This document shows, piece by piece, positions 1-64,000 of a stretch of DNA of 64,000 bases (position 1 is its first letter; each line of letters starts with the position of its first letter). The stretch spans positions 1 to 64,000 of the forward strand of contig NZ_SLZL01000020.1 in the NCBI RefSeq assembly GCF_004342605.1, in the 5' to 3' direction. This stretch comes from Caulobacter sp. BK020 (GTDB lineage Bacteria > Pseudomonadota > Alphaproteobacteria > Caulobacterales > Caulobacteraceae). The notes beneath the pieces are model-generated. The model had not been told where the DNA came from and ran no database searches. It worked only from the letters and a program-made list of their open reading frames with translations. The translations under genes and the position numbers were made by a program.

Positions 1-1
1 G

Positions 2-73
2 CGCTACGACAAGCTGGCGGCCACCTTCATGGGCTTCGTAACCCTCGCCGCCATCATGCTATGGCTCAAATAG
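2..73 (+). mobile_element. IS5-type transposase, C-terminal tail only
   Basis: The first 23 codons form an open frame that enters from the left edge and ends at TAG (71-73). The peptide begins RYDKLAATFMGFV and ends in an LWLK-type hydrophobic tail, as in the C-terminus of IS5-family DDE transposases (RYDK near the end, then an aliphatic helix). The rest of the element lies outside the window. I could not identify the terminal inverted repeat or a target duplication to its right. It adjoins a decayed monooxygenase gene, so the insertion may have helped break that gene. The family call rests on a short peptide. Confidence 0.6.
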
Positions 74-167
74 CTAAATCGTCACCACAGCCTAGTCCCT
101 GCCCTGGCTACTTGTGCGCCGCCCTTTCACAATCGGCCGGTTGCGCTCCGATCCCGTAAATGGGAAT

Positions 168-439
168 TTATTCCAACAAAGACGGCTCAGAAAGTCGCAC
201 CCAAATGTGGGAAAATATTCCTATCGAGTTGCCGCAACGATTGAGGCGGCGACAGGATTTGTCTGTCGGTCGTCGCGGTCTTTGCCAGTGTCCCCGCCTT
301 CTCGCGGCCATAGTTGGCGGCGCTGCACCGCCGCTGATGTGGTCCAGCGAGGCGAACTGGCAGGCGACGTTGAACGGCTCGCCGTAGCTGACCGTCAGGG
401 TCGCCACGAGCCCGGCTTCAGTTGACGCTTGTCGGTCAT
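168..439 (-). pseudogene. Remnant of an LLM-class flavin-dependent monooxygenase (NtaA/SnaA/DszA type)
   Basis: A plausible start ATG at 439, preceded by GGAGA, opens MTDKRQLK, the usual beginning of these monooxygenases, but hits a stop within 15 codons. In a second frame near 330-407 the peptide TVSYGEPFNVACQFASLDHI followed by SGG matches the family core (EPYN-ARKFASLDHLSGGR). Near 290-330 a third frame gives AANYGRE, which resembles the next conserved block. So the 5' end was shortened and frameshifted, and the remainder is lost towards the transposase. It would have been the last gene of the minus-strand operon, 14 bases after the peroxiredoxin stop. Such enzymes often use FMNH2 to oxidise organosulfur or amine substrates, which fits the neighbours. 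Confidence 0.6.
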
Positions 440-453
440 GGGATGTCTCCGAT

Positions 454-1128
454 CTATTCGGCGGGAACCAGGGTAATGTCGCGGACGGCTTCGAGGACGG
501 GGTCCGCCTCGGTGCGGACCAGCCAGTCGGGGCTGACGTCGACGAAGCGCACGACCCGCTCGTGGTCGATGACGACGACGGCGGGCTGGGGCAGCTCCCA
601 GGTTCCCGTGCCGGTCGTGTCGCCGATGAAGCCGCCCTTGACGCGCTGGGCTGCCTGGCTGGCCTCGTCGGCCGTGTAGAGGATGCCGAATCGGCGGCCG
701 AGGGCGTTATCCGGGTCGGAGGCGACCTTGAACGACAGGCTGTGGCGGGTCTTGATCTCGCCCAGGCGCTCGGGGACCTGCGGACTGACCGCCACCAGAG
801 TGGCGCCGAGATCTCGCAGACCGGGGGCCAGCGCCTCCTCGTAGTATGGCAGGGCGATGTTGCAGGCCGGGCAGCCGGCGAAGCGGAAGAACACCAGCAC
901 GGCCGGACCGCGCTGGATCAACGCCTCCAGCGGCAAGTCGCCGCCCTCGACGTCGCGCAGCACGAACGGATCGAGACGGTCGCCGACCTGGACCCATCGA
1001 GCGGGGTCGGCGGTCTCGACCAGCGTGCGTCGCTGGTCGATATTGATCTTCAGCGCGGCCGGGTCCCAGGTGCGCACGCGCTCGGCGTGCAGGTCGGCCA
1101 GGCGGTCCTTCAGGCTCTTGCGGTTCAT
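454..1128 (-). CDS. Peroxiredoxin-like (AhpC/TSA) protein
   Basis: A 224-residue protein with a thioredoxin-fold AhpC/TSA domain. The motif FFRFAGCPACNIALPYYEEA puts a CxxC at C86 and C89 where peroxiredoxins carry the peroxidatic cysteine; later blocks (LGATLVAVSPQ, FKVASDPDNALGRRFGI, VIDHERVVRFVDVSPDW) follow the family pattern. There is no signal peptide, so it is probably cytoplasmic. The ATG at 1128 overlaps the ferredoxin stop as ATGA, implying translational coupling. In this operon it may remove peroxide leaking from flavin chemistry or reduce a sulfur intermediate. The first role is known for the family; the second is inference. Confidence 0.8.
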   Translation of the reverse strand: MNRKSLKDRLADLHAERVRTWDPAALKINIDQRRTLVETADPARWVQVGDRLDPFVLRDVEGGDLPLEALIQRGPAVLVFFRFAGCPACNIALPYYEEALAPGLRDLGATLVAVSPQVPERLGEIKTRHSLSFKVASDPDNALGRRFGILYTADEASQAAQRVKGGFIGDTTGTGTWELPQPAVVVIDHERVVRFVDVSPDWLVRTEADPVLEAVRDITLVPAE

Positions 1129-1517
1129 GTGGAGCTTCCTTCCTCGGTGCGAGCGGCCTTGGCGGCGGCGAGTTCGATCGCCTGCAGGCGGGCGCGCTCG
1201 AAGATCGCCCCCATCCGCCAGTGTTGATTGGTGCGGTTCGCCGCGTGCTCGCCCCAGCCGTGGTCGCGCCGGAAGGCGCCCAGCTGGCCGGACGCCAGGG
1301 CCTGCTGCGCGGTCACGCCCGCGACCCGCTCGGTCTCGGGCCAGACGAACAGGGCGTCGGCCGGGCAGTAGAGCTCGCACAGCAGGCAGGTCTGGCAGTC
1401 GGCCTGGGCGGCGATCACCGCCTTGCCCCCCTCCCCCAGCGCCAGCACGTCGCTGGGACAGGCTTCGACGCAATCGCCGCAGCCCGAGCAGCGGTCCTCG
1501 ATGACGACCTCGATCAT
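1125..1517 (-). CDS. 2x[4Fe-4S] ferredoxin-type subunit (AprB-like)
   Basis: A 130-residue protein with two complete cluster motifs: CxxCxxCxxxCP at C10, C13, C16, C20 and again at C41, C44, C47, C51. The roughly 70-residue tail (GWGEHAANRTNQHWRMG) has no motif I recognise. The start at 1517 overlaps the flavoprotein stop by one base (TGATG), so the two are almost certainly made together. The pairing of a fumarate-reductase-type flavoprotein with a small bacterioferredoxin resembles the alpha and beta subunits of dissimilatory APS reductase. In sulfonate-utilisation loci of aerobes such pairs are expected to serve sulfur assimilation. The electron-transfer role is well supported; the substrate is not. 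Confidence 0.85.
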   Translation of the reverse strand: MIEVVIEDRCSGCGDCVEACPSDVLALGEGGKAVIAAQADCQTCLLCELYCPADALFVWPETERVAGVTAQQALASGQLGAFRRDHGWGEHAANRTNQHWRMGAIFERARLQAIELAAAKAARTEEGSST

Positions 1518-3103
1518 CAGGCCACCTCCGCCCTAAGCGGGTCTGGGGCCGGCGCGGGCTCGAAACGGGTGAAGACGCGGTCCAGCCCCTGCGCCCGCTG
1601 GCGGCAGGAGAGGCGTGGATCCAGGCCCGGCGCGTCCTCGCGGCGGTGCATGCCCCGGCTCTCGCGCCGCGCCAGGGCGGCCGCCTTGCTCCAGCGCCCG
1701 GCGGCGACCAGGGCGGCGGCCTCGCGCAGCCGCAGACCCGCGCGACCTTCGGCCCGGCCATGGTCGGCCAGCTCTTTCCAGATCCCGTCCAGCCGCGCCA
1801 GCGAAGCCTCAAGCGCCTCGCCCTGGCGGAAGATGTTCTTGTCGTAGGCGTTCAACTCCTCGCGCACGGCCTGGACGGCGCCGGCTGTGTCGACGGGCCG
1901 AACGTCGCGCCGCGGGATCAGGCCGGCCCGGCCCGTAGTGATCGCCAGGTCGGTCGCCCGCGCCCCGGTCGAGCGGGCGCGCCGCGCAGCCGCCGCGCCC
2001 GCCCACTGGCCCGACGACAGGGCCCAGGACGAGTTGACCGCCCCGCCGCCCGAGATCGCGCCGGTCACCAGCTCACGACTGGCGTTGTCGCCCGCGACAT
2101 AGAGACCGGGCACGGCGGTCTGGCAGTCCTGGTCGTCCACGCGCAACCCGCCGATCCCGCGCACCGTGCCCTCCGCGTGCAGAACGACCTCGAAGCGCTC
2201 GCCATAGGCGTCGATCCCCAGACGCGCAAAGGGCAGCACGAAGTTGGGCTGTACCTGCGGCATCACCGCTCGAATGTCGTCGGGCACGCGATCCAGCCGG
2301 CAGAACAGCGGCCCTTTCAGCAGCGCTCGCGCCAGGTGCGGGGTGACGTCCGGACCGTTCGGGATGTCGAGCTCGCGGTCGTCGGCGTCGAACCAGCGGG
2401 CGAAGCTGTAAGCCATCGAGCGAGCCATGTTCGTACCAGCCAGGGCGGGCGTATAGTAGTTGGTGAACTCCATGCCCGAGAGATCGGCGCCGGCCTCGGC
2501 GCCCATCAGCAGGCCGTCGCCAGTATTGGTCGCCGAACCCAACAGGCGCGAGGCGAAGGCTGTGCCGCCCGCCGCCAGCACCACGGCGCCCGCCCGGATG
2601 GTCCACGGCCGCTCGCCGCGCAGGGCGATCCCCGACGCGCCGGCGATCGAGCCGTCGCCGTGGCGCAGCAGCTGCAGCGCCGGATGGTGGTCCAGAATCC
2701 GGGCGCCCGCCGCGACCGCGTACGCGCGCATGGCCCGCATGTATTCCGGGCCGCGCAGCGCACGGTGCTGGATCTCGCCCCGATCGTCGGTCGAGAACGC
2801 GTAGTGGTCGGCCAGGCCCGGCAGGCTGGTCCAGGTCAGGTCCAGGATCCGGCCCATCCAGTCCGGATCGCCGAGGCCCAACGAGCGCTGCAGTCGGTCG
2901 GCGACGGCGGTTTCACGACGGTCCGGAGGCACCCACCAGTGGCCGGGACCGGCCGTGGCGGTGACGCCGCTGGTCCCGCAATGGCCCTTGTCGACCAGTA
3001 CGACGTCCGCGCCCTCCCGCGCCGCCGCCACGGCCGCCCAGGCGCCGGCAAGACCGCCCCCGATGACCAGGACCTCGGTCGCCAGGGTCAGCACCTCGCT
3101 CAC
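1517..3103 (-). CDS. FAD-dependent oxidoreductase, fumarate reductase/APS-reductase-alpha type
   Basis: A 528-residue flavoprotein. The N-terminal dinucleotide fold is clear: EVLVIGGGLAGAWAAVAAA from about residue 10, then VVLVDKGHCGTSG, with a second FAD contact near the end of the catalytic region (GLYVAGDNASRELVTGAISG). The C-terminal helical part (LARLDGIWKELADHGRAEGR) matches the succinate dehydrogenase/fumarate reductase flavoprotein family. It starts at GTG 3103, overlapping the binding-protein stop (GTGA), and its own stop overlaps the ferredoxin start. Together they form a two-subunit flavo-iron-sulfur enzyme. Its placement behind a sulfonate-type binding lipoprotein suggests a redox step on an imported sulfur compound, but the sequence alone does not give the substrate. 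Confidence 0.8.
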   Translation of the reverse strand: MSEVLTLATEVLVIGGGLAGAWAAVAAAREGADVVLVDKGHCGTSGVTATAGPGHWWVPPDRRETAVADRLQRSLGLGDPDWMGRILDLTWTSLPGLADHYAFSTDDRGEIQHRALRGPEYMRAMRAYAVAAGARILDHHPALQLLRHGDGSIAGASGIALRGERPWTIRAGAVVLAAGGTAFASRLLGSATNTGDGLLMGAEAGADLSGMEFTNYYTPALAGTNMARSMAYSFARWFDADDRELDIPNGPDVTPHLARALLKGPLFCRLDRVPDDIRAVMPQVQPNFVLPFARLGIDAYGERFEVVLHAEGTVRGIGGLRVDDQDCQTAVPGLYVAGDNASRELVTGAISGGGAVNSSWALSSGQWAGAAAARRARSTGARATDLAITTGRAGLIPRRDVRPVDTAGAVQAVREELNAYDKNIFRQGEALEASLARLDGIWKELADHGRAEGRAGLRLREAAALVAAGRWSKAAALARRESRGMHRREDAPGLDPRLSCRQRAQGLDRVFTRFEPAPAPDPLRAEVA

Positions 3104-4038
3104 GCCAGCGCCCCGTTGAACGAGGCGTCGAAGGCGCCAGCGGGATCGCGCGTGGTGTTCACCCCTCCGACGGACCGGAAGCGGTCGAGTACAGCGCGGC
3201 CCTCCTCGATCGCGACGGCGTCGATAGGAACAGGCCGGAAGCGGTAGCTGCGGGCCGTGTAGAGCGCCACGTCGTCGGAAAGGCCGGTTTCCCGGGCCAG
3301 CACCTTCGCGAACGTATCGGGATTGTTCAACGCCCAGCGGCGCGCCTTGGCCAGCCGTTTCAGAAAGTCCTCGATCTGCGGCCGCTTGGTCGCGATCGCC
3401 GTCTCGCTGGCTGCCTCATAGCCATAGCCGCTGAGCAGTCCGTCGCCGTCGACGAGGACCCGCGCGGTGTCGTGCAGGGTGGCCAGGCCGATGTACGAGC
3501 CCCAGGTCACCCATGCGTCGATCGAGCCGGCCGTGAAGGCCGCCTTGGCGTCTCCTGGATTGAGGAAGACGACCGAAACGTCGTCGGCCTTGAGGCCGGC
3601 CTTCTCGAGCACACGCAGCAGCAGGTAATGGCCGATCGATCCCTTGCCCGTGGCGATCCTCTTGCCGCGCAGGTCGCCAGGCGACCGGATCGGAGAATCC
3701 TTGCGCACCAGGATGGCCGTGGCGGAGCCGCCGCTGCGCCCGGCCTGCACGGCCTTGATCCTGGCTCCGCCGGCATAGGCGAACAGGAACGGCGCATCGC
3801 CGGCCTCGCCCAGGTCGACCGCGCCGGCCGACAGGGCCTCCAGCAACGGCGCGGCGGCCGGGAATTCGCTCCACTCGATCTTGTAGGGAGCCCCCTCCAG
3901 GACCCCTGACGCCAGCAATACGGCCTTGGTGCTGCCCCTTTGGCTGCCGACCTTGAGGACGGTTAGCCCCCCCGTCCTTGAGCAGGCGGCGAGACCCGCG
4001 AAGGCCAGGCCGGCGACGAGAAGCTGGCGTCGATCCAT
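3100..4038 (-). CDS. Sulfonate/taurine-type ABC transporter substrate-binding lipoprotein
   Basis: A 312-residue periplasmic binding protein of the SsuA/TauA (NMT1-like) family. The N-terminus MDRRQLLVAGLAFAGLAACS is a short signal peptide with an AGLAAC lipobox, so it is probably membrane-anchored in the periplasm. Family features include LKVGSQRGSTKAVLLASG, the EALSAGAVDLGEAGDAPFLF block, the RGKRIATGKGS loop and AFTAGSIDAWVTWGSY. I chose the ATG at 4038 because it opens the signal peptide; the longer open frame upstream overlaps the TonB receptor in a non-coding-like reading. The matching permease and ATPase lie on the other strand at 9279-10900. A second binding protein is at 13865. Confidence 0.85.
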   Translation of the reverse strand: MDRRQLLVAGLAFAGLAACSRTGGLTVLKVGSQRGSTKAVLLASGVLEGAPYKIEWSEFPAAAPLLEALSAGAVDLGEAGDAPFLFAYAGGARIKAVQAGRSGGSATAILVRKDSPIRSPGDLRGKRIATGKGSIGHYLLLRVLEKAGLKADDVSVVFLNPGDAKAAFTAGSIDAWVTWGSYIGLATLHDTARVLVDGDGLLSGYGYEAASETAIATKRPQIEDFLKRLAKARRWALNNPDTFAKVLARETGLSDDVALYTARSYRFRPVPIDAVAIEEGRAVLDRFRSVGGVNTTRDPAGAFDASFNGALA

Positions 4039-4049
4039 CCCGCCCTCCC

Positions 4050-6719
4050 TCAGAACTGCTGGGTCAGGCGGGCGTAGTAGTAGCCGCCGGTGATGCCGAA
4101 GGGCGAGAAGATGCCGAACTGGCCCGTGCCCAGGTCGGCGTTGACGATTCCGATCTTGTCGGGATGCTTGTCGAACAGGTTGTTGGCCCCGATGGCGACG
4201 TTGGTGGACGGACGGACCTGCCAGGCGATGTCCAGGTCGGTGACCCACTTGGGGCTGAACGTCCGGTCCAGGCTGGCCGACGTGCCGGCCTCGGTGTAGC
4301 GGCCATAGCGGGTGTTGCGCAGGCTGGCGCTCCAGTCGCCCAGCGACCACTGGGCGCCGACGATGATCTTCTCGCGCGGGGTGCCGATCGTCAGGTCGGC
4401 GATCTTCTGGCGGTCGAACAGGACCAGGTTAGGATTGACCGCCGTCAGGACTGCTGGCGTGGCCTTCAGCTTGGTGACCTTGGTCTTGTTAAAGGTGTAG
4501 GCGGCGTTCAGGTTCAGACGCCCGAACTCGCCCAGGCTGAAGCCGTACTCGCCGACGAAGTCCAAGCCCGTCGTCCGGGTGGAAACCGCGTTGGTGTAGT
4601 AGGTCGCCGTCAGCCCCTGCGGGAACCGTACCAGCAGCGGCGCCAGGTCCGCGCGCGACGACAGCTGCGCCACCGACAGGTCGAGATTGCTGGTGTCGAC
4701 GATGCGGTCGTCGATCTGGATCTCGTAGGCGTCCAGGGTCAGGCGCAGGCCGGCGAGCGGCTCGGCGGTGACCCCGAAGCTGTAATTGGTCGAGGTTTCC
4801 GGCTTGAGCGTCTCCGCGCCCAGCGCTTTCGCCTCAGCGCTGTCGGTGCGCAGCACCTTGGTTGGGAAGGTCAGGTACTCGCCGGCTGCGCAGGGCGCGC
4901 CCCGGAAGATGTTGTTGGGCGCGGCCGGGCACAAGCTGCCGTTGATGGTCGAGGTGGCGAACAACACCTGGCCCAGCGATGGGGCGCGGAAGCCGTTGCT
5001 GACCGTGGCCCGCACGGCGTAGCCCGGCAGGAACTCCCAGCGCGTGGTCAGCTTGCCGCTGAAGGTGTCGCCCACTCCTTTGCCGTATTTCTCGTACCGG
5101 CCGGCCAGGCCGACGTACCAGCCGTCGGTGACGTTGGTCCCGACATCGACATAGGCCGCGCCGCTGTGGCGATGGGTCGAGCCGGCGTCTTCCGGCGCGG
5201 TGCCGGCATAGGAGGCCAGGCCTGGGTTCGGGCGCAGGCCGGCGAACGGCTGGCCGGCCGGGATCGCGTAGTCGCCGACGACGTAGGAGGCCGCGTCCCC
5301 CGCCTCGATCAGGAAACGCTCGTAGCGATGCTCCAGTCCCCAGGAGACCTGCAGCGGATGCGGCAGCCAGCCCGGCGTCACCTCGCGGGTGACGTCCAGA
5401 TTGTTGGTCCACTGCCGGAACTCGTGGGTCGACAGGTGGAAGTAGGTCGGACTGGACGGGCCCAGCGTGGCGTTCAGGGTGTTCTGGCCGTCCAGCTGGG
5501 CGTGGTCCTGGGCCAGGGTCGTCGACAGGTCCCACGCCCAGCCGGCCTTCTCGCCGCGCGCGCCGAAGCTGGTCTGGAAGTCCAGCTCGAAGATCCTGCG
5601 CTGGGCGTTGAAGCCGTTCGGATAGACCTCGGGCAGCGAATTTCGGTTCAGCGGCCGCCCCGCCGTGACGCCGGCGACGGGCGCCAGGTTGGGCAAGAAG
5701 CTGCCGGTGACCTTCCGCGACGAGCGGTGGCTGAGCGTGCCCGACGAATAGAGCTTTAGATCTCGCCAGGGCAGTTCGGCGTTGTACGAGGCCGCCAGGA
5801 TGTCCTCCTCGCCCGGCCCGTAGCTCTGCCCCCAGAAGTAACGGTCGGCGGTCGCGTCGCGTGGGTCGGGCGTCACCGTGGTCACGCCGCCCACACTCGT
5901 GACGGTCGGTTGATAGATGTATTGCGCACGCGAGGGCACGGCGCGGCTGGCCGCCTCGTTGTTCTTCCAGTTCAGGGCCAAGCTGAGGAAGCCGCCATTC
6001 TCGCCCAGCGGCCGACCCCAGTTGAGCGTGGCGGCGCGGGTGTCGCCGTCGCCCAGATAGTTCTGGCCGCCGGTGTAGCTGAACGAACCGCCTTCGGAAT
6101 CGTCCTTCAGGATGATGTTGACCACGCCGGCGATGGCGTCGGAGCCATACTGGGCCGAGGCTCCGTCGCGCAGCACCTCGATCCGCTCGATCGCCGAGGC
6201 CGGGATGAGGTCGAGGTCGACCGGCGCCCCGCCCCGGCCGACGCGGGCCAGGTTGTTGATCAGGGCGGTGCCGTGTCGGCGCTTGCCGTTGACCAGGAAC
6301 AGGGCCTGATCGCCGTTCAGGCCGCGCAGGGTGATGGCCCGCACTGTCCACGAGGTGCCGCCACCGTTGACGCCCGGCAGGTTGAACGACGGGATCAGGG
6401 TGTTGAGCACCTCCTTCAGGCCCACCTTGCCGGTGGCCAGCAGTTGCTCGCCGCTGATCACATCGACGGGCGCGGGGCTGTCGGCGACGGTGCGGCGCAC
6501 ACCCCGCACGCCGGTGACGATGACGCTGTCGAGCGCCGTCACGCCTTCGTCGGCGGTCGGCGCCGGCGTCGTTTCGGCCGCATGAACGGCGCCGCTGCTC
6601 AACGCCAGCACCGAGGCGCAGGTCAGCAGCGTCAACTGGAAGCTCAGCTTGAAAGGATTCAGTCGGACCGCGGTCCGCGCTGGAAGCAAGGTCAAAGGTC
6701 TACCCCCGCGCTCGGTCAC
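4050..6719 (-). CDS. TonB-dependent outer-membrane receptor (sulfur island, first)
   Basis: Up to 889 residues. A signal peptide ends near AVHA/AETT (about residue 48). It is followed by a TonB box-like segment (SVIVTGVRGVRRTV), a plug domain (PVDVISGEQLL through IERIEVLRDGASAQYGSDAIAGVVNI) and a 22-strand-type barrel ending in the aromatic ARLTQQF needed for outer-membrane assembly. The GTG at 6719 lacks a good ribosome site; a TTG at 6695 sits six bases after GGGGG and may be the real start. It lies 11 bases upstream of the binding-lipoprotein gene on the same strand, so it most likely imports the same ligand into the periplasm. The ligand is not identifiable from sequence; an organosulfur compound is inferred from context. 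Confidence 0.88.
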   Translation of the reverse strand: MTERGGRPLTLLPARTAVRLNPFKLSFQLTLLTCASVLALSSGAVHAAETTPAPTADEGVTALDSVIVTGVRGVRRTVADSPAPVDVISGEQLLATGKVGLKEVLNTLIPSFNLPGVNGGGTSWTVRAITLRGLNGDQALFLVNGKRRHGTALINNLARVGRGGAPVDLDLIPASAIERIEVLRDGASAQYGSDAIAGVVNIILKDDSEGGSFSYTGGQNYLGDGDTRAATLNWGRPLGENGGFLSLALNWKNNEAASRAVPSRAQYIYQPTVTSVGGVTTVTPDPRDATADRYFWGQSYGPGEEDILAASYNAELPWRDLKLYSSGTLSHRSSRKVTGSFLPNLAPVAGVTAGRPLNRNSLPEVYPNGFNAQRRIFELDFQTSFGARGEKAGWAWDLSTTLAQDHAQLDGQNTLNATLGPSSPTYFHLSTHEFRQWTNNLDVTREVTPGWLPHPLQVSWGLEHRYERFLIEAGDAASYVVGDYAIPAGQPFAGLRPNPGLASYAGTAPEDAGSTHRHSGAAYVDVGTNVTDGWYVGLAGRYEKYGKGVGDTFSGKLTTRWEFLPGYAVRATVSNGFRAPSLGQVLFATSTINGSLCPAAPNNIFRGAPCAAGEYLTFPTKVLRTDSAEAKALGAETLKPETSTNYSFGVTAEPLAGLRLTLDAYEIQIDDRIVDTSNLDLSVAQLSSRADLAPLLVRFPQGLTATYYTNAVSTRTTGLDFVGEYGFSLGEFGRLNLNAAYTFNKTKVTKLKATPAVLTAVNPNLVLFDRQKIADLTIGTPREKIIVGAQWSLGDWSASLRNTRYGRYTEAGTSASLDRTFSPKWVTDLDIAWQVRPSTNVAIGANNLFDKHPDKIGIVNADLGTGQFGIFSPFGITGGYYYARLTQQF

Positions 6720-6827
6720 GCCGGGCGTCGTCTTGTGGTCTTGAAGTTGGAAGCCCCGTTCCCGGAGCGACTTGGATCGGACGCGGCGACCATGGCGACC
6801 GGGCCGCCGCTGCGCGATCGAGTATTT

Positions 6828-6845
6828 CTCTGAATAAATTCAGAG
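6828..6845. promoter_or_regulatory. Perfect 8-2-8 palindrome in the divergent promoter region
   Basis: CTCTGAAT-AA-ATTCAGAG is a perfect inverted repeat in the AT-rich centre of the 241-base gap between the TonB receptor (leftward) and the FAD/NAD(P) oxidoreductase (rightward). A TTTTATATAT tract follows. The position fits an operator for a dimeric regulator acting on the receptor promoter. I did not find a second copy in the window. Confidence 0.45.
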
Positions 6846-6936
6846 TTTTATATATCGCGTCGGGCAATAAGCGACATTTGCCGCACGCATAGCGTCAAGG
6901 CGGCTTGCGGGATGTCGAGCGATGGTCGAGAAAATC

Positions 6937-6951
6937 CTATTCTTCTTATAG
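6937..6951. promoter_or_regulatory. Possible LysR-type site CTAT-N7-ATAG upstream of 6961
   Basis: CTATTCTTCTTATAG ends nine bases before the ATG of the oxidoreductase gene. It shares the CTAT-N7-ATAG form with the site at 9194-9208 next to the lysR gene. LysR-type regulators bind short interrupted dyads of about this size. The site is very close to the start codon, so it would repress or overlap the transcript start. Only the dyad itself is seen; binding is inferred. Confidence 0.35.
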
Positions 6952-6960
6952 AGTTTCCCC

Positions 6961-8316
6961 ATGCCCCCTAGACCAGCACCTGTCATCGCCGTGGTGGGCG
7001 CGGGGTTCAGCGGGGTGACGACGGCCCTGAACATCCTCAAGCGCTCGGCCGACGCCAAGGTGATCCTGTTCGAGCGGCGTTCGCCTGTCGGCCTTGGGGC
7101 GGCCTACGCTTCACACAATCCGGGTCATCGCCTGAACGTGCGGGCAGGCAACATGAGCGCCTGGCCGGACGATCCCGAACACTTCGTCAGATGGCTGAGC
7201 CGTGAGCGGTTCGCCCTCGGCCCGGCGGACTTCGCCACGCGCGCGGACTATGGTCGCTATATCCAGCAGCAGGTCGTCGAGATCGTCGAAAGGGCCGCCG
7301 GCGCCGCCCGCCTGGTGGTCGCGCCAGACGCGGTGATCGGGATCGAGCCAGGCGGCGACGGCTGGCGGCTGCGGTGCGCCATGGGACGGGCGGTCACGGC
7401 CCATGCCGTCGTCCTGGCCCTGGGCAATCCGCCGCCGGCGCGACCGCCGGGGATCGACGAGACCTTCGCCGCCTCGGAGGCCTATGTCGCCGATCCCTGG
7501 CGTTGGAACGCGACCGATCTGCCGGCGGGGCCGGTTTTGCTGATCGGCACGGGCCTGACCATGGTCGACGTGGCGCTGTCGCTGAACGACGCGCAACCGG
7601 GCCGCCCCATGCTGGCGTTGTCGCGGCGCGGCCTGGCGCCGCTGGAGCACGACGGCGCGCCGCCGCTGATCCTCCCGACGCCGCCGGCCAACGATCTGTC
7701 GCCGCTGGAGGCGTTCGGCTGGCTGCGCGCCGCCGCCGCCGACCACGGCTGGCGTACCGCGATCGACGCCATTCGGCCGGCGACCCAGGCCTTGTGGCGC
7801 GGCTGGTCGACAGCGCAGAAACAGGCCTTCCTGCGTCACGCCCGTCCGTTCTGGGACATCCACCGCCACCGCCTGGCCCCGCTGGTCGCCCGCAGGATCG
7901 GCGCCCTGCGCGGCACTGGCCAACTGGTCCTGGCGGCCGGCAAAATCCGCAGCCTGAAGCTCGAAGCCGACGGCTTCGCCCTGTGCCGCTGGCGCGGGCG
8001 GGGTCAGGAGACGGGCTACGCCTTCCGCGCGGCCAGGGTCATCAACTGCACCGGTCCGACCGGGGACGTACTGACCTCGTCCGATCCGTTGATCCAGGAC
8101 CTGGTTCAGCGCGGCCTGGCCCGGCCCGATCCGTTGCGCCTTGGCTTCGATGTCGACGACGACAACCGCGTGCGCGACGTCTCCGGCCAAGCCTCGCCGA
8201 CTCTGCTGGCCGTCGGCCCGGCGACGCGCGGAACCTCGTGGGAGATCACCGCCGTGCCGGACATCCGCATCCAGGCCGCCGCCGTGGCCGAGGGGGTGCT
8301 CGCGGCGCTAGCCTAG
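6961..8316 (+). CDS. FAD/NAD(P)-binding oxidoreductase (COG4529-like)
   Basis: A 451-residue protein with an N-terminal FAD-binding fold (VIAVVGAGFSGVTTALNIL), the GLGAAYASHNPGHRLNVRAGNMS block typical of the FAD_NAD_binding_9 family, and a second dinucleotide motif (VLLIGTGLTMVDVALSL near residue 195). A C-terminal block (VINCTGPTGDVLTSSDPLI through LLAVGPATRGTSWEITAVPDIR) is also family-typical. Members act as NAD(P)H-dependent flavoproteins of unknown substrate. It is divergent from the TonB receptor, and its stop overlaps the stop of the convergent lysR gene (8313-8316). A role in processing the imported sulfur compound is an inference from location only. Confidence 0.75.
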   Translation: MPPRPAPVIAVVGAGFSGVTTALNILKRSADAKVILFERRSPVGLGAAYASHNPGHRLNVRAGNMSAWPDDPEHFVRWLSRERFALGPADFATRADYGRYIQQQVVEIVERAAGAARLVVAPDAVIGIEPGGDGWRLRCAMGRAVTAHAVVLALGNPPPARPPGIDETFAASEAYVADPWRWNATDLPAGPVLLIGTGLTMVDVALSLNDAQPGRPMLALSRRGLAPLEHDGAPPLILPTPPANDLSPLEAFGWLRAAAADHGWRTAIDAIRPATQALWRGWSTAQKQAFLRHARPFWDIHRHRLAPLVARRIGALRGTGQLVLAAGKIRSLKLEADGFALCRWRGRGQETGYAFRAARVINCTGPTGDVLTSSDPLIQDLVQRGLARPDPLRLGFDVDDDNRVRDVSGQASPTLLAVGPATRGTSWEITAVPDIRIQAAAVAEGVLAALA

Positions 8317-9149
8317 AGGTCCAACGCCGCGGCATGGATCAACTGCCCCAGCTTGACGATGGACGCGTGCGGGGTGTCGTTGATCCGCTGGACATAGGCC
8401 ACGTCAGGCAGCGACGGCAGATGGTTGCTGGCCAGCGGCGCGCGCTCGGGCAGGAACAGGGCGGTGCGGCAGGTGACCGCCAGGCCCGCCTGCACCGCGG
8501 CGCGCAGGGCCGAGAGGCTCGGCGTTTCCAGGGCCACCCGGAACGGCCGCCCGTCCCGCTCCAGCGCGGCCAGGGCGGCGTCGCGAAAACGGCAGGGCGA
8601 TTCCAGGATGGCGACCGGCAGGACATCGCTCTCGGCCAGGGCGGCGTCGCCATGCCACGCCATCGGGACCACGCGCGCGGCGCGCGGATCGTCCGCCGCG
8701 CCCATGCACAGGACCACGTCCAGCCGATCGGCCTCCAGCAGGCTCAGCAGTTCCGGCGATCCCGCCACCCGCACCTGCAGCTGAGTGTCGGGATTGAGTT
8801 GGGCGAACCGCGCCAGTACGCCCGACAGCAGGGTCTCGGCGAAGTCCTGCACGAGGCCGACGCGCGCCGGCCCGGCCAGGGCGTCACCGGTCAGGGCCAC
8901 GACGGCGCGGTCGTTCAGCGCCAGGATCTCCCGCGCCCTCGGCAGCAGGGTCTGGCCCGCCGGCGTCAGGACCAGGCGCCGCCCCTCGCGATGGAACAGC
9001 GGCGTCAGCACCGTCTCCTCCAGGCGCTTCATCTGCAGGCTCAGCGCCGACTGGGTGACGAACACCCGCTCGGTCGCCCGCAGCATCGAACCGGAGTCGA
9101 CGATCGCCACGAAACTCCGCAGCAGTTCGGTCGGCAGGTTGGTCACCAT
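8313..9149 (-). CDS. LysR-family transcriptional regulator
   Basis: A 278-residue regulator. Residues 5-65 are a winged helix-turn-helix (ELLRSFVAIVDSGSMLRATE, then FVTQSALSLQMKRLEE, then PLFHREGRRLVLTPAG), followed by a LysR substrate-binding domain (ARVGLVQDFAETLLSGVLARF, LEADRLDVVLCMGAAD, GLAVTCRTALFLP). It is divergent from the ABC permease operon at 9279, across 129 bases holding a CTAT-N7-ATAG dyad. This is the standard arrangement in which a LysR protein controls the neighbouring operon and itself. It is therefore the obvious candidate regulator of the sulfur island, perhaps sensing a sulfur metabolite as CysB and Cbl do. The effector is not known. Confidence 0.9.
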   Translation of the reverse strand: MVTNLPTELLRSFVAIVDSGSMLRATERVFVTQSALSLQMKRLEETVLTPLFHREGRRLVLTPAGQTLLPRAREILALNDRAVVALTGDALAGPARVGLVQDFAETLLSGVLARFAQLNPDTQLQVRVAGSPELLSLLEADRLDVVLCMGAADDPRAARVVPMAWHGDAALAESDVLPVAILESPCRFRDAALAALERDGRPFRVALETPSLSALRAAVQAGLAVTCRTALFLPERAPLASNHLPSLPDVAYVQRINDTPHASIVKLGQLIHAAALDL

Positions 9150-9193
9150 GGGCGTCCCCTTGAGAAATGCTAATAAGGCGTGTGAGGATAAGT

Positions 9194-9208
9194 CTATTGA
9201 TCAGATAG
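9194..9208. promoter_or_regulatory. Possible LysR-type operator CTAT-N7-ATAG between lysR and the ABC operon
   Basis: CTATTGATCAGATAG lies in the divergent gap, 45 bases from the lysR start and 71 from the permease start. It has a TGATCA core and the same CTAT-N7-ATAG outline as the site at 6937-6951. Location and symmetry fit an auto- and operon-regulatory LysR box. Confidence 0.45.
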
Positions 9209-9278
9209 GAATTCAACGTCCTTCTTTCTGGACCCGCGGCGCTTGCGTCGCAACGGTTTCCGACGAGAGAGGGCCGCA

Positions 9279-10088
9279 GTGTCTCTGGCGACGACCTACA
9301 GAAATTCTGAAACTTGGCCGTGGCGCTGGCCCAGTCTGGCCCGGGCGCGCTGGCTGTCTCCCCTCTTGTTGCTGGCCTTGTGGGAGCTGGGCGCACGCAC
9401 GGGCGTGATCCCGCCGCGTGTGCTGGCCGCACCGTCCACCGTGCTGGAGACTTTCTGGGACCTGACCGTCTCTGGCGAGCTGCCTCGTAACCTCCTGGTC
9501 TCGCTGGCCCGCGCCGGTGCGGGGCTCGGCGTCGCCCTGGTCCTGGCCACCACCTTGGGCTTGATCTCGGGCCTGTCGCGTTGGGGCGAGACGCTGGTCG
9601 ACCCGCTGATGCAGATCAAGCGGACCATTCCGGTCCTGGCCCTGACGCCGCTGTTCATCGTCTGGTTCGGCATCGGCGAGACGCCGAAGATCCTGCTGAT
9701 CACCGTCTCGGCGACCTTTCCGCTGTACCTGAACCTGTTCGCCGGCATCCGCGGCGTCGACGTACGCCTGGTCGAGGCCGCCCGCAGCTTCGGCCTCAGC
9801 GGCTGGAGCCTGGTGCGCGAGGTGATCCTACCCGGCGCCCTGCCCTCGTTCTTCGTCGGCCTGCGCTACGCCCTGGGCGTGGCGGTGCTGGTGCTAGTGA
9901 TCTCCGAGCAGATCAACGCCCAGGCCGGGCTCGGCTACCTGGTCAACAACGCCCGCGACTTCATGCGGACCGACATCATCGTCGTCTGCCTGGTCGTCTA
10001 CGCCCTGCTCGGCCTCGGCGCCGACGCTCTCGTCCGCACGCTGGAGCGCAAGGCGCTGGCGTGGCGCCCCAGCCTCGTGGAGCAATGA
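9279..10088 (+). CDS. ABC transporter permease, sulfonate/nitrate/taurine family (SsuC-like)
   Basis: A 269-residue inner-membrane permease with about six hydrophobic segments and the BPD family coupling loop (VRLVEAARSFGLSGWSLVREVILPGALPSFFVGLRYALG). I chose GTG 9279 because a purine-rich GAGAGAGGG precedes it at normal spacing; an in-frame TTG at 9243 would add 12 residues and has no better site. The stop overlaps the ATPase start (ATGA). It works with the ATPase at 10085 and with one or both binding lipoproteins (3100, 13865). The family as a whole carries sulfonates, taurine, nitrate or pyrimidine precursors; sulfonate-like cargo is inferred from the monooxygenase and flavin reductase downstream. 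Confidence 0.9.
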   Translation: MSLATTYRNSETWPWRWPSLARARWLSPLLLLALWELGARTGVIPPRVLAAPSTVLETFWDLTVSGELPRNLLVSLARAGAGLGVALVLATTLGLISGLSRWGETLVDPLMQIKRTIPVLALTPLFIVWFGIGETPKILLITVSATFPLYLNLFAGIRGVDVRLVEAARSFGLSGWSLVREVILPGALPSFFVGLRYALGVAVLVLVISEQINAQAGLGYLVNNARDFMRTDIIVVCLVVYALLGLGADALVRTLERKALAWRPSLVEQ

Positions 10089-10900
10089 TCATGGCCGTAT
10101 CGCAACCGCGCCTCCCCCGTCCCGTCGTCACCCGCCCGCCTCAGCAGGCCGCCGAACCCGCCGTGCGGCTCTCGAACTTCGTCCGCCGCTTCGGCGACAA
10201 CACCGTCATCGACGGCCTGAACCTGTCGATCGCCCCGGGCGAGTTCGTCGCCCTGCTGGGCGCCAGCGGTTCGGGCAAGACCACACTGCTGCGCACCCTG
10301 GCCGGCCTCGATCCTGCCGGGGGGCAGGATGTGAAGACCCCCGACGCGAGGGCGGTCGTGTTCCAGGATGCGCGCCTGCTGCCGTGGAAGAAGGTCTGGC
10401 GCAATGTCGCGCTGGGCCTCTCCGGTAGCGACGTCCGGGCTCGCGCCGAGGCGGCGCTGAAGGAGGTGGGCCTTGGCCATCGCCTCGACGCGTGGCCCGG
10501 CACCCTCTCGGGCGGCGAGGCTCAGCGCACGGCCCTGGCCCGGGCCCTGGTCCGCGAGCCGGGCCTGCTGCTGCTGGACGAACCGTTCGCGGCGCTGGAC
10601 GCCCTGACCCGCCTGAAGATGCACGAGCTGGTGCTCTCGCTGTGGCGCGAGCACGCGCCGGCCGTCCTGCTGGTCACCCACGACGTCGACGAAGCCATCG
10701 CCCTGGCCGACCGGGTGCTGGTGCTGGACAAGGGCCGCATCGCCGCCGAGGAGCGCATCACCCTGGAGCGCCCGCGCGCGGCCGACGTCCGCTTCCAGGC
10801 CATTCGGCGACGGCTGCTGGGTCATCTCGGCGTCGAGGCCGCGCCGGTCCATGGCGAAGGCCATCTGGTCGCCTTCCCGACCGGCGAGGTCGTGCTGTGA
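10085..10900 (+). CDS. ABC transporter ATP-binding protein (SsuB-like)
   Basis: A 271-residue ATPase with Walker A LLGASGSGKTTLLRTLAG, Q-loop VVFQDARLLPWKKVWRNVALG, signature LSGGEAQRTALARALVREP, Walker B LLLLDEPFAALDALT and switch histidine LLVTHDVDEAI. The Q-loop DARLLPW form is characteristic of nitrate/sulfonate/taurine importers. It starts at ATG 10085 inside the permease stop (a second ATG lies at 10091), and its stop overlaps the GTG of the next gene. This chain of overlaps implies one co-translated message. Confidence 0.93.
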   Translation: MIMAVSQPRLPRPVVTRPPQQAAEPAVRLSNFVRRFGDNTVIDGLNLSIAPGEFVALLGASGSGKTTLLRTLAGLDPAGGQDVKTPDARAVVFQDARLLPWKKVWRNVALGLSGSDVRARAEAALKEVGLGHRLDAWPGTLSGGEAQRTALARALVREPGLLLLDEPFAALDALTRLKMHELVLSLWREHAPAVLLVTHDVDEAIALADRVLVLDKGRIAAEERITLERPRAADVRFQAIRRRLLGHLGVEAAPVHGEGHLVAFPTGEVVL

Positions 10901-12063
10901 ACGCCCCCCTGCGTCGCTTCCAAGCCGGGGCTCGCCTTCCTGATCTCGACACGATCCTGCCCCGCCTGACCCAGGCCTTCGCCGAGACCGCCGCCCTGCA
11001 CGACCGCGAGGCCAGTTTTCCGACCGACAACTTCCGGCGACTGCACGAGGCGGGCTTGCTGGCCCTGACGGCGCCGGCCCGCCTGGGCGGCCTCGAAGCC
11101 GACCTGCCGACAGCGCTGAAGGTGGTCTCGGCCGTCGCGCGCGGCGAGCCGGCGACGGCGCTTGTCCTGGTCATGCAGTACCTGTTCCACGCCTCGGTCG
11201 AAGGCCGTTCCGGCTGGCCCGAACATCTCAGGGCCCGGGTCATCGGCGAGGCGATCCAGCAGGGCGCGCTGATCAACGCCCTGCGGGTCGAGCCGGACCT
11301 CGGCACCCCCGCCCGCGGCGGCCTGCCCGCCACCATCGCCCGCCGCACGCCCGAAGGCTGGCGGATCAGCGGTCGCAAGATCTACTCCACCGGTTCGACC
11401 AACCTGACCTGGTTCGTGGTCTGGGCCCGCAGCGACGACGCTGACCCGCTGGTCGGTGGCTGGCTGGTCCGGGCCGACACGCCCGGCATTTCGATCGAGG
11501 AGACCTGGGACCACCTGGGCCTGCGCGCGTCGGCCAGCCATGACGTGGTGTTCGAAGACGTGCTGGTCCCGCTGGACCACGCTTTGGATCCCCAGCCCGT
11601 CGGCGCGCCGCCGCCCTATCCGGCCACCTTCGCCACCTGGTCGGCGGTGCTGACCTCGGCCATCTATGACGCTGTCGCCCGCGCGGCGCGGGACTGGCTG
11701 GTGCAGTTCCTGGCCAACCGCAAGCCGGCCAACTTGGGCGCGGCCCTGTCGACCCTGCCCCGCTTCCAGGAGGCCGTCGGCGAGATCGACGGCCTGCTGC
11801 TGTCCAACCGCATCCTGCTGGACACCGCCGCGCGCGGCGAGGTCGACGGTGTCGAGGCCAGCCTCGTCAAGCACCTGGTCACCGAGAACGCCATCGCCGC
11901 CGTCGAAAAGGCCCTGAAATTGACCGGCAATCCGGGCCTGACCCGCGCCAATCCACTGGAGCGTCACCATCGGGACGTCCTGTGCGGCCGGGTCCACACG
12001 CCGCAGGCCGACGTGGTGCTGACCAGCGCCGGCCGCGCCGCCTTCGCGGGACTGGCCGCATGA
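10897..12063 (+). CDS. Acyl-CoA-dehydrogenase-like flavoprotein (SfnB/DszC-type candidate)
   Basis: A 388-residue member of the acyl-CoA dehydrogenase superfamily. The N-terminal helical domain has FPTDNFRRLHEAGLLALTAPARLGG. The middle beta domain contains GWRISGRKIYSTGSTNLTWFVVWAR and GISIEETWDHLGLRASASHDVVFEDVLVP, and the C-terminal helical domain ends LTRANPLERHHRDVLCGRVHTPQADVVL, typical of the type-2 domain of DszC/SfnB/HpaB-like monooxygenases rather than true fatty-acyl enzymes. It starts at GTG 10897, overlapping the ATPase stop. In sulfur loci these proteins use reduced flavin from a separate reductase (compare 21162) to oxidise a sulfur atom; here that is inferred from context. Confidence 0.8.
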   Translation: MNAPLRRFQAGARLPDLDTILPRLTQAFAETAALHDREASFPTDNFRRLHEAGLLALTAPARLGGLEADLPTALKVVSAVARGEPATALVLVMQYLFHASVEGRSGWPEHLRARVIGEAIQQGALINALRVEPDLGTPARGGLPATIARRTPEGWRISGRKIYSTGSTNLTWFVVWARSDDADPLVGGWLVRADTPGISIEETWDHLGLRASASHDVVFEDVLVPLDHALDPQPVGAPPPYPATFATWSAVLTSAIYDAVARAARDWLVQFLANRKPANLGAALSTLPRFQEAVGEIDGLLLSNRILLDTAARGEVDGVEASLVKHLVTENAIAAVEKALKLTGNPGLTRANPLERHHRDVLCGRVHTPQADVVLTSAGRAAFAGLAA

Positions 12064-13010
12064 GCCGCCTCATCGTCGCCAGCCAGCTGCCCGAGGTGTT
12101 CAACAGCGTCTTCGCCCAGCATGTCGCCGACGCCGAGATCGTCGCCGTGCCGCCGGGCTTGACCACGCCTCTGCCGCCGCAGGCCAAGGTCCTGGTCGCC
12201 GCGCCGTTCCGCAAGGCGGGCGGGGTCCTGCCCGATCGTCCGCCGCCCGGTTGGCCCTTCGACGTGCGCTGGGTGCAACTGGTTTCGGTCGGCATCGACT
12301 TCTATCCGGACTGGCTGTTCGACGGACCGGTCGTGACCTCGGCGCGCGGCTCGTCCGCCGTGGCCCTGGCCGAATTCGCCCTGGCCGCCATCCTGGCCGA
12401 GGCCAAGCGCCTGCCGGACATCTGGATCGACGCCGCCAGCCGGTGGGCCCCGCAGCAGCTGAAGCTGGTCGCCGGCTCGACCCTGGGCCTGGTCGGCTTC
12501 GGCGCCATCGGCGAGGCCCTGGCCCCGCGGGCCCAGGCCCTGGGGATCAACGTCCTGGCGGTGCGCCGCTCGGACGCCACGATCCCGGTCCCTGGCGTCG
12601 AGCGCGTGGCCGACCTCAAGACCCTGTTCGAACGCAGCGACCATGTCGTGCTGGCCGCGCCCGCGACGCCGCAGACCGAGCGGATCATCAATCGCGACCT
12701 CCTGCTGCACGCCAAGCCGGGTCTGCACCTGATCAACATCGCCCGCGGCGCCCTGATCGACGACGAGGCCTTGCTGGCGGCGCTGGACGAAGGCCGCGTC
12801 GGCCGCGCCAGCCTGGACGTCACCTTTCCTGAGCCCCTGCCGGACGGCCATCCGTTCTACGCCCACCCCAAGGTTCGCCTGTCGCCGCACACCTCGGTGC
12901 ACACGCCCGACACCCGCCTCAACCTGGCGACCCAGTTCGCCGAGAACCTGGCCCGCTTCCGGTCCGGCGCGCCCCTGGCCGGCGTTGTCGACCTGTCGCG
13001 CGGCTACTGA
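12060..13010 (+). CDS. D-isomer-specific 2-hydroxyacid dehydrogenase
   Basis: A 316-residue NAD(P)-dependent dehydrogenase. The Rossmann motif is STLGLVGFGAIGEALA near residue 140. The catalytic Arg is in LINIARGALIDDEALL, the Glu in VTFPEPLPDGHPFY, and the His in VRLSPHTSVHTP, giving the R-E-H triad of the family. It interconverts a 2-hydroxyacid and a 2-oxoacid, or more loosely a glyoxylate or hydroxypyruvate-like compound. The ATG overlaps the previous stop (ATGA). Its presence with a class II aldolase inside an ABC transporter operon suggests that the carbon backbone of the imported sulfur compound is also processed. The substrate is unknown. Confidence 0.85.
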   Translation: MSRLIVASQLPEVFNSVFAQHVADAEIVAVPPGLTTPLPPQAKVLVAAPFRKAGGVLPDRPPPGWPFDVRWVQLVSVGIDFYPDWLFDGPVVTSARGSSAVALAEFALAAILAEAKRLPDIWIDAASRWAPQQLKLVAGSTLGLVGFGAIGEALAPRAQALGINVLAVRRSDATIPVPGVERVADLKTLFERSDHVVLAAPATPQTERIINRDLLLHAKPGLHLINIARGALIDDEALLAALDEGRVGRASLDVTFPEPLPDGHPFYAHPKVRLSPHTSVHTPDTRLNLATQFAENLARFRSGAPLAGVVDLSRGY

Positions 13011-13022
13011 GAGATCACCGCC

Positions 13023-13865
13023 ATGACCGCCTTCCCCTCGGCGCGGGGCTTCACGCCCGCCGCGCCGCATCCCGCCAAGATCGAGACCGTCCTGCCCGAA
13101 TTCGGGACCCGCGAGATCCCGCGGCAGCCGACGGTCGAGGCCGAGCGCCTCTATCGCAAGCAACGCCTGGCCGCCTCGTATCGCCTGTTCGGCCGCTACG
13201 GCTTCGATATGGGCGGGGCCGGCCATATTACCGCCCGTGACCCGGAACTGACCGACCATTTCTGGGTCAATCCGTTCGGCGTTCACTTCAGCCGCATCAA
13301 GGTCTCGGACCTGATGCTGGTCAGCCATGACGGCCGCATCGTCGAGCCGCCGGCCAAGGTTCCTGCCCGCCTGAACCGCGCCGCCTTCGCCATCCATTCG
13401 CAGTTGCACGAGGCCCGGCTCGACGTGGTCGCCGCCGCCCACTCGCACTCGCTGTACGGCAAGGCCTGGTCGGCCCTGGGGCGTCTGCTCGATCCGCTGA
13501 CCCAGGACTCGGCGGCGTTCTATGACGACCACGCCCTGTTCGAGGAATTCTCGGGGGTCGTGCTCGACACCAGCGAGGGCCAGAAGATCGCCCGGGCGCT
13601 GGGCGCGAAGAAAGCGGTGATCCTGCAGAACCACGGCATCCTGACCGTGGGTCAGTCGGTCGAGGCCGCCGTCTGGCGCTACCTGGCCCTGGAGAACGCC
13701 TGCCAGACCCAGCTTCTGGCCGAGGCCGCGGGTCCGACCAAGCCGATGCCGCCCGAAGTGGCCAGGCATACCGCCAGCCAGGTGGGCGGCGAAGCTGGCG
13801 GCCTCTGGGCCTTCCAACCCTATTGGGACGTCGTCACCGAGGAAGAACCGGACCTGTTCGACTGA
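13023..13865 (+). CDS. Class II aldolase/adducin-family protein
   Basis: A 280-residue protein with the full class II aldolase head domain. It has FGRYGFDMGGAGHITARDP and FWVNPFGVHFSRIKVSDLMLV (backbone and phosphate-loop region), the zinc-site AAHSHS, and the third zinc histidine in VILQNHGILTVG. Members cleave or decarboxylate sugar phosphates or small oxoacids, or act as adducin-like proteins. It lies 12 bases after the dehydrogenase and overlaps the next gene by one base (TGATG). With the dehydrogenase it could remove a C2 or C3 unit from a sulfur-bearing acid. That is inference; a binding-only role cannot be excluded. Confidence 0.85.
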   Translation: MTAFPSARGFTPAAPHPAKIETVLPEFGTREIPRQPTVEAERLYRKQRLAASYRLFGRYGFDMGGAGHITARDPELTDHFWVNPFGVHFSRIKVSDLMLVSHDGRIVEPPAKVPARLNRAAFAIHSQLHEARLDVVAAAHSHSLYGKAWSALGRLLDPLTQDSAAFYDDHALFEEFSGVVLDTSEGQKIARALGAKKAVILQNHGILTVGQSVEAAVWRYLALENACQTQLLAEAAGPTKPMPPEVARHTASQVGGEAGGLWAFQPYWDVVTEEEPDLFD

Positions 13866-14845
13866 TGACCGGTTTCTCGATGTCCAGGCGCGCCCTGATG
13901 GTCGGTGGTCTGTCGATCGCCGGCCTCGCCGCCTGCTCGCCCAAGCCTGGCGCCAAGACAGGCTCGCCGGAACTGACCCTCCGGGTGGCCACCTACCGCG
14001 GCAATCCCGAGAGCTTCTTTACCGAGGCCGGGATCGCAGAACCGCCCTACAAGCTGGCTCGCACCCAGTTCGCGGGCGGCAACCTGATCACCGAAGCGAT
14101 CAACGCCCGGGCGCTCGACTTCGGCGGCATGAGCGAGATCCCGCCGATCTTCGTGGCCGGGCATCCGGGCAACCAGGTCCGTATCGTCGGCGTGCTGCAA
14201 GGCGACGTGAACAACCAGGTCGTGCTCGTACCCAAGGGCTCGCCGGCCCAGGACTTCAAGGCGCTGAGAGGCAAGCGCGTCGGCTATGTGAAGGCCACGA
14301 CCTCGCACTACATCCTGCTACGGCTGCTGGAGAAGGCCGGCCTGACCTGGGCCGACATCACCCCGGTGGCGTTGTCGCCGCAGGACGGCCTGGCCGCGTT
14401 CCAGAGCGGAGCGCTGGACGCCTGGGTGATCTACGGCGTCATCGTCTACCAGGCCCGCGAGGCTGGAGCGCGGGTGCTGACCACGGCGCAGGGGATCCTG
14501 TCAGGCAACTACCTTATCGCCGCCGCCGCCGAAGCGCTCGACGATCCCGAGCGGCTGAAGGCCATCGGCGACTACGTCCGGCGCTATCGCCAGGTGTTTG
14601 ACTGGATCAACGCCGACGGCGTCCGCTGGGCCAGGGTCCGCGCCGCCGCCACCGGGGTCAAGCAGGCCTATTACGAGCAGGAATTCCGCGAGCGGAGCAC
14701 GCCCTCGATCCTGGGCCCGATCAACGAGGCGGCGATCACCTCCCAGCAGGCTGTGGCCGACACCTTCGCCGCCGCAAAGGTCATACCGAGCGCCGTTCAG
14801 GTCAAGCCGTTGTGGGATGACCGGCTAACACCGCTCCTGAAGTGA
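13865..14845 (+). CDS. Second sulfonate/taurine-type ABC substrate-binding lipoprotein
   Basis: A 326-residue SsuA-like protein. The N-terminus has a short signal (MSRRALMVGGLSIAGLAACS) with lipobox AGLAAC. The body has the family blocks LITEAINARALDFGGMSEIPPIF, LRGKRVGYVKATTSHYILLRLLEKAGL, and LAAFQSGALDAWVIYGVIVY. An ATG at 13865 overlaps the aldolase stop; an in-frame ATG at 13880 opens the signal peptide directly. It resembles the protein at 3100 in plan but differs clearly in sequence, so the two may present different ligands to one permease. Confidence 0.88.
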   Translation: MTGFSMSRRALMVGGLSIAGLAACSPKPGAKTGSPELTLRVATYRGNPESFFTEAGIAEPPYKLARTQFAGGNLITEAINARALDFGGMSEIPPIFVAGHPGNQVRIVGVLQGDVNNQVVLVPKGSPAQDFKALRGKRVGYVKATTSHYILLRLLEKAGLTWADITPVALSPQDGLAAFQSGALDAWVIYGVIVYQAREAGARVLTTAQGILSGNYLIAAAAEALDDPERLKAIGDYVRRYRQVFDWINADGVRWARVRAAATGVKQAYYEQEFRERSTPSILGPINEAAITSQQAVADTFAAAKVIPSAVQVKPLWDDRLTPLLK

Positions 14846-14976
14846 GTTTTGCATCGTAAATATAGAACTATAGTATTTTTGATATGAGTAAATCTATCGA
14901 TTTCGAGATTTTATATTCGTTGGGAAAAGATCGCGCAGATGACAAATCCCGACAAGATAATTCGGGGATAGATCGA

Positions 14977-17151
14977 ATGCCTAAGTTTCGCTTGCGACAT
15001 CTTTTGCTCTTGAGTTCCAGCGTTGCGGTAGCCGGCGCGGCCCAGGCGGCCGAACCGGCGTCCAGCGCCGATGGCGCCGCGCCCGCGGTCGAGCAGGTGA
15101 TCGTCACCGCCGAGCGACGCGCCACCGACCTGCAGAAGACCGCCATCGCCATCTCGGCCTTCGGCCAGCAGGTCCTGGCCGACCGCAAGATCGACAACAT
15201 CCGCGACCTGTCGGGCCAGATCCCCAACCTCAGCATCAGCCGGGTCACGATCAGCCACACCACCCAGACCTACGCCCTGCGCGGCGTCGGCGAGGCTGAT
15301 CCGATCCAGGAACCGGTGCTGGCCGTCTATGTCGACGACGTCTACATCCCGCGCCAGATCGGCTCGATGGTCGAGTTCAACGACCTGGAGCGCATCGAGG
15401 TGCTGCGCGGCCCGCAAGGTACGCTGTACGGCCGCAACTCCAGCGCCGGCGCCCTGCGGATCATTATCCGGGACCCGGGCCAGAAGCTGCGCGCCAAGGC
15501 GGAAGTCGGGCTGGGAAACTATGGCGCGGTCGATGTCCGCGCGCTGATCGAGGGGCCCCTGGTCGCCGACAAGCTGTCGGGCAGCCTGTCGTACATCCAT
15601 CACGAGCGCGACGGCGTCACCTTCGACCCGACATTGAACCATGACGTCAACCGCATCGACCTGGACGCCCTCCGCGCCAAGCTGCGCTGGACGCCGACCG
15701 AACGCCTGGACGCCCAGCTGACCCTCAACGCCCTGCGCGACCGCAGCGACACGCGCAGCTACGTCCCGGTGAACCAGCCGGGCGGGACCTTCCGCAACGA
15801 TCGCTCCTATTCCGAGGTCGAGCCCGTTCAGGATCTGGACCAGATCAGCGGCTCGCTGCGGGTCCAGTACGAGCTTTCCGAGCACCTGAAGCTGAAGTCG
15901 ATTACCGCCTATGGCGGCTTCAACCTCAATCCCGTCGCCTATGACAACGACGGCCAGGCGGCGCTGATCCAGAAGAACCTGATCCACTACAACGACCAGT
16001 ACGCCACCCAGGAAGTCCAGCTGAACGGCGACTTCGGCGACGTCACCTTCACCAGCGGCCTGTTCTATCTGCACGAGCGGTTCTTCGTGCAGCGCGACGG
16101 CTACAGCCGCCGCAACGCCCAGAACACCGATCCGGTGACCACGCCCGGCAACTACGGCTTCGCCCGGGCCCACAACATCACAAACACCGACGCCTATGCC
16201 GTGTTCGGCGAAGCGACCTGGAAGGCGACCGACCGCCTCTCCCTGACCGGCGGCTTGCGCTGGACCAACGAGGAGAAGGACTTCGTCTTCGACAACAAGG
16301 TGCTGAACCTGTCCGGCCAGGTGGTCGGCCAGTCGATCGTCGGTCAGGCCGACAAGACCTTCTCGGCGATCACGCCCAAGGTCTCGGTCCAGTATCAGTG
16401 GACCGACGAGGTCCTGCAGTACGCGACCTGGTCGAAGGGCTTCAAGTCGGGCGGTTTCGACAACCGCGCCACACGGCTGGATCTGGCCACTCGCCCCTTC
16501 GCCCCCGAGAACGTCGACAGCTACGAAACAGGCCTGAAGACGGAGCTGTTCGACCGCCGGGCGCGGCTGAACCTGGCGGCTTTCTACAACGACTACAAGG
16601 ACCTGCAGGTCAGCTATAGCGACCCGGCCTATCCGGGTAATTCGATCCGCGGCAACGCCGGCAAGGCCCATACCTACGGCGTCGAGCTGGAGAGCGACGT
16701 GCGCGCGACCGAGCGGCTCGGGCTGCAAGCTTCCGTCGGTTATCTGTTCGCCGTCTACGACAAGTACCGCAACGCTGGCGGGGTGGGCGTCAACGCCGAC
16801 GGTCATCGCCTGTTGAACTCGCCGCGCTGGAGCCTTTCTGGCGGGTTGACCTACGACGTGCCGATCGAGATTCCGGGCTCCGTGCGCCTGGGCCTGAACG
16901 CCCAATGGCAGGGCAAGGCCCATTTCAATGCGCTGCAACGTCCGCAGGACGAGGCGCCGGCCCAGGGCTTCCTGAACGGCTCGATCACCTGGAACACGCC
17001 CGATCCGCGCTGGGCCGTACAGCTTTCGGGCCGCAATCTGCTCGATTCCGACAAGCCGGTCAGCGCCACCTACACGCCGTCCACGGGGGTCTACTATCGC
17101 AACTACCCCGACCCGCGAACCTTCCTCCTCACCCTCAAATACGCGCTGTGA
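14977..17151 (+). CDS. TonB-dependent outer-membrane receptor (sulfur island, second)
   Basis: A 724-residue receptor. The start ATG 14977 follows GGGG at nine bases and opens a clean signal peptide (PKFRLRHLLLLSSSVAVAGA, cleaved near AQA). A further 31 codons upstream to 14884 are AT-rich and look like promoter DNA. The plug contains EQVIVTAERRATDLQ and YVDDVYIPRQIGSMVEFNDL, then ERIEVLRGPQGTLYGRNSSAG. The barrel ends in TFLLTLKYAL with a less typical terminal leucine. It is followed after four bases by the thiol dioxygenase gene, tying outer-membrane uptake to thiol oxidation. Confidence 0.88.
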   Translation: MPKFRLRHLLLLSSSVAVAGAAQAAEPASSADGAAPAVEQVIVTAERRATDLQKTAIAISAFGQQVLADRKIDNIRDLSGQIPNLSISRVTISHTTQTYALRGVGEADPIQEPVLAVYVDDVYIPRQIGSMVEFNDLERIEVLRGPQGTLYGRNSSAGALRIIIRDPGQKLRAKAEVGLGNYGAVDVRALIEGPLVADKLSGSLSYIHHERDGVTFDPTLNHDVNRIDLDALRAKLRWTPTERLDAQLTLNALRDRSDTRSYVPVNQPGGTFRNDRSYSEVEPVQDLDQISGSLRVQYELSEHLKLKSITAYGGFNLNPVAYDNDGQAALIQKNLIHYNDQYATQEVQLNGDFGDVTFTSGLFYLHERFFVQRDGYSRRNAQNTDPVTTPGNYGFARAHNITNTDAYAVFGEATWKATDRLSLTGGLRWTNEEKDFVFDNKVLNLSGQVVGQSIVGQADKTFSAITPKVSVQYQWTDEVLQYATWSKGFKSGGFDNRATRLDLATRPFAPENVDSYETGLKTELFDRRARLNLAAFYNDYKDLQVSYSDPAYPGNSIRGNAGKAHTYGVELESDVRATERLGLQASVGYLFAVYDKYRNAGGVGVNADGHRLLNSPRWSLSGGLTYDVPIEIPGSVRLGLNAQWQGKAHFNALQRPQDEAPAQGFLNGSITWNTPDPRWAVQLSGRNLLDSDKPVSATYTPSTGVYYRNYPDPRTFLLTLKYAL

Positions 17152-17155
17152 CCCG

Positions 17156-17758
17156 ATGAGCCAGCACCACCTCTCCGACTTCGTGGCCGACTTTTCCAAC
17201 CTGCTGGACCAGACCGGCGACGAAGCCGTGATCCTGCGAGAAGGCGGCGCCCTGCTGGCGCAGCTGGTCGCCGCGGACGACTGGCTGCCCGAAGCCCAGA
17301 GCCGGCCGGATCCCGTGCGCTACCAGCAGTACCTGCTGCATCGCGATCCGGCCGGCCGCTTCTCGGTCGTCAGCTTCGTCTGGGGACCGGGTCAAGCGAC
17401 CCCGGTTCACGACCATACTGTCTGGGGTCTGGTCGGCGTCTTGCGAGGGGCTGAACTGTCGCAACCTTACGAGCGGCGCGGCGACTCCCTGGCCGCGTCA
17501 GGCCAGGTTCATCGCCTGGAGGCCGGCCAGGTCGAAGCTGTCTCGCCGACGATCGGCGACATCCACCGCGTCGCCAACGCCTTCGAAGACCAGGTCTCGA
17601 TCAGCATCCACGTCTACGGCGCGGACATCGGGGCGGTGCGGCGCTCGACCTACGGCGCCGACGGCCGGCCCAAACCCTTCGTGTCCGGCTACGCCGACGT
17701 CCCGCCGCCCCTCCTGTTCGACCGCGCCAGCGCCCTGGCCTACGGAGCCGCCGAATGA
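17156..17758 (+). CDS. Thiol dioxygenase-like cupin (cysteine/3-mercaptopropionate dioxygenase family)
   Basis: A 200-residue cupin. The iron-binding pair is H85 and H87 in FVWGPGQATPVHDHTVWGLV, and the third ligand is H137 in TIGDIHRVAN. This is the 3-His site of type I cysteine dioxygenases. The RYQQYLLHRD segment supplies the arginine expected to hold a carboxylate. These enzymes insert O2 at a thiol to give a sulfinate, with no cofactor besides Fe(II). The next gene, a rhodanese array, overlaps by four bases, so a sulfinate or sulfane sulfur relay is suggested. Which thiol is used (cysteine, mercaptopropionate or another mercaptoacid) cannot be read from the sequence. Confidence 0.85.
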   Translation: MSQHHLSDFVADFSNLLDQTGDEAVILREGGALLAQLVAADDWLPEAQSRPDPVRYQQYLLHRDPAGRFSVVSFVWGPGQATPVHDHTVWGLVGVLRGAELSQPYERRGDSLAASGQVHRLEAGQVEAVSPTIGDIHRVANAFEDQVSISIHVYGADIGAVRRSTYGADGRPKPFVSGYADVPPPLLFDRASALAYGAAE

Positions 17759-19332
17759 CCCTGTCTGTCGTCAAGCCTCAAGAGGTCCGCCGCGACCTGA
17801 TCGCCCGACGCGAGATCGCCCTGCTGGACCTGCGCGAGGAAGACCCGTTCGCCAAGAGCCACCCGCTGTTCGCCTCGCAACTGCCGCTGAGCCGGCTGGA
17901 GGTCGAAATCCTCGACCGAGTCCCGCGCCTTGACGCCAAGATCGTCCTCTATGACGACGGCGAGGGCTTGGTCGCGCCGGCGGCCGAGCGGCTGGCGGCC
18001 CTGGGCTATACGAACGTTCACGCGCTGGCCGGCGGCGTCGCCGGCTGGCGCGCCGCCGGCTACGAGCTGTTCCAGGACGTCAATTCCTATAGCAAGGCGT
18101 TCGGCGAACTGGTCGAGGCGCGCCGCCACACTCCGTCCCTGCCGGCCCAGGAGGTCCAGGCCCGGATCGACGCCCGGGCCGACCAGGTGATCCTCGACGC
18201 CCGCCGATTCGAGGAATACGCGGTCATGAACATTCCCGGCGGGATCAGCACGCCGGGCGCCGAGCTGGTGCTGCGCGCCCGCGAACTGGCGCCCGATCCT
18301 TCGACCACGATCATCGTCAACTGCGCCGGCCGCACCCGCAGCCTGATCGGCGCCCAGTCGCTGGTGAACGCCGGCCTGCCCAACCCCGTCTTCGCCCTGC
18401 GCAACGGCACGATCGGCTGGACCCTGGCCCAGCAGACTCTGGAACATGGCCAGGGCCGCAAGTTTCCCGAGGTTCGTGAGCAGACCCTGGTCGAGGCTCG
18501 CACGCGCGCCCGCGACGTCGCCTATCGCGCCGGCGTCCGTCGCCTGGACCCGGCGGGCCTGACCGACCTCGGCAAGGACGGCGATCGCACGCTCTACCGC
18601 TTCGACGTCCGCACGCCCGAGGAGTATGCGGCGGGCCACATCCCCGGCTTCCGCTCAGCCCCTGGCGGCCAGCTGGTGCAGGAGACCGACGTTTTCGCCC
18701 CGGTTCGCGGCGGCCGCATCGTGCTGGCCGACGATCTAGGGCCTCGCGCCGACATGACCGCCTCGTGGCTGGCCCAGCTGGGCTGGGAGGTCTACGTGCT
18801 GGACGGCGGTTTCAAGGGCGGGCTGGAGATCGGAGCCTGGGTCCCTCGCCTGCCCGTCCTTCCGGCGGTCGAGGCCCTGTCGCCCGACGATCTGGCTCAG
18901 GCCATCGCCGACGAGACCGTGGTGGTGATCGACCTCGCTCCCAGCCCGCGCCATCGCAAGGGTCACGTGCCCGGCGCCTGGTTCGCCATCCGCGCCCAGT
19001 TGCCCGAGGCGCTGGACAGGCTGCCGAAAGACAAGGCCTTCGTCCTGACCTCGACGGACGGTGTCCTGGCCGCCCTGGCGGCGCCAGAACTGGAGAACCT
19101 GACCGATCGCTCCGTCCGCGTCCTGGCCGGTGGGACCGAGGCCTGGATCGCCGCCGGCCGCGCCGTCGAAGGCGGTCTGACCCACGCCGCCAACGCCCCG
19201 ACCGACATCTACAAGCGTCCCTACGAGGGCACCGACAACGCCGCCGAGGCCATGCAGGCCTATCTCGATTGGGAGTTCGGCCTGGTCGATCAATTGGCGC
19301 GCGACGGCACGCACGGCTTCTACGTGATCTGA
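17755..19332 (+). CDS. Four-domain rhodanese-like sulfurtransferase
   Basis: A 525-residue protein made of four rhodanese-like domains, roughly residues 1-110, 130-245, 255-375 and 380-490. Each ends in a typical block (ALAGGVAGWRAAG, FALRNGTIGWTLA, YVLDGGFKGG, VLAGGTEAWIAAG). Only domain 2 keeps an active-site cysteine, C190 in IIVNCAGRTRSLIG; the equivalent loops of the others read VLYDDGEG, VLADDLGP and VLTSTDGV. So one catalytic and three structural or binding domains are expected. It overlaps the dioxygenase gene (ATGA) and precedes a GST by three bases. Rhodaneses move sulfane sulfur; with a thiol dioxygenase this resembles sulfide or persulfide handling, as inference. Confidence 0.85.
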   Translation: MTLSVVKPQEVRRDLIARREIALLDLREEDPFAKSHPLFASQLPLSRLEVEILDRVPRLDAKIVLYDDGEGLVAPAAERLAALGYTNVHALAGGVAGWRAAGYELFQDVNSYSKAFGELVEARRHTPSLPAQEVQARIDARADQVILDARRFEEYAVMNIPGGISTPGAELVLRARELAPDPSTTIIVNCAGRTRSLIGAQSLVNAGLPNPVFALRNGTIGWTLAQQTLEHGQGRKFPEVREQTLVEARTRARDVAYRAGVRRLDPAGLTDLGKDGDRTLYRFDVRTPEEYAAGHIPGFRSAPGGQLVQETDVFAPVRGGRIVLADDLGPRADMTASWLAQLGWEVYVLDGGFKGGLEIGAWVPRLPVLPAVEALSPDDLAQAIADETVVVIDLAPSPRHRKGHVPGAWFAIRAQLPEALDRLPKDKAFVLTSTDGVLAALAAPELENLTDRSVRVLAGGTEAWIAAGRAVEGGLTHAANAPTDIYKRPYEGTDNAAEAMQAYLDWEFGLVDQLARDGTHGFYVI

Positions 19333-19335
19333 ACC

Positions 19336-19974
19336 ATGACCCTGCAGCTCTATTTCGCACCCGGTTCCTCGTCCCTCGCCCCTCTGGTGGCGCTGGAGGA
19401 GATCAGTATTCCCTACGGCGCCCACCGCCTGGATCTCGCGGCCGGCGACCAGCACAAGCCCGACTACCTGAAGGTCAACCCGCGCGGCCGCGTGCCGACC
19501 CTGCTGGTCGACGGCCAGCCGGTGACCGAGGTCCTGGCCATCCTGACCTATCTGGCCCACCGCTATCCGCATAGCGAACTTCTGCCCCTGGCCGACCCGC
19601 TGAGGCTGGCCAAGGCCTATGAGGTGATGAGCTGGTTCGCCAGCACGGTGCACGTGGCCTTCGCCCAGATCGCCCGCCCGGAACGCTACGCCGATGACGA
19701 GGCGGTGAAGGCCGCCTTGGCCACGCCCGGCGAGGCCCGTTTCGCGCGCACCCTCACCGACATCGAGCGCCTGGCTCAGGCGCCGGGGCCCTGGTTGCTG
19801 GGCGAGAGTTTCAGCGTCGTCGACGCCTACGCCCTGGTGATCTGGCGCTGGGCCGAGCGGCGGCAGATCGACACCGGACGCTATCCCGCCTGGAGCGCCA
19901 AGGCCGCTCGCGCCTTCGCACGCCCCTCGGTGGTCCGCGCCCTGCGCAGGGAGGCCGCGCCCGTAACGGCCTGA
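19336..19974 (+). CDS. Glutathione S-transferase
   Basis: A 212-residue GST. The thioredoxin-fold N-terminal domain begins LQLYFAPGSSSLAPLVALEE and continues DYLKVNPRGRVPTLLVDGQPVTEVLAILTYLAHRYP, giving the cis-proline (VPTLL) and glutathione-binding (VTEVLAI) loops. The helical C-terminal domain ends in the DAYALVIWRWAE cap. The S-rich start, lacking the conserved Cys in CSLA-type beta GSTs, leaves serine as the likely glutathione-activating residue. Three bases separate it from the rhodanese gene. A thiol-conjugate or persulfide role (GSSH handling) would fit its neighbours, but generic GST function is equally possible. Confidence 0.88.
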   Translation: MTLQLYFAPGSSSLAPLVALEEISIPYGAHRLDLAAGDQHKPDYLKVNPRGRVPTLLVDGQPVTEVLAILTYLAHRYPHSELLPLADPLRLAKAYEVMSWFASTVHVAFAQIARPERYADDEAVKAALATPGEARFARTLTDIERLAQAPGPWLLGESFSVVDAYALVIWRWAERRQIDTGRYPAWSAKAARAFARPSVVRALRREAAPVTA

Positions 19975-20063
19975 TGAGCCGCCCGCATAACGCGCTTGAA
20001 AACTCCTCGCTCATCGCCGGGCGAGGTCGTCCCTAGGATCGTCCACCTAAATTGGAGCCCGCC

Positions 20064-21158
20064 ATGAGCGTCGAATTCATCGGTTTCATCGGCACGCAGC
20101 ATGCGTCCGAGATCCACCCGCCATCCGGCCCCGCGATCGATGTGGCCTATGTCGAGAAGACCGCCCGCGTGCACGAGGACGGCGGCTTCGACCGCGCCCT
20201 GGTCGCCTTCCACTCGACCGGGCCGGAAAGCCAACTGGTCGTGGCCCACGCGGCTTCCGTGACCAAGAAGCTGAATTTCATGATCGCCCACCGTCCGGGC
20301 TTCACCCAGCCGACCCTGGCCGCCCGCCAGCTGGCGCCCCTGGACCACTTCACCGGCGGTCGCGTCGCCGTCCACATCATCACCGGCGGGTCTGACGAGG
20401 AACTGGCCAAGGATGGCGATCACCTGACCAAGGACGAGCGCTACGCCCGCACCAGCGAATACCTGGACATCGTCCGCGCCGAATGGACCGGGGGCAAGCC
20501 GTTCGACTACGAAGGCCGATACTACAAGGTCGACCAGGGCTTCGGCGCGGTAAAGCCGCTGCAGGCCCCGCACATCCCGATCTATTTCGGCGGCTCGTCC
20601 GACGCGGCCATTCCCGTGGCGGGCAAGCATGCCGACATCTACGCCCTGTGGGGTGAAACCCAGGCCCAGGTGCGCGAGACCATCGCGCGCGTCCGCGCCG
20701 CCGCCGCCAAGCACGGCCGCCAGGTGCGGTTCTCGCTGTCGCTGCGCCCTGTGATCGCCGACACAGAAGAAGCCGCCTGGGCGCGCGCCGACGACATCGT
20801 CGCCCGCGCCAAGGCCCTGCGCGAGGCCGCCGGCCTGTCGACCAGCGGCCACCGCCCACCCAACGCCGGTTCGCAGCGCCTGCTGGACGCAGCAGCGCAA
20901 GGCACGCGCCTGGACAAGCGTCTCTGGACCGGGGTGGCCGCCGTCACCGGCGCCCAGGGCAATTCCACGGGCCTGGTCGGCACGCCCGAGCAAGTCGCCG
21001 CGAGCCTGCTCGACTACTATGATCTGGGCGTTTCGACCTTTCTCATCCGGGGTTTCGATCCGGTCGAGGACGCCGTCGCCTACGGTCGCGACCTGATCCC
21101 GCTGGTCCGCCAGCGGGTCGCCGAGCGCGACCTTCGCCTGGCGCGGGCCGCGAGCTGA
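20064..21158 (+). CDS. LLM-class FMNH2-dependent monooxygenase, alkanesulfonate monooxygenase (SsuD)-like
   Basis: A 364-residue bacterial-luciferase-fold enzyme. Blocks FHSTGPESQLVVAHAASVTK, FMIAHRPGFTQPTLAARQLA, LDHFTGGRVAVHIITGGSDE, DERYARTSEYLDIVRAEWTG and PIYFGGSSDAAIPVAGKHAD match the SsuD subgroup closely. SsuD cleaves the C-S bond of alkanesulfonates with FMNH2 and O2, releasing sulfite and an aldehyde. I chose ATG 20064, which follows TTGGAG at seven bases. It sits directly before a flavin reductase that could supply FMNH2. The 89-base gap to the GST allows a separate promoter but shows no clear one. Confidence 0.88.
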   Translation: MSVEFIGFIGTQHASEIHPPSGPAIDVAYVEKTARVHEDGGFDRALVAFHSTGPESQLVVAHAASVTKKLNFMIAHRPGFTQPTLAARQLAPLDHFTGGRVAVHIITGGSDEELAKDGDHLTKDERYARTSEYLDIVRAEWTGGKPFDYEGRYYKVDQGFGAVKPLQAPHIPIYFGGSSDAAIPVAGKHADIYALWGETQAQVRETIARVRAAAAKHGRQVRFSLSLRPVIADTEEAAWARADDIVARAKALREAAGLSTSGHRPPNAGSQRLLDAAAQGTRLDKRLWTGVAAVTGAQGNSTGLVGTPEQVAASLLDYYDLGVSTFLIRGFDPVEDAVAYGRDLIPLVRQRVAERDLRLARAAS

Positions 21159-21161
21159 GCC

Positions 21162-21677
21162 GTGGCGCCCTACGACGCCGCCTCGCCCCCATCCACGGAC
21201 GCGACCTCCAAGGTCGCGTTCAAGGAGGTGCTGGCGCACCTGGCGAGCGGCGTCGCCATCATCTCCTGCTGGGACGGCCAGACGCCGCGAGGCCTGCTGG
21301 TCAGCTCGATCACCGGCCTGTCGGTCGAGCCGCCGCGCTTCCTGTTCTGCGTTCGAAAGGAGGCGGCCAGCCACGACGCCCTGCTGGCGTCGCGCGAATG
21401 CGGCGTCGCCCTGCTGGGCGCGGCTGACGAAGACGAGGCGCTGCGCTTCGCCAGTTCTTCACGCGCGACCGAACGCTTCGCGTCCGATCGATGGCGGCTG
21501 GCGGCGCCGACGCCCCCCGCCTACCGCGGTGGCGTCGCCAGTATCCGCTGCAACGTCGAAAGCGTCACCGACGCCGGCAGCCATTCCATCATCATCGTCT
21601 CGGCGATCGACAGCCTCCTGACGCCCGGTCCGCCTCTGGTCGCCTGGAACCGAGGGTTTCTTCGCGTGAGCCAGTAG
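21162..21677 (+). CDS. Flavin reductase (FMN-binding split-barrel)
   Basis: A 171-residue flavin reductase domain protein. The motif ASGVAIISCWDGQTPRGLLVSSITGLSVEPPRFLFCVRKEAASHDAL-type run holds the flavin-binding loop, and the end (PGPPLVAWNRGFLRV) is typical of the family's small component. It starts at GTG three bases after the monooxygenase stop, so the two form an SsuD/flavin-reductase pair. It would reduce FMN with NAD(P)H and pass it to the monooxygenase, and possibly to the SfnB/DszC-like enzyme at 10897. Confidence 0.85.
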   Translation: MAPYDAASPPSTDATSKVAFKEVLAHLASGVAIISCWDGQTPRGLLVSSITGLSVEPPRFLFCVRKEAASHDALLASRECGVALLGAADEDEALRFASSSRATERFASDRWRLAAPTPPAYRGGVASIRCNVESVTDAGSHSIIIVSAIDSLLTPGPPLVAWNRGFLRVSQ

Positions 21678-21897
21678 CGCCATGTGGAAGATGGTCGTCA
21701 CCCGCCGCCAGCCGCAGCGCCTGACTTGAGCGCGCCTGCCTCCTTGGCGCCTCCAACCTCGGAAAATCACCCGCCATACGCCGCCGCGGACGTTGCTCAG
21801 ACGATCCGGCGGCCAAATACGCTGTCAGGACATGGCCCGTTTCGCGCGCTTGGTCCTGGGCGACGCGATATCCAGCGGCATGTGAACGGGATTCCGC

Positions 21898-22468
21898 GCA
21901 CCCGCGTGCTGACCGACAAGCCGTTCGGCGTCAACCTAACCTTCCTGCCGTCGGTCAAGCAGACCGACTATCCCGGCTATGTCCGCGTGATCGTCGAGGC
22001 CGGGATCATCGGCGCGAACGTCAACTTCCCGCTCCTGGAAACGACAGCGCGGGTGTTTCGCAAGGTGTGGGAAGGGGCCTGCTTCGGCGGGTTCCTGACG
22101 GGCCGCGAGGGCGCGCGGGTGATGCTCACACGCGGCAAGGGGTCGATCTTCTTCACGGGGGCGACGGCCGGCTTGCGCGGCGGATCAGGCTATGCGGCCT
22201 TCGCCAGCGCCAAGTTCGGCATCCGGGCTGTGGCGCAGGCCGCCGCCCGCGAACTTGGCCCAAAGGGATCCACGTCGCCCACCTGGTCATCGACGCCGGC
22301 GTCGACACCGAATGGGTGCGCGAGCGGATGCGGGCGGCGGGCGTCGGCGAGGACCGGGCCCTGCTCCAACCGGCATCGGTCGCCAACGCCTACTGGGCGC
22401 TCCACCAGCAGACCAGCGACGCCTGGATCTTCGAAACCGAAATCCGGCCCTCCGTCGAGCCCTGGTGA
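21898..22468 (+). pseudogene. Chimeric pseudogene: nitronate monooxygenase fragment joined to a frameshifted SDR
   Basis: Two unrelated families are read through in one frame. About 21898-22010 gives RVLTDKPFGVNLTFLPSVKQ and YPGYVRVIVEAGI, which is the N-terminal region of nitronate monooxygenase (2-nitropropane dioxygenase). From about 22011 the text becomes GANVNFPLLETTARVFRKVW, GGFLTGREGARVM and FAAFASAKFGIRAVAQ-like SDR sequence lacking its N-terminal Rossmann strand. Near 22250-22266 the SDR shifts frame by a one-base deletion; the correct continuation GIHVAHLVIDAGVDTEWVRE runs to the stop at 22468. Both genes were evidently fused by deletion and then inactivated. Upstream bases 21678-21897 hold nothing I can assign. 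Confidence 0.75.
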
Positions 22469-22527
22469 TCGCCGGAGCGCGCCAACGCCTTGGGATGACT
22501 TCCAGGGCGCGGTCCCCGTAAGAGCCT

Positions 22528-24153
22528 TCAGCCCCTTCGCGCCACCAGCCCAGCCATCGGCGGCAATGTCCCCTGCCCCGTCAAGTTGACCTGTTCGACG
22601 ATCCGCCAGCCGGCCGGCAGGTCCCAGGTCACGGGCTCAAAACCCAGGTTGAAGGCGCACAGCACCTGGTCGGCGCCGTCGCCACGCAGGAAGATCAGTA
22701 ATGGTTCTGGCGCTTCGACCAGGGTCATGGCGCCCGCCCTTAGACCCGGCAACCGGTGGCGCAGGGCCACGACGCGCCGGGCGACGTTCAGCGTTGAGTC
22801 GGTGTCGCGCTCCTGGCGGTCGACGGCCAGGTCGATGTGCGACGGATCGATCGGCAACCAGGGCTCGACCTTGGAAAAGCCTGCGTGGGCGGCGACGGCG
22901 ACCCAGGGCATGGGCGTACGCGCGCCGTCGCGACCCAAGGTCTCGGGCCAGTTGGCGATCGCCTCGGGATCACGCAGCCGGTCGTAGGGCACCTCGGCCT
23001 GGGGCAAGCCCAGCTCTTCGCCCTGGTAGATGAAGACGTTGCCGCGCAAAGACACCAGCAACAGCAGTGACATGTCGGCGAAGGCCTTGGGGTCTCGGCC
23101 CCCGGCCCAGCGAGACACCGCCCGCGGCGCGTCATGGTTCGAGAATGTCCAGGAGGGCCAACCCTCTCCCTCCCCGCCCGCCCACATGGCCGCGCCCTGC
23201 CGGACCAGAGCCGTCGCCAGGGTGTCGGCGTAGAGATAGAGAAAGCCGTAGGCGCTGTGCAGGCGGTCGGGGCCCTGCGTGTACAGCTTCATCTCGCTGT
23301 CGGCCCGCTCCCCCCCGACCTCGGCCACCATGAAACGCCCGCCGTACGACTCGCCCAGCCGGCGCAGGCGGGTCAGGAAGGCTGGGATGTCGTCATGCGA
23401 CTGGTTGTGGAAGTGGTGCTGGAAGTCGAACGGCCGGGTGCGCTTGCCGCCGCCGTCGAGGTTCGGCGGATTGTCGGTCAGAGCCTGGTCGTGCATGGCG
23501 AAATTGATCGCGTCGAAGCGAAAGCCGTCGACCCCGCGGTCCAGCCAGAACCGTGACGTGGCGACCAGGGCGTCCTGCACCTGCGGGCTGTGGACGTTGA
23601 GGTCGGGTTGGGCCGAAAGGAAGTTGTGCAGGTAGTACTGGCGACGGCGCGCGTCCCAGGTCCAGGACGGCCCGCCGAACACCGACTGCCAGTTGCTGGG
23701 CGGCGAGCCGTCCGGCTTGGCGTCGGCCCAGACATACCAGTCGGCCTTGGGATTGGTGCGGTCCTGGCGACTGGCCTTGAACCATGGATGCTCGTCGGAG
23801 GTGTGCGAGAACACCTGGTCGATGATCACCTTCAGGCCCAGGGCGTGGGCCCGCTCGATCAGGCGATCGAAGTCGGCCAAGGTTCCGAAGATGGGGTCGA
23901 CGTCCTCGTAGTTGGAGACGTCGTAGCCGAAGTCCTTCATCGGCGAGGTGAAAAACGGCGACAGCCAGATGGCGTCAACGCCCAGCGAGGCGACATACTC
24001 CAGGTGGGCGGTGATCCCCGGCAGATCGCCCACCCCGTCGCCGTTCGAGTCCGCGAAGCTGCGCGGATAGATCTGGTAGATCACCGCGCCACGCCACCAG
24101 TCGCGGTCGTGGGCCGGGTCGATGGACGGCTTTGAAAGGGTCTCGACCGTCAC
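22528..24153 (-). CDS. Alpha-glucosidase, glycoside hydrolase family 13
   Basis: A 541-residue GH13 enzyme. The TIM-barrel starts WWRGAVIYQIYPRSFADSNG and DGVGDLPGITAHLEYVASLG. Catalytic residues are the Asp in VDGFRFDAINFAMHD, the Glu in MVAEVGGERAD, and the Asp of TFSNHDAPRAVSRW. The ensemble resembles oligo-1,6-/alpha-glucosidases. No signal peptide is seen, so it is probably cytoplasmic and cleaves imported maltose or maltodextrin to glucose. I chose GTG 24153, which has GGAGG upstream at about eight bases and overlaps the amylase stop (GTGA); an in-frame TTG at 24174 is less likely. Confidence 0.92.
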   Translation of the reverse strand: MTVETLSKPSIDPAHDRDWWRGAVIYQIYPRSFADSNGDGVGDLPGITAHLEYVASLGVDAIWLSPFFTSPMKDFGYDVSNYEDVDPIFGTLADFDRLIERAHALGLKVIIDQVFSHTSDEHPWFKASRQDRTNPKADWYVWADAKPDGSPPSNWQSVFGGPSWTWDARRRQYYLHNFLSAQPDLNVHSPQVQDALVATSRFWLDRGVDGFRFDAINFAMHDQALTDNPPNLDGGGKRTRPFDFQHHFHNQSHDDIPAFLTRLRRLGESYGGRFMVAEVGGERADSEMKLYTQGPDRLHSAYGFLYLYADTLATALVRQGAAMWAGGEGEGWPSWTFSNHDAPRAVSRWAGGRDPKAFADMSLLLLVSLRGNVFIYQGEELGLPQAEVPYDRLRDPEAIANWPETLGRDGARTPMPWVAVAAHAGFSKVEPWLPIDPSHIDLAVDRQERDTDSTLNVARRVVALRHRLPGLRAGAMTLVEAPEPLLIFLRGDGADQVLCAFNLGFEPVTWDLPAGWRIVEQVNLTGQGTLPPMAGLVARRG

Positions 24154-25988
24154 TGGCCAACCTCCGAAACGCAAATCATGTAGTCGAGCGGGCCGACCTC
24201 GACGCGGTAGCTGCCGGACGCCGTGGCGGCGGCCGCGCAGGACCCGTGGGCGGATCGCCAGATCCTGGAAGTCGCATCGACCTCGACCTGGGCCACGATC
24301 GGCGTCAGGCCGGTGTTGAACGCCACCAGCACCTCGCCGGCCTCGGTCATACGCGAGACGGCGAACAGGCCCGGCTTGTCGCCGGCGGCCCGCACAACCT
24401 GGCGCCCGCGGCGCAGAGCCGGCTCCGTGGTCCGCAATCGCGCCATGGCCGAGATCGCCTTGTAGAGCGGCGCGTCGGTCCTGAAGTGATCGCCCCCGAC
24501 CGCGCCACCGTCGACCAGTCGATCGGCGGCGTAGCTGGCGACCCGGGTCGCGAACATGTCCTGGCGGGAGTCCTTGTCGCCGCCCGCCCCGGCCAATCCC
24601 TGCTCGTCGCCGTAGTAGAGAACCGGGATGCCGCGCGTGAACATCAGGAAGGCGTGAGCCAGGATCACCCGCCGGGTGATCTCGTCATCCGAAGCGTCCG
24701 GATGGGCGGCGCGCACGAAATGACCAATCCGGCCCATGTCGTGATTGCCCAGGAAGGTCGGCAACCGCAGCGCCGCCACCTCTCCGCCCTCGTATAGCGC
24801 GTCCTGCGAGAACAGGTGCGCCAGGACGTCGGTCCCGGCCTTGCCGTTGACGACATCGGCCACGGCGCCCTGGAAGGCGAAGTCGAGTACGGCGGGGTAG
24901 CCGTCCACCCGCGTGAACCTGGCCAGCATGCCGGGTTCGGTTTCGGCGACCTCGCCGAAAATGTGGAAGTTCGGAATCCCTCGCGCCTTGGCCCGGGCCA
25001 GCATGGCCGGCACGAAGGCTCGCCAGAACTCGGGGTTGACGTGACGGGCGGTGTCGATCCGGTAGCCGTCGATCCCGAAATCGTCGATCCACCGACCGTA
25101 GATCTCGATGAAGCCCTTCACGACGCGCGGGTTTTCGGTGGCCAAGTCATCCAGGCCGGCGAAGTCGCCGTAGGTCGAGCTCTCGCCCGTGAACCGGCTG
25201 TTTCCGCGGTTGTGGTACCAGATCGGATCGTTCAGCCAGGCCGGTTTCTTGACCGCCGTTTCGTCCTTGGCGACGTAAGGCGCGTAGGCGAAGTCGGGCC
25301 GCGTCAGCTGCGCGAAGTTCTCGGCTGTCTGTCGAGCCGAATCGTCGCCCAGAAAGCCGTCGTTGATCGCCGCGCCGCCGACGCCGCCCTGGCGGACGAA
25401 CGGATAGTCGGCCTTGGAGCGGTAGTCGCAGCCGGTCGCCGGGCAGCCGCGATACTGGATAATGTCGGCGGTGTGGTTGGCGACGATGTCCAGATAGACC
25501 TTGAGGCCGCGTGCATGGGCGGCGTCGACGAAGGCCTTCAACTGAGCCCGTGTGCCGAAATGAGGATCCACGTCGGTGAAGTCGGTGATCCAGTATCCGT
25601 GATAGCCGGCGGACTCCTGACCTGGAGGTCCCTGCACCACCTTGTTGCGGAAGATCGGACCCAGCCAGATCGTCGTCGCGCCCAGGCCCTGGATATAGTC
25701 GAGCCGAGCGGTCAAGCCGGCCAGGTCGCCGCCGTGGTAGAAACCCTTGTCGGACGGATCGAAGCCGGTCTTCAGGCGGTCACCGGCGAGCCCCCCACGA
25801 TCATTGGCCGTGTCGCCGTTGGCGAACCGATCGGGCAGGACGAAATAGATCACCTCGTCCTGCGGCGGGCGGTCGAGATAGGCGGCGTGAGCGGACGGCG
25901 CAGCCTGGGCGAAACCGGCGCTCATCGTGGCGGCGGCGACGAGCGCGGCCCACGCTGATCGACTCGCCCATGCCCTCCGAAGTTTCAA
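24150..25988 (-). CDS. Exported alpha-amylase, glycoside hydrolase family 13
   Basis: About 612 residues. A signal peptide (RSAWAALVAAATMSAGFAQA) precedes the GH13 barrel, which begins DEVIYFVLPDRFANGDTAND. Catalytic residues are the Asp in IDGYRIDTARHVNPEFW, the Glu in FHIFGEVAETEPG and the Asp in FLGNHDMGRIGHF. A C-terminal beta domain ends with an all-beta segment (SYRVEVGPLDYMICV). The TTG at 25988 is favoured because AGAGGGG lies six bases upstream; a GTG at 26012 would add eight residues. The longer upstream frame is promoter DNA. It probably degrades maltodextrins in the periplasm and shares a divergent promoter with the receptor. Confidence 0.9.
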   Translation of the reverse strand: MKLRRAWASRSAWAALVAAATMSAGFAQAAPSAHAAYLDRPPQDEVIYFVLPDRFANGDTANDRGGLAGDRLKTGFDPSDKGFYHGGDLAGLTARLDYIQGLGATTIWLGPIFRNKVVQGPPGQESAGYHGYWITDFTDVDPHFGTRAQLKAFVDAAHARGLKVYLDIVANHTADIIQYRGCPATGCDYRSKADYPFVRQGGVGGAAINDGFLGDDSARQTAENFAQLTRPDFAYAPYVAKDETAVKKPAWLNDPIWYHNRGNSRFTGESSTYGDFAGLDDLATENPRVVKGFIEIYGRWIDDFGIDGYRIDTARHVNPEFWRAFVPAMLARAKARGIPNFHIFGEVAETEPGMLARFTRVDGYPAVLDFAFQGAVADVVNGKAGTDVLAHLFSQDALYEGGEVAALRLPTFLGNHDMGRIGHFVRAAHPDASDDEITRRVILAHAFLMFTRGIPVLYYGDEQGLAGAGGDKDSRQDMFATRVASYAADRLVDGGAVGGDHFRTDAPLYKAISAMARLRTTEPALRRGRQVVRAAGDKPGLFAVSRMTEAGEVLVAFNTGLTPIVAQVEVDATSRIWRSAHGSCAAAATASGSYRVEVGPLDYMICVSEVGQ

Positions 25989-26043
25989 GCGCCCGCCCCT
26001 CTGAATGTGCACAAGATCGGTCGATTTAGCGCCGATCATTTGA

Positions 26044-26060
26044 TTTGCAATAATTTGCAG
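26044..26060. promoter_or_regulatory. TTTGCA direct-repeat site near the amylase start
   Basis: TTTGCAATAATTTGCAG contains two TTTGCA hexamers whose starts are ten bases apart. It lies 55 bases upstream of the alpha-amylase start. A near-identical copy (15 of 17 bases) is at 26211-26227. Paired placement in a divergent promoter fits an operator for a sugar regulator; the protein is not in the window. Confidence 0.5.
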
Positions 26061-26095
26061 AAACCCCCTGGAGCTGTCAATCGCCCTCGTGGCGC

Positions 26096-26113
26096 AACCG
26101 GTAGCGCTGTTTT
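26096..26113. promoter_or_regulatory. Possible LacI-family operator (AGCGCT core)
   Basis: The sequence around 26101-26109 reads GTAGCGCTG, with an AGCGCT centre and partly symmetric flanks (AACCG and GTTTT). LacI-family regulators of sugar genes in Caulobacter and Xanthomonas use AGCGCT-centred sites. It lies midway in the 295-base gap between the amylase and receptor genes. The match is short. Confidence 0.35.
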
Positions 26114-26210
26114 CTAGGGCAATTCCGAAAGCCATGCTCACCTGCTTCCACTCGACGGATGCCATCCACGGCGCCTCATCCATTTTTCCAGTTGCAATTG
26201 AAGGCGTTTG

Positions 26211-26227
26211 TTTGCAGTAATTTGCAC
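26211..26227. promoter_or_regulatory. TTTGCA direct-repeat site near the receptor start
   Basis: TTTGCAGTAATTTGCAC, 56 bases upstream of the MalA-like ATG. It matches the copy at 26044 except at two positions, in the same orientation. The two sites therefore bracket the gap almost symmetrically with respect to the two start codons. The remaining gap sequence shows no ORF. Confidence 0.5.
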
Positions 26228-26283
26228 AACGAAGCTGGATCACCGCAGCGAAACTGCGGGAGCCGATTGGGAGGGAGCCTCTG

Positions 26284-29058
26284 ATGACGACCAATTCCAT
26301 GCCGCGCCGAACGCGACTGATGAGCGGAGCCGCCACGGGCCTGGCCCTGCTGCTGATGGCCGCCGGCGCCGCCCACGCCCAGGACGCCGCCGCGCCGGCC
26401 CCCGACACCGTCGAGGAAATCACCGTCACCGGCATCCGCGCGGGCATCGAGAACGCCATCGCACTGAAGAAGTCCTCAAGCTCGATCGTCGAGGCCGTGT
26501 CGGCCGAGGACATCGGCAAGCTGCCCGACACCTCGATCGCCGAATCCCTGGCCCGCCTGCCCGGCCTGACCGCTCAGCGCCTGGACGGCCGCGCCCAGTC
26601 GATCTCGATCCGCGGCCTGGGTCCCGACTACAACACCGTGCTGTTGAACGGCCGCGAACAGGTCTCGACCGGCGATAACCGCGGCGTCGAGTTCGACCAG
26701 TACCCTTCGGAAATCCTCAGCGGCGTGCTGGTCTACAAGACCCCCGACGCGGCCCTGATCGGCCAGGGCCTGGCCGGCACCGCCGACCTGCGGACCATCC
26801 GGCCGCTGAAGTACGGCAAGAAGGTCCTGTCGGCCAACGCCCGCTACGAATTCAACAGCGAAGACAAGCTGAACCCGGACGGCAAAGACAGCGGGCATCG
26901 CCTCAGCGCCACCTTCGTCGACCAGTTCCTGAACGACACCCTGGGTGTCGCCATCGCGGTCTCGGACATTTCAAGCCCGACCCAAAGCCGCCGCTTCAAC
27001 GCCTGGGGCTACCCCACCACCGCCTCCGGCGACGTGGTCATCGGTGGCGCCAAGCCGTATGTGCAGTCCAACAACCTCAAGCGCACCGGCGTGATCGGCG
27101 TGCTGGAATACAGCCCGACCGACAAGTTCCGTTCTTCGCTGGACCTCTACTATTCGAAGTTCCGCGAAAAGCAGATCCTGCGCGGCATCGAGCTGCCGCT
27201 GTTCTGGAGCTCGGCCAGCCTGCAGCCGGGCTACACCGCCCAGGACGGCCTGATCACGCAAGGAACCTATACCGGCGTGAAGGGGGTCATGCGCAACGAC
27301 CTCAACACCCGCCACACCACCCTGAAGTCGGCCGGCTGGAACATCGCCTACGACACCGACAACGGCTGGACCCTGGCCGCCGACCTCAGCCACTCGGACG
27401 CCAAGCGTCGCGACGTGATCTTCGAATCCTATTCGGGCACAGGCCCGTCAGGCGTCGGCGCCACCGACACCCTGACCTTCAACACCACGCCGGGCGCGGG
27501 CACCACCTTCGGTTCGAGCCTGGACTACACCAACTCAACCCTGTTCGTGCTGACCGACCCTCAGGGCTGGGGCGCTGGCGCCAACGGCGGGGCCGCCACA
27601 GGCGGCGCCGTGACCCAGGCGGGCTTCTACAACACGCCGGCGATCAAGGACGAGCTGAACGCCGTCCGTCTGAGCGCCAAGCGTGACCTGGCGTGGGGCC
27701 CTATCAACAAGGTCGAGTTCGGCTATAACGCCAGCCGTCGCGAGAAGTCCAAGGAAGTGCACGAAAGCTTCCTGACCTTTGGCGGGACGATCGCCCAGGG
27801 TGCGCCGCTGAGCCGGCCGATTCCCAAGGAAGCGCTGATCGGCACGGTCAGCCTGAACCTGATCGGCATCAAGGCGATGCTGGCCTATGACCCGACCTAC
27901 CTGCTCGACAACGGTGTCTACACGCTGGTCGCCGATCGGAGCCCGGCGGTCCAGACCCGCAACTGGGCGGTCAAGGAAGACGTGCAGGTCGCCTACGCCA
28001 AGTTCGACGTCGACAGCACGGTCGGGTCGATCCCGGTCACCGGCAACACCGGCCTGCAGGTGGTCCATACCGACCAGTCCTCGACCGGCACGCGGGTCAA
28101 TCCGGCCGATACGGCCAACCCGACCAGCAACGACGGCGGCGACAAGTACACCTACGTCCTGCCGAGCCTGAACCTGACGTTCGACCTGAGCAACGAGACC
28201 TTCCTGCGGTTCGGCGCGGCCCGTACCCTGGCCCGGGCCCGGATGGACGAACTGCGCGCCAGCCAATCGTTCAACCAGAATCTGTCCAACCTCACCTCGA
28301 CCGATCCCAACACCTCCTATTTCAGCACCGAAGGCGGCAATCCCCAGCTGCGGCCTTACATCGCCGACGGCGTTGACGTGTCGCTGGAAAAATACTTCGG
28401 TCGTTCGGCCTATGTCTCGGCCGCCGCCTACTACAAGAAGCTGTCGAACTTCGTGAACTCCGGCGCCTCGACGATCGAGGACTTCTCGCCCTTCCTGTCG
28501 CTGCTGACACCGACCCAGCAATCGCAGCTGGGCACGACCAAGGGTCTGGCGAAGGCGCCGCAGAACGGCAAGGGCGGCTATATCCGCGGCATCGAACTGT
28601 CGGCCTCGATCCAAGGCGACATCTTCTTCGAGCCGCTGCGCAACTTCGGCCTGATCATCAGCGGTTCGTACACCGACAGCTCGGTCAAGCTGGAGGACGA
28701 CACCGCGCCCATCGACATGCCGGGACTGTCGAAGACGGTGATCAACACCACATTCTACTACGAGAACAATGGCTTCAACGCCCGGATCAGCAACCGCTAT
28801 CGCAGCAAGTTCCTGGGCGAGGTCGCCGGCCTCAGCGCCGCGCGGATCTACCGGACCGTCGACACGGAATCCGTGCTCGACGCCCAGATCGGCTATGAGT
28901 TCCGCCAGGGTCCGCTCAACGGCCTGTCGATCCTGCTGCAGGCCAACAACATCACCGACGAGCCGTTCAAGACCTACCAGAGCGGCGACCCTCGCCAGAC
29001 CATCGACTATCAGAAGTACGGAACCACCTACATGGTCGGTGTCTCGTACCGGTTCTAA
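26284..29058 (+). CDS. malA: TonB-dependent maltodextrin receptor, MalA-like
   Basis: A 924-residue receptor of the long Caulobacter/Xanthomonas type. The signal peptide ends near GAAHA/QDAA, then VEEITVTGIRAGIENAIALK (TonB box and linker). The plug has the subfamily hallmark SIVEAVSAEDIGKLPDTSIA, ESLARLPGLTAQRLDGRAQS, SIRGLGPDYNTVLLNGREQV, and the barrel closes with YMVGVSYRF. A strong GGGAGGGAG site precedes ATG 26284. The gene diverges from alpha-amylase and alpha-glucosidase, the arrangement of the Caulobacter mal locus, so maltodextrin uptake is the likely role. The symbol rests on this context and length; no inner-membrane sugar transporter or LacI gene is present here. Confidence 0.8.
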   Translation: MTTNSMPRRTRLMSGAATGLALLLMAAGAAHAQDAAAPAPDTVEEITVTGIRAGIENAIALKKSSSSIVEAVSAEDIGKLPDTSIAESLARLPGLTAQRLDGRAQSISIRGLGPDYNTVLLNGREQVSTGDNRGVEFDQYPSEILSGVLVYKTPDAALIGQGLAGTADLRTIRPLKYGKKVLSANARYEFNSEDKLNPDGKDSGHRLSATFVDQFLNDTLGVAIAVSDISSPTQSRRFNAWGYPTTASGDVVIGGAKPYVQSNNLKRTGVIGVLEYSPTDKFRSSLDLYYSKFREKQILRGIELPLFWSSASLQPGYTAQDGLITQGTYTGVKGVMRNDLNTRHTTLKSAGWNIAYDTDNGWTLAADLSHSDAKRRDVIFESYSGTGPSGVGATDTLTFNTTPGAGTTFGSSLDYTNSTLFVLTDPQGWGAGANGGAATGGAVTQAGFYNTPAIKDELNAVRLSAKRDLAWGPINKVEFGYNASRREKSKEVHESFLTFGGTIAQGAPLSRPIPKEALIGTVSLNLIGIKAMLAYDPTYLLDNGVYTLVADRSPAVQTRNWAVKEDVQVAYAKFDVDSTVGSIPVTGNTGLQVVHTDQSSTGTRVNPADTANPTSNDGGDKYTYVLPSLNLTFDLSNETFLRFGAARTLARARMDELRASQSFNQNLSNLTSTDPNTSYFSTEGGNPQLRPYIADGVDVSLEKYFGRSAYVSAAAYYKKLSNFVNSGASTIEDFSPFLSLLTPTQQSQLGTTKGLAKAPQNGKGGYIRGIELSASIQGDIFFEPLRNFGLIISGSYTDSSVKLEDDTAPIDMPGLSKTVINTTFYYENNGFNARISNRYRSKFLGEVAGLSAARIYRTVDTESVLDAQIGYEFRQGPLNGLSILLQANNITDEPFKTYQSGDPRQTIDYQKYGTTYMVGVSYRF

Positions 29059-29081
29059 AAGGCGTCCCCCTCCCTGCAGCT

Positions 29082-29115
29082 CCCCGCCGGCCCGTCCGGC
29101 GGGGATTTTCTTTTT
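29082..29115 (+). terminator. Rho-independent terminator of the MalA-like gene
   Basis: CCCCGCCGG and CCGGCGGGG form a nine-base GC stem with loop CCCGT, followed by ATTTTCTTTTT. It lies 24 bases after the receptor stop. Confidence 0.9.
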
Positions 29116-29195
29116 GGGCATCGACCACACCGACTCGGGAATGGCCGACGCGCAGCTAGCTGAACACCGCTCCATGAACGCCGCTTGCCATAATG

Positions 29196-29209
29196 ATAGT
29201 TATAACTAC
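29196..29209. promoter_or_regulatory. Candidate TetR operator before the 29244 receptor
   Basis: ATAGTTATAACTAC holds the 12-base perfect palindrome TAGTTATAACTA, 34 bases before the receptor ATG. It shares 11 of 14 positions and the ATAGT-N4-ACTA layout with the site at 33458-33471 near the tetR gene. Both copies are in leader positions of the same gene cluster. Confidence 0.55.
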
Positions 29210-29243
29210 TATCTCCTGGCAAAAGCAGTGACGGGGGTATGGA

Positions 29244-31505
29244 ATGCGAAAGCTCCAGGTGCTCGCGGGGGTCGCCGGCGCGACGATGATGGCGGCGGCG
29301 GCGGGACGGGCCGGCGCCCAGGAGGCGACCGCGCTCGACGAGATCGTCGTCACCGCCCAGAAACGCGCGGAAAACCTCCAGGACGTGCCCGTCTCGGTGA
29401 CCGCCCTGACCGCCGACCAGCTCAAGGACCAGCGGGTGGGCGACGTCCTGGCCCTTTCGGGTCTGTCGCCGGGCCTACAGATCAAGACCGACGACAACGC
29501 CGCCAATCCACGCATCTTCATCCGCGGCATCGGGGTCAACGACTTCAACCCCAGCACCGCCAGCGCCGTCGGGGTCTATGTCGACGGGGTCTATGTCGCC
29601 TCTCCCTTGGCCCAGATGGCCGGCTTCTACGACCTGCAGCAGGTCGAGGTGCTGCGCGGGCCGCAGGGCACGCTCTATGGCCGCAACACCACCGGCGGGG
29701 CGATCAATGTCACCACCAGGAAGCCGAGCAGCACGCCCCAGGGCGACCTGGCCGTCGACTACGGCCGGTTCAATTCGCTCAACGTCCAGGGCGGCTTCGG
29801 CGGCCCGGTGGCCGACACCCTGGCCTTCCGGATCGCCGGCCTCTACGACAAGAGCGACGGCTACACCCTCAATCGCCTGACCGGGAACAAGGGCAACGAC
29901 GCCGACCGCAAGGCCGTGCGGGGGGCCCTGCGCTTCACGCCCGACGACAAGCTGACCGTCGACGTCTCGGCCAGCTACAGCAAGTCCAGCGGCGGCTCGA
30001 TCCTGACCTACAACCGCTCGCTGGTGGCCCAGACGGCCGAGGCGGCCAGCACCGCCGATCCGGATCCGACCTTCGGCTACATCTTCTGCAAGCCGGCCTA
30101 CTACACTTCGGGCCAGTGCACGAACGTCGCCGGCTACGCCAACACCAGCAGCAACAAGTACGAGGGCGACTACCGCTTCGAAGGTAAGGACATCGTCAAG
30201 CTGTTCGGGGCGACCAGCGCCATCAGCTACGACTTTGGCGGGATCACGCTCTATTCGATCACCGGCTACCAGAAGGCCAAGCGCGACGACTACGAAGAAA
30301 CCGACGCCAACCCGATCTCGATCTTCGACGCCCGCTACATCGCCGAGCAAGATACCACCAGCCAGGAGTTCCGTCTGCAGTCGAACGGCGCAACCGCCCT
30401 GCGCTGGGTCGCCGGTCTCTACGCAGCCCGCGACAATCTGGACAACAACAGCCACTACAACGTTCTGGAAGTGCTGCGCGCCCCGGATCCGGTCAACAAT
30501 CCAACCGGCATGGATCCGGCCAACAGCATCGGCGTGTTCGGCTGGCCCCTGCACCAGAAGACCACCAGCTACGCCGCCTTCGGCCAGGTCGACTACGACC
30601 TGACCCCGAAGCTGACCCTGACCGGTGGCTTGCGCTGGTCGGAGGACAAGAAGACCTTCCACTATGTCAGCGACGTCGACTACGGCCTGCTGACCTTGTT
30701 CGAATACGACAACCAGAAGACCTTCAGCTCGATCTCGGGCCGCCTGGGCCTGCGCTACGCGATCAGCGACGACGCCAACGTCTACGCGACCTACAATCGC
30801 GGGACCAAGAGCGGCGGCTTCTTCAGCGGCCAGACCACCGATCCCGCCGACCTGGGCCCTTATCGCGACGAAACCGTCAACGCCTACGAGATCGGGGCCA
30901 AGAGCGAGTTCCTGGACCGCCGCCTGCGGGTGAACGTCTCGGCCTTCTATTATGATTACAAGGACCTGCAGGTCTACACGGTGATCCAGCGCAACGGCCT
31001 GCCGGTGCAGCTGTTCACCAACGCCTCCAGGGCCCGGGTCTATGGCGGTGAGGCCGAGATCGAGGCGCGGCCGATGACGGGCCTATCCCTGACCCTGGGC
31101 GCGTCGCTGCTCAACGCCGAGTACAAGGACTTCCAGTCGCTGGGCGACGACTATTCGGGCAACACCCTGCCCTCCGCGCCCAAGGCCAGCCTGAACGGCG
31201 CGGCGCGCTACGAGCACACGGTGGGAACCGGCAAACTGATCAGCCAGCTGGACTTCACCTATCGCGGCAAGGTCTATTACGACACGGCCAACACCGAGCG
31301 GCTCAGCGACAAGGCCCGCGCCTATGTCAACGGCCAGGTCGGTTGGGCCTTCGCCGACGGACGCTACGAGCTGGGCGTGTGGGGCAAGAACCTGGCCGAC
31401 ACCACCAACATCTCCGACATCACCCCGATCGCCGCCTTCGGCTTCGACGTGTTCAGCATGGGCCTGCCGCGCACCTACGGCGTCTATCTCCGGGCGAAGT
31501 ATTGA
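29244..31505 (+). CDS. TonB-dependent outer-membrane receptor (TetR cluster)
   Basis: A 753-residue receptor. Signal peptide MRKLQVLAGVAGATMMAAAA, cleaved near GAQ. The plug reads ALDEIVVTAQKRAENLQDVP, then IFIRGIGVNDFNPSTASAVG, VYVDGVYVASPLAQMAGFYD and EVLRGPQGTLYGRNTTGGAI. Barrel strands run to the terminal TYGVYLRAKY. This plug type is common in receptors for complex organic substrates rather than siderophores, but no ligand can be read. The following MFS gene begins within 12 bases of its stop, so uptake across both membranes is probably encoded as a unit. Confidence 0.9.
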   Translation: MRKLQVLAGVAGATMMAAAAGRAGAQEATALDEIVVTAQKRAENLQDVPVSVTALTADQLKDQRVGDVLALSGLSPGLQIKTDDNAANPRIFIRGIGVNDFNPSTASAVGVYVDGVYVASPLAQMAGFYDLQQVEVLRGPQGTLYGRNTTGGAINVTTRKPSSTPQGDLAVDYGRFNSLNVQGGFGGPVADTLAFRIAGLYDKSDGYTLNRLTGNKGNDADRKAVRGALRFTPDDKLTVDVSASYSKSSGGSILTYNRSLVAQTAEAASTADPDPTFGYIFCKPAYYTSGQCTNVAGYANTSSNKYEGDYRFEGKDIVKLFGATSAISYDFGGITLYSITGYQKAKRDDYEETDANPISIFDARYIAEQDTTSQEFRLQSNGATALRWVAGLYAARDNLDNNSHYNVLEVLRAPDPVNNPTGMDPANSIGVFGWPLHQKTTSYAAFGQVDYDLTPKLTLTGGLRWSEDKKTFHYVSDVDYGLLTLFEYDNQKTFSSISGRLGLRYAISDDANVYATYNRGTKSGGFFSGQTTDPADLGPYRDETVNAYEIGAKSEFLDRRLRVNVSAFYYDYKDLQVYTVIQRNGLPVQLFTNASRARVYGGEAEIEARPMTGLSLTLGASLLNAEYKDFQSLGDDYSGNTLPSAPKASLNGAARYEHTVGTGKLISQLDFTYRGKVYYDTANTERLSDKARAYVNGQVGWAFADGRYELGVWGKNLADTTNISDITPIAAFGFDVFSMGLPRTYGVYLRAKY

Positions 31506-31516
31506 GCGCGGCCGAA

Positions 31517-32692
31517 ATGTCGGTTGCCGAGACCCCGCCTCCCGCGGTCTCGGGCGTCTGGATCGGCGCGCCGCCCAGCCTGGCCCAGCGCCTGACGGTG
31601 TTCTGGGTCGGTCTGGTTGGGGTGCTGTTTCCCGGGGTCGGACCACTCCTACTGGGCGGGCTGGAGGGCGCCGGACGGTTGACCGCCAACCAGCTCGGCC
31701 TGGCGGGCATGGGCGAGCTGGTGGCGATGGGGATCGGGGCGGCCGTGCTCGGCCCGCTGTTCGGTGAGCGGCGGCTTCGACTGGCGGCGATCACCAGCGC
31801 CCTGGCCCTGGCGGCCCTGGACCTGTTCACCACTCGCGTTTCGGGCGTCCCGCTGATCCTGGTGCGCGCCGCGGCGGGCCTGCCGGCCGGCGTGATGATC
31901 TGGCTGATCACCGGCATGATCGTCCGCTCCCCGCGCCCGGAACGCTGGGCTGGCCTCTACCTGACCATTCAGACCCTGTTGCAGCTGGGCGTGGTCAGCG
32001 CGATCGGCGCCTTCGTCGTTGGACCGTTCGGTCCTGACGGCGGCTTCGTGGTGCTGGCCGCGCTCGCCATCTCGGCCGCCCTGGCCGGCCTGGCGATCCC
32101 CCGCGCCTATGCGCCCCTGGTCGAGACCGAGGACAATCCCAAGGGCTTGCCCAGCGCCCGCGGCTGGATCGCCCTGGCCGCCGTCTTCTGCTTCCAGGCC
32201 TTCATCCTGGCCGTCTGGATCTATGCCGAGCCGTTGTCGCGTCAGGCCGGACATCCGGCTAGCGTGGCCAGCGCCGCCTTCGCCGTATCGCTCGCGGCCC
32301 AGGTCGCGGGCGGCGCGGCGGCCACGGCCCTTGCCGGCCGACTGTCGTGGTTCTGGTCGCTGGCGGTCGCCGTGGTCCTGGCGATCGGCGTCCTGTTCGT
32401 GATGGCCAGCCTGCCGTCGGCGGCTGTATTTCTGGTCGCGGCGGGCGTATTCGGCTTCGTCTGGCTGTTCGCCTCGCCCTATCTGACCCCGCTGGCCATC
32501 GAGGCCGATCCCAGCCGCCGAGCCGCGCTGTTGGGTCCTGGCGCCAGCCTGCTGGGCTGCGGCGCGGGCCCCTTGCTGGCCTCGTTCGTGGTCAGTGGCG
32601 GGGATGTGCGGCCAGCGGTCTGGCTCGGCGTCGGCCTAGCCCTGGCCACCCTGATGATCGTGGCCTTCCTGCACCTGACAAGGTCGCGCTAA
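31517..32692 (+). CDS. MFS transporter
   Basis: A 391-residue membrane protein with about 12 hydrophobic segments, beginning LTVFWVGLVGVLFPGVGPLL. Between segments 2 and 3 it has GPLFGERRLRLAAI, a weak form of the MFS G-x-x-x-D/R-R loop motif. The half repeat begins near WIALAAVFCFQAFILAVWIYAEPLS. A TTG at 31502 overlapping the receptor stop is an alternative start. It follows the TonB receptor and precedes the TetR gene, so it most likely moves the receptor's cargo, or a product of it, across the inner membrane. Confidence 0.8.
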   Translation: MSVAETPPPAVSGVWIGAPPSLAQRLTVFWVGLVGVLFPGVGPLLLGGLEGAGRLTANQLGLAGMGELVAMGIGAAVLGPLFGERRLRLAAITSALALAALDLFTTRVSGVPLILVRAAAGLPAGVMIWLITGMIVRSPRPERWAGLYLTIQTLLQLGVVSAIGAFVVGPFGPDGGFVVLAALAISAALAGLAIPRAYAPLVETEDNPKGLPSARGWIALAAVFCFQAFILAVWIYAEPLSRQAGHPASVASAAFAVSLAAQVAGGAAATALAGRLSWFWSLAVAVVLAIGVLFVMASLPSAAVFLVAAGVFGFVWLFASPYLTPLAIEADPSRRAALLGPGASLLGCGAGPLLASFVVSGGDVRPAVWLGVGLALATLMIVAFLHLTRSR

Positions 32693-32759
32693 GACATCGA
32701 GGTGATTGGCTTCTTCCTCAATGCGCTCTAGTTCAGAACGAGCTTGAAGGAGAGACCGC

Positions 32760-33461
32760 ATGCCGAAGGCGACGGCCCGGAAGACCGCCAGCCCCGACAT
32801 CGCGCTGGACGCCAAGCTGCAACCGACCCAGGCCCGCGGCCAGGATACCTACGAGATCGTGCTGGCCACCGCTGGCGAAATGCTGGGCGAGATCGGCTTC
32901 GAACAGCTGACCACCAACGCCATCTGCAAGCGCGCCGGCCTGACCCCGCCCGCCCTCTACCGCTATTTCCCCAACAAGTACGCGATCCTCAAGGAGCTGG
33001 GCGACCGGCTGATGAAGGCTCAGGACGACATGGTCTTCGCCTGGATCGAGAGCGGCGGGCTGGAAGGCGATACGGCGGCCGAGCGCATCGACAAAAACGT
33101 CGCCATGTTGACCGAGATGATCGAGATGACCCGCCGGTTCCCCGGCGGCGCGGCGATCGGCCGAGCACTGCGCGCCGTGCCGATGCTACAGCAACTGCGC
33201 TTCGCGTCGCGCGACATGGTGGCCGGGCAGTTCGCCGAAATTCTCAAGGCGCGCCACCCGGCCGCGCCAGACGGCCGGGTTCGCCTGGCCATGCGGATGA
33301 TGGTCGAGCTGACCTATTCGGCCACCGAAATGGCCGTCGAGGAGCCGGACCAGGACGCACTGACGCTCAGCCGCGAAGTCTGCCTGCTGTTCGAGCGCTA
33401 TTTCGACACCTTCGGCGATCCGTCGCTGGTTCCATGGAACGACGCCTTGCAAGGTCAATAG
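32760..33461 (+). CDS. TetR-family transcriptional regulator
   Basis: A 233-residue repressor. The N-terminal helix-turn-helix is seen in IVLATAGEMLGEIGFEQLTT and NAICKRAGLTPPALYRYFPN-KYAI at about residues 35-85. The ligand-binding region has no family signature I recognise. GGAGAG precedes ATG 32760. The gene sits between the MFS gene and the flavoenzyme at 33502. Its stop codon overlaps one ATAGT-N4-ACTAT palindrome, and a second lies before the 29244 receptor, so it is the natural candidate to bind both. Confidence 0.9.
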   Translation: MPKATARKTASPDIALDAKLQPTQARGQDTYEIVLATAGEMLGEIGFEQLTTNAICKRAGLTPPALYRYFPNKYAILKELGDRLMKAQDDMVFAWIESGGLEGDTAAERIDKNVAMLTEMIEMTRRFPGGAAIGRALRAVPMLQQLRFASRDMVAGQFAEILKARHPAAPDGRVRLAMRMMVELTYSATEMAVEEPDQDALTLSREVCLLFERYFDTFGDPSLVPWNDALQGQ

Positions 33462-33471
33462 TTTTTACTAT
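33458..33471. promoter_or_regulatory. Candidate TetR operator before the 33502 oxidase
   Basis: ATAGT-TTTT-ACTAT is a perfect five-base inverted repeat with a four-base centre, overlapping the tetR stop codon and lying 30 bases before the oxidase ATG. The layout matches the site at 29196-29209. A GGAGAG-type ribosome site separates it from the oxidase start. Confidence 0.55.
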
Positions 33472-33501
33472 CATATTTGTATCGCGGACGGAGAGATCCG
33501 A

Positions 33502-34776
33502 ATGACGGGGTGGAGCAACTGGTCAGGCAGCGTCGCGGCCTCCCCTCGCCGGATCGCCAAGCCGCGCGACGCCGGTGAACTGGCGTCGCTGATCGACCAG
33601 GCCGGCAAGGTCCGCGTAGTTGGGGCTGGCCACTCCTTCATGCCGCTGTGTGAAACCGACGACCTGCTGCTGAACCTGTCCGACTACCAGGGCGCGATCG
33701 AGATCGCGACTGACCGCAAGACCGTCTGGGCCCCCGCCGGCTGGAGCCTCAAGCGGCTGACGGCGGCCCTGTGGGACCAGGGCCTGTCGCTGATCAATCA
33801 AGGCGACATCAATCCCCAGTCTCTGGCCGGCGCCATCTCGACCGGCACGCACGGCACGGGCGCCGAGCTGGGCAGCCTGTCGACTCAGGCCTGCGGTTTC
33901 CGGCTGATGACGGCCGACGGCGCGATCGTCGAATGCGGCCCCGATCACAACCCCGAGCTCTACCAGGCCCAGCGCCTGTCGCTGGGGCTGCTGGGCGTGG
34001 CGGTCGAGATCCGGATCCATGTCGTCCCCGCCTATCACCTGGAGGAGCGGGTCGAGCGTCGGCCGCTGGCCGAGGTCGCCGAGCAGCTGGACGAGCTGGC
34101 CGCCGCCACCCGCCATATGGAGTTCTTCGTCTTTCCCTATTCCGACCAGGTGATCTTCAAGACCCTCCATCCCGTCGAGGCCGAGGTCTCCGACCGGGCG
34201 GCCAAGGAGATCGGCGAGGACAGCGAGGCGACCTTCAAGACCATCTGCGACATCTGCGCCGCCGTCCCGATCCTGACGCCGTCGTTGCAGCGCCTGATGA
34301 TGCGGATGATGGGCAAGGCCAGCCGCCGCGTCGGCCCCGCCTACGCGATCTTCCCGTCCGAGCGGAACATCCGCTTCGAGGAGATGGAGTATGAGTTGCC
34401 GCGCGCCGCCGGCCTGCCGACCCTGAAGGCGGCCATGGCCTATATCCGCAAGCGTCGCTTGCCAATCACCTTCCCGTTCGAGTTCCGCCTGGCGGCCGGC
34501 GACGACATCTGGATGAGCCCATTCAACGCTGGTCCCGGCGCTTCGATCTCGTTCCACCAGTACGCCCGGATGCCCTGGCGACCGGCCTTCGCTGAGATGG
34601 AGGCTGTGCTGCGCGACGGCGCGGGCCGTCCGCACTGGGCCAAGCGCCACACCCTGACCACGGTCGACGTCCACCGGCTCTATCCCCGGGCCGGCGATTT
34701 CGTCGCCGCGTGCAAGGCCTGGGACCCGGCCGGCAAGTTCGCCAATGCTCACCTGACCCAGCTCTTTGGCCTCTGA
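33502..34776 (+). CDS. FAD-linked oxidase, D-arabinono-1,4-lactone/L-gulonolactone oxidase type
   Basis: A 424-residue flavoenzyme. The N-terminal PCMH FAD domain includes KVRVVGAGHSFMPLCETDDL, whose GHS histidine is the covalent FAD site in related alditol and aldonolactone oxidases, followed by INQGDINPQSLAGAISTGTH-GTG. The C-terminal ALO domain ends RLYPRAGDFVAACKAWDPAG-KFANAHLTQLFG, as in that family. Members oxidise sugar lactones or polyols with O2 to give H2O2. The cluster has no sugar kinase or dehydrogenase to name the substrate. Confidence 0.88.
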   Translation: MTGWSNWSGSVAASPRRIAKPRDAGELASLIDQAGKVRVVGAGHSFMPLCETDDLLLNLSDYQGAIEIATDRKTVWAPAGWSLKRLTAALWDQGLSLINQGDINPQSLAGAISTGTHGTGAELGSLSTQACGFRLMTADGAIVECGPDHNPELYQAQRLSLGLLGVAVEIRIHVVPAYHLEERVERRPLAEVAEQLDELAAATRHMEFFVFPYSDQVIFKTLHPVEAEVSDRAAKEIGEDSEATFKTICDICAAVPILTPSLQRLMMRMMGKASRRVGPAYAIFPSERNIRFEEMEYELPRAAGLPTLKAAMAYIRKRRLPITFPFEFRLAAGDDIWMSPFNAGPGASISFHQYARMPWRPAFAEMEAVLRDGAGRPHWAKRHTLTTVDVHRLYPRAGDFVAACKAWDPAGKFANAHLTQLFGL

Positions 34777-34787
34777 CGGGAACCGCC

Positions 34788-35939
34788 ATGACCGACCAAG
34801 ACCTCCACGCCGGCCTGATCGGCGCCCATGGCTCACGCCGCGCCCTCAACACCCCGGTGCTGGTGATCGACCGTCCCGCCCTGGAGCGCAACATCGCCCG
34901 TATGGCGGACTTTGCAGCGAGCAAGGGCGTCAAGCTGCGGCCCCACGCCAAGACCCACAAGAGCGTCGATGTCGCCAAGCTGCAGATCGCCGCCGGCGCC
35001 GTAGGCCTGTGCTGCGCCAAGATCGGCGAGGCCGAGGTCCTGGCCGGCGGCGGGGTCACGACCGGCCTGCTGATCACCTCGCCCGTAGTCTCGGCCCCGG
35101 CTGTCGCCCGGCTGGTCGCGCTGAACGGCAGGACCACCGAGCTGATGGCGGTCGTCGACCATCCGGCGAACGTCGCGGCCCTGGGCGCGGCGGCCGAGGC
35201 GGCTGGCAAGGCGCTGAAGGTGATCATCGACCTGGATCCCGGCATCCATCGGACCGGCGTCGCTTCGCCCGAGGCGGCGGTCGCCCTGTTTCAGGCGATC
35301 CAGCTCCAGCCGGGCCTGATCTATGCCGGCCTGCAATGCTATTGCGGGATGCAGCAGCACATCGAGGGCTTCGCCGACCGCAAGGCCAATCTGGAGGATC
35401 GCGGGGCCTATATCCGCTCGGTGATCGACGCCCTGACCGCCGCCGGCGGCCCGCCGCCGATCATCTCCGGCTCGGGCACCGGCTCGCACCGGATCGACGC
35501 CGAACTGGGACTCTTCACCGAGTTCCAGGTCGGCTCCTACGTGTTCATGGATGGCCAGTACCTGGTCTGCGACATCGCTGGAAACGGCGCGGACCACAGC
35601 CCCTACGAACCCGCCCTGCTGATCGACGCGAGGGTGGTCAGCGCCAACACGCCGGGCATGGTCACCATAGACGCCGGCTTCAAGGCCCTGTCGACCGACG
35701 CCGAGCCGCCCACGGTGCTGGGCGGCGCGCCCGACGGGTCGCGCTACTTCTTCATGGGCGACGAGCATGGCGCGATCCTGCCGCCGCCCGGCGCCACGCC
35801 GCCCGGCCTGGACGATCGGGTGATCCTGGGCGCGCCGCATTGCGATCCGACCGTGAACCTCTACGACACCTACCACGTGGTCGACGGCGACACCCTGGTG
35901 GCGCTGTGGCCGGTCTCGGCGCGGGGGCGTTCGCGTTAG
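34788..35939 (+). CDS. DSD1-type PLP enzyme (D-threonine aldolase/D-serine dehydratase-like)
   Basis: A 383-residue fold-type III PLP enzyme. The PLP lysine lies in KLRPHAKTHKSVDVAKLQIA, and the alanine-racemase-like barrel continues DLDPGIHRTGVASPEAAVAL and GLQCYCGMQQHIEGFADRKA. The C-terminal domain has ILGAPHCDPTVNLYDTYHVV, where His and Cys form the zinc site of D-serine dehydratases and D-3-hydroxyaspartate dehydratases. It would deaminate or cleave a D-beta-hydroxy amino acid. The start ATG 34788 lies 11 bases after the oxidase stop, so the two are probably co-transcribed. A D-hydroxy amino acid substrate is family knowledge; the exact compound is unknown. Confidence 0.85.
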   Translation: MTDQDLHAGLIGAHGSRRALNTPVLVIDRPALERNIARMADFAASKGVKLRPHAKTHKSVDVAKLQIAAGAVGLCCAKIGEAEVLAGGGVTTGLLITSPVVSAPAVARLVALNGRTTELMAVVDHPANVAALGAAAEAAGKALKVIIDLDPGIHRTGVASPEAAVALFQAIQLQPGLIYAGLQCYCGMQQHIEGFADRKANLEDRGAYIRSVIDALTAAGGPPPIISGSGTGSHRIDAELGLFTEFQVGSYVFMDGQYLVCDIAGNGADHSPYEPALLIDARVVSANTPGMVTIDAGFKALSTDAEPPTVLGGAPDGSRYFFMGDEHGAILPPPGATPPGLDDRVILGAPHCDPTVNLYDTYHVVDGDTLVALWPVSARGRSR

Positions 35940-36559
35940 GCGCTTTCCGGCCGAAACATCTGGAACTTCCCCGCCTCGTCGATCCCGAAATAGTCGCCCG
36001 CGCCCCCGCCGCGCAGGATCGGCTCGGCGGCCACGGTGTCGTAGACGCCGTCGATCAGCAGCGCCTGGTCGATATGGACCATCAGCACCTCGCCCAAGGT
36101 CAGCCAGGCGTCGACCGGTGCGCCCTCGACGTCGTTGAGCCGGACCATCTGGGTCAGGCGGCATTCGAACGCCACGGGGCTTTCAGCAACGCGCGGCGCC
36201 TGGACCCGTTGGGAAGCCGCCGGCGTCAGGCCGGCCAGGGCGAACTCGTCGACATGGTCGGGAACGATCGCCGAGGTGGCGTTCACCGCCTGGGCCAGCG
36301 GTCGCGTCGCCAGGTTCCAGACGAATTCCCCGGTCTCCTCGATGTTGCGCACCGAGTCCTTCCAGCCGGTGCTGCAGAAGCCGATGATCGGCGGCTTGTA
36401 GTTGAAGAGGTTGAAGAAGCTGTAGGGCGCCAGGTTGCGGACGCCGGCCGCGCTCGTTGTCGAGATCCAGCCGATCGGCCGGGGCGCGACAATGGCGTTC
36501 AGCGGATCATGCCGCAGGCCATGGCCCGTCCTGGGGTCGTAGGAGTGGATCTCGGTCAT
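35936..36559 (-). CDS. Flavin reductase-family (FMN-binding split-barrel) protein
   Basis: A 207-residue protein of the larger flavoredoxin-type branch. It has GHGLRHDPLNAIVAPRPIGW, ISTTSAAGVRNLAPYSFFNL and NYKPPIIGFCSTGWKDSVRN, then NIEETGEFVWNLATRPLAQ. Many such proteins bind FMN without acting as free reductases. Its stop overlaps the stop of the convergent PLP-enzyme gene. I used ATG 36559; an in-frame TTG lies just before it. A GCCTCG-N6-CGAGGC dyad at 36564-36581 overlaps the likely ribosome-binding region. Confidence 0.82.
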   Translation of the reverse strand: MTEIHSYDPRTGHGLRHDPLNAIVAPRPIGWISTTSAAGVRNLAPYSFFNLFNYKPPIIGFCSTGWKDSVRNIEETGEFVWNLATRPLAQAVNATSAIVPDHVDEFALAGLTPAASQRVQAPRVAESPVAFECRLTQMVRLNDVEGAPVDAWLTLGEVLMVHIDQALLIDGVYDTVAAEPILRGGGAGDYFGIDEAGKFQMFRPESA

Positions 36560-36620
36560 CAACGCCTCGCTTGGTCGAGGCTCCTCTTAGGGCGACGCGC
36601 CGTGATCCGCCAGCCGCCGC

Positions 36621-37313
36621 TCAGCCGGCGCGCGCCTCGGACCGGGTCGACAATTCGGTCAGGATCAGGTGAGCCGCCCGCGAGGCGGGTTCAGCGTCTT
36701 GGTCCACCTCGCCGTGATCCAGCAGCGAGACCAGCTTGGCGCGGGCGCGACAGACGCGACTTTTCATCGTCCCCTCGGGCACGTCGCACATCTCGGCGGC
36801 CTCCCGATGGGAAAAGCCGCCCGCCCCGACCAGGATCATCGCCTCGCGCTGCTCGTCGCTCAGAGTGTTGAGGGCGTTACGCAGGTCGTTGAGGATCAGC
36901 GACTGGACCTGGGCGCCGCCGACACCTGGAATCTGGGCGCTGGTGGCGAGATCCAGAGGCGTCTCTCGCCACCCGCGCCGGCGTTGCGAATAGAAGTGAT
37001 TGCGCGCGATCTTCAGCAGCCAGCCCTTGAGGTTGGTGCCTGGTGTGAACTGCGCCCGGTGCCGCCAGGCCTTCAGCAAGGTGTCCTGCGCCAGGTCATC
37101 CCCCATCGTCGCGTCCCCGCAAAGGCCGCGCGCGAAGGAACGAAGGACCGGGATGCTCGCCACGACCTTTTCCCTGAAATCATCTTCGTCGAGCGTTGTC
37201 GAACCGTCCGACGAGGGCACGAAGCTGCGCGCCTCCTTCGAAAGCGCGGCCTTCGCCCCGCTCCAACGGGCGGAGGTCTCAAGAAGCTTCGCGGTCGGGC
37301 TGATATCCGTCAT
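36621..37313 (-). CDS. ECF RNA polymerase sigma factor
   Basis: A 230-residue group 4 sigma factor. Region 2 reads VLRSFARGLCGDATMGDDLA, QDTLLKAWRHRAQFTPGTNL-KGWLLKIARNHF. Region 4 reads LSDEQREAMILVGAGGFSHR, EAAEMCDVPEGTMKSRVCRA. An N-terminal extension of about 45 residues is poorly conserved and could be a regulatory tail. GGAG stands five bases before ATG 37313. No anti-sigma gene adjoins it. The divergent neighbour is a LuxR-type response regulator, so control by phosphorelay rather than a paired anti-sigma is possible. The genes it controls are not shown. Confidence 0.9.
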   Translation of the reverse strand: MTDISPTAKLLETSARWSGAKAALSKEARSFVPSSDGSTTLDEDDFREKVVASIPVLRSFARGLCGDATMGDDLAQDTLLKAWRHRAQFTPGTNLKGWLLKIARNHFYSQRRRGWRETPLDLATSAQIPGVGGAQVQSLILNDLRNALNTLSDEQREAMILVGAGGFSHREAAEMCDVPEGTMKSRVCRARAKLVSLLDHGEVDQDAEPASRAAHLILTELSTRSEARAG

Positions 37314-37636
37314 GGGAACTCCGAAAGGTCAGGCCGCAGGCGGCGTTCGAACTTTCCGCCGAGCGCGTGCTCGCCTCAATCGGGTGAAACCCTGACCATG
37401 GAGGGGCATGGCGGAATTCGGCGAAGCTTGACGCGGATCCGGCGCACAAATCAGGGTCGAAAGGACCTCCTGGGTCGTCGTCGCGCCATGATCCCGTCCA
37501 TGACGTGCAGGTGTTGGAGCAAGCAACTATAAGTCTTTAGGCGAGTCCTCCTCAACCTCGCGCGGAAAAATTCAGCAAGCCTTTCCCTGAAAAACAGACA
37601 ATCATGCCACCGCCGCCCCCGGAGCGAGAATCGAAG
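37314..37636. other. Divergent intergenic region between sigma factor and response regulator
   Basis: These 323 bases contain no ORF that reads as protein. They are less GC-rich near 37520-37600, as expected for promoters of the two divergent genes. I looked for an ECF-type GGAAC with CGTT at 16-17 bases and did not find one in either orientation. No long palindrome was seen. Confidence 0.5.
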
Positions 37637-38305
37637 ATGCCCTTGCCTGCCGCGCCGACCATTCTGCTCGCCGACGATCATTCGATCGTGCGGGCAGGAC
37701 TGCGCGAGGCTCTGGAGTCACAGCCGGGCTGGACGATCTGCGGCGAGGCGTCCAACGGGCGCGACGCGATCCGCCTGGCTGGCGAATTGGGTCCCGACGT
37801 CATGATCCTCGACATCAGCATGCCTGACCTGAGCGGCGTGATCGTGGCCCGCGAGGTGCGCAAGCTGAAGACCCAGACCGAGCTGCTGATCTTCACCATG
37901 CACGACAGCGAGCAGCTGGTGCGCGAGGTGTTCGGCGCCGGCGCGCGAGGCTTCGTGCTGAAGTCGGCCTCGACCGACCACATCATCGCCGCCGTCGCCT
38001 CGCTGCTGAACCACAAGCCCTACTTCTGTCCGGGCATTACCGACGCCGTGCTGCGCGGCTATCTCTCGCCCGGCGTTCACGGGCTGAGCGAATTGATTGA
38101 AGGGGCCGAAACCCTGACCACGCGCGAGCTGCTGATCGTCCAACTTCTGGCCGAGTCCCGCAGCAACAAGGTCATCGCCTCGATGCTCGACATCAGCGTC
38201 AAGACCGTCGAAAGCCATCGCGGCAACATCATGCGAAAGCTCGGCGCCCATTCGCTGGCCGACATTGTACGGTACGCCATCCGCAACAAGCTGATCGAAG
38301 CCTGA
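37637..38305 (+). CDS. LuxR/NarL-family response regulator
   Basis: A 222-residue regulator. The receiver domain shows the acidic pair in ILLADDHSIVRAGLREALES, the phosphoacceptor Asp in PDVMILDISMPDLSGV, and the conserved Lys in GARGFVLKSASTDHIIAAVA. The C-terminal helix-turn-helix is LTTRELLIVQLLAESRSNKV-IASMLDISVKTVESHRGNIM, which is the LuxR consensus. I used ATG 37637; a start at 37604 would add 11 proline-rich residues. No histidine kinase gene is next to it, so its sensor is elsewhere. It diverges from the ECF sigma gene. Confidence 0.92.
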   Translation: MPLPAAPTILLADDHSIVRAGLREALESQPGWTICGEASNGRDAIRLAGELGPDVMILDISMPDLSGVIVAREVRKLKTQTELLIFTMHDSEQLVREVFGAGARGFVLKSASTDHIIAAVASLLNHKPYFCPGITDAVLRGYLSPGVHGLSELIEGAETLTTRELLIVQLLAESRSNKVIASMLDISVKTVESHRGNIMRKLGAHSLADIVRYAIRNKLIEA

Positions 38306-38316
38306 TCGGACGGGAG

Positions 38317-38361
38317 GAGAGCCGGCCCGACCCATGCGTCGGGACATGGGGGCCGGCTCTC
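38317..38361. terminator. Long GC hairpin after the response regulator
   Basis: GAGAGCCGGCCC (38317-38328) pairs with GGGCCGGCTCTC (38350-38361), a 12-base perfect stem 12 bases past the stop. The loop contains a second, competing stem (CCCGAC with GTCGGG). There is no T-tract on either side, so intrinsic termination is uncertain. It also lies downstream of the convergent small gene at 38531. Confidence 0.5.
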
Positions 38362-38530
38362 GGCCCGCGACCACGGGCGTGCTCTTGGGGGGTGAGCGCG
38401 CGATGGCTTGCCAAGGGAAATCGGGGGTGACGCCTTGGCGAGCGAGCGGCGCCAGATTGAGGCCGCAACCGCCCGAGCGCCATCAGGTCAAACCCTAGGC
38501 CCCTGCGAGAAAACCCTTACGACCCGGGCA

Positions 38531-38875
38531 TCAGGCCAAGTGGATCGAGCTCTTGATCGCGCCGGGCGCGACCTGCTTCTGGCGAGCGCGCTCGATAGCG
38601 TCGTCCAGCAATTTCAGGAACTCGGTCTGCATCTGGATCGACTCGACATCCGTCGCCCTCACCCCATCCAGCGTCGACTGCCGGATTTCCTCAAGCTGCT
38701 CAAGCGACAGCGCTGCACAGAGGCGCAGGCTGAGGAACTGAAGCGCGGCGACTCGGATCTCAAGATTTGTCATCGGCATGTCGTTGCGAGAACAAGGTGC
38801 GAGCAGAACGGACGGGGCGCGGCCGTCGAATGTCGACACGGGACAGCCGTAGCCATTGGGTTCAACCATCGCCAT
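38531..38875 (-). CDS. Small hypothetical protein, helical
   Basis: A 114-residue protein I do not recognise. The ATG at 38875 follows GGGGAG at six bases, which supports this start and real translation. Residues from about 35 on are rich in Leu, Glu and Gln (EIRVAALQFLSLRLCAALSL, LEQLEEIRQSTLDGV, MQTEFLKLLDDAIERARQKQ), predicting two or three amphipathic helices, with no membrane segment. It lies between the response regulator and kdpE, on the minus strand. No homolog is claimed. The 221-base gap upstream (38876-39096) is AT-rich, without a clear motif. Confidence 0.6.
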   Translation of the reverse strand: MAMVEPNGYGCPVSTFDGRAPSVLLAPCSRNDMPMTNLEIRVAALQFLSLRLCAALSLEQLEEIRQSTLDGVRATDVESIQMQTEFLKLLDDAIERARQKQVAPGAIKSSIHLA

Positions 38876-39096
38876 GGCGAACTCCCCAAAGGCGAATCCC
38901 GCGATGCGCGAGAGTAGAACGGACGAAACGCGGTTTGGCCTGCCTTAATTGTTAACTAATGCAAATGGAGAGCAGGCGAAGCCCAGGCCAATCCTGCGGA
39001 CCGAGCTACCGTTCGCGCACGGCGCAAATCGAAAGAATTGCAAAGATCCTTCAGTAGAAGATTGAATTTTCTGCGGTATGCCGCTGTGGATTCACA

Positions 39097-39804
39097 TCAA
39101 TCGCCGATGAAGCGATAGCCGATACCGGGCTCGGTCAGGATCATGGTCGGGGTTGAGGGATCATCTTCCAGCTTCTGGCGCAGCTGGCCGACGAACACCC
39201 GCAGGTACTGGGTGTCGTGGGCATGGGCCGGACCCCAGACGGCGGTCAGCAGATCCTTGTGGGTCAGCACCTTGCCCCGAGCCTGGGCCAGGCGGGCCAG
39301 GACGTCGTACTCGCGGGGCGAGACCTTCACCACCGCGCCGCCACGGGTCACCAGGTGTTTTTCCAGGTCGATCTCGACGGCCCCGGCCCGGATCGGGACC
39401 AGCGGCCCCTGGGCCTGGCCGCGTTGGCGCAGCGCCACGCGAAGACGCGCCAGCAACTCCCCGACCCCAAAGGGTTTTTCCACATAATCGTTGGCGCCGA
39501 GATCCAGGGCCTGGATCTTCTCGGCCTCACGGTCGCGGGCCGAAAGGATGACGATCGGACCTTCGTAGAAGGCGCGCGCCTTTTCGAGCACCGCCTTGCC
39601 ATCCATGTCCGGCAGGCCCAGGTCCAGCACCACGGCGTCGGGCGACCACAGGGCGACGCCCCGCAGCCCTTCCTGGCCGCTGTCGGCGCGCAGGGGCTCG
39701 TAGCCGGCGGCGTCCAGGGCCGGCCCGAGGAACCGGTGGATCTGCGGCTCGTCGTCGATGATCAGGATGCGCTGGCGCATTCCGGGGGTCTTGGCGGCGC
39801 TCAT
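39097..39804 (-). CDS. kdpE: KdpE response regulator
   Basis: A 235-residue OmpR/PhoB-type regulator. Receiver: RILIIDDEPQIHRFLGPALD, phosphoacceptor in VVLDLGLPDMDGK, Lys in GANDYVEKPFGVGELLARLR. C-terminal winged helix: LEKHLVTRGGAVVKVSPREY, DVLARLAQARGKVLTHKDLL and FVGQLRQKLEDDPSTPTMIL, ending EPGIGYRFI. It lies seven bases downstream of kdpD. Activated KdpE turns on the kdp operon when potassium is scarce; a possible binding site is at 47146-47196. Confidence 0.96.
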   Translation of the reverse strand: MSAAKTPGMRQRILIIDDEPQIHRFLGPALDAAGYEPLRADSGQEGLRGVALWSPDAVVLDLGLPDMDGKAVLEKARAFYEGPIVILSARDREAEKIQALDLGANDYVEKPFGVGELLARLRVALRQRGQAQGPLVPIRAGAVEIDLEKHLVTRGGAVVKVSPREYDVLARLAQARGKVLTHKDLLTAVWGPAHAHDTQYLRVFVGQLRQKLEDDPSTPTMILTEPGIGYRFIGD

Positions 39805-39811
39805 GGCTTGG

Positions 39812-42490
39812 TCATAGCAGATGATGCGGAGTCGCGATCGCCTTGGGCAGGCTGATCAGGATCCGCGTTCCCTTGCCGTCGTGGATCGGGCTGGCGGCGG
39901 CGATCCGGCCGCCCATGGCGTCGACGAAGCCCTTGGAGATCGACAGGCCCAGGCCCGCGCCCTGGTGGCGATCGGTGGGCTCCTCCATGCGGCGGAACTT
40001 TTCGAACACCTGCTCCAGCTCCGCCGTGGGTATGCCCCTGCCCTCGTCCTCGATGCTGATCACCACGTTGGAGCGGTCCTCGTAGGCGGCCATCTCGATC
40101 CGGGCGCCGTCCTGGCTGTAGGCGATGGCGTTTTCCAGGATATTGACCACGGCCTGTTCCAACAGGCTTGAGTCCGCCCTCACCAGGCTGAGCTCGACGG
40201 GAAAGTCGCGGGCCAGGACCCGGCTCTCCAGGCGGCGCGAGACCCGCTCGGCCGCCGCGCCCAGCACGTCGCGCACGTCGGTCCAGTCGGTGCGCAGCCG
40301 CAGCGCGCCCCCCTCCAGCCGGGTCATGTCCAGCAGATTGCCGACATAGCGGTTCAGACGCTCGGCCTCCTCGCGGATACTGAGCAGCAGGTCGTCGCGC
40401 ACCGCCGTGGTCATGCCCTTGCCGTAGTCCAGCAAGGTGCTGGAGGCGCCGAGCACGGTCGACAGCGGCGTGCGTAGATCGTGGCTGATCGAGTTCAGCA
40501 GGGCCGAGCGGAAGCGGTCGGCGCGGCGCAGGGTCTCGGTCTCGACCGCCTCCGTCGCCAGCTCGGCCCGCTCCAGGGCCACGGCGCCCTGTTCCAGCAG
40601 CGCCAGCAGCAGCCGTTCGTCCTCGGAGCCGGCGACCATCGCACCCGCCTCCACGCCCGCCACCCCGGCCCGCGAGCGCACGCCCTCGAGCGGCCAGAAG
40701 GTCCAGCGGGTCTGCGGCAGGGTGCCGGTCCCGAAGCCGGCCGCCTCGCCCTTCTCCCAGGCCCAGCGGGCGGCGGCCATCGGCGCGGCGTCCAGGTCTT
40801 CCAACGCCGGCGCGCCGGCCGTGGGCTGGAGCTCGCCATGGACCGGAAGCAGCACCACGGCCTTGGCGCCGGCCGCCGCGGCCGTCTGCTCGGCCAGGGC
40901 CTTGGCCGCCGCCTCGCGCCCCGCGGCGGCCGAGAAGGTCCGGCTGGCGGCCAGCAGCGCCGAGACGGCCGAGGCGCGACGCTGGGCGTCGCGCCCCTGA
41001 TCGCGCACTCGCCCCGCAAGGCCGCCCGCCGCCAGCGCCACGGCCCAGAAGACGATCAGCGTCAGAAAGTCGGTCGGCGTCCCGATCGCGAACGAATGGC
41101 GCGGCTCCAGGAACATGTAGTTGTAAACCAGGAAGGCTACTGTCGCCGCCGCCAGGGCCGGCCGCAGCCCGCGCAGCACTCCGGCCGCCAGCACGGCGGC
41201 CAGGAAGATCATCCCGAGGTCCACGCGGTCGAACGCCACGTCCAGGCCCCAGGCCACGACGGTCGCGGCGGCCACGCAGCCGGCGGCCAGCAGGTAGGCG
41301 GTCCAGTCGACGATCCGCCGACGCGCGGGCGCCTCGACGACCGCCTCGTGCGTGGCCTCGGTGACCACGTGGATCGCCGCGCCCCGCGCTTCGCGCAGCA
41401 ACGCCGCCGCCAACGACCGGCCCAGCAGCTCGCGCCAGCGGCTATCGGCCGACTTGCCGATGACGATTTGGGTGACGTTGTTGCGCCGGGCGTAGGCCAT
41501 CACCGTGGCGACGATGTCGGCCCCGCTGAGCACCACGGTCGAGCCGCCCAGCTGTTCGGCCAGCTTCAAGGCGTCGCGCAGCCGGGCCGCCGCCGCCGCC
41601 CCCTTGGCGGGCTGGTCCAGGCGGTCGACATGGGCCGCCGTCCAGGGGGCGTCCATCATCATGTCCGACAGCCGCCGGCCGGCCCTCACCAGGCCCGAAG
41701 CCATGGCGTCGCCGCCGACCAGCACCAGGATGCGTTCGCCCGCCGCCCAGGGGCCCTCTACCCCCTTCTCGCGCATGGCGGCGACCAGCTGGTCGTCGAC
41801 CGTCTGGGCCGCGCGGCGCAGGGCCAGCTCGCGCAGGGCCGTCAGGTTCTCGACCTTGAAGAAGTTCTCCGAGGCCAGGCGGGCGGTCTCGGGCACATAG
41901 ACCTTGCCCTCGGTCAGGCGCTCGCGCAGCTCGTCGGGGGTGATGTCGATCAGTTCGATGGCGTCGGCCCGCGACAGGGCGCTGTCGGGCACCGTCTCGC
42001 GCTGGCGCGCGCCGGTAATGCGCTGGACGACGTCGACCAGGCTTTCCAGGTGCTGGACGTTCAGGGTGGTCCAGACGTCGATCCCGGCCGCCAGCAGTTC
42101 CTCGACGTCCTGCCAGCGCTTGGGATGGCGCGAACCGGGGGCGTTGGAATGGGCGTATTCGTCGACCAGCAGCAGGGCCGGCTTGCGGGCCAGGGCCGTG
42201 TCGAGGTCGAACTCCATCATCACGTGGCCGCGGTGGTCGATCGGCTTGCGCGGCAGCACGTCCATGCCGCGCAGCAGGCTTTCGGTCTCGCGGCGGCCGT
42301 GGGTCTCGACCAGGCCGATCAGCACGTCCTGGCCGTCGGCCTTGCGGCGGCGGGCGGCGCGCAGCATTTCGTAGGTCTTGCCCACGCCCGGCGCCATGCC
42401 CAGAAACACCTTCAGGCGCCCCCGGCTCGCCTTCGCGGCGGCGGCCAGGAGCGCCTCGGGATCGGGTCTTTTCGGATCGTCAGCCGGCAA
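39812..42490 (-). CDS. kdpD: KdpD sensor histidine kinase
   Basis: An 892-residue membrane kinase. The N-terminal KdpD domain has Walker A FLGMAPGVGKTYEMLRAA and the VLIGLVETHGRRETESLLRG block, then a USP-like domain (ERILVLVGGDAMASGLVRAG). Four clustered membrane segments follow near residues 395-490 (IVDWTAYLLAAGCVAAATVV onward). The phosphorylated His is in SISHDLRTPLSTVLGASSTL near residue 668, and the ATPase domain has VVINILENAIAY-like, DEGRGIP and GAGLGLSISKGFV motifs. It senses potassium limitation and phosphorylates KdpE. It starts three bases after kdpC. Confidence 0.97.
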   Translation of the reverse strand: MPADDPKRPDPEALLAAAAKASRGRLKVFLGMAPGVGKTYEMLRAARRRKADGQDVLIGLVETHGRRETESLLRGMDVLPRKPIDHRGHVMMEFDLDTALARKPALLLVDEYAHSNAPGSRHPKRWQDVEELLAAGIDVWTTLNVQHLESLVDVVQRITGARQRETVPDSALSRADAIELIDITPDELRERLTEGKVYVPETARLASENFFKVENLTALRELALRRAAQTVDDQLVAAMREKGVEGPWAAGERILVLVGGDAMASGLVRAGRRLSDMMMDAPWTAAHVDRLDQPAKGAAAAARLRDALKLAEQLGGSTVVLSGADIVATVMAYARRNNVTQIVIGKSADSRWRELLGRSLAAALLREARGAAIHVVTEATHEAVVEAPARRRIVDWTAYLLAAGCVAAATVVAWGLDVAFDRVDLGMIFLAAVLAAGVLRGLRPALAAATVAFLVYNYMFLEPRHSFAIGTPTDFLTLIVFWAVALAAGGLAGRVRDQGRDAQRRASAVSALLAASRTFSAAAGREAAAKALAEQTAAAAGAKAVVLLPVHGELQPTAGAPALEDLDAAPMAAARWAWEKGEAAGFGTGTLPQTRWTFWPLEGVRSRAGVAGVEAGAMVAGSEDERLLLALLEQGAVALERAELATEAVETETLRRADRFRSALLNSISHDLRTPLSTVLGASSTLLDYGKGMTTAVRDDLLLSIREEAERLNRYVGNLLDMTRLEGGALRLRTDWTDVRDVLGAAAERVSRRLESRVLARDFPVELSLVRADSSLLEQAVVNILENAIAYSQDGARIEMAAYEDRSNVVISIEDEGRGIPTAELEQVFEKFRRMEEPTDRHQGAGLGLSISKGFVDAMGGRIAAASPIHDGKGTRILISLPKAIATPHHLL

Positions 42491-42493
42491 TCG

Positions 42494-43087
42494 CTAGCCG
42501 TCCTTCCTGTCGTGGACCGGGAAGCGGGCGTCCAGCGCCCGGTTGACCGCCAGCACATTGACCCGCGGCTGGCCGACGAAGCCGAACAGCCGGCCCTGGG
42601 CCTGGCCGTCGATCACCGCCTGGACGGCGGCGACCGGCGCACCTCGCGCCCTGGCGACGCGCGGGGCCTGAAAGCGGGCGTATTCGGGCGAGATGTCCGG
42701 ATCCAGGCCCGAGCCCGAGGTGGTCACGGCGTCGGCGGGAATGGCCGCGCCCGGATTCTCGGCGCGCAGGGCGTCGGCCTCGGTTTTGACCCGCTGGGCC
42801 AGCGCCGGGTTCAGCGGGCCCAGGTTCGAGCCGCTGGAGGCCGAGGCGTCATATCCGTTGGCGCCGGCCGCCGAGGGGCGCGGGTGCAGATAGCCCGGCT
42901 GGGCGAAGGCCTGGCCGATCAGGGCCGAGCCGACGACCGCGCCCTTGGCGTCGCGCACCAGGCTGCCGTTGGCCGGGGCCGGGAACGCCGCCTGGGCGAC
43001 GCCGGTCACGGCCAGCGGATAGGCCAGGCCCAACAGGACCGTGAACAGGCCCATTGAGACGACGGCGGGACGAAGGTGGGAGAGCAT
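42494..43087 (-). CDS. kdpC: KdpC, potassium-transporting ATPase subunit C
   Basis: A 197-residue protein with one N-terminal membrane segment (RPAVVSMGLFTVLLGLAYPL). Family blocks include GSLVRDAKGAVVGSALIGQA, FAQPGYLHPRPSAAGANGYD, ASSGSNLGPLNPALAQRVK and SGSGLDPDISPEYARFQAPR, ending in the NVLAVNRALDARF domain. KdpC stabilises the KdpFABC complex in the inner membrane. A 27-base gap separates it from kdpB. Confidence 0.97.
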   Translation of the reverse strand: MLSHLRPAVVSMGLFTVLLGLAYPLAVTGVAQAAFPAPANGSLVRDAKGAVVGSALIGQAFAQPGYLHPRPSAAGANGYDASASSGSNLGPLNPALAQRVKTEADALRAENPGAAIPADAVTTSGSGLDPDISPEYARFQAPRVARARGAPVAAVQAVIDGQAQGRLFGFVGQPRVNVLAVNRALDARFPVHDRKDG

Positions 43088-43114
43088 GAGCTTCGAGTCT
43101 CCGAGAATTGCAGC

Positions 43115-45190
43115 TTAGGCCAAGCCGAGGCCGGATACGATCAGGTCGATCAGCTTGATGCCGACGAACGGGGCGACCAGGCCGCCCAGGCCGTAGATCG
43201 TCAGGTTGCGCGACAGCAGCTTTCCGGCCCCGACCGCCCGATACTTCACGCCTTTCAGCGCCAGCGGGATCAGGGCGACGATGACCAGGGCGTTGAAGAT
43301 CACCGCCGACAGGATGGCGCTTTGCGGGCTGTGCAGGCGCATGACGTTCAGCGCGCCCAGGGCCGGCAGGGCGACCACGAACATCGCCGGAATGATGGCG
43401 AAGTACTTGGCCACGTCGTTGGCGATCGAGAAGGTGGTCAGGGCGCCGCGGGTGATCAGCATCTGCTTGCCCACCTCGACGATCTCGATGACCTTCGTGG
43501 GATCGCTGTCGAGATCGACCATGTTGCCGGCCTCGCGGGCCGCCTGGGCGCCCGTCTGCATGGCCACGCCGACGTCGGCCTGAGCCAGGGCGGGCGCGTC
43601 GTTGGCGCCGTCGCCGCACATGGCCACCAGCCGGCCCCTGCCCTGCTCCTCGCGGATCAGCCGCAGCTTGTCCTCGGGGGTGGCCTCGGCCAGGAAGTCG
43701 TCGACCCCGGCCTCGGAGGCGATGGCGGCGGCGGTCACCGGGTTGTCGCCGGTGATCATCACCGTGCGCAGGCCCATGCGGCGCAGGTCGGCGAAGCGTT
43801 CCTTGACGTTGGGTTTGACCACGTCCTTCAGGTGGATCACGCCGACCAGGACGCCGTTCTCGCTGACCGCCAGGGGCGTTCCGCCCGAGCGGGCGATGCG
43901 GTCGACGGCGGCGGTGATCTCCGCCGGGACCAGTTTGGGATCCAGGGCCAGCGAGCGGTACACGGCGTCGACCGCCCCCTTTCGCCAGGACATCCCCCCC
44001 GCGTCCAGGCCGGACTGGCGCGTCGAGGCGCTGAAGGCGATCGAGGTCGCGCCTTCGGGCGCCTCGATGACGATCCCGGCGTTGCGGCCAAGCTCGACGA
44101 TCGAGCGCCCTTCCGGGGTCTCGTCGGCCAGGGAGGCGCTGACGGCGGCGCGCAGGGCGGCGTCGGGTCGCACGCCGGGGGCGGCGATCACCTCGGTGGC
44201 CATGCGGTTGCCGAAGGTGATGGTGCCGGTCTTGTCCAGCAGCAGGGTGTCGACGTCGCCGGCCGCCTCCACCGCCCGGCCGGAGGTGGCCAGGACATTG
44301 TGCTTCATCAGCCGATCCATGCCGGCGATGCCGACGGCCGAAAGGAGCCCGCCGATCGTTGTAGGAATAAGCGTGATGAACAGCGCGCCCAGCACCAGCG
44401 GGTCCAGCGCGACGCCCGAGAACCGCCCCAGGCCCAGCAGGGTGACGACCGCGATCAGGAAGATCAGGGTCAGGCCGGCCAACAGCACGGCCAGGGCGAT
44501 CTCGTTGGGCGTCTTGCGGCGGTCCGCGCCCTCGACCATGGCGATCATGCGGTCGAGGAAGGTACTGCCCGGCGAGGCCGTGACCCGCACCTTGATCCAG
44601 TCCGACACCACGGTGGTGCCGCCGGTGACGGCCGAGCGGTCGCCGCCGCTCTCGCGGATCACCGGGGCGCTCTCGCCCGTGATGGCCGCCTCGTTGACGC
44701 TGGCCAGGCCTTCGATGATCTCGCCGTCGGTGGGAATGACGTCGCCGGCCTCGACCAGGATCACCTCGCCCGGAACCAGCTTGTGGGCGGCGGTCGGGAT
44801 GATCGTGCCGGTCTTGTCGTCGATGATCAGCTTGGCGTTGGTGGTCACGCGGGTGGCGCGCAGGCTGTCGGCGGCGGCCTTGCCGCGGCCCTCGGCGACG
44901 CTCTCGGCCAGGTTGGCGAACAGCACCGTGGCCCACAGCCAGGCCGCCACCTGGATGGCGAAGCCGGCCGCCTGGTGATCGGCCACCGCCGCCGCAGCGG
45001 AGACCGTCGACAGCAGGGCCACGATCCAGGTGGCGAAGATCACCGGATTGCCGGTCAGCTTGCGCGGGTCCAGCTTGAGGAAGGCGTCCTTGGCCGCGCG
45101 GCCCAGGATGGCCGTGGACAGGCCGCCGGTCAGGGCGCTGGCCTTGCGGCGGCCCTCCCCGGCATGGGTTTCTAGGGTCGTCATCTTCAA
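43115..45190 (-). CDS. kdpB: KdpB, catalytic P-type ATPase subunit
   Basis: A 691-residue P-type ATPase. The phosphorylated aspartate lies in the DKTGTITFG motif near residue 318. The actuator has [17 protein letters not shown]-type sequence ([20 protein letters not shown]), and the hinge has [20 protein letters not shown]. Transmembrane segments flank the domains as usual for KdpB. It hydrolyses ATP to drive potassium uptake through KdpA. It lies between kdpC and kdpA, with 13 bases to kdpA. Confidence 0.98.
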
Positions 45191-45203
45191 ATCGCCTTTG
45201 CGA

Positions 45204-46916
45204 TCAGTGCAGGCCGGCGACCGCGGCGAGCACCTGGAAGTGCTCGACGATCGGTCCCAGCGCCAATGCGGGGAAGAACTGCAGGCCGCCCAGGATCAGG
45301 ATCACGCCGACCAGCAGGCCGATGAACAGGCCGCCGTCGGTGGGCAGGGTGCCGGCGGAAGGAGCCAGCTTGGGCTTGGCCGCCAGCGAGCCGGCCATGG
45401 CCAGCACCGCGACGATCGGCAGGAACCGGCCCAGGGCCATGGCCACGCCCAGGGTCGCGTCCCACCAGGGGGCGTTGGCGGTCAGGCCCGCGAAGGCCGA
45501 GCCGTTGTTGGCCGTGGCCGAGGTGTAGGCGTAGAGGATCTCCGACAGGCCGTGCGGCCCCGTGTGCATCAGGCCCTTCAGCGCCTCCGGCAGGACGGCG
45601 GCGATAGCCGAGAAGCCCAGGGTCGAGACCGGGATGGCCACCACGGCCAGGATCGACAGCTGCACCTCGCGGGCCTCGATCTTCTTGCCGAGATATTCCG
45701 GCGTGCGGCCCACCATCAGGCCGGCGACGAACACCGAAAGCACCGCCATGACCACCATGATGGCGATCCCCGATCCGATGCCGCCAGGCAGGATCTCGCC
45801 CAGGTGCATCAGGAACATCGCCATGCCGCCGCCCAGGGGCATCAGGCTGGAATGCATGCCGTTGACCGAGCCGTTCGAGGCGCCGGTGGTCATGGCGGCC
45901 CAGGCCGCCGTAGCCGGTGCGCCGAAGCGGGTCTCCTTGCCCTCCATGTTGATGCTGGCGTCGATATGGGCGGCAACCAGGGCCGGCGCGGCCTGGGTTT
46001 CGGTCACGTAGATCGTCGCCGCGCCGGCCGACAGCAGGACCATGCCCGCGACGACCAGGGCCCGAATGTCCTTCTTGGCCAGCACGCTACGGCCGAAAGC
46101 GAAGAAGGCGGCCCAGCCCAGGACGTTGATCGAGACGGCCGTGATCAGGTTGGTCAGCGGCGTGGGGTTCTCGAACGGATGGGCCGAGTTGGCGTTGAAG
46201 ATCCCGCCGCCGTTGATGCCCAGCATCTTGATCGCCTCCTGCGAGGCGGTGGCGTAAAGCGAGATCTTCTGGTCGGCGCCCTCCAGGGTATGGGCGGTGA
46301 CGCCGGCCGCCAGGGTCTGGGGCAGGCCCAGGGCGACCAGGACCACGGCCAGGACGAACGACAGCGGCAGCAGCACATAGAGCGTGGTGCGCACCAGGTC
46401 GGCCCAGAAGTTACCGACGCCCTCGCCGCGATTGGCGACGAACGCCCGGGCCAGGGCCGCGGCGATGGTCGCGCCGGTGGCGGCCGAGACGAAGTTCTGC
46501 GTCGTCAGCACCAGCATCTGGCTCAGCGTCGACATCGTCGACTCGCCGGCGTAGCTCTGCCAGTTGGTGTTGGTGACAAAGCTGATGGCGGTGTTGAACG
46601 ACAGATGCCCCGAAAGGCTGGGAAAGCCTTGCGGGTTCAGCGGCAGCACGCCCTGCAGCCGCAGCACCGCATAGACCAGCAGGAAGCCGACCAGGTTGAA
46701 CGCCAGCAGGGCGCCGGCATAGCCGTACCAGCTCTGGCTCTTGGCTGGATCGACGCCGCAGGCCTTGTAGAAGACGCCCTCGACGGGGCGCAGCACCGGG
46801 TCCAGCCAGGTGCGCTCGCCGTTCCAGACCCGCGACATGTACGAGCCCAGCGGCCAGCCGATCGCGACCGCCAGGCCCAGCGTCAGGGCGATTTCCGCCC
46901 AGCCTTGCCAATTCAT
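45204..46916 (-). CDS. kdpA: KdpA, potassium channel-like subunit
   Basis: A 570-residue integral membrane protein with about ten hydrophobic segments. Recognisable blocks are [40 protein letters not shown] near the first selectivity-filter region, [20 protein letters not shown] and [20 protein letters not shown]. KdpA selects and conducts potassium. It starts 13 bases after the kdpF stop. Confidence 0.97.
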
Positions 46917-46929
46917 GGAAGAGGTTCCG

Positions 46930-47016
46930 TCAGAACTTGTCGGGTCGCAGCAGGGCCACGACCATGTACGCGGCGACGACGAGCGCCCCGGCGGCCCACA
47001 GCACGTTCACCAGCAT
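46930..47016 (-). CDS. kdpF: KdpF, 28-residue membrane subunit
   Basis: Too short for normal gene calling but clear: start ATG 47016, stop TGA 46930-46932. The peptide is one hydrophobic helix ([19 protein letters not shown]) ending in the kdpF hallmark LRPDKF. KdpF lies beside KdpB/KdpA in the membrane and stabilises the complex. It follows the 27-codon ORF by two bases and precedes kdpA by 13. Confidence 0.92.
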
Positions 47017-47018
47017 GG

Positions 47019-47102
47019 TCACACGCGCCTCAGGGCGGCGGCGAAGGCGGCGAAGGCCAGGAACAGCCCGCCGCCCAACGCCAGATAGATGAGATCAGCC
47101 AT
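47019..47102 (-). CDS. Small membrane protein upstream of kdpF (27 residues)
   Basis: ATG 47102 to TGA 47019-47021, 27 residues. It reads MADLIYLALGGGLFLAFAAF, then an Ala-rich stretch and LRRV. This is one transmembrane helix with a basic C-terminus. GGAGGCCGAGG stands immediately before the ATG. It is two bases from kdpF and has the same size and topology, so it is almost certainly translated as the first gene of the operon. Similar tiny ORFs occur before kdpF in other proteobacteria, as far as I recall. Function is unknown; a second KdpF-like accessory helix is one idea. Confidence 0.75.
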   Translation of the reverse strand: MADLIYLALGGGLFLAFAAFAAALRRV

Positions 47103-47145
47103 CCTCGGCCTCCAGCTAACTTGGCCGGCAGAGGACCATGGGGAC

Positions 47146-47196
47146 GCGTAAGGGCTCCATGCGGGATGGCGCGGACGGGCGTAAGGGGAGCGTAAA
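47146..47196 (-). promoter_or_regulatory. Candidate KdpE box: phased GCGTAA repeats upstream of kdp
   Basis: On the plus strand GCGTAAG occurs at 47146 and 47179 and GCGTAAA at 47190. On the coding strand of kdp these read TTTACGC, then CTTACGC 11 bases later, then CTTACGC 33 bases further. Spacing of 11 and 33 bases places all three on one helix face. OmpR/PhoB-type regulators such as KdpE bind direct repeats at about 11-base spacing. The array ends 44 bases before the first kdp start. Confidence 0.5.
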
Positions 47197-47202
47197 GGCG
47201 GG

Positions 47203-47309
47203 CCGTGCGTCCTTCGAGGCCCGCTGCGCGGGCGCCTCAGGATGAGGACCTTTCGCTGACTTCCTCATCCTGAGGTGCGAGGCGCAGCCGAGCCTCGAAG
47301 GACGCACGG
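47203..47309. repeat. Intergenic palindromic repeat, 18-base perfect arms
   Basis: Left arm 47203-47220 (begins CCGTGCGTCCTTCG) and right arm 47292-47309 are perfect inverted copies of 18 bases. An inner inverted pair, CTCAGGATGAGGA (47236-47248) with TCCTCATCCTGAG (47262-47274), lies inside. The unit CTTCGA/CTCAGGATGAGG is shared with the element at 59342-59428, so it belongs to a dispersed family. It lies between the MBL gene and kdp and may also end MBL-operon transcription. Confidence 0.85.
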
Positions 47310-47313
47310 TGGC

Positions 47314-48120
47314 TCAGACCTCGAAGCGCATGCCGTCAAAGGCCGGCTCGACGCCGGGCGGAAGTTTCGCCGCCAGGGCGTTGAAATCCAGGTCGATATG
47401 CAGGTTGGTCAGGATGGCCCGGCGCGGCCTGGCGCGGGCGATCCACTCCAGGGCCAAGCCAACATGGGCATGGGTCGGATGCGGTGTCCAGCGCAGGGCG
47501 TCCACCACCCAGACGTCGAGGCCGCTCAGCGCCGCCCAGCTCTCCTCGGGAAAGCCGATGGCGTCGGGCGTGTAGGCGACATCGCCGAACCGATAACCGA
47601 CGGCGCGGATCTCGCCGTGATCGACGTCGAAGGTGGTCACCGGGATCGCGCCGCTGGGACCGTCCACGGTCCAGGGCTGGCCGTGTGGTGGAATGGGATG
47701 GGCGTCGCAGATGGCCGGATAACCGCCGCGGCTCTTGAAGATGTAGTCGAACCGCCGCCCCAGGCTCTCGGTCGTATAGGCGTCCATATAGGTCGGCACA
47801 CGCCGGCGATGGTTCAGGAAGAACGGCCGCAGGTCGTCGACGCCATGGGCCTGGTCGGCGTGGTCGTGGGTGAACAGACAGGCGTCGACGCGTCGGACCC
47901 CCGCCCTCACCGCCTGCAACCGGAAGTCCGGCGCGGTGTCGACCACGACGGTGGTCTCGGCGGTGGGATCGCCGCCCCGCCGCCTCACCAGCATCGAGCA
48001 GCGGGTGCGCAGGTTCTTCGGTTCGGCCGGGTCGCAGTCGCCCCAGTTGCCGTCGGCGCGCGGCACGCCGCCCGACGATCCGGAGCCCAGGATCGTGAAC
48101 TCCAGCTTGCCGCCCGTCAT
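47314..48120 (-). CDS. MBL-fold metallo-hydrolase (PhnP-like)
   Basis: A 268-residue metallo-beta-lactamase-fold phosphodiesterase-like protein. Motifs are FTILGSGSSGGVPRADGNWG at the start, HxHxDH-type zinc site in DACLFTHDHADQAHGVDDLR, and later HVGLALEWIARARPRRAILT with the NLHIDLDFNAL end. It resembles PhnP and tRNase Z-like phosphodiesterases. The ATG overlaps the tatD stop (ATGA). In several alphaproteobacteria such a gene follows tatD at this operon position; its substrate is not established. Confidence 0.88.
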   Translation of the reverse strand: MTGGKLEFTILGSGSSGGVPRADGNWGDCDPAEPKNLRTRCSMLVRRRGGDPTAETTVVVDTAPDFRLQAVRAGVRRVDACLFTHDHADQAHGVDDLRPFFLNHRRRVPTYMDAYTTESLGRRFDYIFKSRGGYPAICDAHPIPPHGQPWTVDGPSGAIPVTTFDVDHGEIRAVGYRFGDVAYTPDAIGFPEESWAALSGLDVWVVDALRWTPHPTHAHVGLALEWIARARPRRAILTNLHIDLDFNALAAKLPPGVEPAFDGMRFEV

Positions 48121-48896
48121 TTCCGTGGAATCCGGTCAAACAGGCTAAAGAAGGCGTCCTCGGTGCGCTGCTCCGCCTCGGCCCGGGTCCAGCCGCGGAT
48201 CTCGGCCAGCTTGTCCAGCACGTGCGGCAGATAGGCCGGCTCGTTGCGGCGGCCGCGCATCGGCACGGGCGCCAGATAGGGGCAATCGGTCTCCAGGATG
48301 ATCTTGTCGGCCGGCATGTCGGCGATGATGTCGCGGACCTCCTGGGCCTGCTTGAACGTGGCGATGCCCGAGACCGAGAACCACGCCCCCAGCGCCGCCA
48401 TCCGTCGGGCCAGCTCGGCGCCGCTGGTGTAGCAATGCATCAGGATCTTGAACGGGCCCCTGGCGTGTTCCTCCTCGAGGATCTCGCCCGTCACCGCGTC
48501 GGCCTCCCGCGTATGGACCACCAGCGGCAGGCCGGTCTGCCGCGCCGCCGCCACGTGGGCGCGGAACACTTCGGCTTGCACCTCGCGCGGGCTGAGGTCG
48601 TAGTGGAAGTCCAGCCCCGTTTCGCCGATGCCGATCACCTTGGGCCGCCCGGCCAGATCAACCAGCCGCTCGGTCGTCAGATCGACATGGTCCTTGGCTT
48701 CGTGAGGATGAGCCCCGACCGTGCACCAGATGTCGTCATGGGCCATGGCGAGGGCATGGACGGCCTCGAACGACGGGATCTTGTCGCAGATGGTGACCAT
48801 CAGCTCGATCCCGGCCGCGCGGGCGCGGTCGATCACCGCCTGGCGATCCTCGTCGTACTGATGGGCGTGCAGATTTACGTGGCTGTCGATGAGCAT
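48117..48896 (-). CDS. TatD-family DNase/hydrolase
   Basis: A 259-residue TIM-barrel hydrolase. It has KVIGIGETGLDFHYDLSPRE, FRAHVAAARQTGLPLVVHTR, PFKILMHCYTSGAELARRMA and IILETDCPYLAPVPMRGRRN. The usual N-terminal metal motif HxH reads SHVNLHAHQYDED, with Asn at the second position (H6, N8). The remaining ligands (E-T-G-L-D, His in VVHTR, D in LETDCPYLAP) are intact. It lies four bases after holB and overlaps the MBL gene. Confidence 0.9.
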   Translation of the reverse strand: MLIDSHVNLHAHQYDEDRQAVIDRARAAGIELMVTICDKIPSFEAVHALAMAHDDIWCTVGAHPHEAKDHVDLTTERLVDLAGRPKVIGIGETGLDFHYDLSPREVQAEVFRAHVAAARQTGLPLVVHTREADAVTGEILEEEHARGPFKILMHCYTSGAELARRMAALGAWFSVSGIATFKQAQEVRDIIADMPADKIILETDCPYLAPVPMRGRRNEPAYLPHVLDKLAEIRGWTRAEAEQRTEDAFFSLFDRIPRK

Positions 48897-48900
48897 GCGG

Positions 48901-49905
48901 TCACATGGCCGCCCGGGCGGCGGCGCGCAAGTCCATGATCGCGGTCCAGAAGACGTCGGCGCGGTCGAGATTCACCGCCTCGGCCTCGCCCGGCGCGCGG
49001 ATGATTTTCTCCCAGGCCGCCACCCAGCGGTCCAGACCGGCCGGCGTGCGCTCACCGGCCATGCCGGTGGCCATGGCGTGGATCTGGTCGCCCAGGCGGT
49101 CGAACAGCAGCTCGAAGCGCGCCGCCCCCTCGGCCCCCTTGAAGGTGTCGGCCATGGCCAGCAGCGCGCCTTCGTCCAGGTCGGGCAGCTTGCGCAGGAT
49201 CTCGCCGGCCGCGTCGTCGGCCTCCAGCGCCCCGGCGGCGGCCAGTTGCAGGGCCCGGCCTGGCGCGCCCTTGGCCATCCGCGCCAGGCGGTCGGCTTGA
49301 TGGGCCGAGACCCCGGCCCGGTGCTCGACCATGGCGGCGGCCTTGGACAGATCCGGCGCGGGCACCACCAGCCGGCGGCAGCGCGAGCGGATGGTCGGCA
49401 GCAAGCGGCCCGGCGAATGGCTGATCAGCAGGATCACCCCGCGCGGCGGCGGCTCCTCGAGGGTCTTCAGCACGGCGTTGGCGGCGTTGACGTTCAGGTC
49501 GTCGGCCGCGTCGATGATCGCCACCCGATAGGGCGAGACGGCCGGCGAATTGGCGAAGAAAGCCGGCAGCAGGCGGGCCTCGTCGACCGGGATCGCCTTG
49601 CGGGCCTTGCCATCGTCGGTGGCCCGCTCCAACACCATCAGGTCGGGGTGCGAGCGCGCGGCGACCTGGCGACTGACGAAGTCGCTGGGGGCCGAGCCCA
49701 GGGCTCCGAACGCCGGATCGGGCCGCGCGCCCAGCAGGCGGCGGGCCATGCGGTAGGCCAGGGTCGCCTTGCCCACGCCCTCCGGCCCGGTCAGCAGCCA
49801 GGCGTGGTGCAGCCGGCCGCGATCCAGGGCGTCCAGGAAGGCCAGCTCGGCGGCCTCGACGCCATCGATGGCGAACACGTCGCGGGGATGGGGCGGCGCG
49901 TCCAT
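48901..49905 (-). CDS. holB: DNA polymerase III subunit delta prime
   Basis: A 334-residue clamp-loader subunit. An AAA+ core is present: HHAWLLTGPEGVGKATLAYR, AIIDAADDLNVNAANAVLKT, LEEPPPRGVILLISHSPGRL, LPTIRSRCRRLVVP. The P-loop reads GPEGVGKAT; delta prime usually does not use ATP but keeps the fold. It loads the sliding clamp as part of the polymerase III holoenzyme. It starts four bases after tmk ends. This tmk-holB order is standard. Confidence 0.92.
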   Translation of the reverse strand: MDAPPHPRDVFAIDGVEAAELAFLDALDRGRLHHAWLLTGPEGVGKATLAYRMARRLLGARPDPAFGALGSAPSDFVSRQVAARSHPDLMVLERATDDGKARKAIPVDEARLLPAFFANSPAVSPYRVAIIDAADDLNVNAANAVLKTLEEPPPRGVILLISHSPGRLLPTIRSRCRRLVVPAPDLSKAAAMVEHRAGVSAHQADRLARMAKGAPGRALQLAAAGALEADDAAGEILRKLPDLDEGALLAMADTFKGAEGAARFELLFDRLGDQIHAMATGMAGERTPAGLDRWVAAWEKIIRAPGEAEAVNLDRADVFWTAIMDLRAAARAAM

Positions 49906-49909
49906 GGTC

Positions 49910-50545
49910 CTAGAGACCCAGCCGGGTGGACACCGCGTCCCAGACGTCGGCCCAGACCGCGTCGATCGCGTCGTCGGCCTCGATGACCACGCAGCGCTCC
50001 GGCTCGCGGCGGGCGATCTCCAGGAAGGCCTCGCCCAGGCGCCGATGGAAGGCCAGGCCCTTGGACTCGAAGCGCGCCTCGCCGCCCCGGGCCAGGGCGC
50101 GTTTCAGGCCGACCTCGGCCGGGATGTCGAAGACCAGGGTCAGGTCCGGCGTCGTGCCGCCCAGGACCTGCTCCTCCAACGTCCTGATCAGGCTGGTCGG
50201 AGCCTCGCCGCCCGCGCCTTGGTAGGCCCGGGTGCTGTCGGCGAAGCGGTCGCACAGCACGATGGCCCCGCGATCAAGGGCCGGCCGGATCACCCGCTCG
50301 ATATGATCGCGGCGCGCGGCGTACATCAGCAAGGTTTCGGTGACCGGCGACCAGCGGTCGGCGTCGCCGTTCAGGATCAGGTCGCGGATCTGCTCGGCGC
50401 CGGGACTGCCGCCCGGCTCGCGGGTCAGCACAATGTTGAAGCCCTCCGCCTTCAGGCGGTCGGCCAGGCGGCGGATCTGGGTCGACTTTCCAGCCCCCTC
50501 GCCGCCCTCGAAACTGATGAAGGTTCCACGCGTCACGGGCTTCAA
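49910..50545 (-). CDS. tmk: Thymidylate kinase
   Basis: A 211-residue kinase with P-loop FISFEGGEGAGKSTQIRRLA, the DRX motif in VLCDRFADSTRAYQGAGGEA, and LTLVFDIPAEVGLKRALARG. It converts dTMP to dTDP for DNA synthesis. The LID region (RGGEARFESKGLAFHRRLG) carries Arg residues. The gap from rlpA is 45 bases, long enough for a weak promoter. Confidence 0.95.
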   Translation of the reverse strand: MKPVTRGTFISFEGGEGAGKSTQIRRLADRLKAEGFNIVLTREPGGSPGAEQIRDLILNGDADRWSPVTETLLMYAARRDHIERVIRPALDRGAIVLCDRFADSTRAYQGAGGEAPTSLIRTLEEQVLGGTTPDLTLVFDIPAEVGLKRALARGGEARFESKGLAFHRRLGEAFLEIARREPERCVVIEADDAIDAVWADVWDAVSTRLGL

Positions 50546-50590
50546 ATCGGCCGTAACGCCCCTCTTGTCCAGAGGGGATCTCGGTGCTGG

Positions 50591-51646
50591 CTAGGGCCGC
50601 AGCACTGTCGCGTCGGAAAAGCCCAGGGCGGCGACGCGATCGCGCACGCCGAAGGCTTCGGCCTCGTCCGGACCGGCCTGGACCAGCACGCGATAGAGCA
50701 CGCCCTGGGCGCGCTGGATCGGCTCGATCGAGGTCTCGCCGGCCTCGCCCAGCTGGGCCATGGCGCGTTCGGCGTTGCTGCGGTTGGAGAACGAACCCGC
50801 CTGGACGCGATAGGCGCTTGCGCCGCCGCCGCTGGCCGTCTCGGCGCTGGCGAGAACCGGCGCGGGCTCAGCCGCGATGACGGGCGCCGGCGGCGCGGAC
50901 GGGGCATAGTCCGGGTCGGCGGCCTTGGGCGGCGGCGGCGCGTCATAGGCCGGCTGGGCCGGCGGCAGGCCCGAATTATAGACTCGGGTCTTGGCCGGCG
51001 GAGCGTAGCGCGCCTGGAACCGGGGCTCGGCGGACGGCGGGGTCGAGGCGATCATTCGCGGCTGGTCGAACGGGGTCTTGCCGGCCGGGCCGACATAGCG
51101 GACCCGGACATGGGCCACGCCCGCCCGGCCGTAGCCCAGCTGTTCCGCGGCGGCCTTGGAAAGGTCGATGATGCGGCCATCGACGAATGGCCCGCGATCA
51201 TTGACCCGCACCTGCAGCTTGCGGCCGTTGTCCAGGTTGGTGACCTCGACGATGCTAGGCAGCGGCAGGGTCTTGTGGGCCGCTGACGGCACGTCCATGT
51301 CGAAGATCTCGCCATTGGCCGTGCGGCGATTGTGGAACTGCTCGCCGTACCACGAGCCGATCCCCTTCTCGTCATAGTCGCGATCGGCCTTGGGATAATA
51401 CCAGATCCCCTTGATCTGATACGGCTTCTCGGTGCCGCGCAGGCCCGCGGTCGAGCCCGGGGCGGGCGGTCCCGAATACGGCCTGGCGGTCGATTGGGAC
51501 GAGGCCGTCGGCGGCAGCCGGGTCGGCATCGGCGTGGCGCAGGCGGCGAGGCCCGCGCAACCGAGCGCCGCCACGGCCAGTCCGCGCAGCGGGCGGCCCG
51601 CGCCCCGCGTTTCGCATGCCTGGTCCAAACGCCTGCTCCCGGTCAC
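50591..51646 (-). CDS. rlpA: RlpA-like septal ring lytic transglycosylase with SPOR domain
   Basis: A 351-residue lipoprotein. Signal peptide ends in the lipobox AGLAAC near residue 36. The double-psi barrel (RlpA domain) follows: GIGSWYGEQFHNRRTANGEI, FDMDVPSAAHKTLPLPSIVE, VTNLDNGRKLQVRVNDRGPF, IDLSKAAAEQLGYGRAGVAH. A proline- and alanine-rich linker leads to a C-terminal SPOR domain (YRVQAGSFSNRSNAERAMAQ to LYRVLVQAGPDEAEAF), which binds denuded septal peptidoglycan. It starts at GTG 51646. It cleaves glycan at division sites. Confidence 0.9.
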   Translation of the reverse strand: MTGSRRLDQACETRGAGRPLRGLAVAALGCAGLAACATPMPTRLPPTASSQSTARPYSGPPAPGSTAGLRGTEKPYQIKGIWYYPKADRDYDEKGIGSWYGEQFHNRRTANGEIFDMDVPSAAHKTLPLPSIVEVTNLDNGRKLQVRVNDRGPFVDGRIIDLSKAAAEQLGYGRAGVAHVRVRYVGPAGKTPFDQPRMIASTPPSAEPRFQARYAPPAKTRVYNSGLPPAQPAYDAPPPPKAADPDYAPSAPPAPVIAAEPAPVLASAETASGGGASAYRVQAGSFSNRSNAERAMAQLGEAGETSIEPIQRAQGVLYRVLVQAGPDEAEAFGVRDRVAALGFSDATVLRP

Positions 51647-51766
51647 TCTAATCTCGAGCGAAAGGGTCGTTCAGGAGGCTTGAGGTCTGGTTAATGAAAG
51701 GTGCGACCGAAACGCGCCGGAAACGACTGGAGCGGGCGGGCGACCGCTGATATAGGCCCCTGCTCC

Positions 51767-51856
51767 GGGCAGGTGGCCGAGTGGTTTAAGGCAGCGGTCT
51801 TGAAAACCGCCGTGGGTGAAAGTCCACCGTGGGTTCGAATCCCACCCTGCCCGCCA
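51767..51856 (+). tRNA. tRNA-Ser, anticodon UGA
   Basis: Ninety bases. Acceptor GGGCAGG (51767-51773) pairs with CCTGCCC, followed by discriminator G and encoded CCA (51854-51856). The anticodon stem GCGGT/ACCGC encloses CTTGAAA with TGA at 51801-51803. A long variable arm (GTGGGTGAAAGTCCAC) is the class II serine hallmark, and the T-loop is GTTCGAATC. It reads UCA. Confidence 0.97.
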
Positions 51857-51929
51857 GCACTTCGGGTACGCCCTTGGATGCTCCTTCAAGCCTCTTGCCC
51901 CGCCGCGCCAATCACATTTTGATGGACGC

Positions 51930-53555
51930 ATGGGACGCCTCCCCGAAATCCTGTCGGACAAGCGGTTGGAGCGGGCCGCGGGGCCCGGGGCTTTCGCGCG
52001 GGGCGCCGCCTATCACGCGCAAAATCGCGTGGACCTGCTGTCACTAGACGATCACCAGGCCGTCGCCCGGGTTCTGGGGACGGAGATCTATCGGGTAAGG
52101 CTAGGCTGGCGTGGCGGTGTCGCGGCGGGAACCTGTGACTGCCCCGCCTTCGACTCCACCGATTTCTGCAAGCATATGGTGGCCGTCGCCCTGACTGCTC
52201 GCGAGCGGGTCGACGAGGGAACGAGGGTCGACCGGCGCGCGCGGCTGGTCGAGCATCTGCGTCAGCAGGGCCTGGACGCAGCGATCGCTCGCCTCCTCTC
52301 GCTGGCCGAGCGCGATGCGAACCTGTGGGCCGAGATCGAGGCGGACGCCCAGGACGCCCTCGAAGGCGACCAGGCGCTTGTTCGCCGATACCGGTCAGAG
52401 ATCGACGCCGCCTGCCATGTCTCTGGAGATCTCGGCTACTACGCCGTTGGAACCTATGCCGACGGCTTGTCCGCCCTGCTTGATCGGGTGGAGCGGTTGA
52501 ACGCCAGCGGCCGGGCGACCGCCGTCGCGGCGCTGATGACGTACTTTCTCGAGGCCATGCAGGACGTCTTCGACGCCGTCGACGACTCCGAGGGCGAGGT
52601 GAGCTCCGCCGTCCAGCGGGCCCTGGAGATTCATCTGGCCGCCTGTGAGCAGACCGGGCCCGATCCCCTGGATCTGGCCCAATGGCTGTTCGCCCAGGAA
52701 GTGAACAGTCCGTGGCCCGCGTTCGAGGGCCTGCGCATCGACTATGCCGAGGTGCTGGGCAAGGCGGGGATGGCCGAGTACCGGCGGCTGGCGGAGGAGG
52801 CCTGGGCGGCGACGGCGGCCAAGGACCGGGCGGAACGCTACGCCCTGCGCGAGATCCTCGACCAGTTCGCGCGTGAAGACGGCGATCTCGACGCGCGGAT
52901 CGCCCTGCGCAGCGCGAATCTCACCGGCCAGTACGCCTATCTGGACATCATCAAGATCTGCATGGAAGCCGAGCGCCAGGACCTGGCCCTGAAGTGGGCG
53001 CGGGACGCCGTCTGGATCTTCGAGGATGCTCCCAACGTGAATTTGGTCAGCTTGGCGGCGAAACTCGAAGCCCAGGCCGGCCGAACCGACGAGGCCCTGG
53101 CGCATCTCTGGCGCGCCTTCGAGCGGGCGCCCCATCTGGCCCTTGTGAACGACCTGAAGCGCCTCTCGCCGACCGAGGTCGTCGATCGCGCCGCCGAGAT
53201 CCTGACCGCCAAGGGCCTCCTGGCGATGCTGTTCGAACTGCAGCTGGCAGAGGGACGGCTCGACGCCGCCTGGGAGATCGCCGATCGGCACGCGATTGGC
53301 GATTGGCGGTTGAAGGCGCTGGCCGAGGCCAGCCATCAGACCCATCGCTCACAGGCCCGCGCCGCTTACGAGCGTCTGGCGGAATCCAGCGTTAGTCTCG
53401 CCAACGCCGGCGCCTATGACACGGCGATCAAGTTCATTCGCCTTCGGGGGCAGCTCTGCGACGACCCCGCCGCCCAAGCCGCCTACATCGCCGACCTGGC
53501 CCTGCGCCACAAGGCCAAGCGGACTTTCATCCAGCGCCTGAACACTCTCGGCTAG
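51930..53555 (+). CDS. SWIM zinc-finger protein
   Basis: A 541-residue protein. Near residue 68 the SWIM motif reads TCDCPAFDSTDFCKHMVAVA, giving CxCx(n)CxH. The rest is alpha-helical and alanine-rich, with TPR-like pairs (LKWARDAVWIFEDAPNVNLV, GRTDEALAHLWRAFERAPHL, LAEGRLDAAWEIADRHAIGD). SWIM domains bind DNA or proteins. I used ATG 51930 because upstream in-frame starts would overlap the tRNA. Function is unknown; many bacterial SWIM proteins sit next to ATPases of MDN or SNF2 type, but none is here. Confidence 0.82.
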   Translation: MGRLPEILSDKRLERAAGPGAFARGAAYHAQNRVDLLSLDDHQAVARVLGTEIYRVRLGWRGGVAAGTCDCPAFDSTDFCKHMVAVALTARERVDEGTRVDRRARLVEHLRQQGLDAAIARLLSLAERDANLWAEIEADAQDALEGDQALVRRYRSEIDAACHVSGDLGYYAVGTYADGLSALLDRVERLNASGRATAVAALMTYFLEAMQDVFDAVDDSEGEVSSAVQRALEIHLAACEQTGPDPLDLAQWLFAQEVNSPWPAFEGLRIDYAEVLGKAGMAEYRRLAEEAWAATAAKDRAERYALREILDQFAREDGDLDARIALRSANLTGQYAYLDIIKICMEAERQDLALKWARDAVWIFEDAPNVNLVSLAAKLEAQAGRTDEALAHLWRAFERAPHLALVNDLKRLSPTEVVDRAAEILTAKGLLAMLFELQLAEGRLDAAWEIADRHAIGDWRLKALAEASHQTHRSQARAAYERLAESSVSLANAGAYDTAIKFIRLRGQLCDDPAAQAAYIADLALRHKAKRTFIQRLNTLG

Positions 53556-53637
53556 GCGTTCGCGAGCCGCGAAACTTGATAAGACGGCGCGAAGGTCTAC
53601 TGAAGCCGCCTGTTCCTTGCCGCCGAGACTCGATCCC

Positions 53638-54555
53638 ATGTCCGATGCCCCCCGCGCCGCCGTCTATGGCTTTCCGCCCTTCGACGTGGTCGAGGTTCCC
53701 GGCGGGGCGGTCCAGGTTTCGCCGCTGGTCGTCGGCGCGACGGATATGGCCGACATCGCCGAAGGCTCGCTGGACGAGATCGTGATCCTGGCTCCGGCCG
53801 GGGTCGCCGAACGGCGCTACGTGCTGGCCCAGGCGCTACGGGCGCTGAAGGTCGAGGGGCGGCTGACCGCCCTGGCGCCCAAGGATCGCGGTGGCCTGCG
53901 GATGAACAAGGAACTGGCGGCGTTCGGCTGCACGATCGGCGAGAGCGCCAAGCGCCACCATCGGATCTGCGTGGCCCTGAAGCCGGCGAACCTCACCGGC
54001 CTGGAGACCGCCATCGCCGAGGGTGCGCCGCGCCGCCTGGATGGCGACGGCCTGTGGTCCCAGCCGGGCGTGTTCAGCTGGGACCGTCTGGATCCCGGCT
54101 CGGCCCTGCTGCTGAAGTCACTGCCGCCGCTGAGCGGGATCGGCGCCGACCTCGGCTGCGGCGTCGGCGTGCTGGCCCACGCGGTCCTGGCCTCGCCGAA
54201 GGTGACCAAGCTGACCCTGGTCGATCTGGACCGCCGGGCGGTCGAGGCGGCCAGACGCAATATCGACGACGCGCGCGTCGAGGTCGTCCAGGCCGACGCC
54301 CGGCGCGGTGCAGACCTGGCGACGGGTCTGGACTTCGTGGTCACCAATCCGCCATTCCATGAAACCGGAAACGAGGACAAGGGCCTGGGCCAGGCGTTCA
54401 TCACCTCGGCCGCCGGCATGCTACGCAAGGCCGGGGTGCTGTGGATCGTGGCCAACCGCCATCTGCCCTACGAGGCGGTGCTCAACGAGCACTTCAAGGC
54501 CGTACGCCCGGTCGCCGACGTCGGCGGCTTCAAGGTCTACGAGGCCCGCAAGTGA
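53638..54555 (+). CDS. Class I SAM-dependent methyltransferase, RsmC-like
   Basis: A 305-residue methyltransferase. The SAM motif is IGADLGCGVGVLAHAVLASP, then LTLVDLDRRAVEAARRNIDD and the catalytic NPPFHETGNEDKGLGQAFIT. This is the NPPF-H form used by guanine-N2 methyltransferases of rRNA such as RsmC (G1207). The N-terminal half is a degenerate duplicate without SAM-binding residues, as in RsmC. I used ATG 53638. It overlaps the RsuA-like gene by four bases (GTGA). Confidence 0.85.
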   Translation: MSDAPRAAVYGFPPFDVVEVPGGAVQVSPLVVGATDMADIAEGSLDEIVILAPAGVAERRYVLAQALRALKVEGRLTALAPKDRGGLRMNKELAAFGCTIGESAKRHHRICVALKPANLTGLETAIAEGAPRRLDGDGLWSQPGVFSWDRLDPGSALLLKSLPPLSGIGADLGCGVGVLAHAVLASPKVTKLTLVDLDRRAVEAARRNIDDARVEVVQADARRGADLATGLDFVVTNPPFHETGNEDKGLGQAFITSAAGMLRKAGVLWIVANRHLPYEAVLNEHFKAVRPVADVGGFKVYEARK

Positions 54556-55289
54556 CAAAAGCCCTGATGGCGCGGCTGGATCGGCTGCTGGCCAATCTCG
54601 GCTACGGCAGCCGGCGCGACGTCCAGGCCCTGGTCTCGGCCGGCAAGGTCACGCTGGACGGCGTCGCCATCAAGGACGCCGGCCTGAAGATCGCCGTCAC
54701 GGCCGACTTGCCCGGGCGCCTGAAGATCCGGGGCGTTCCCGTCGATCCGCCGGCCCCGCTGGTGCTGATCATGCACAAGCCGCTGGGCGTGGTCTGCTCG
54801 CATCGTGAGGACGGCGAGCGGATCTACGACCTGCTGCCCCGGCGCTGGCAGATCCGCGATCCGGCCCTGTCCAGCGTCGGGCGGCTGGACAAGGACACCT
54901 CGGGCCTGATCCTGATCACGGACGACGGCGACTTCCTGCACCGGGTGATCTCGCCCAGGCGCCATGTGCCGAAGGTCTACCGCGCCACGCTGGACCGGCC
55001 GCTGGACGGATCGGAGGGCGCGGCCTTCGCCAGCGGGACCCTGATGCTGGAGGGCGAGGAAAAGCCCCTGCTGCCGGCGACCCTGGAGGCGCTGGGCGAG
55101 CGCGAGGCGCGGCTGACCATCACCGAGGGCCGCTATCACCAGGTGCGCCGGATGTTCGCCGCCGTGGGCAACCACGTGGTCGCCTTGCATCGCGAGCGTA
55201 TCGGCGGCCTCGCCTTGCCCGACGACCTGGCGGCGGGCGAGCACCGCATTCTGACCGCCGCCCAGGCCGAGGCCGTGTTCGATGTCTGA
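54552..55289 (+). CDS. RsuA-family 16S rRNA pseudouridine synthase
   Basis: A 245-residue protein. An N-terminal S4 RNA-binding domain (RLDRLLANLGYGSRRDVQAL) leads to the catalytic block SVGRLDKDTSGLILITDDGD, which contains the catalytic Asp, then VYRATLDRPL and ITEGRYHQVRRMFAAVGNHV. It isomerises a uridine in 16S rRNA. GTG 54552 overlaps the methyltransferase stop; ATG 54567 is an alternative. It overlaps the TusA-like gene by eight bases. Confidence 0.88.
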   Translation: MTKALMARLDRLLANLGYGSRRDVQALVSAGKVTLDGVAIKDAGLKIAVTADLPGRLKIRGVPVDPPAPLVLIMHKPLGVVCSHREDGERIYDLLPRRWQIRDPALSSVGRLDKDTSGLILITDDGDFLHRVISPRRHVPKVYRATLDRPLDGSEGAAFASGTLMLEGEEKPLLPATLEALGEREARLTITEGRYHQVRRMFAAVGNHVVALHRERIGGLALPDDLAAGEHRILTAAQAEAVFDV

Positions 55290-55515
55290 AGAACGCCTGA
55301 TGGACGCCCGCGGTCATCGCTGTCCTGTCCCCACCCTGCGCCTGCGCCGGGCCCTGGAGGAATCGCCCCCCGGCGGCTTGGTGCGCCTGCTGGCCGACGA
55401 CCCGCTGGCCCGCATCGACGTGCCGCATTTCGCCGCCAGCGCCGGGGCGACCGTGCTGGAGATTATCGACGCCCCGAACGGCGCGATCAGCTTTCTGGTG
55501 GCGAAGGCGCCTTGA
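55282..55515 (+). CDS. TusA/SirA-like sulfurtransferase protein
   Basis: A 77-residue protein with the family motif LMDARGHRCPVPTLRLRRAL, whose Cys in CPVP carries sulfane sulfur. It continues PPGGLVRLLADDPLARIDVP, HFAASAGATVLEI. TusA-like proteins relay sulfur to tRNA thiolation or molybdenum cofactor synthesis. It is co-transcribed with an rRNA-modifying enzyme. It ends inside the 3' end of the convergent YihY gene (29-base overlap). Confidence 0.88.
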   Translation: MSEERLMDARGHRCPVPTLRLRRALEESPPGGLVRLLADDPLARIDVPHFAASAGATVLEIIDAPNGAISFLVAKAP

Positions 55516-56437
55516 GCGGGATCGGCCTGGGGCCTTCCAGCAGAGCCCGGGGCCGCTCGTCCAGCGCGATCTCCATCTCGGTGGCCAGGGCGCCGCCGAA
55601 GAACACCGCGTTGACGCTCCACGACAGCCAGATCAGGAAGATGATCACCGCCGAGATCGAGCCGTAGGTCGCGCCCAGATGGGCCACTTGCTCGACATAG
55701 AAGGCGCTGGCCCAGGACATGAACACGCACATCACCGCCGCCGCGAAGCCGCCGGCGATCGAGGCGCGCCAGCCGACCGGGGCGCGCGACATGGCGTAGC
55801 GGTAGATCAGGGTCATGCCGACCAGCAGGCCCAGGCTGGCCCAGGTCCACTCGCTCTGGATCCACGGCACGCCGGCCAGGGGGCGAAGGTTCACGGTGCT
55901 GGCCAGCAGGCGGAAGGTCAGGAACACGCCCGACATCACGAACAGCAGGGCGAAGGCGGCGACCAGCACCACCAGGGCCATGAAGTTGAAACCGAAGAAG
56001 CCGCGCTGGTCCTCCTCGTCATGGATGAAGGACAGGCCGGCCAGCAGGGCCTTGAAGCCGCGATGGGCGGCGTAGAGGCCGATGACCAGCACCACGGCGC
56101 TCTGGGCCGAGATCGCCTTTTCCGGGGCGTGGACCAGGCGGGCCAGCTCGCTCTGGAAGATCGGCCGGGCGCCGGACGGCATCAGGAACGACAGCTTGTC
56201 GGCCTGGTAGGCGGCCTGTTCGGGAGTCAGCAGCACGCTGAACAGGCCGATCAGGATCGCCAGGCCGGGAAACACCGCCAGCAGGATGAAGAACGACACC
56301 CCGCCGACGTACAGCATCACGTCGCGGCCCCACAGGCGCTGCAGGGCCAGGCCCAGGACGCGCAGGATCTCTCTCACCCAATGGATCGGATCGAGATCGA
56401 GGTCTCGAAAGCGAATACGGTCCTGGGGGGAATTCAT
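55487..56437 (-). CDS. YihY/virulence-factor BrkB-family membrane protein
   Basis: A 316-residue integral membrane protein, formerly labelled ribonuclease BN. Six hydrophobic segments appear, beginning DVMLYVGGVSFFILLAVFPG. Family motifs are APVGWRASIAGGFAAAVMCV and GATYGSISAVIIFLIWLSWS. I used ATG 56437, since the upstream extension is basic and atypical. Function is unknown. It follows the CoA transferase on the same strand after a hairpin. Confidence 0.88.
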   Translation of the reverse strand: MNSPQDRIRFRDLDLDPIHWVREILRVLGLALQRLWGRDVMLYVGGVSFFILLAVFPGLAILIGLFSVLLTPEQAAYQADKLSFLMPSGARPIFQSELARLVHAPEKAISAQSAVVLVIGLYAAHRGFKALLAGLSFIHDEEDQRGFFGFNFMALVVLVAAFALLFVMSGVFLTFRLLASTVNLRPLAGVPWIQSEWTWASLGLLVGMTLIYRYAMSRAPVGWRASIAGGFAAAVMCVFMSWASAFYVEQVAHLGATYGSISAVIIFLIWLSWSVNAVFFGGALATEMEIALDERPRALLEGPRPIPLKAPSPPES

Positions 56438-56509
56438 GCGGCGGAAACTGGCCTCGGCGCCGCTTCGACGCAAGCGCGCCGCCAAAAAAACATCGGATCG
56501 CAGATACAA

Positions 56510-56541
56510 AGACCCGCCGCTTCAGGGAAAGCGGCGGGTCT
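56510..56541 (-). terminator. Hairpin terminator between CoA transferase and YihY genes
   Basis: AGACCCGCCGCTT and AAGCGGCGGGTCT form a 13-base perfect stem with loop CAGGGA. Read leftward it is followed by TTTGTAT, a short T-rich tail. It would stop transcription coming from the CoA transferase gene, 125 bases downstream of its stop. Confidence 0.7.
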
Positions 56542-56665
56542 CCGCAGGACGAACCTGAACCGGTCGCCGCATCGAGGGACGGGTGGCGCGACGGCCGGTT
56601 ACAGGATCAGGTTTAGACCCTCGCGGCTGAACCGGACCTGAATGATCTCGTCAGGTGAACGGAGG

Positions 56666-57793
<1,128 letters not shown>

Positions 57794-57999
57794 GACGTTC
57801 CTCCCGGCCGCTTCCCGCGGCGCTTGCCTCGCCGCCCACTAGAGCGGCCCTGCCCCTCGGTCAGGCAAGAGGCTTTGTCGGTTCACAGCCTGCGGCGATG
57901 CGGACCTATGAGGGACCTGCGCCTCTGCTATGGTGCGACGTCGAATCTCGACGGCGCTGCGTCGTCGAGCGACGCCGGTGTCCGGGGCGGAGGCTTGAG

Positions 58000-59325
58000 T
58001 TGGCGGTGAACGCCCGAATCCTGATCGTGGCGCGCGACGATGCTCGCGCCGGGCCGCTGTCCGAAGGGCTCGACAAGCTCGGCTGGCGGACCATCACCGC
58101 GCGCGGCCCCTACGCCGCCCTCGCCGCCCTGGGCGACCTGAACATCGAGGCGGTGATCGTCGACCTGGAAAGCGCCGGTCCCGACGCCCATTCCCTGTCG
58201 CGCCGCCTGAAGGCCGCCGTGGCTCCACGCCGCCTGCCGGTCATCGCCATCGGCGAACCGGGGGCGGAGTCGAACACCCAGGCCTTCGACCTGACCCTGT
58301 CGCCGCCCCTGCATCCCAGCCAGGCCGTTCTGCGCCTGGAGTCCCTGGTGCGCACCGCCATCGCCGAGGAGGAGTTCGAGCTTCGCCTGGCCACCTTCGG
58401 CGATCGCGGCCGCCGGCTGGACCTGCCCGAGCCTCAGGCCGAGCCGTTCCGCATCCTGGCGATCGGCGAGCCGGCCCCGCAGTTCCTGGCCCTGTCCAAC
58501 GCCCTGGCCCGCAGCGGGGCCGACGTGGTCGGCGCCTTCACCGCCTATACGGCCTTCGACTACCTGCATGAGCGGGCCTTCGACGCCGTGGTGCTGTGGG
58601 CCGGCGACAACCAGCAGGAGGCCCTGTCGATCGCGGCCGGCATGCGCCGCAACACCCGGCTCTTCCACATTCCGGCCCTGCTGTACCTGAAGGCCGAGAG
58701 CTATGTGACCATGTCGGAGGCCTTCCATCGCGGGGTGTCCGACGTCGCCTCGCCGGAGACGGCCGAGATCGAGACCGCCAAGCGGGTCATCGAGCTGGCT
58801 CGCAACTATCGCCGCGGCGAGGCCATTCGCGGGGCTCTGGAAAAGGCCCGCAGCTCGGGCCTGATGGACGCCGCCACCGGCCTGTTCACCCGCGACCTGT
58901 TCGCCGCCCACCTGGTCCGCCTGGCGACCGCCGCCCGGGAGCGGGCCCGGCCGCTGTCGATCTGCGTGCTGAGGATCGCCGACAAGCCCGAGACCGTCTG
59001 GGCGCGCAAGCACGGCTGGCTGGACCGCGCCATTCCGCAGATCGGCTCGATGGTCGGCCGCCTGGTGCGGGTCGAGGACACCGCCGCTCGCCTGGCGCCG
59101 GAGGTCTTCGCCCTGGCCCTGCCGGCCACCAACCAGGCCGCCGGCCGCGCCGCCGCCGAGCGGATCGCCGCGGTGATCGGCTGCACGGCCTTCGACGCCG
59201 GCGACGACCGCCCGCCGTTCGTCTGCGAGTTCGACATCGGAGTCGCCCAGATCGAGGCCGGCGAGAGCGCCGTCCACGCCCTGGAACGGGCGGCGGCCCA
59301 AGCGCTTCAGCGCCACAGCGCCTGA
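58000..59325 (+). CDS. popA: PopA, cell-cycle c-di-GMP effector (receiver-receiver-degenerate GGDEF)
   Basis: A 441-residue protein. Receiver 1 has the phosphoacceptor D55 in EAVIVDLESAGPD. Receiver 2 (about 150-270) has Trp where the Asp should be (AVVLWAGDN). The GGDEF domain (about 290-440) has GGDEF replaced by LAPEVF, preceded by I-site RVED with Arg at 357 and Asp at 360. Those numbers match the published Caulobacter PopA sites only if translation starts at TTG 58000, which has GGAGG six bases before it; GTG 58006 is less good. PopA binds c-di-GMP and recruits RcdA and CtrA to ClpXP at the cell pole. It cannot make c-di-GMP. Confidence 0.92.
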   Translation: MAVNARILIVARDDARAGPLSEGLDKLGWRTITARGPYAALAALGDLNIEAVIVDLESAGPDAHSLSRRLKAAVAPRRLPVIAIGEPGAESNTQAFDLTLSPPLHPSQAVLRLESLVRTAIAEEEFELRLATFGDRGRRLDLPEPQAEPFRILAIGEPAPQFLALSNALARSGADVVGAFTAYTAFDYLHERAFDAVVLWAGDNQQEALSIAAGMRRNTRLFHIPALLYLKAESYVTMSEAFHRGVSDVASPETAEIETAKRVIELARNYRRGEAIRGALEKARSSGLMDAATGLFTRDLFAAHLVRLATAARERARPLSICVLRIADKPETVWARKHGWLDRAIPQIGSMVGRLVRVEDTAARLAPEVFALALPATNQAAGRAAAERIAAVIGCTAFDAGDDRPPFVCEFDIGVAQIEAGESAVHALERAAAQALQRHSA

Positions 59326-59341
59326 TCCGCCCAGCGTGAAA

Positions 59342-59428
59342 TCCTCGTCCTTCGACAAGCTCAGGATGAGGATTTCAAGGCGGGCGCGGCGACATTCGCC
59401 CTCGTCCTGAGCTTGTCGAAGGACGAGG
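59342..59428. repeat. Intergenic palindromic repeat
   Basis: Arms 59342-59372 (begins TCCTCGTCCTTCGACAAGCT) and 59400-59428 are inverted copies, about 28-29 bases with one mismatch, around a 27-base centre. They carry the CTTCGA...CTCAGGATGAGG unit also seen at 47203-47309. It separates popA from the DsbA-like gene. Confidence 0.85.
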
Positions 59429-59473
59429 GCGCCCTTAGGTGCTGTCGAGCGACATCATTTGAAAGACCGCGCC

Positions 59474-60118
59474 ATGGGCCAGCCGCTGCTTATCGACCTC
59501 GTCGCCGACGTCGTCTGTCCCTGGTGCTATCTGGGCTGGCGGCGGGTGAAGTCGGCTCTGGCCCTGCGGCCGGACGTCGAGCCCCTGGTCGTCTGGCGGC
59601 CGTACCAGCTGGACCCGGGCCTCCCCGAGGAAGGCGTCGACCGCAAAGCCTACATGGCCGGCAAGTTCAAGGACGCCCTGAAGCTGAAGGCGGTGCACAC
59701 GGCGCTGGTCGAGGCCGGCGCCGAGGAAGGCATCGTCTTCGACTTCGACGTCATCGAACGCTCGCCCAACACCAGCGCCGCCCACCGGCTGATCCGCTGG
59801 GCGCAGGGCGCGGGCAAGCAGGACGCCGTGGTCGAGGCCCTGTTCGCCGCCTATTTCACTCACGGGCGCGACATCGGCGAACCTGCCGTGCTGGCGGATA
59901 TCGGCGAGAGCGCCGGCATGGACCCCGTCGTGATCCTGCGCCTGCTGTCCGAGGGCGCGGACAAGGAGGTCGTCGCCCGCGAGCACGCCATGGCCGTCCA
60001 GGCCGGCGTCACCGGCGTGCCGTTCGCCATCTTCGGCGGCAAGCTGGCGGTCGTCGGCGCCGAGAGCCCGGAAAACATCGTCCAGGCCATCGACAAGGCG
60101 CTTGAACAGGCGGCCTGA
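59474..60118 (+). CDS. DsbA-family oxidoreductase, FrnE-like
   Basis: A 214-residue thioredoxin-fold protein. The active site is ADVVCPWCYLGWRRVKSAL with C15 and C18. The insert domain and end read VWRPYQLDPGLPEEGVDRKA, FDVIERSPNTSAAHRLIRWA and GVTGVPFAIFGGKLAVVGAE, with the cis-proline in GVPFAIF. No signal peptide is present, so it is cytoplasmic, as FrnE is. ATG 59474 is chosen; an in-frame TTG at 59459 is possible. It may handle polyketide-like or hydroxychromene-carboxylate substrates; the family is broad. Confidence 0.88.
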   Translation: MGQPLLIDLVADVVCPWCYLGWRRVKSALALRPDVEPLVVWRPYQLDPGLPEEGVDRKAYMAGKFKDALKLKAVHTALVEAGAEEGIVFDFDVIERSPNTSAAHRLIRWAQGAGKQDAVVEALFAAYFTHGRDIGEPAVLADIGESAGMDPVVILRLLSEGADKEVVAREHAMAVQAGVTGVPFAIFGGKLAVVGAESPENIVQAIDKALEQAA

Positions 60119-60181
60119 CCGGGACAATCCTGCCGCCGGGGAAGTCGCCCGCGGGGGCGGCCCGTTGTCGGAATCCTGTTC

Positions 60182-60697
60182 ATGCCTCAGTCCAGCATCC
60201 AGATGGCGGTCACGATCGCCATCGTCGCCGTGGTGTTCGCCCTGCGCTTCCGGGGCATGACCGGCGAGCGGCGGCTCAGGCTGGAGCTGATGTGGATCGT
60301 GCCGGTCCTTCTGGTGGCGGCCATGGTCGCTGTCCTGCTGCAGTTCCCGCCCCACGGCGTGGACTGGGCCTGGCTGGCGGGAATCTTCGCCGTCGGCGCG
60401 GCGATCGGCTGGTGGCGCGGCAAGCTGATCCCGATCGCCATCGACCCCGAGACCCATCTGCTGAACACCAAGCCGTCGCCGGCCGCGATCCTGTTCCTGC
60501 TGGGCCTGTTCGTCGTCCGCTTCGCCCTGCGCGCCCTGGTCGAAAGCGAGGCCTCGGCCTGGCACATCAACGCCGCCCTGGTCACCGACGGCTTCATCGT
60601 GCTGGGCGTGGGCCTGCTGGCGGTGTCGCGGGTGGAGATGGGGCTGCGGGCCTGGGGCCTGCTGCGCGAGGCCCGCACCGCCAGGGCGGCGGCCTGA
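60182..60697 (+). CDS. DUF1453/CcdC-like membrane protein
   Basis: A 171-residue integral membrane protein with about four hydrophobic segments (MAVTIAIVAVVFALRFRGM, LELMWIVPVLLVAAMVAVLL, ILFLLGLFVVRFALRALVES, GFIVLGVGLLAVSRVEMGLR). Between segments it has GWWRGKLIPIAIDPETHLLN, close to the RGxxxxVxxDPxTG block of DUF1453, where some members (CcdC) are near cytochrome c genes. No such genes are near here. It follows the FrnE-like gene by 63 bases. Confidence 0.7.
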   Translation: MPQSSIQMAVTIAIVAVVFALRFRGMTGERRLRLELMWIVPVLLVAAMVAVLLQFPPHGVDWAWLAGIFAVGAAIGWWRGKLIPIAIDPETHLLNTKPSPAAILFLLGLFVVRFALRALVESEASAWHINAALVTDGFIVLGVGLLAVSRVEMGLRAWGLLREARTARAAA

Positions 60698-60715
60698 CCG
60701 TTTCGGTTCCCGCGC

Positions 60716-60855
60716 CGCCCGCTTGCCCCCTACGGACCGCTTCGCGGTCGTCTTCCCCCAGAGGGGGGAAGAGCGCTGTCGTAGGCGCCGTGTGAAGGCT
60801 CCGCCCCCTATGAGGGCGGACAGACCGCGAAGCGGTCAGGTGGGGGCAAGTGGGC
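60716..60855. repeat. Long imperfect intergenic palindrome
   Basis: Arm 60716-60749 (CGCCCGCTTGCCCCCTACGG, then ACCGCTTCGCGGTC) and arm 60822-60855 are inverted copies of 34 bases with four mismatches. Between them are two smaller hairpins: CTTCCCCC-AGA-GGGGGGAAG (about 60751-60771) and TCCGCCC...GGGCGGA (about 60799-60820). The whole is one nested palindrome, probably a dispersed Caulobacter repeat different from the CTTCGA type. Confidence 0.8.
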
Positions 60856-61371
60856 GCGACCTCACGCGATCTCTCGCTGAGCGTATGGAAAGGGTCGCGA
60901 AGCGCCGGACATCGTCCGGAGGGTTTGAGTTAAGTGTACCGTTTCGACGAAGCCAGACGCTCCGCGCGACCGTTATCCGCAAGGCCGGGGCGCGCGGGCC
61001 TTTTCCGCCCTTCACCCCACCCGGTAGTTCCTCGGTGGATCTGTGCACCGCATGATCATCAGAGGCGGGAGTGAGCCTTTCGAGGACCGGAGCGAACCCC
61101 ACGACGGGCGGGACCTTCCAGCGAAGATCCCGATGGGCGAGCTTACGTCCCTCGCCCTATGTTTAAGTCCCTTCCCGGCCAAAGCCGGACAGAAACCCCG
61201 CTCGATCGCCCCTCGCCGCCGCATCGGTCGCTGGCCATGCGCCCTTTCCCTGCGACGAGGTGGGATCAGGATAAGGGCGCCCGGACAGGGTGAGGATCAA
61301 ATCGGGTCGAAAAAGTTCAAGGCGTTGATTTTATTGGAGTCCGCCCGCTCAACGCCGAGCATAAACGCCGC
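60856..61371. ncRNA. Gene-free stretch with a possible structured RNA (61110-61188 strongest)
   Basis: No credible ORF covers this stretch. Between 61110 and 61188 three hairpins follow each other: GGGACCTTC/GAAGATCCC with loop CAGC (61110-61131), GGGCGAG/CTCGCCC with a nine-base loop (61135-61157), and CCGGC/GCCGG with loop CAAA (61175-61188). A further pair, GCGCCCTT (61239-61246) with AAGGGCGC (61273-61280), lies downstream. I could not match it to 6S, tmRNA, SRP or RNase P RNA from memory, and I am not certain of the strand. Transcription is inferred only. Confidence 0.3.
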
Positions 61372-61764
61372 TCATCCCTCCAGCGTCGTCTTCATCGCCG
61401 CGCAGCCCAGGTCCATGAATCCCGCGACCCGCTCGGCGGCGTCGTGCGGCAGGAGGTCGGCGGTCCAGACGATGCGGCTGCCCGCGCCTTCCGCCAGCAC
61501 CTGCATGGCGCCGTTGTGATGGGTCAGCAGCGCGCTGCCGACCACCGACCAGACCAGGCGGCGGGCCGCGTCGTCGACCGAGACGATCAGCTCGCGGGCG
61601 ACCAGGCCATTGGCGAAGGTGACGGTCCGCGCCCCCTCCTCCACCCGGCAGTCGGTCAGGACGCCGGGACAAAGCCGTTGGTGGACATGGCCCCAGTCGC
61701 GCACGGCGTCCCAGACCTGGTCGGGCGCCCGGGCGATCTCGACGAACTTGGTGATCGTGGCCAT
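61372..61764 (-). CDS. SRPBCC-family lipid/ligand-binding protein
   Basis: A 130-residue START-like fold protein. It opens TKFVEIARAPDQVWDAVRDW and later has RTVTFANGLVARELIVSVDD, LVWSVVGSALLTHHNGAMQV, LAEGAGSRIVWTADLLPHDA and AAMKTTLEG, the usual SRPBCC order ending in an amphipathic helix. Such proteins bind hydrophobic ligands in a deep pocket; no specific ligand is implied. It is on the same strand as the NIPSNAP gene, 73 bases downstream of it. Confidence 0.85.
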   Translation of the reverse strand: MATITKFVEIARAPDQVWDAVRDWGHVHQRLCPGVLTDCRVEEGARTVTFANGLVARELIVSVDDAARRLVWSVVGSALLTHHNGAMQVLAEGAGSRIVWTADLLPHDAAERVAGFMDLGCAAMKTTLEG

Positions 61765-61837
61765 GGGAAATATCCTCTCGAGGTTTCCCCGATCCTGGCG
61801 GACCCGCGCCGCCCTGGCTGGCGGGATCCGGACCCGG

Positions 61838-62548
61838 TCATCGCAGCCGCGAGCGGGCCGTGGGCTGCAGGCGCAAGCGCTGGATCACGCCGCGCTTCGA
61901 CCGGAGGCCGAAGCCGTCGGCCAGGCCCGCCCGTTCGGCGCGGACCAGATGCTCGGCATGGGCCCGCTCGTCGGCGAAGCGGCCGATCCAGGCCATCACC
62001 TGTTCGCCCTCGCGCACCGGCAGGCGGGGAAAGCTGTTCTCGGCCGCCTCCGTGACCATCCAGCCCAGCACCGCCACGCCGGCCGCCTCGAGGGCGGGCC
62101 GGACCTCGCGTTCGAACCGGGCGGCGAAGTCGGCGGGCGGCGGACCATCCAGGGCCTGGATCGTCAGCCCGATCAGAGAGGCCGGCCCCAGGTCCGTCCC
62201 GTCGGGCCGGCGCGGCGGCAGGTCGAGGCGCGCGGCGGGGATCGGCGGCTTGAGCAGCAGGACGTCGTCATTGTCGTCCAGCGTGGCGTTGGCGGCGGCG
62301 CGATGGGCCTGCCAGACCGGGCCGCCATAGAAGCCCTCCAACCCCGCCTTGCGGGCCGCCATGCTCTCGAAGCCGCGCATCCAGACGAAGTGGCCCGGCG
62401 CGTCGAGATCGCGGAACTGGCCCAAGAGGCTCATGCCGCACGCTTCCTGGCTCTCGACGAACTCGCGCTCGAACAGGGCGATCAGGTCGTCGCGACGGCC
62501 CGGCTTCATCCGGTACTGGCGCAGCTCGATCACGGTCTGGGCGGTCAT
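61838..62548 (-). CDS. NIPSNAP-family protein
   Basis: A 236-residue protein. The NIPSNAP ferredoxin-like domain begins VIELRQYRMKPGRRDDLIAL, FEREFVESQEACGMSLLGQF, FVWMRGFESMAARKAGLEGF; a second copy is weaker (GWMVTEAAENSFPRLPVREG). Function in bacteria is unknown. It is 82 bases downstream of mfd on the same strand, and precedes the SRPBCC gene. Confidence 0.85.
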   Translation of the reverse strand: MTAQTVIELRQYRMKPGRRDDLIALFEREFVESQEACGMSLLGQFRDLDAPGHFVWMRGFESMAARKAGLEGFYGGPVWQAHRAAANATLDDNDDVLLLKPPIPAARLDLPPRRPDGTDLGPASLIGLTIQALDGPPPADFAARFEREVRPALEAAGVAVLGWMVTEAAENSFPRLPVREGEQVMAWIGRFADERAHAEHLVRAERAGLADGFGLRSKRGVIQRLRLQPTARSRLR

Positions 62549-62630
62549 GGCGGTCCTCTCGCTGAAGCAGGAGGATCTAAGGACAGCCTGCTGACATCCG
62601 CTGTCAGCTATCGCCAGGCCGGCCGGCGGT

Positions 62631-64000
62631 TCACGCCGCCTTGGCCAGCCTGGCCAGCTGCGCCAGGATCTTCTCGGCCGCGTCCAGCCGCTGGGCCGGG
62701 GTGTCCCACTCGCCCTTGACCACCACCTTCTGGTCGGGACGCACCTTCCAGATCAGGCTGTTCTTGCCGACGAACTGCACCAGGGCCAGGGGATTGGCGA
62801 AGGTGTCGTTGCGGAAGCTGGCCACCGCGCCCTTGGGGCCGACGTCGATCTTGGCGACATTGGCCTCGCGGCACAGGCCCTTGATGGCCACCACCTTCAG
62901 CAGGCTGTCGGTCTCGGGCGGCAGCGGGCCGAAGCGGTCGATCAGCTCGGCGGCCAGGGCCTCGCGGTCGGCGGCCTTCTCGGCCTCCGACAGACGGCGA
63001 TACAGCGACAGGCGCACATTGAGGTCGGGCACATAGTCGTCGGGGATCATCACGGCCGCGCCGGTGTTGATCTGCGGCGACCAGCCCCGGTCCTCCAGCA
63101 GGGCCTCGGCCCCCTGGCGCTCGCGCAGCTCGGCCACGGCGTCTTCCAGCATCTGCTGGTAGAGCTCGACGCCGATCTCCTTGATGTGGCCGCTCTGCTC
63201 GTCGCCCAGCAGGTTGCCGCCACCGCGCTGGTCCAGGTCGTGGGACGCCAGCTGGAAGCCGGCGCCCAGGCTGTCCAGCGACTGCAACACCTTCAGGCGC
63301 TTTTCGGCCGACAGGGTGATCTGCTTTTCGGCCGGCGTGGTCAGATAGGCGTAGGCCCGGGCCTTGGAGCGCCCCACCCGGCCGCGGATCTGGTAGAGCT
63401 GGGCCAGGCCGAACATGTCGGCGCGATGGACGATCAAGGTGTTGGCGGACGGGATATCCAGCCCGCTTTCCACGATCGTGGTCGCAAGAAGCACGTCGTA
63501 CTGGCCCTCGTAGAAGGCCGTCATCACGTCTTCCAGCTGGGTCGGGGCCATCTGGCCGTGGCCGACCACGTACTTGATCTCCGGAACCTGGGTGCGGAGG
63601 AACTTCTCGATGTCCTCCAGGTCCTTGATGCGCGGCACCACGTAATAGGCCTGGCCGCCGCGATATTTCTCGCGCAGCAGGGCCTCGCGCAGGGTGACCG
63701 GGTCGAACGGGCTGATGTAGGTGCGCACCGCCAGGCGGTCGACGGGCGGCGTGGCGATGATCGACATCTCCCGGATGCCGCTGAGCGCCATCTGCAGGGT
63801 TCGCGGGATCGGCGTCGCGGTCAGGGTCAGCATGTGCACGTCGGCGCGAAGCTCCTTCAGCTTCTCCTTGTGCTTGACCCCGAAGTGCTGCTCCTCGTCG
63901 ACGATGACCAGGCCCAGGTCCTTAAACGAGACCTGCTTGCTGAGCACCGCGTGGGTGCCGACCACGATCTCGAACTGGCCGTTGGCCAGGCCCTCGCGGG
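62631..64000 (-). CDS. mfd: Transcription-repair coupling factor Mfd, C-terminal part
   Basis: Partial: the gene enters from the right edge. The visible 456 or so residues include the helicase motif DEEQ in LVIVDEEQHFGVKHKEKLKE, TLTATPIPRTLQMALSGIRE, the relay helix (LLATTIVESGLDIPSANTLI), and RADMFGLAQLYQIRGRVGRS of the RecG-like motor, then the C-terminal domain 7 (FQLASHDLDQRGGGNLLGDE, QSGHIKEIGVELYQQMLEDA). Mfd removes stalled RNA polymerase and recruits UvrA at lesions. The N-terminal two-thirds is outside the window. Confidence 0.95.
   Translation of the reverse strand, partial: REGLANGQFEIVVGTHAVLSKQVSFKDLGLVIVDEEQHFGVKHKEKLKELRADVHMLTLTATPIPRTLQMALSGIREMSIIATPPVDRLAVRTYISPFDPVTLREALLREKYRGGQAYYVVPRIKDLEDIEKFLRTQVPEIKYVVGHGQMAPTQLEDVMTAFYEGQYDVLLATTIVESGLDIPSANTLIVHRADMFGLAQLYQIRGRVGRSKARAYAYLTTPAEKQITLSAEKRLKVLQSLDSLGAGFQLASHDLDQRGGGNLLGDEQSGHIKEIGVELYQQMLEDAVAELRERQGAEALLEDRGWSPQINTGAAVMIPDDYVPDLNVRLSLYRRLSEAEKAADREALAAELIDRFGPLPPETDSLLKVVAIKGLCREANVAKIDVGPKGAVASFRNDTFANPLALVQFVGKNSLIWKVRPDQKVVVKGEWDTPAQRLDAAEKILAQLARLAKAA

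Follow-up and report, generated by a model that had tools for sequence, protein, structure and literature searches.

Introduction

The ssu operon (SsuEADCB) shares with the locus reported here an SsuA/B/C-like transporter, an SsuD-like monooxygenase and a flavin reductase. A further point of comparison is the PA2602-type 3-mercaptopropionate dioxygenase, which we take to be paired with a multi-domain rhodanese in Pseudomonas aeruginosa. Iron oxygenases of the NovR/TqaM type, for their part, are known from natural-product biosynthesis. CloR and NovR carry a 2-oxo acid through a 2-hydroxy acid to a shorter acid, with three histidines at the iron (PMC13111500), and the substrate of TqaM is a 2R-hydroxy acid (PMC11880133).

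Here, we analysed a window, i.e. a whole stretch of 64,000 nucleotides of Caulobacter sp. BK020 (contig NZ_SLZL01000020.1), in which three genes occupy positions 10897-13865. They encode OX, which resembles flavin oxidases, DH, a D-2-hydroxyacid dehydrogenase, and ALD, a protein with the class II aldolase fold, and are closely packed, with SsuB on one side and a second SsuA-like lipoprotein (SBP2) on the other. No description of this trio was apparent in the titles and abstract openings of the papers searched, where subscription journals are thinly represented, and we know of no OX-DH-ALD cassette described in the dioxygenase/rhodanese setting of P. aeruginosa. The locus hints at an undescribed route for freeing sulfur from organic compounds.

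Organization of the operon

The genes of the operon fall into a core (module A) and a cassette (B), as follows.

8313..9149, minus strand: LysR-type regulator (PF03466/PF00126), divergent from the operon and kept upstream of SsuC
9279..10088, plus strand: SsuC-like permease, core module A (NCBIfam SsuC 253.8 bits, cut-off 347; scanned from 9270)
10085..10900, plus strand: SsuB-like ATPase, core module A (NCBIfam SsuB 240.9 bits, cut-off 395)
10897..12063, plus strand: OX, flavin monooxygenase-like, acyl-CoA dehydrogenase superfamily, cassette B (5z8t, Z 43.7; acyl-CoA dehydrogenase Glu replaced by Thr/Ser)
12060..13010, plus strand: DH, D-2-hydroxyacid dehydrogenase, cassette B (PF02826, E 2.8e-45; R229, E258, H277)
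13023..13865, plus strand: ALD, class II aldolase fold, NovR/TqaM-like probable non-heme iron oxygenase/decarboxylase, cassette B (NovR, Z 36.5; H140, H142, H204)
13865..14845, plus strand: SBP2, SsuA/NMT1-like binding lipoprotein, cassette B (PF09084; SsuA-family model 130 bits, cut-off 163.5)
14884..17151, plus strand: TonB2, TonB-dependent outer-membrane receptor, cassette B (PF00593, PF07715; accompanies the cassette in the genus)
17156..17758, plus strand: thiol dioxygenase, 3-mercaptopropionate dioxygenase type, core module A (4qma, 6xb9, 3uss/4tlf, E 1e-72 to 9e-71)
17755..19332, plus strand: four-domain rhodanese, core module A (four PF00581 stretches)
19336..19974, plus strand: glutathione S-transferase-like protein, core module A (PF02798; 4gf0)
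20052..21158, plus strand: SsuD-like flavin monooxygenase, core module A (PF00296; alternative ATG at 20064)
21162..21677, plus strand: flavin reductase, core module A (PF01613)

SsuB overlaps OX, which starts with GTG, by 4 bases; OX overlaps DH by 4 bases, a gap of 12 bases separates DH from ALD, and ALD overlaps SBP2 (lipobox LAAC) by 1 base. The coordinates and the tight packing that an earlier note on this DNA gave for the trio are exact. However, in the genus of the window the unit is larger than the trio and comprises five genes, including SBP2 and TonB2, up to 17151.

Compared with the ssu operon, the window adds the thiol dioxygenase, the rhodanese, the glutathione S-transferase-like protein and the OX-DH-ALD-SBP2-TonB2 cassette. 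Its SsuC-, SsuB- and SsuD-like proteins all score below the equivalog cut-offs (for SsuD, 240.2 bits against 518.2), and the best solved relative of the SsuD-like protein is 7jv3, listed as an alkanesulfonate monooxygenase (E 3.5e-62). A divergent SsuA-family binding protein, SBP1, is encoded at 3100-4065 and reaches 220 bits with the SsuA-family model, above its cut-off. The thiol dioxygenase closely matches 3-mercaptopropionate dioxygenases (4qma, E 1e-72; 3uss/4tlf, E 9e-71) and is predicted to be one; together with the rhodanese it resembles the PA2602-type pair.

Family and fold of OX, DH and ALD

OX belongs to the acyl-CoA dehydrogenase superfamily, and its best match in the Protein Data Bank is 5z8t (36% identity). 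We take the catalytic glutamate of acyl-CoA dehydrogenases to be that of the EGT motif near the C-terminus; OX has Thr/Ser where three of five homologs from its own genome have this Glu, the other two homologs lacking the motif. OX is devoid of the dehydrogenase glutamate and is probably a flavin-dependent monooxygenase. SfnB, DszC, MsuC and the 5z8t-type flavin monooxygenases share with it a superfamily fold without this residue, 5z8t being the nearest, whereas the methanesulfinate monooxygenase 6u76 matches only with E 8e-10. The label "SfnB/DszC-like" proposed earlier did not hold: SfnB (TIGR04022) is the best NCBIfam model, but with 106.7 bits against an equivalog cut-off of 430.9, and DszC (NF043015) reaches 42.1 bits against 850.

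The assignment of DH to the D-2-hydroxyacid dehydrogenases was confirmed both by its family and by R229, E258 and H277, presumably the catalytic Arg-Glu-His of these enzymes, which are invariant in the 8 sequences of alignment A1. DH belongs to the glyoxylate/hydroxypyruvate reductase superfamily.

ALD matches PF00596 and, with 408.6 bits (cut-off 255), NCBIfam PRK06208, a broad family without curated function. Aligned through a FucA-like protein of the same genome (L139) and 1dzx, it carries Ala at the position of FucA Glu73, which we take to be the catalytic residue. H140, H142 and H204 are invariant in 25 sequences and align with the histidines of NovR, and in the NovR alignment Ala also stands at the aldolase Glu position. 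NovR superposes on ALD with an rmsd of 1.6 over 249 residues (42% identity), TqaM with Z 33.7-35.2, including its complex with D-3-phenyllactic acid, and E. coli FucA with Z about 22. NovR is equalled by 4xxf, deposited as a fuculose-1-phosphate aldolase (Z 36.2; 46% identity over the structural alignment). With Ala in place of Glu73, three invariant metal histidines, and NovR and TqaM as its nearest characterised structures, ALD is probably a NovR/TqaM-like non-heme iron oxygenase rather than an aldolase. NovR/CloR and TqaM have a like fold (Z 33.7-36.5), 33-42% identity and the three histidines; unlike them, ALD lies in a bacterial sulfur operon beside a D-2-hydroxyacid dehydrogenase, whereas they serve antibiotic or fungal amino-acid biosynthesis. 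Given this likeness, DH and ALD together probably remove one carbon from an acid, going from a 2-oxo acid to a D-2-hydroxy acid and then to a C(n-1) acid and CO2.

The cassette in the genus

The cassette spans about 6.3 kb between SsuB and the 3-mercaptopropionate-dioxygenase-like gene. Among 37 genus genomes, that of the window included, orthologs of OX, DH and ALD were found in 15, 15 and 14, respectively. The genome sets are the same except for G018, in which DH runs off the end of a contig and the remainder of the 85%-complete assembly yielded no ALD. Since the three genes occur in the same genomes, their association is not due to chance. SsuC is present in 15/15 cassette carriers and 1/22 non-carriers.

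The cassette is a separable unit, missing or sited elsewhere as one block in some relatives. G032, which is nested among the carriers, follows the window collinearly as far as 10896 and resumes at 17165, the stretch between being missing; a genome-wide search of this 95%-complete assembly recovered neither OX nor ALD at E 1e-60, and DH had no close match. In G034 and G023, core and cassette are located at separate places. A search by base composition for a recent foreign origin of the cassette gave no sign of one: its GC is 0.678, that of the core genes on either side 0.707 and 0.699, and the GC3 of the cassette genes 0.87-0.93.

Conservation across wider loci

We then considered the best 80 of 102 DH matches, to which the locus counts below refer, apart from the controls, with gene neighbourhoods taken from our own codon-usage gene calls. 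The earlier note had asked for the conservation of the trio to be checked, and in this comparison the three enzymes go together: OX lies just upstream of DH in 70 loci, ALD just downstream in 52, and both in 51. ALD does not directly follow DH in 28 loci; since the sequence breaks off within 300 bases in just three of these, ALD cannot be required everywhere. In 19 loci (18 from Pseudomonas), the gene after DH encodes a class II aldolase-family protein less than 50% identical to ALD; the only one of these scanned, in L095, belongs to another subfamily, PRK07044, and is closest to 3ocr, a structure of no assigned function, and to adducin. All five cassette genes stand in a row in 25 loci (15 from Caulobacter), and in another five DH-ALD-SBP2 is not followed by TonB2. 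The cassette occurs in Caulobacter and in its Phenylobacterium, Sphingomonas and Azospirillum relatives, placed divergently in Sphingomonas, and is reshuffled in Pseudomonas and Betaproteobacteria.

The sulfur link of the trio is supported, and its setting is mostly of the sulfur type: in 53 of the 80 loci, genes of the sulfur core with 45% identity or higher lie no more than six genes from DH, and in 27 they do not. It is not the case that, elsewhere, the trio is always accompanied by non-sulfur genes. Any SsuA-, SsuB- or luciferase-type match nearby was found in 78/80, a loose count that is not sulfur-specific. That homologous operons commonly lack the trio is partly true: among 385 genomes of the class, 9 have DH, 17 the dioxygenase and 3 both, a DH match at E 1e-60 lacking in 14 of the 17 with the dioxygenase, and one core operon of the genus is without the block.

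As a control, none of 33 other D-2-hydroxyacid dehydrogenase matches in 15 carrier genomes, three paralogs of 41-43% identity being set aside, lies within 5 kb of the place of OX. Another control, in which neither OX nor ALD was near any of 15 dehydrogenase loci, carries little weight because those genomes lack OX. The trees of DH and OX correlate with 0.935 (73 loci), a value without a background set, to which we give little weight.

Possible pathway and alternatives

It is possible, though far from assured, that OX-DH-ALD is the enzyme part of a five-gene cassette adding one substrate to an organosulfur-scavenging core, with ALD acting as an oxygenase. The gene content, conservation, modular absence or separate placement, family and fold, and lost or kept catalytic residues described above are observed, whereas the reactions themselves, their order, the direction in which DH works and the substrate are inferred. 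TonB2 and SBP2 would catch an organosulfur compound, imported by the shared SsuBC transporter, and OX would oxygenate it with reduced flavin. DH would interconvert the resulting 2-oxo acid and D-(R)-2-hydroxy acid; it is plausible, as proposed earlier, that the enzyme acting after DH receives such an acid from it. ALD would then use O2 to decarboxylate this acid to one a carbon shorter, and the product, a thiol, sulfinate or sulfonate, would be desulfurated by the core, formed by SsuC-SsuB, the thiol dioxygenase, the rhodanese, the glutathione S-transferase-like protein, the SsuD-like monooxygenase and the flavin reductase.

Alternatively, DH and ALD may act after desulfuration, recovering or detoxifying carbon: the SsuD-like enzyme would free sulfite and leave an aldehyde or 2-oxo acid, reduced by DH and decarboxylated by ALD. 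SsuD-type enzymes do yield aldehydes, the superfamily of DH is compatible with such a role, and an extra SsuD-like gene stands between OX and DH in nine loci (L063, L067, L068, L070, L071, L081, L085, L086 and L091). However, the core with SsuD lacks adjoining DH and ALD in G032, and likewise in G034 and G023 at the loci that hold the core, and the cassette's own receptor and binding protein fit a new substrate better, which makes this explanation rather unlikely. We regard as improbable the route first proposed for this locus, in which ALD would be a true retro-aldolase that breaks the carbon chain of a sulfur compound bearing a hydroxyl group. The class II aldolase fold with its three metal histidines and the deposited name of 4xxf are in its favour, but it is demoted by the loss of Glu73 and by the better superposition of NovR and TqaM than of FucA.

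Less probable still is a role of OX as a desulfinase, similar to 3-sulfinopropionyl-CoA desulfinase, that works after the thiol dioxygenase. The 3-mercaptopropionate-type dioxygenase of the operon would suit such an enzyme, the 3-sulfinopropanoyl-CoA desulfinase model is the second NCBIfam match of OX (97.8 bits) and 5af7 is its third structure (Z 39.2). Nevertheless, this score is far below the model cut-off of 600, 5af7 is tied with many acyl-CoA dehydrogenases, and no CoA ligase or transferase was present among the operon genes scanned. Moreover, among the best 80 of 102 DH matches, no dioxygenase lies within six genes in 32 of the 72 loci with OX near DH, and in G032 the dioxygenase is present although OX is not.

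Within the reading that we prefer, the cassette as an addition to the core, a narrower version is doubtful in our estimation: a NovR/TqaM-type oxygenase would cut a sulfur-bearing D-2-hydroxy acid by one carbon in sulfur scavenging, as part of a cassette that serves one particular substrate and is attached to a shared desulfuration core. For example, 4-thio-2-hydroxybutyrate might give 3-mercaptopropionate, or its S-alkyl form, a type of acid suited to the neighbouring dioxygenase. What appeared as an aldolase in a sulfur operon becomes a testable module in which three enzymes are joined by a receptor and a binding protein, beside a fixed desulfuration core. It predicts that soil and water contain an organosulfur compound not yet assigned, and it predicts a function for those proteins of the class II aldolase fold which are labelled as aldolases by annotation pipelines. 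The strain without the cassette, and those with the cassette apart from the core, provide natural controls.

The trio belongs to a five-gene cassette

We observed that the oxidase, the dehydrogenase and the aldolase-fold protein belong to a five-gene cassette set in a sulfur core. The tight packing of the three genes and their positions, as described in the earlier note, were exact, with successive overlaps or gaps of 4, 4, 12 and 1 bases:

5' of the operon, divergent: LysR gene
10897-12063: OX, flavin oxidase-like protein, overlaps SsuB by 4 bases
12060-13010: DH, D-2-hydroxyacid dehydrogenase, overlaps OX by 4 bases
13023-13865: ALD, class II aldolase-fold protein, 12-base gap after DH, 1-base overlap with the SsuA-like lipoprotein SBP2
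3' of SBP2, same strand: TonB receptor (TonB2), thiol dioxygenase, four-domain rhodanese, GST, SsuD-like monooxygenase, flavin reductase

Among the 37 genus genomes, orthologs of OX, DH and ALD were found in 15, 15 and 14, forming one common set except in G018, where DH is truncated by the contig end and no ALD was found in an 85%-complete assembly. SsuC orthologs are present in 16 of the 37, including all 15 cassette carriers (Fisher p 1.7e-9, relatedness uncorrected), and the dioxygenase in 17, namely the 16 with SsuC and G015 (56% identity). The sixteenth SsuC genome, G032, keeps the gene order LysR, SsuC, SsuB, dioxygenase, rhodanese, GST, SsuD, reductase, and the cassette is absent there: its DNA is collinear with the window to 10896 and again from 17165. 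Since G032 is nested in the cassette-carrier clade (support 0.999), the simplest reading is that the block was lost at the core locus. In the same tree G034 and G023 are sisters (0.94), and both carry core and cassette at different places.

At the two cassette borders (window 10890-10905 and 17140-17165), SsuB and TonB2 end in the same heptamer, GCTGTGA, a possible microhomology at the junction. A divergent cluster at 454-6719 (-) encodes a peroxiredoxin, a ferredoxin, a fumarate/APS-reductase-like flavoprotein, an SsuA-like lipoprotein and a TonB receptor; its flavoprotein-ferredoxin pair recurs near DH in loci L080, L082, L107, L112, L121 and L171. The FAD/NAD(P)-binding protein at 6961-8316 (+) (PF13454) is a possible further partner: its homolog lies directly 5' of OX where L039/L051 carries the cassette separately, and several sphingomonad loci have it close to SBP2-OX-DH.

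Arrangement in named relatives

Scanning named genomes with the DH alignment yielded 102 relatives; the counts in this section cover the best 80 of these 102 loci and rest on our own gene calls. OX lies just 5' of DH, directly or with one or two intervening genes (SsuD-like or related), in 70/80 loci, the exceptions being L079, L087, L089, L092, L096, L101, L107, L112, L115 and L120 (in L107 and L112 OX is close by on the opposite strand). A class II aldolase-fold gene lies just 3' of DH in 52 loci, with at least 50% identity to ALD in 33 and below 50% in 19, and 51 loci have both neighbours. ALD is not just 3' of DH in the other 28, among which L066, L081 and L084 end within 300 bases.

The full order DH-ALD-SBP2-TonB2 was found in 25 of the 80 loci, 15 of them Caulobacter, and DH-ALD-SBP2 without TonB2 next in L065, L068, L073, L078 and L118. 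Core and cassette are divergent neighbours in five Sphingomonas loci (L069, L072, L074, L077 and L118); two other loci, L075 and L076 (a Niveispirillum and an Azospirillum), share the window's order of core plus cassette. Loci of the Sphingobium/Novosphingobium type mostly have SBP2-OX-DH without an adjoining ALD (exception L121). In L095, the only Pseudomonas locus scanned, the gene that follows DH belongs to subfamily PRK07044 and not PRK06208; in other Pseudomonas loci this slot is empty or holds a similarly distant gene.

An extra SsuD-like monooxygenase gene, which may be an older cassette member, stands between OX and DH in L063, L067, L068, L070, L071, L081, L085, L086 (two) and L091. 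Locus L079, which contains no N, has cassette and core complete except that at 9486-10000 the SsuB match is shortened and DH is not preceded by OX; this resembles a deletion of SsuB-OX. At L123:7573-8685, several short inverted OX-like fragments, perhaps a decayed duplicate, adjoin a shortened OX gene.

ALD resembles NovR and TqaM

ALD is probably not an aldolase, judging from its sequence and predicted structure, and the splitting of the carbon chain by an aldolase, conceived in the earlier note, is not supported. The nearest solved proteins by sequence are 4xxf (deposited as aldolase), NovR and TqaM. The AlphaFold model (mean pLDDT 89.5) best matches NovR (Z 36.5, rmsd 1.6, 249 residues, 42% identity), with which 4xxf ties (Z 36.2), followed by three TqaM structures (Z 33.7-35.2; one is a complex with D-3-phenyllactic acid), pyruvic oxime dioxygenase (Z ~29) and E. 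coli FucA (Z ~22). The position of FucA Glu73, located by aligning L139, a FucA-like protein encoded in the same genome, to 1dzx, is Ala in ALD; the other aldolase-fold sequences compared from DH loci have Ala or Gly there. Across 25 sequences from both subfamilies, H140, H142, H204 and N118 do not vary.

CloR/NovR, which hold iron by three His, are described as converting a 2-oxo acid to a 2-hydroxy acid and then to a shorter acid (PMC13111500), and TqaM as catalyzing oxidative decarboxylation of a 2R-hydroxy acid (PMC11880133). A D-2-hydroxyacid dehydrogenase next to such an enzyme makes chemical sense: DH would set the 2-oxo/2R-hydroxy state and ALD would consume it. DH adjoins ALD without OX in a distant relative (L171), and a class II aldolase gene without OX in L120, which fits a two-step pair.

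OX as a putative monooxygenase

The structure that the OX model (pLDDT 85.7) matches best is 5z8t, which bears the title flavin-containing monooxygenase (Z 43.7, 36% identity); next comes 5gj7 (Z 41.3), with 3-sulfinopropionyl-CoA desulfinase (39.2), acyl-CoA dehydrogenases and DszC following within a few Z units. Where acyl-CoA dehydrogenases have the Glu of the EGT motif, the rows compared carry Thr or Ser, and the His before this position is invariant in 27 sequences. OX reached none of the SfnB, DszC and desulfinase models. We infer that OX is probably a monooxygenase.

Sulfur surroundings and a proposed pathway

A dioxygenase, rhodanese, SsuD, SsuC or SsuB gene (at least 45% identity) lies within 6 genes of DH in 53 of the best 80 of 102 loci, and the dioxygenase within 6 genes in 41. 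By the loose criterion of any SsuA-, SsuB- or luciferase-type match, the count is 78/80. The 27 loci without such core genes include L051 and L054, cassettes placed apart from their own core, and many Pseudomonas loci with dipeptide-type transporters in place of SsuBC. In 15 carrier genomes, none of 33 other D-2-hydroxyacid dehydrogenase matches lies within 5 kb of OX; three 41-43% DH paralogs from G000 and G002, two of them adjoining OX, were set aside in this control. Among 385 class genomes, 9 have DH (E up to 1e-60), 17 have the dioxygenase (E up to 1e-40) and 3 have both, including the window's own (expected 0.4, hypergeometric p 0.005); these counts speak against a tight DH-dioxygenase link.

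Gene content, packing, co-conservation, block absence or separate placement, folds and residues were observed, and the following scheme is inferred. TonB2 and SBP2 would take up a particular organosulfur compound via the shared SsuBC, OX would oxygenate it, DH and ALD would shorten it by one carbon, and the sulfur would be freed by the dioxygenase, rhodanese, SsuD-like enzyme and reductase. The core dioxygenase matches 4qma, 6xb9 and 3uss/4tlf (E 1e-72 to 9e-71), and a 3-mercaptopropionate-type product would suit this neighbouring enzyme.

All parts belong to known families. We read the whole as an ssu-like organosulfur operon to which a plug-in substrate module with a NovR/TqaM-like enzyme has been added; titles and abstract openings, in a literature mostly outside subscription journals, gave no description of the OX-DH-ALD trio or the cassette.

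A second, paralogous locus in the same genome as the window (L031, G000:C5:85001-105000) carries an NtaA/DmoA-type monooxygenase, an old yellow enzyme, a binding protein, OX (52%) and DH (43%), and further along SsuB-like (81%) and GST-like (79%) genes, with no ALD next to DH. In a distant genome (L177, G074:C1), the thiol dioxygenase reading frame contains one internal TGA.
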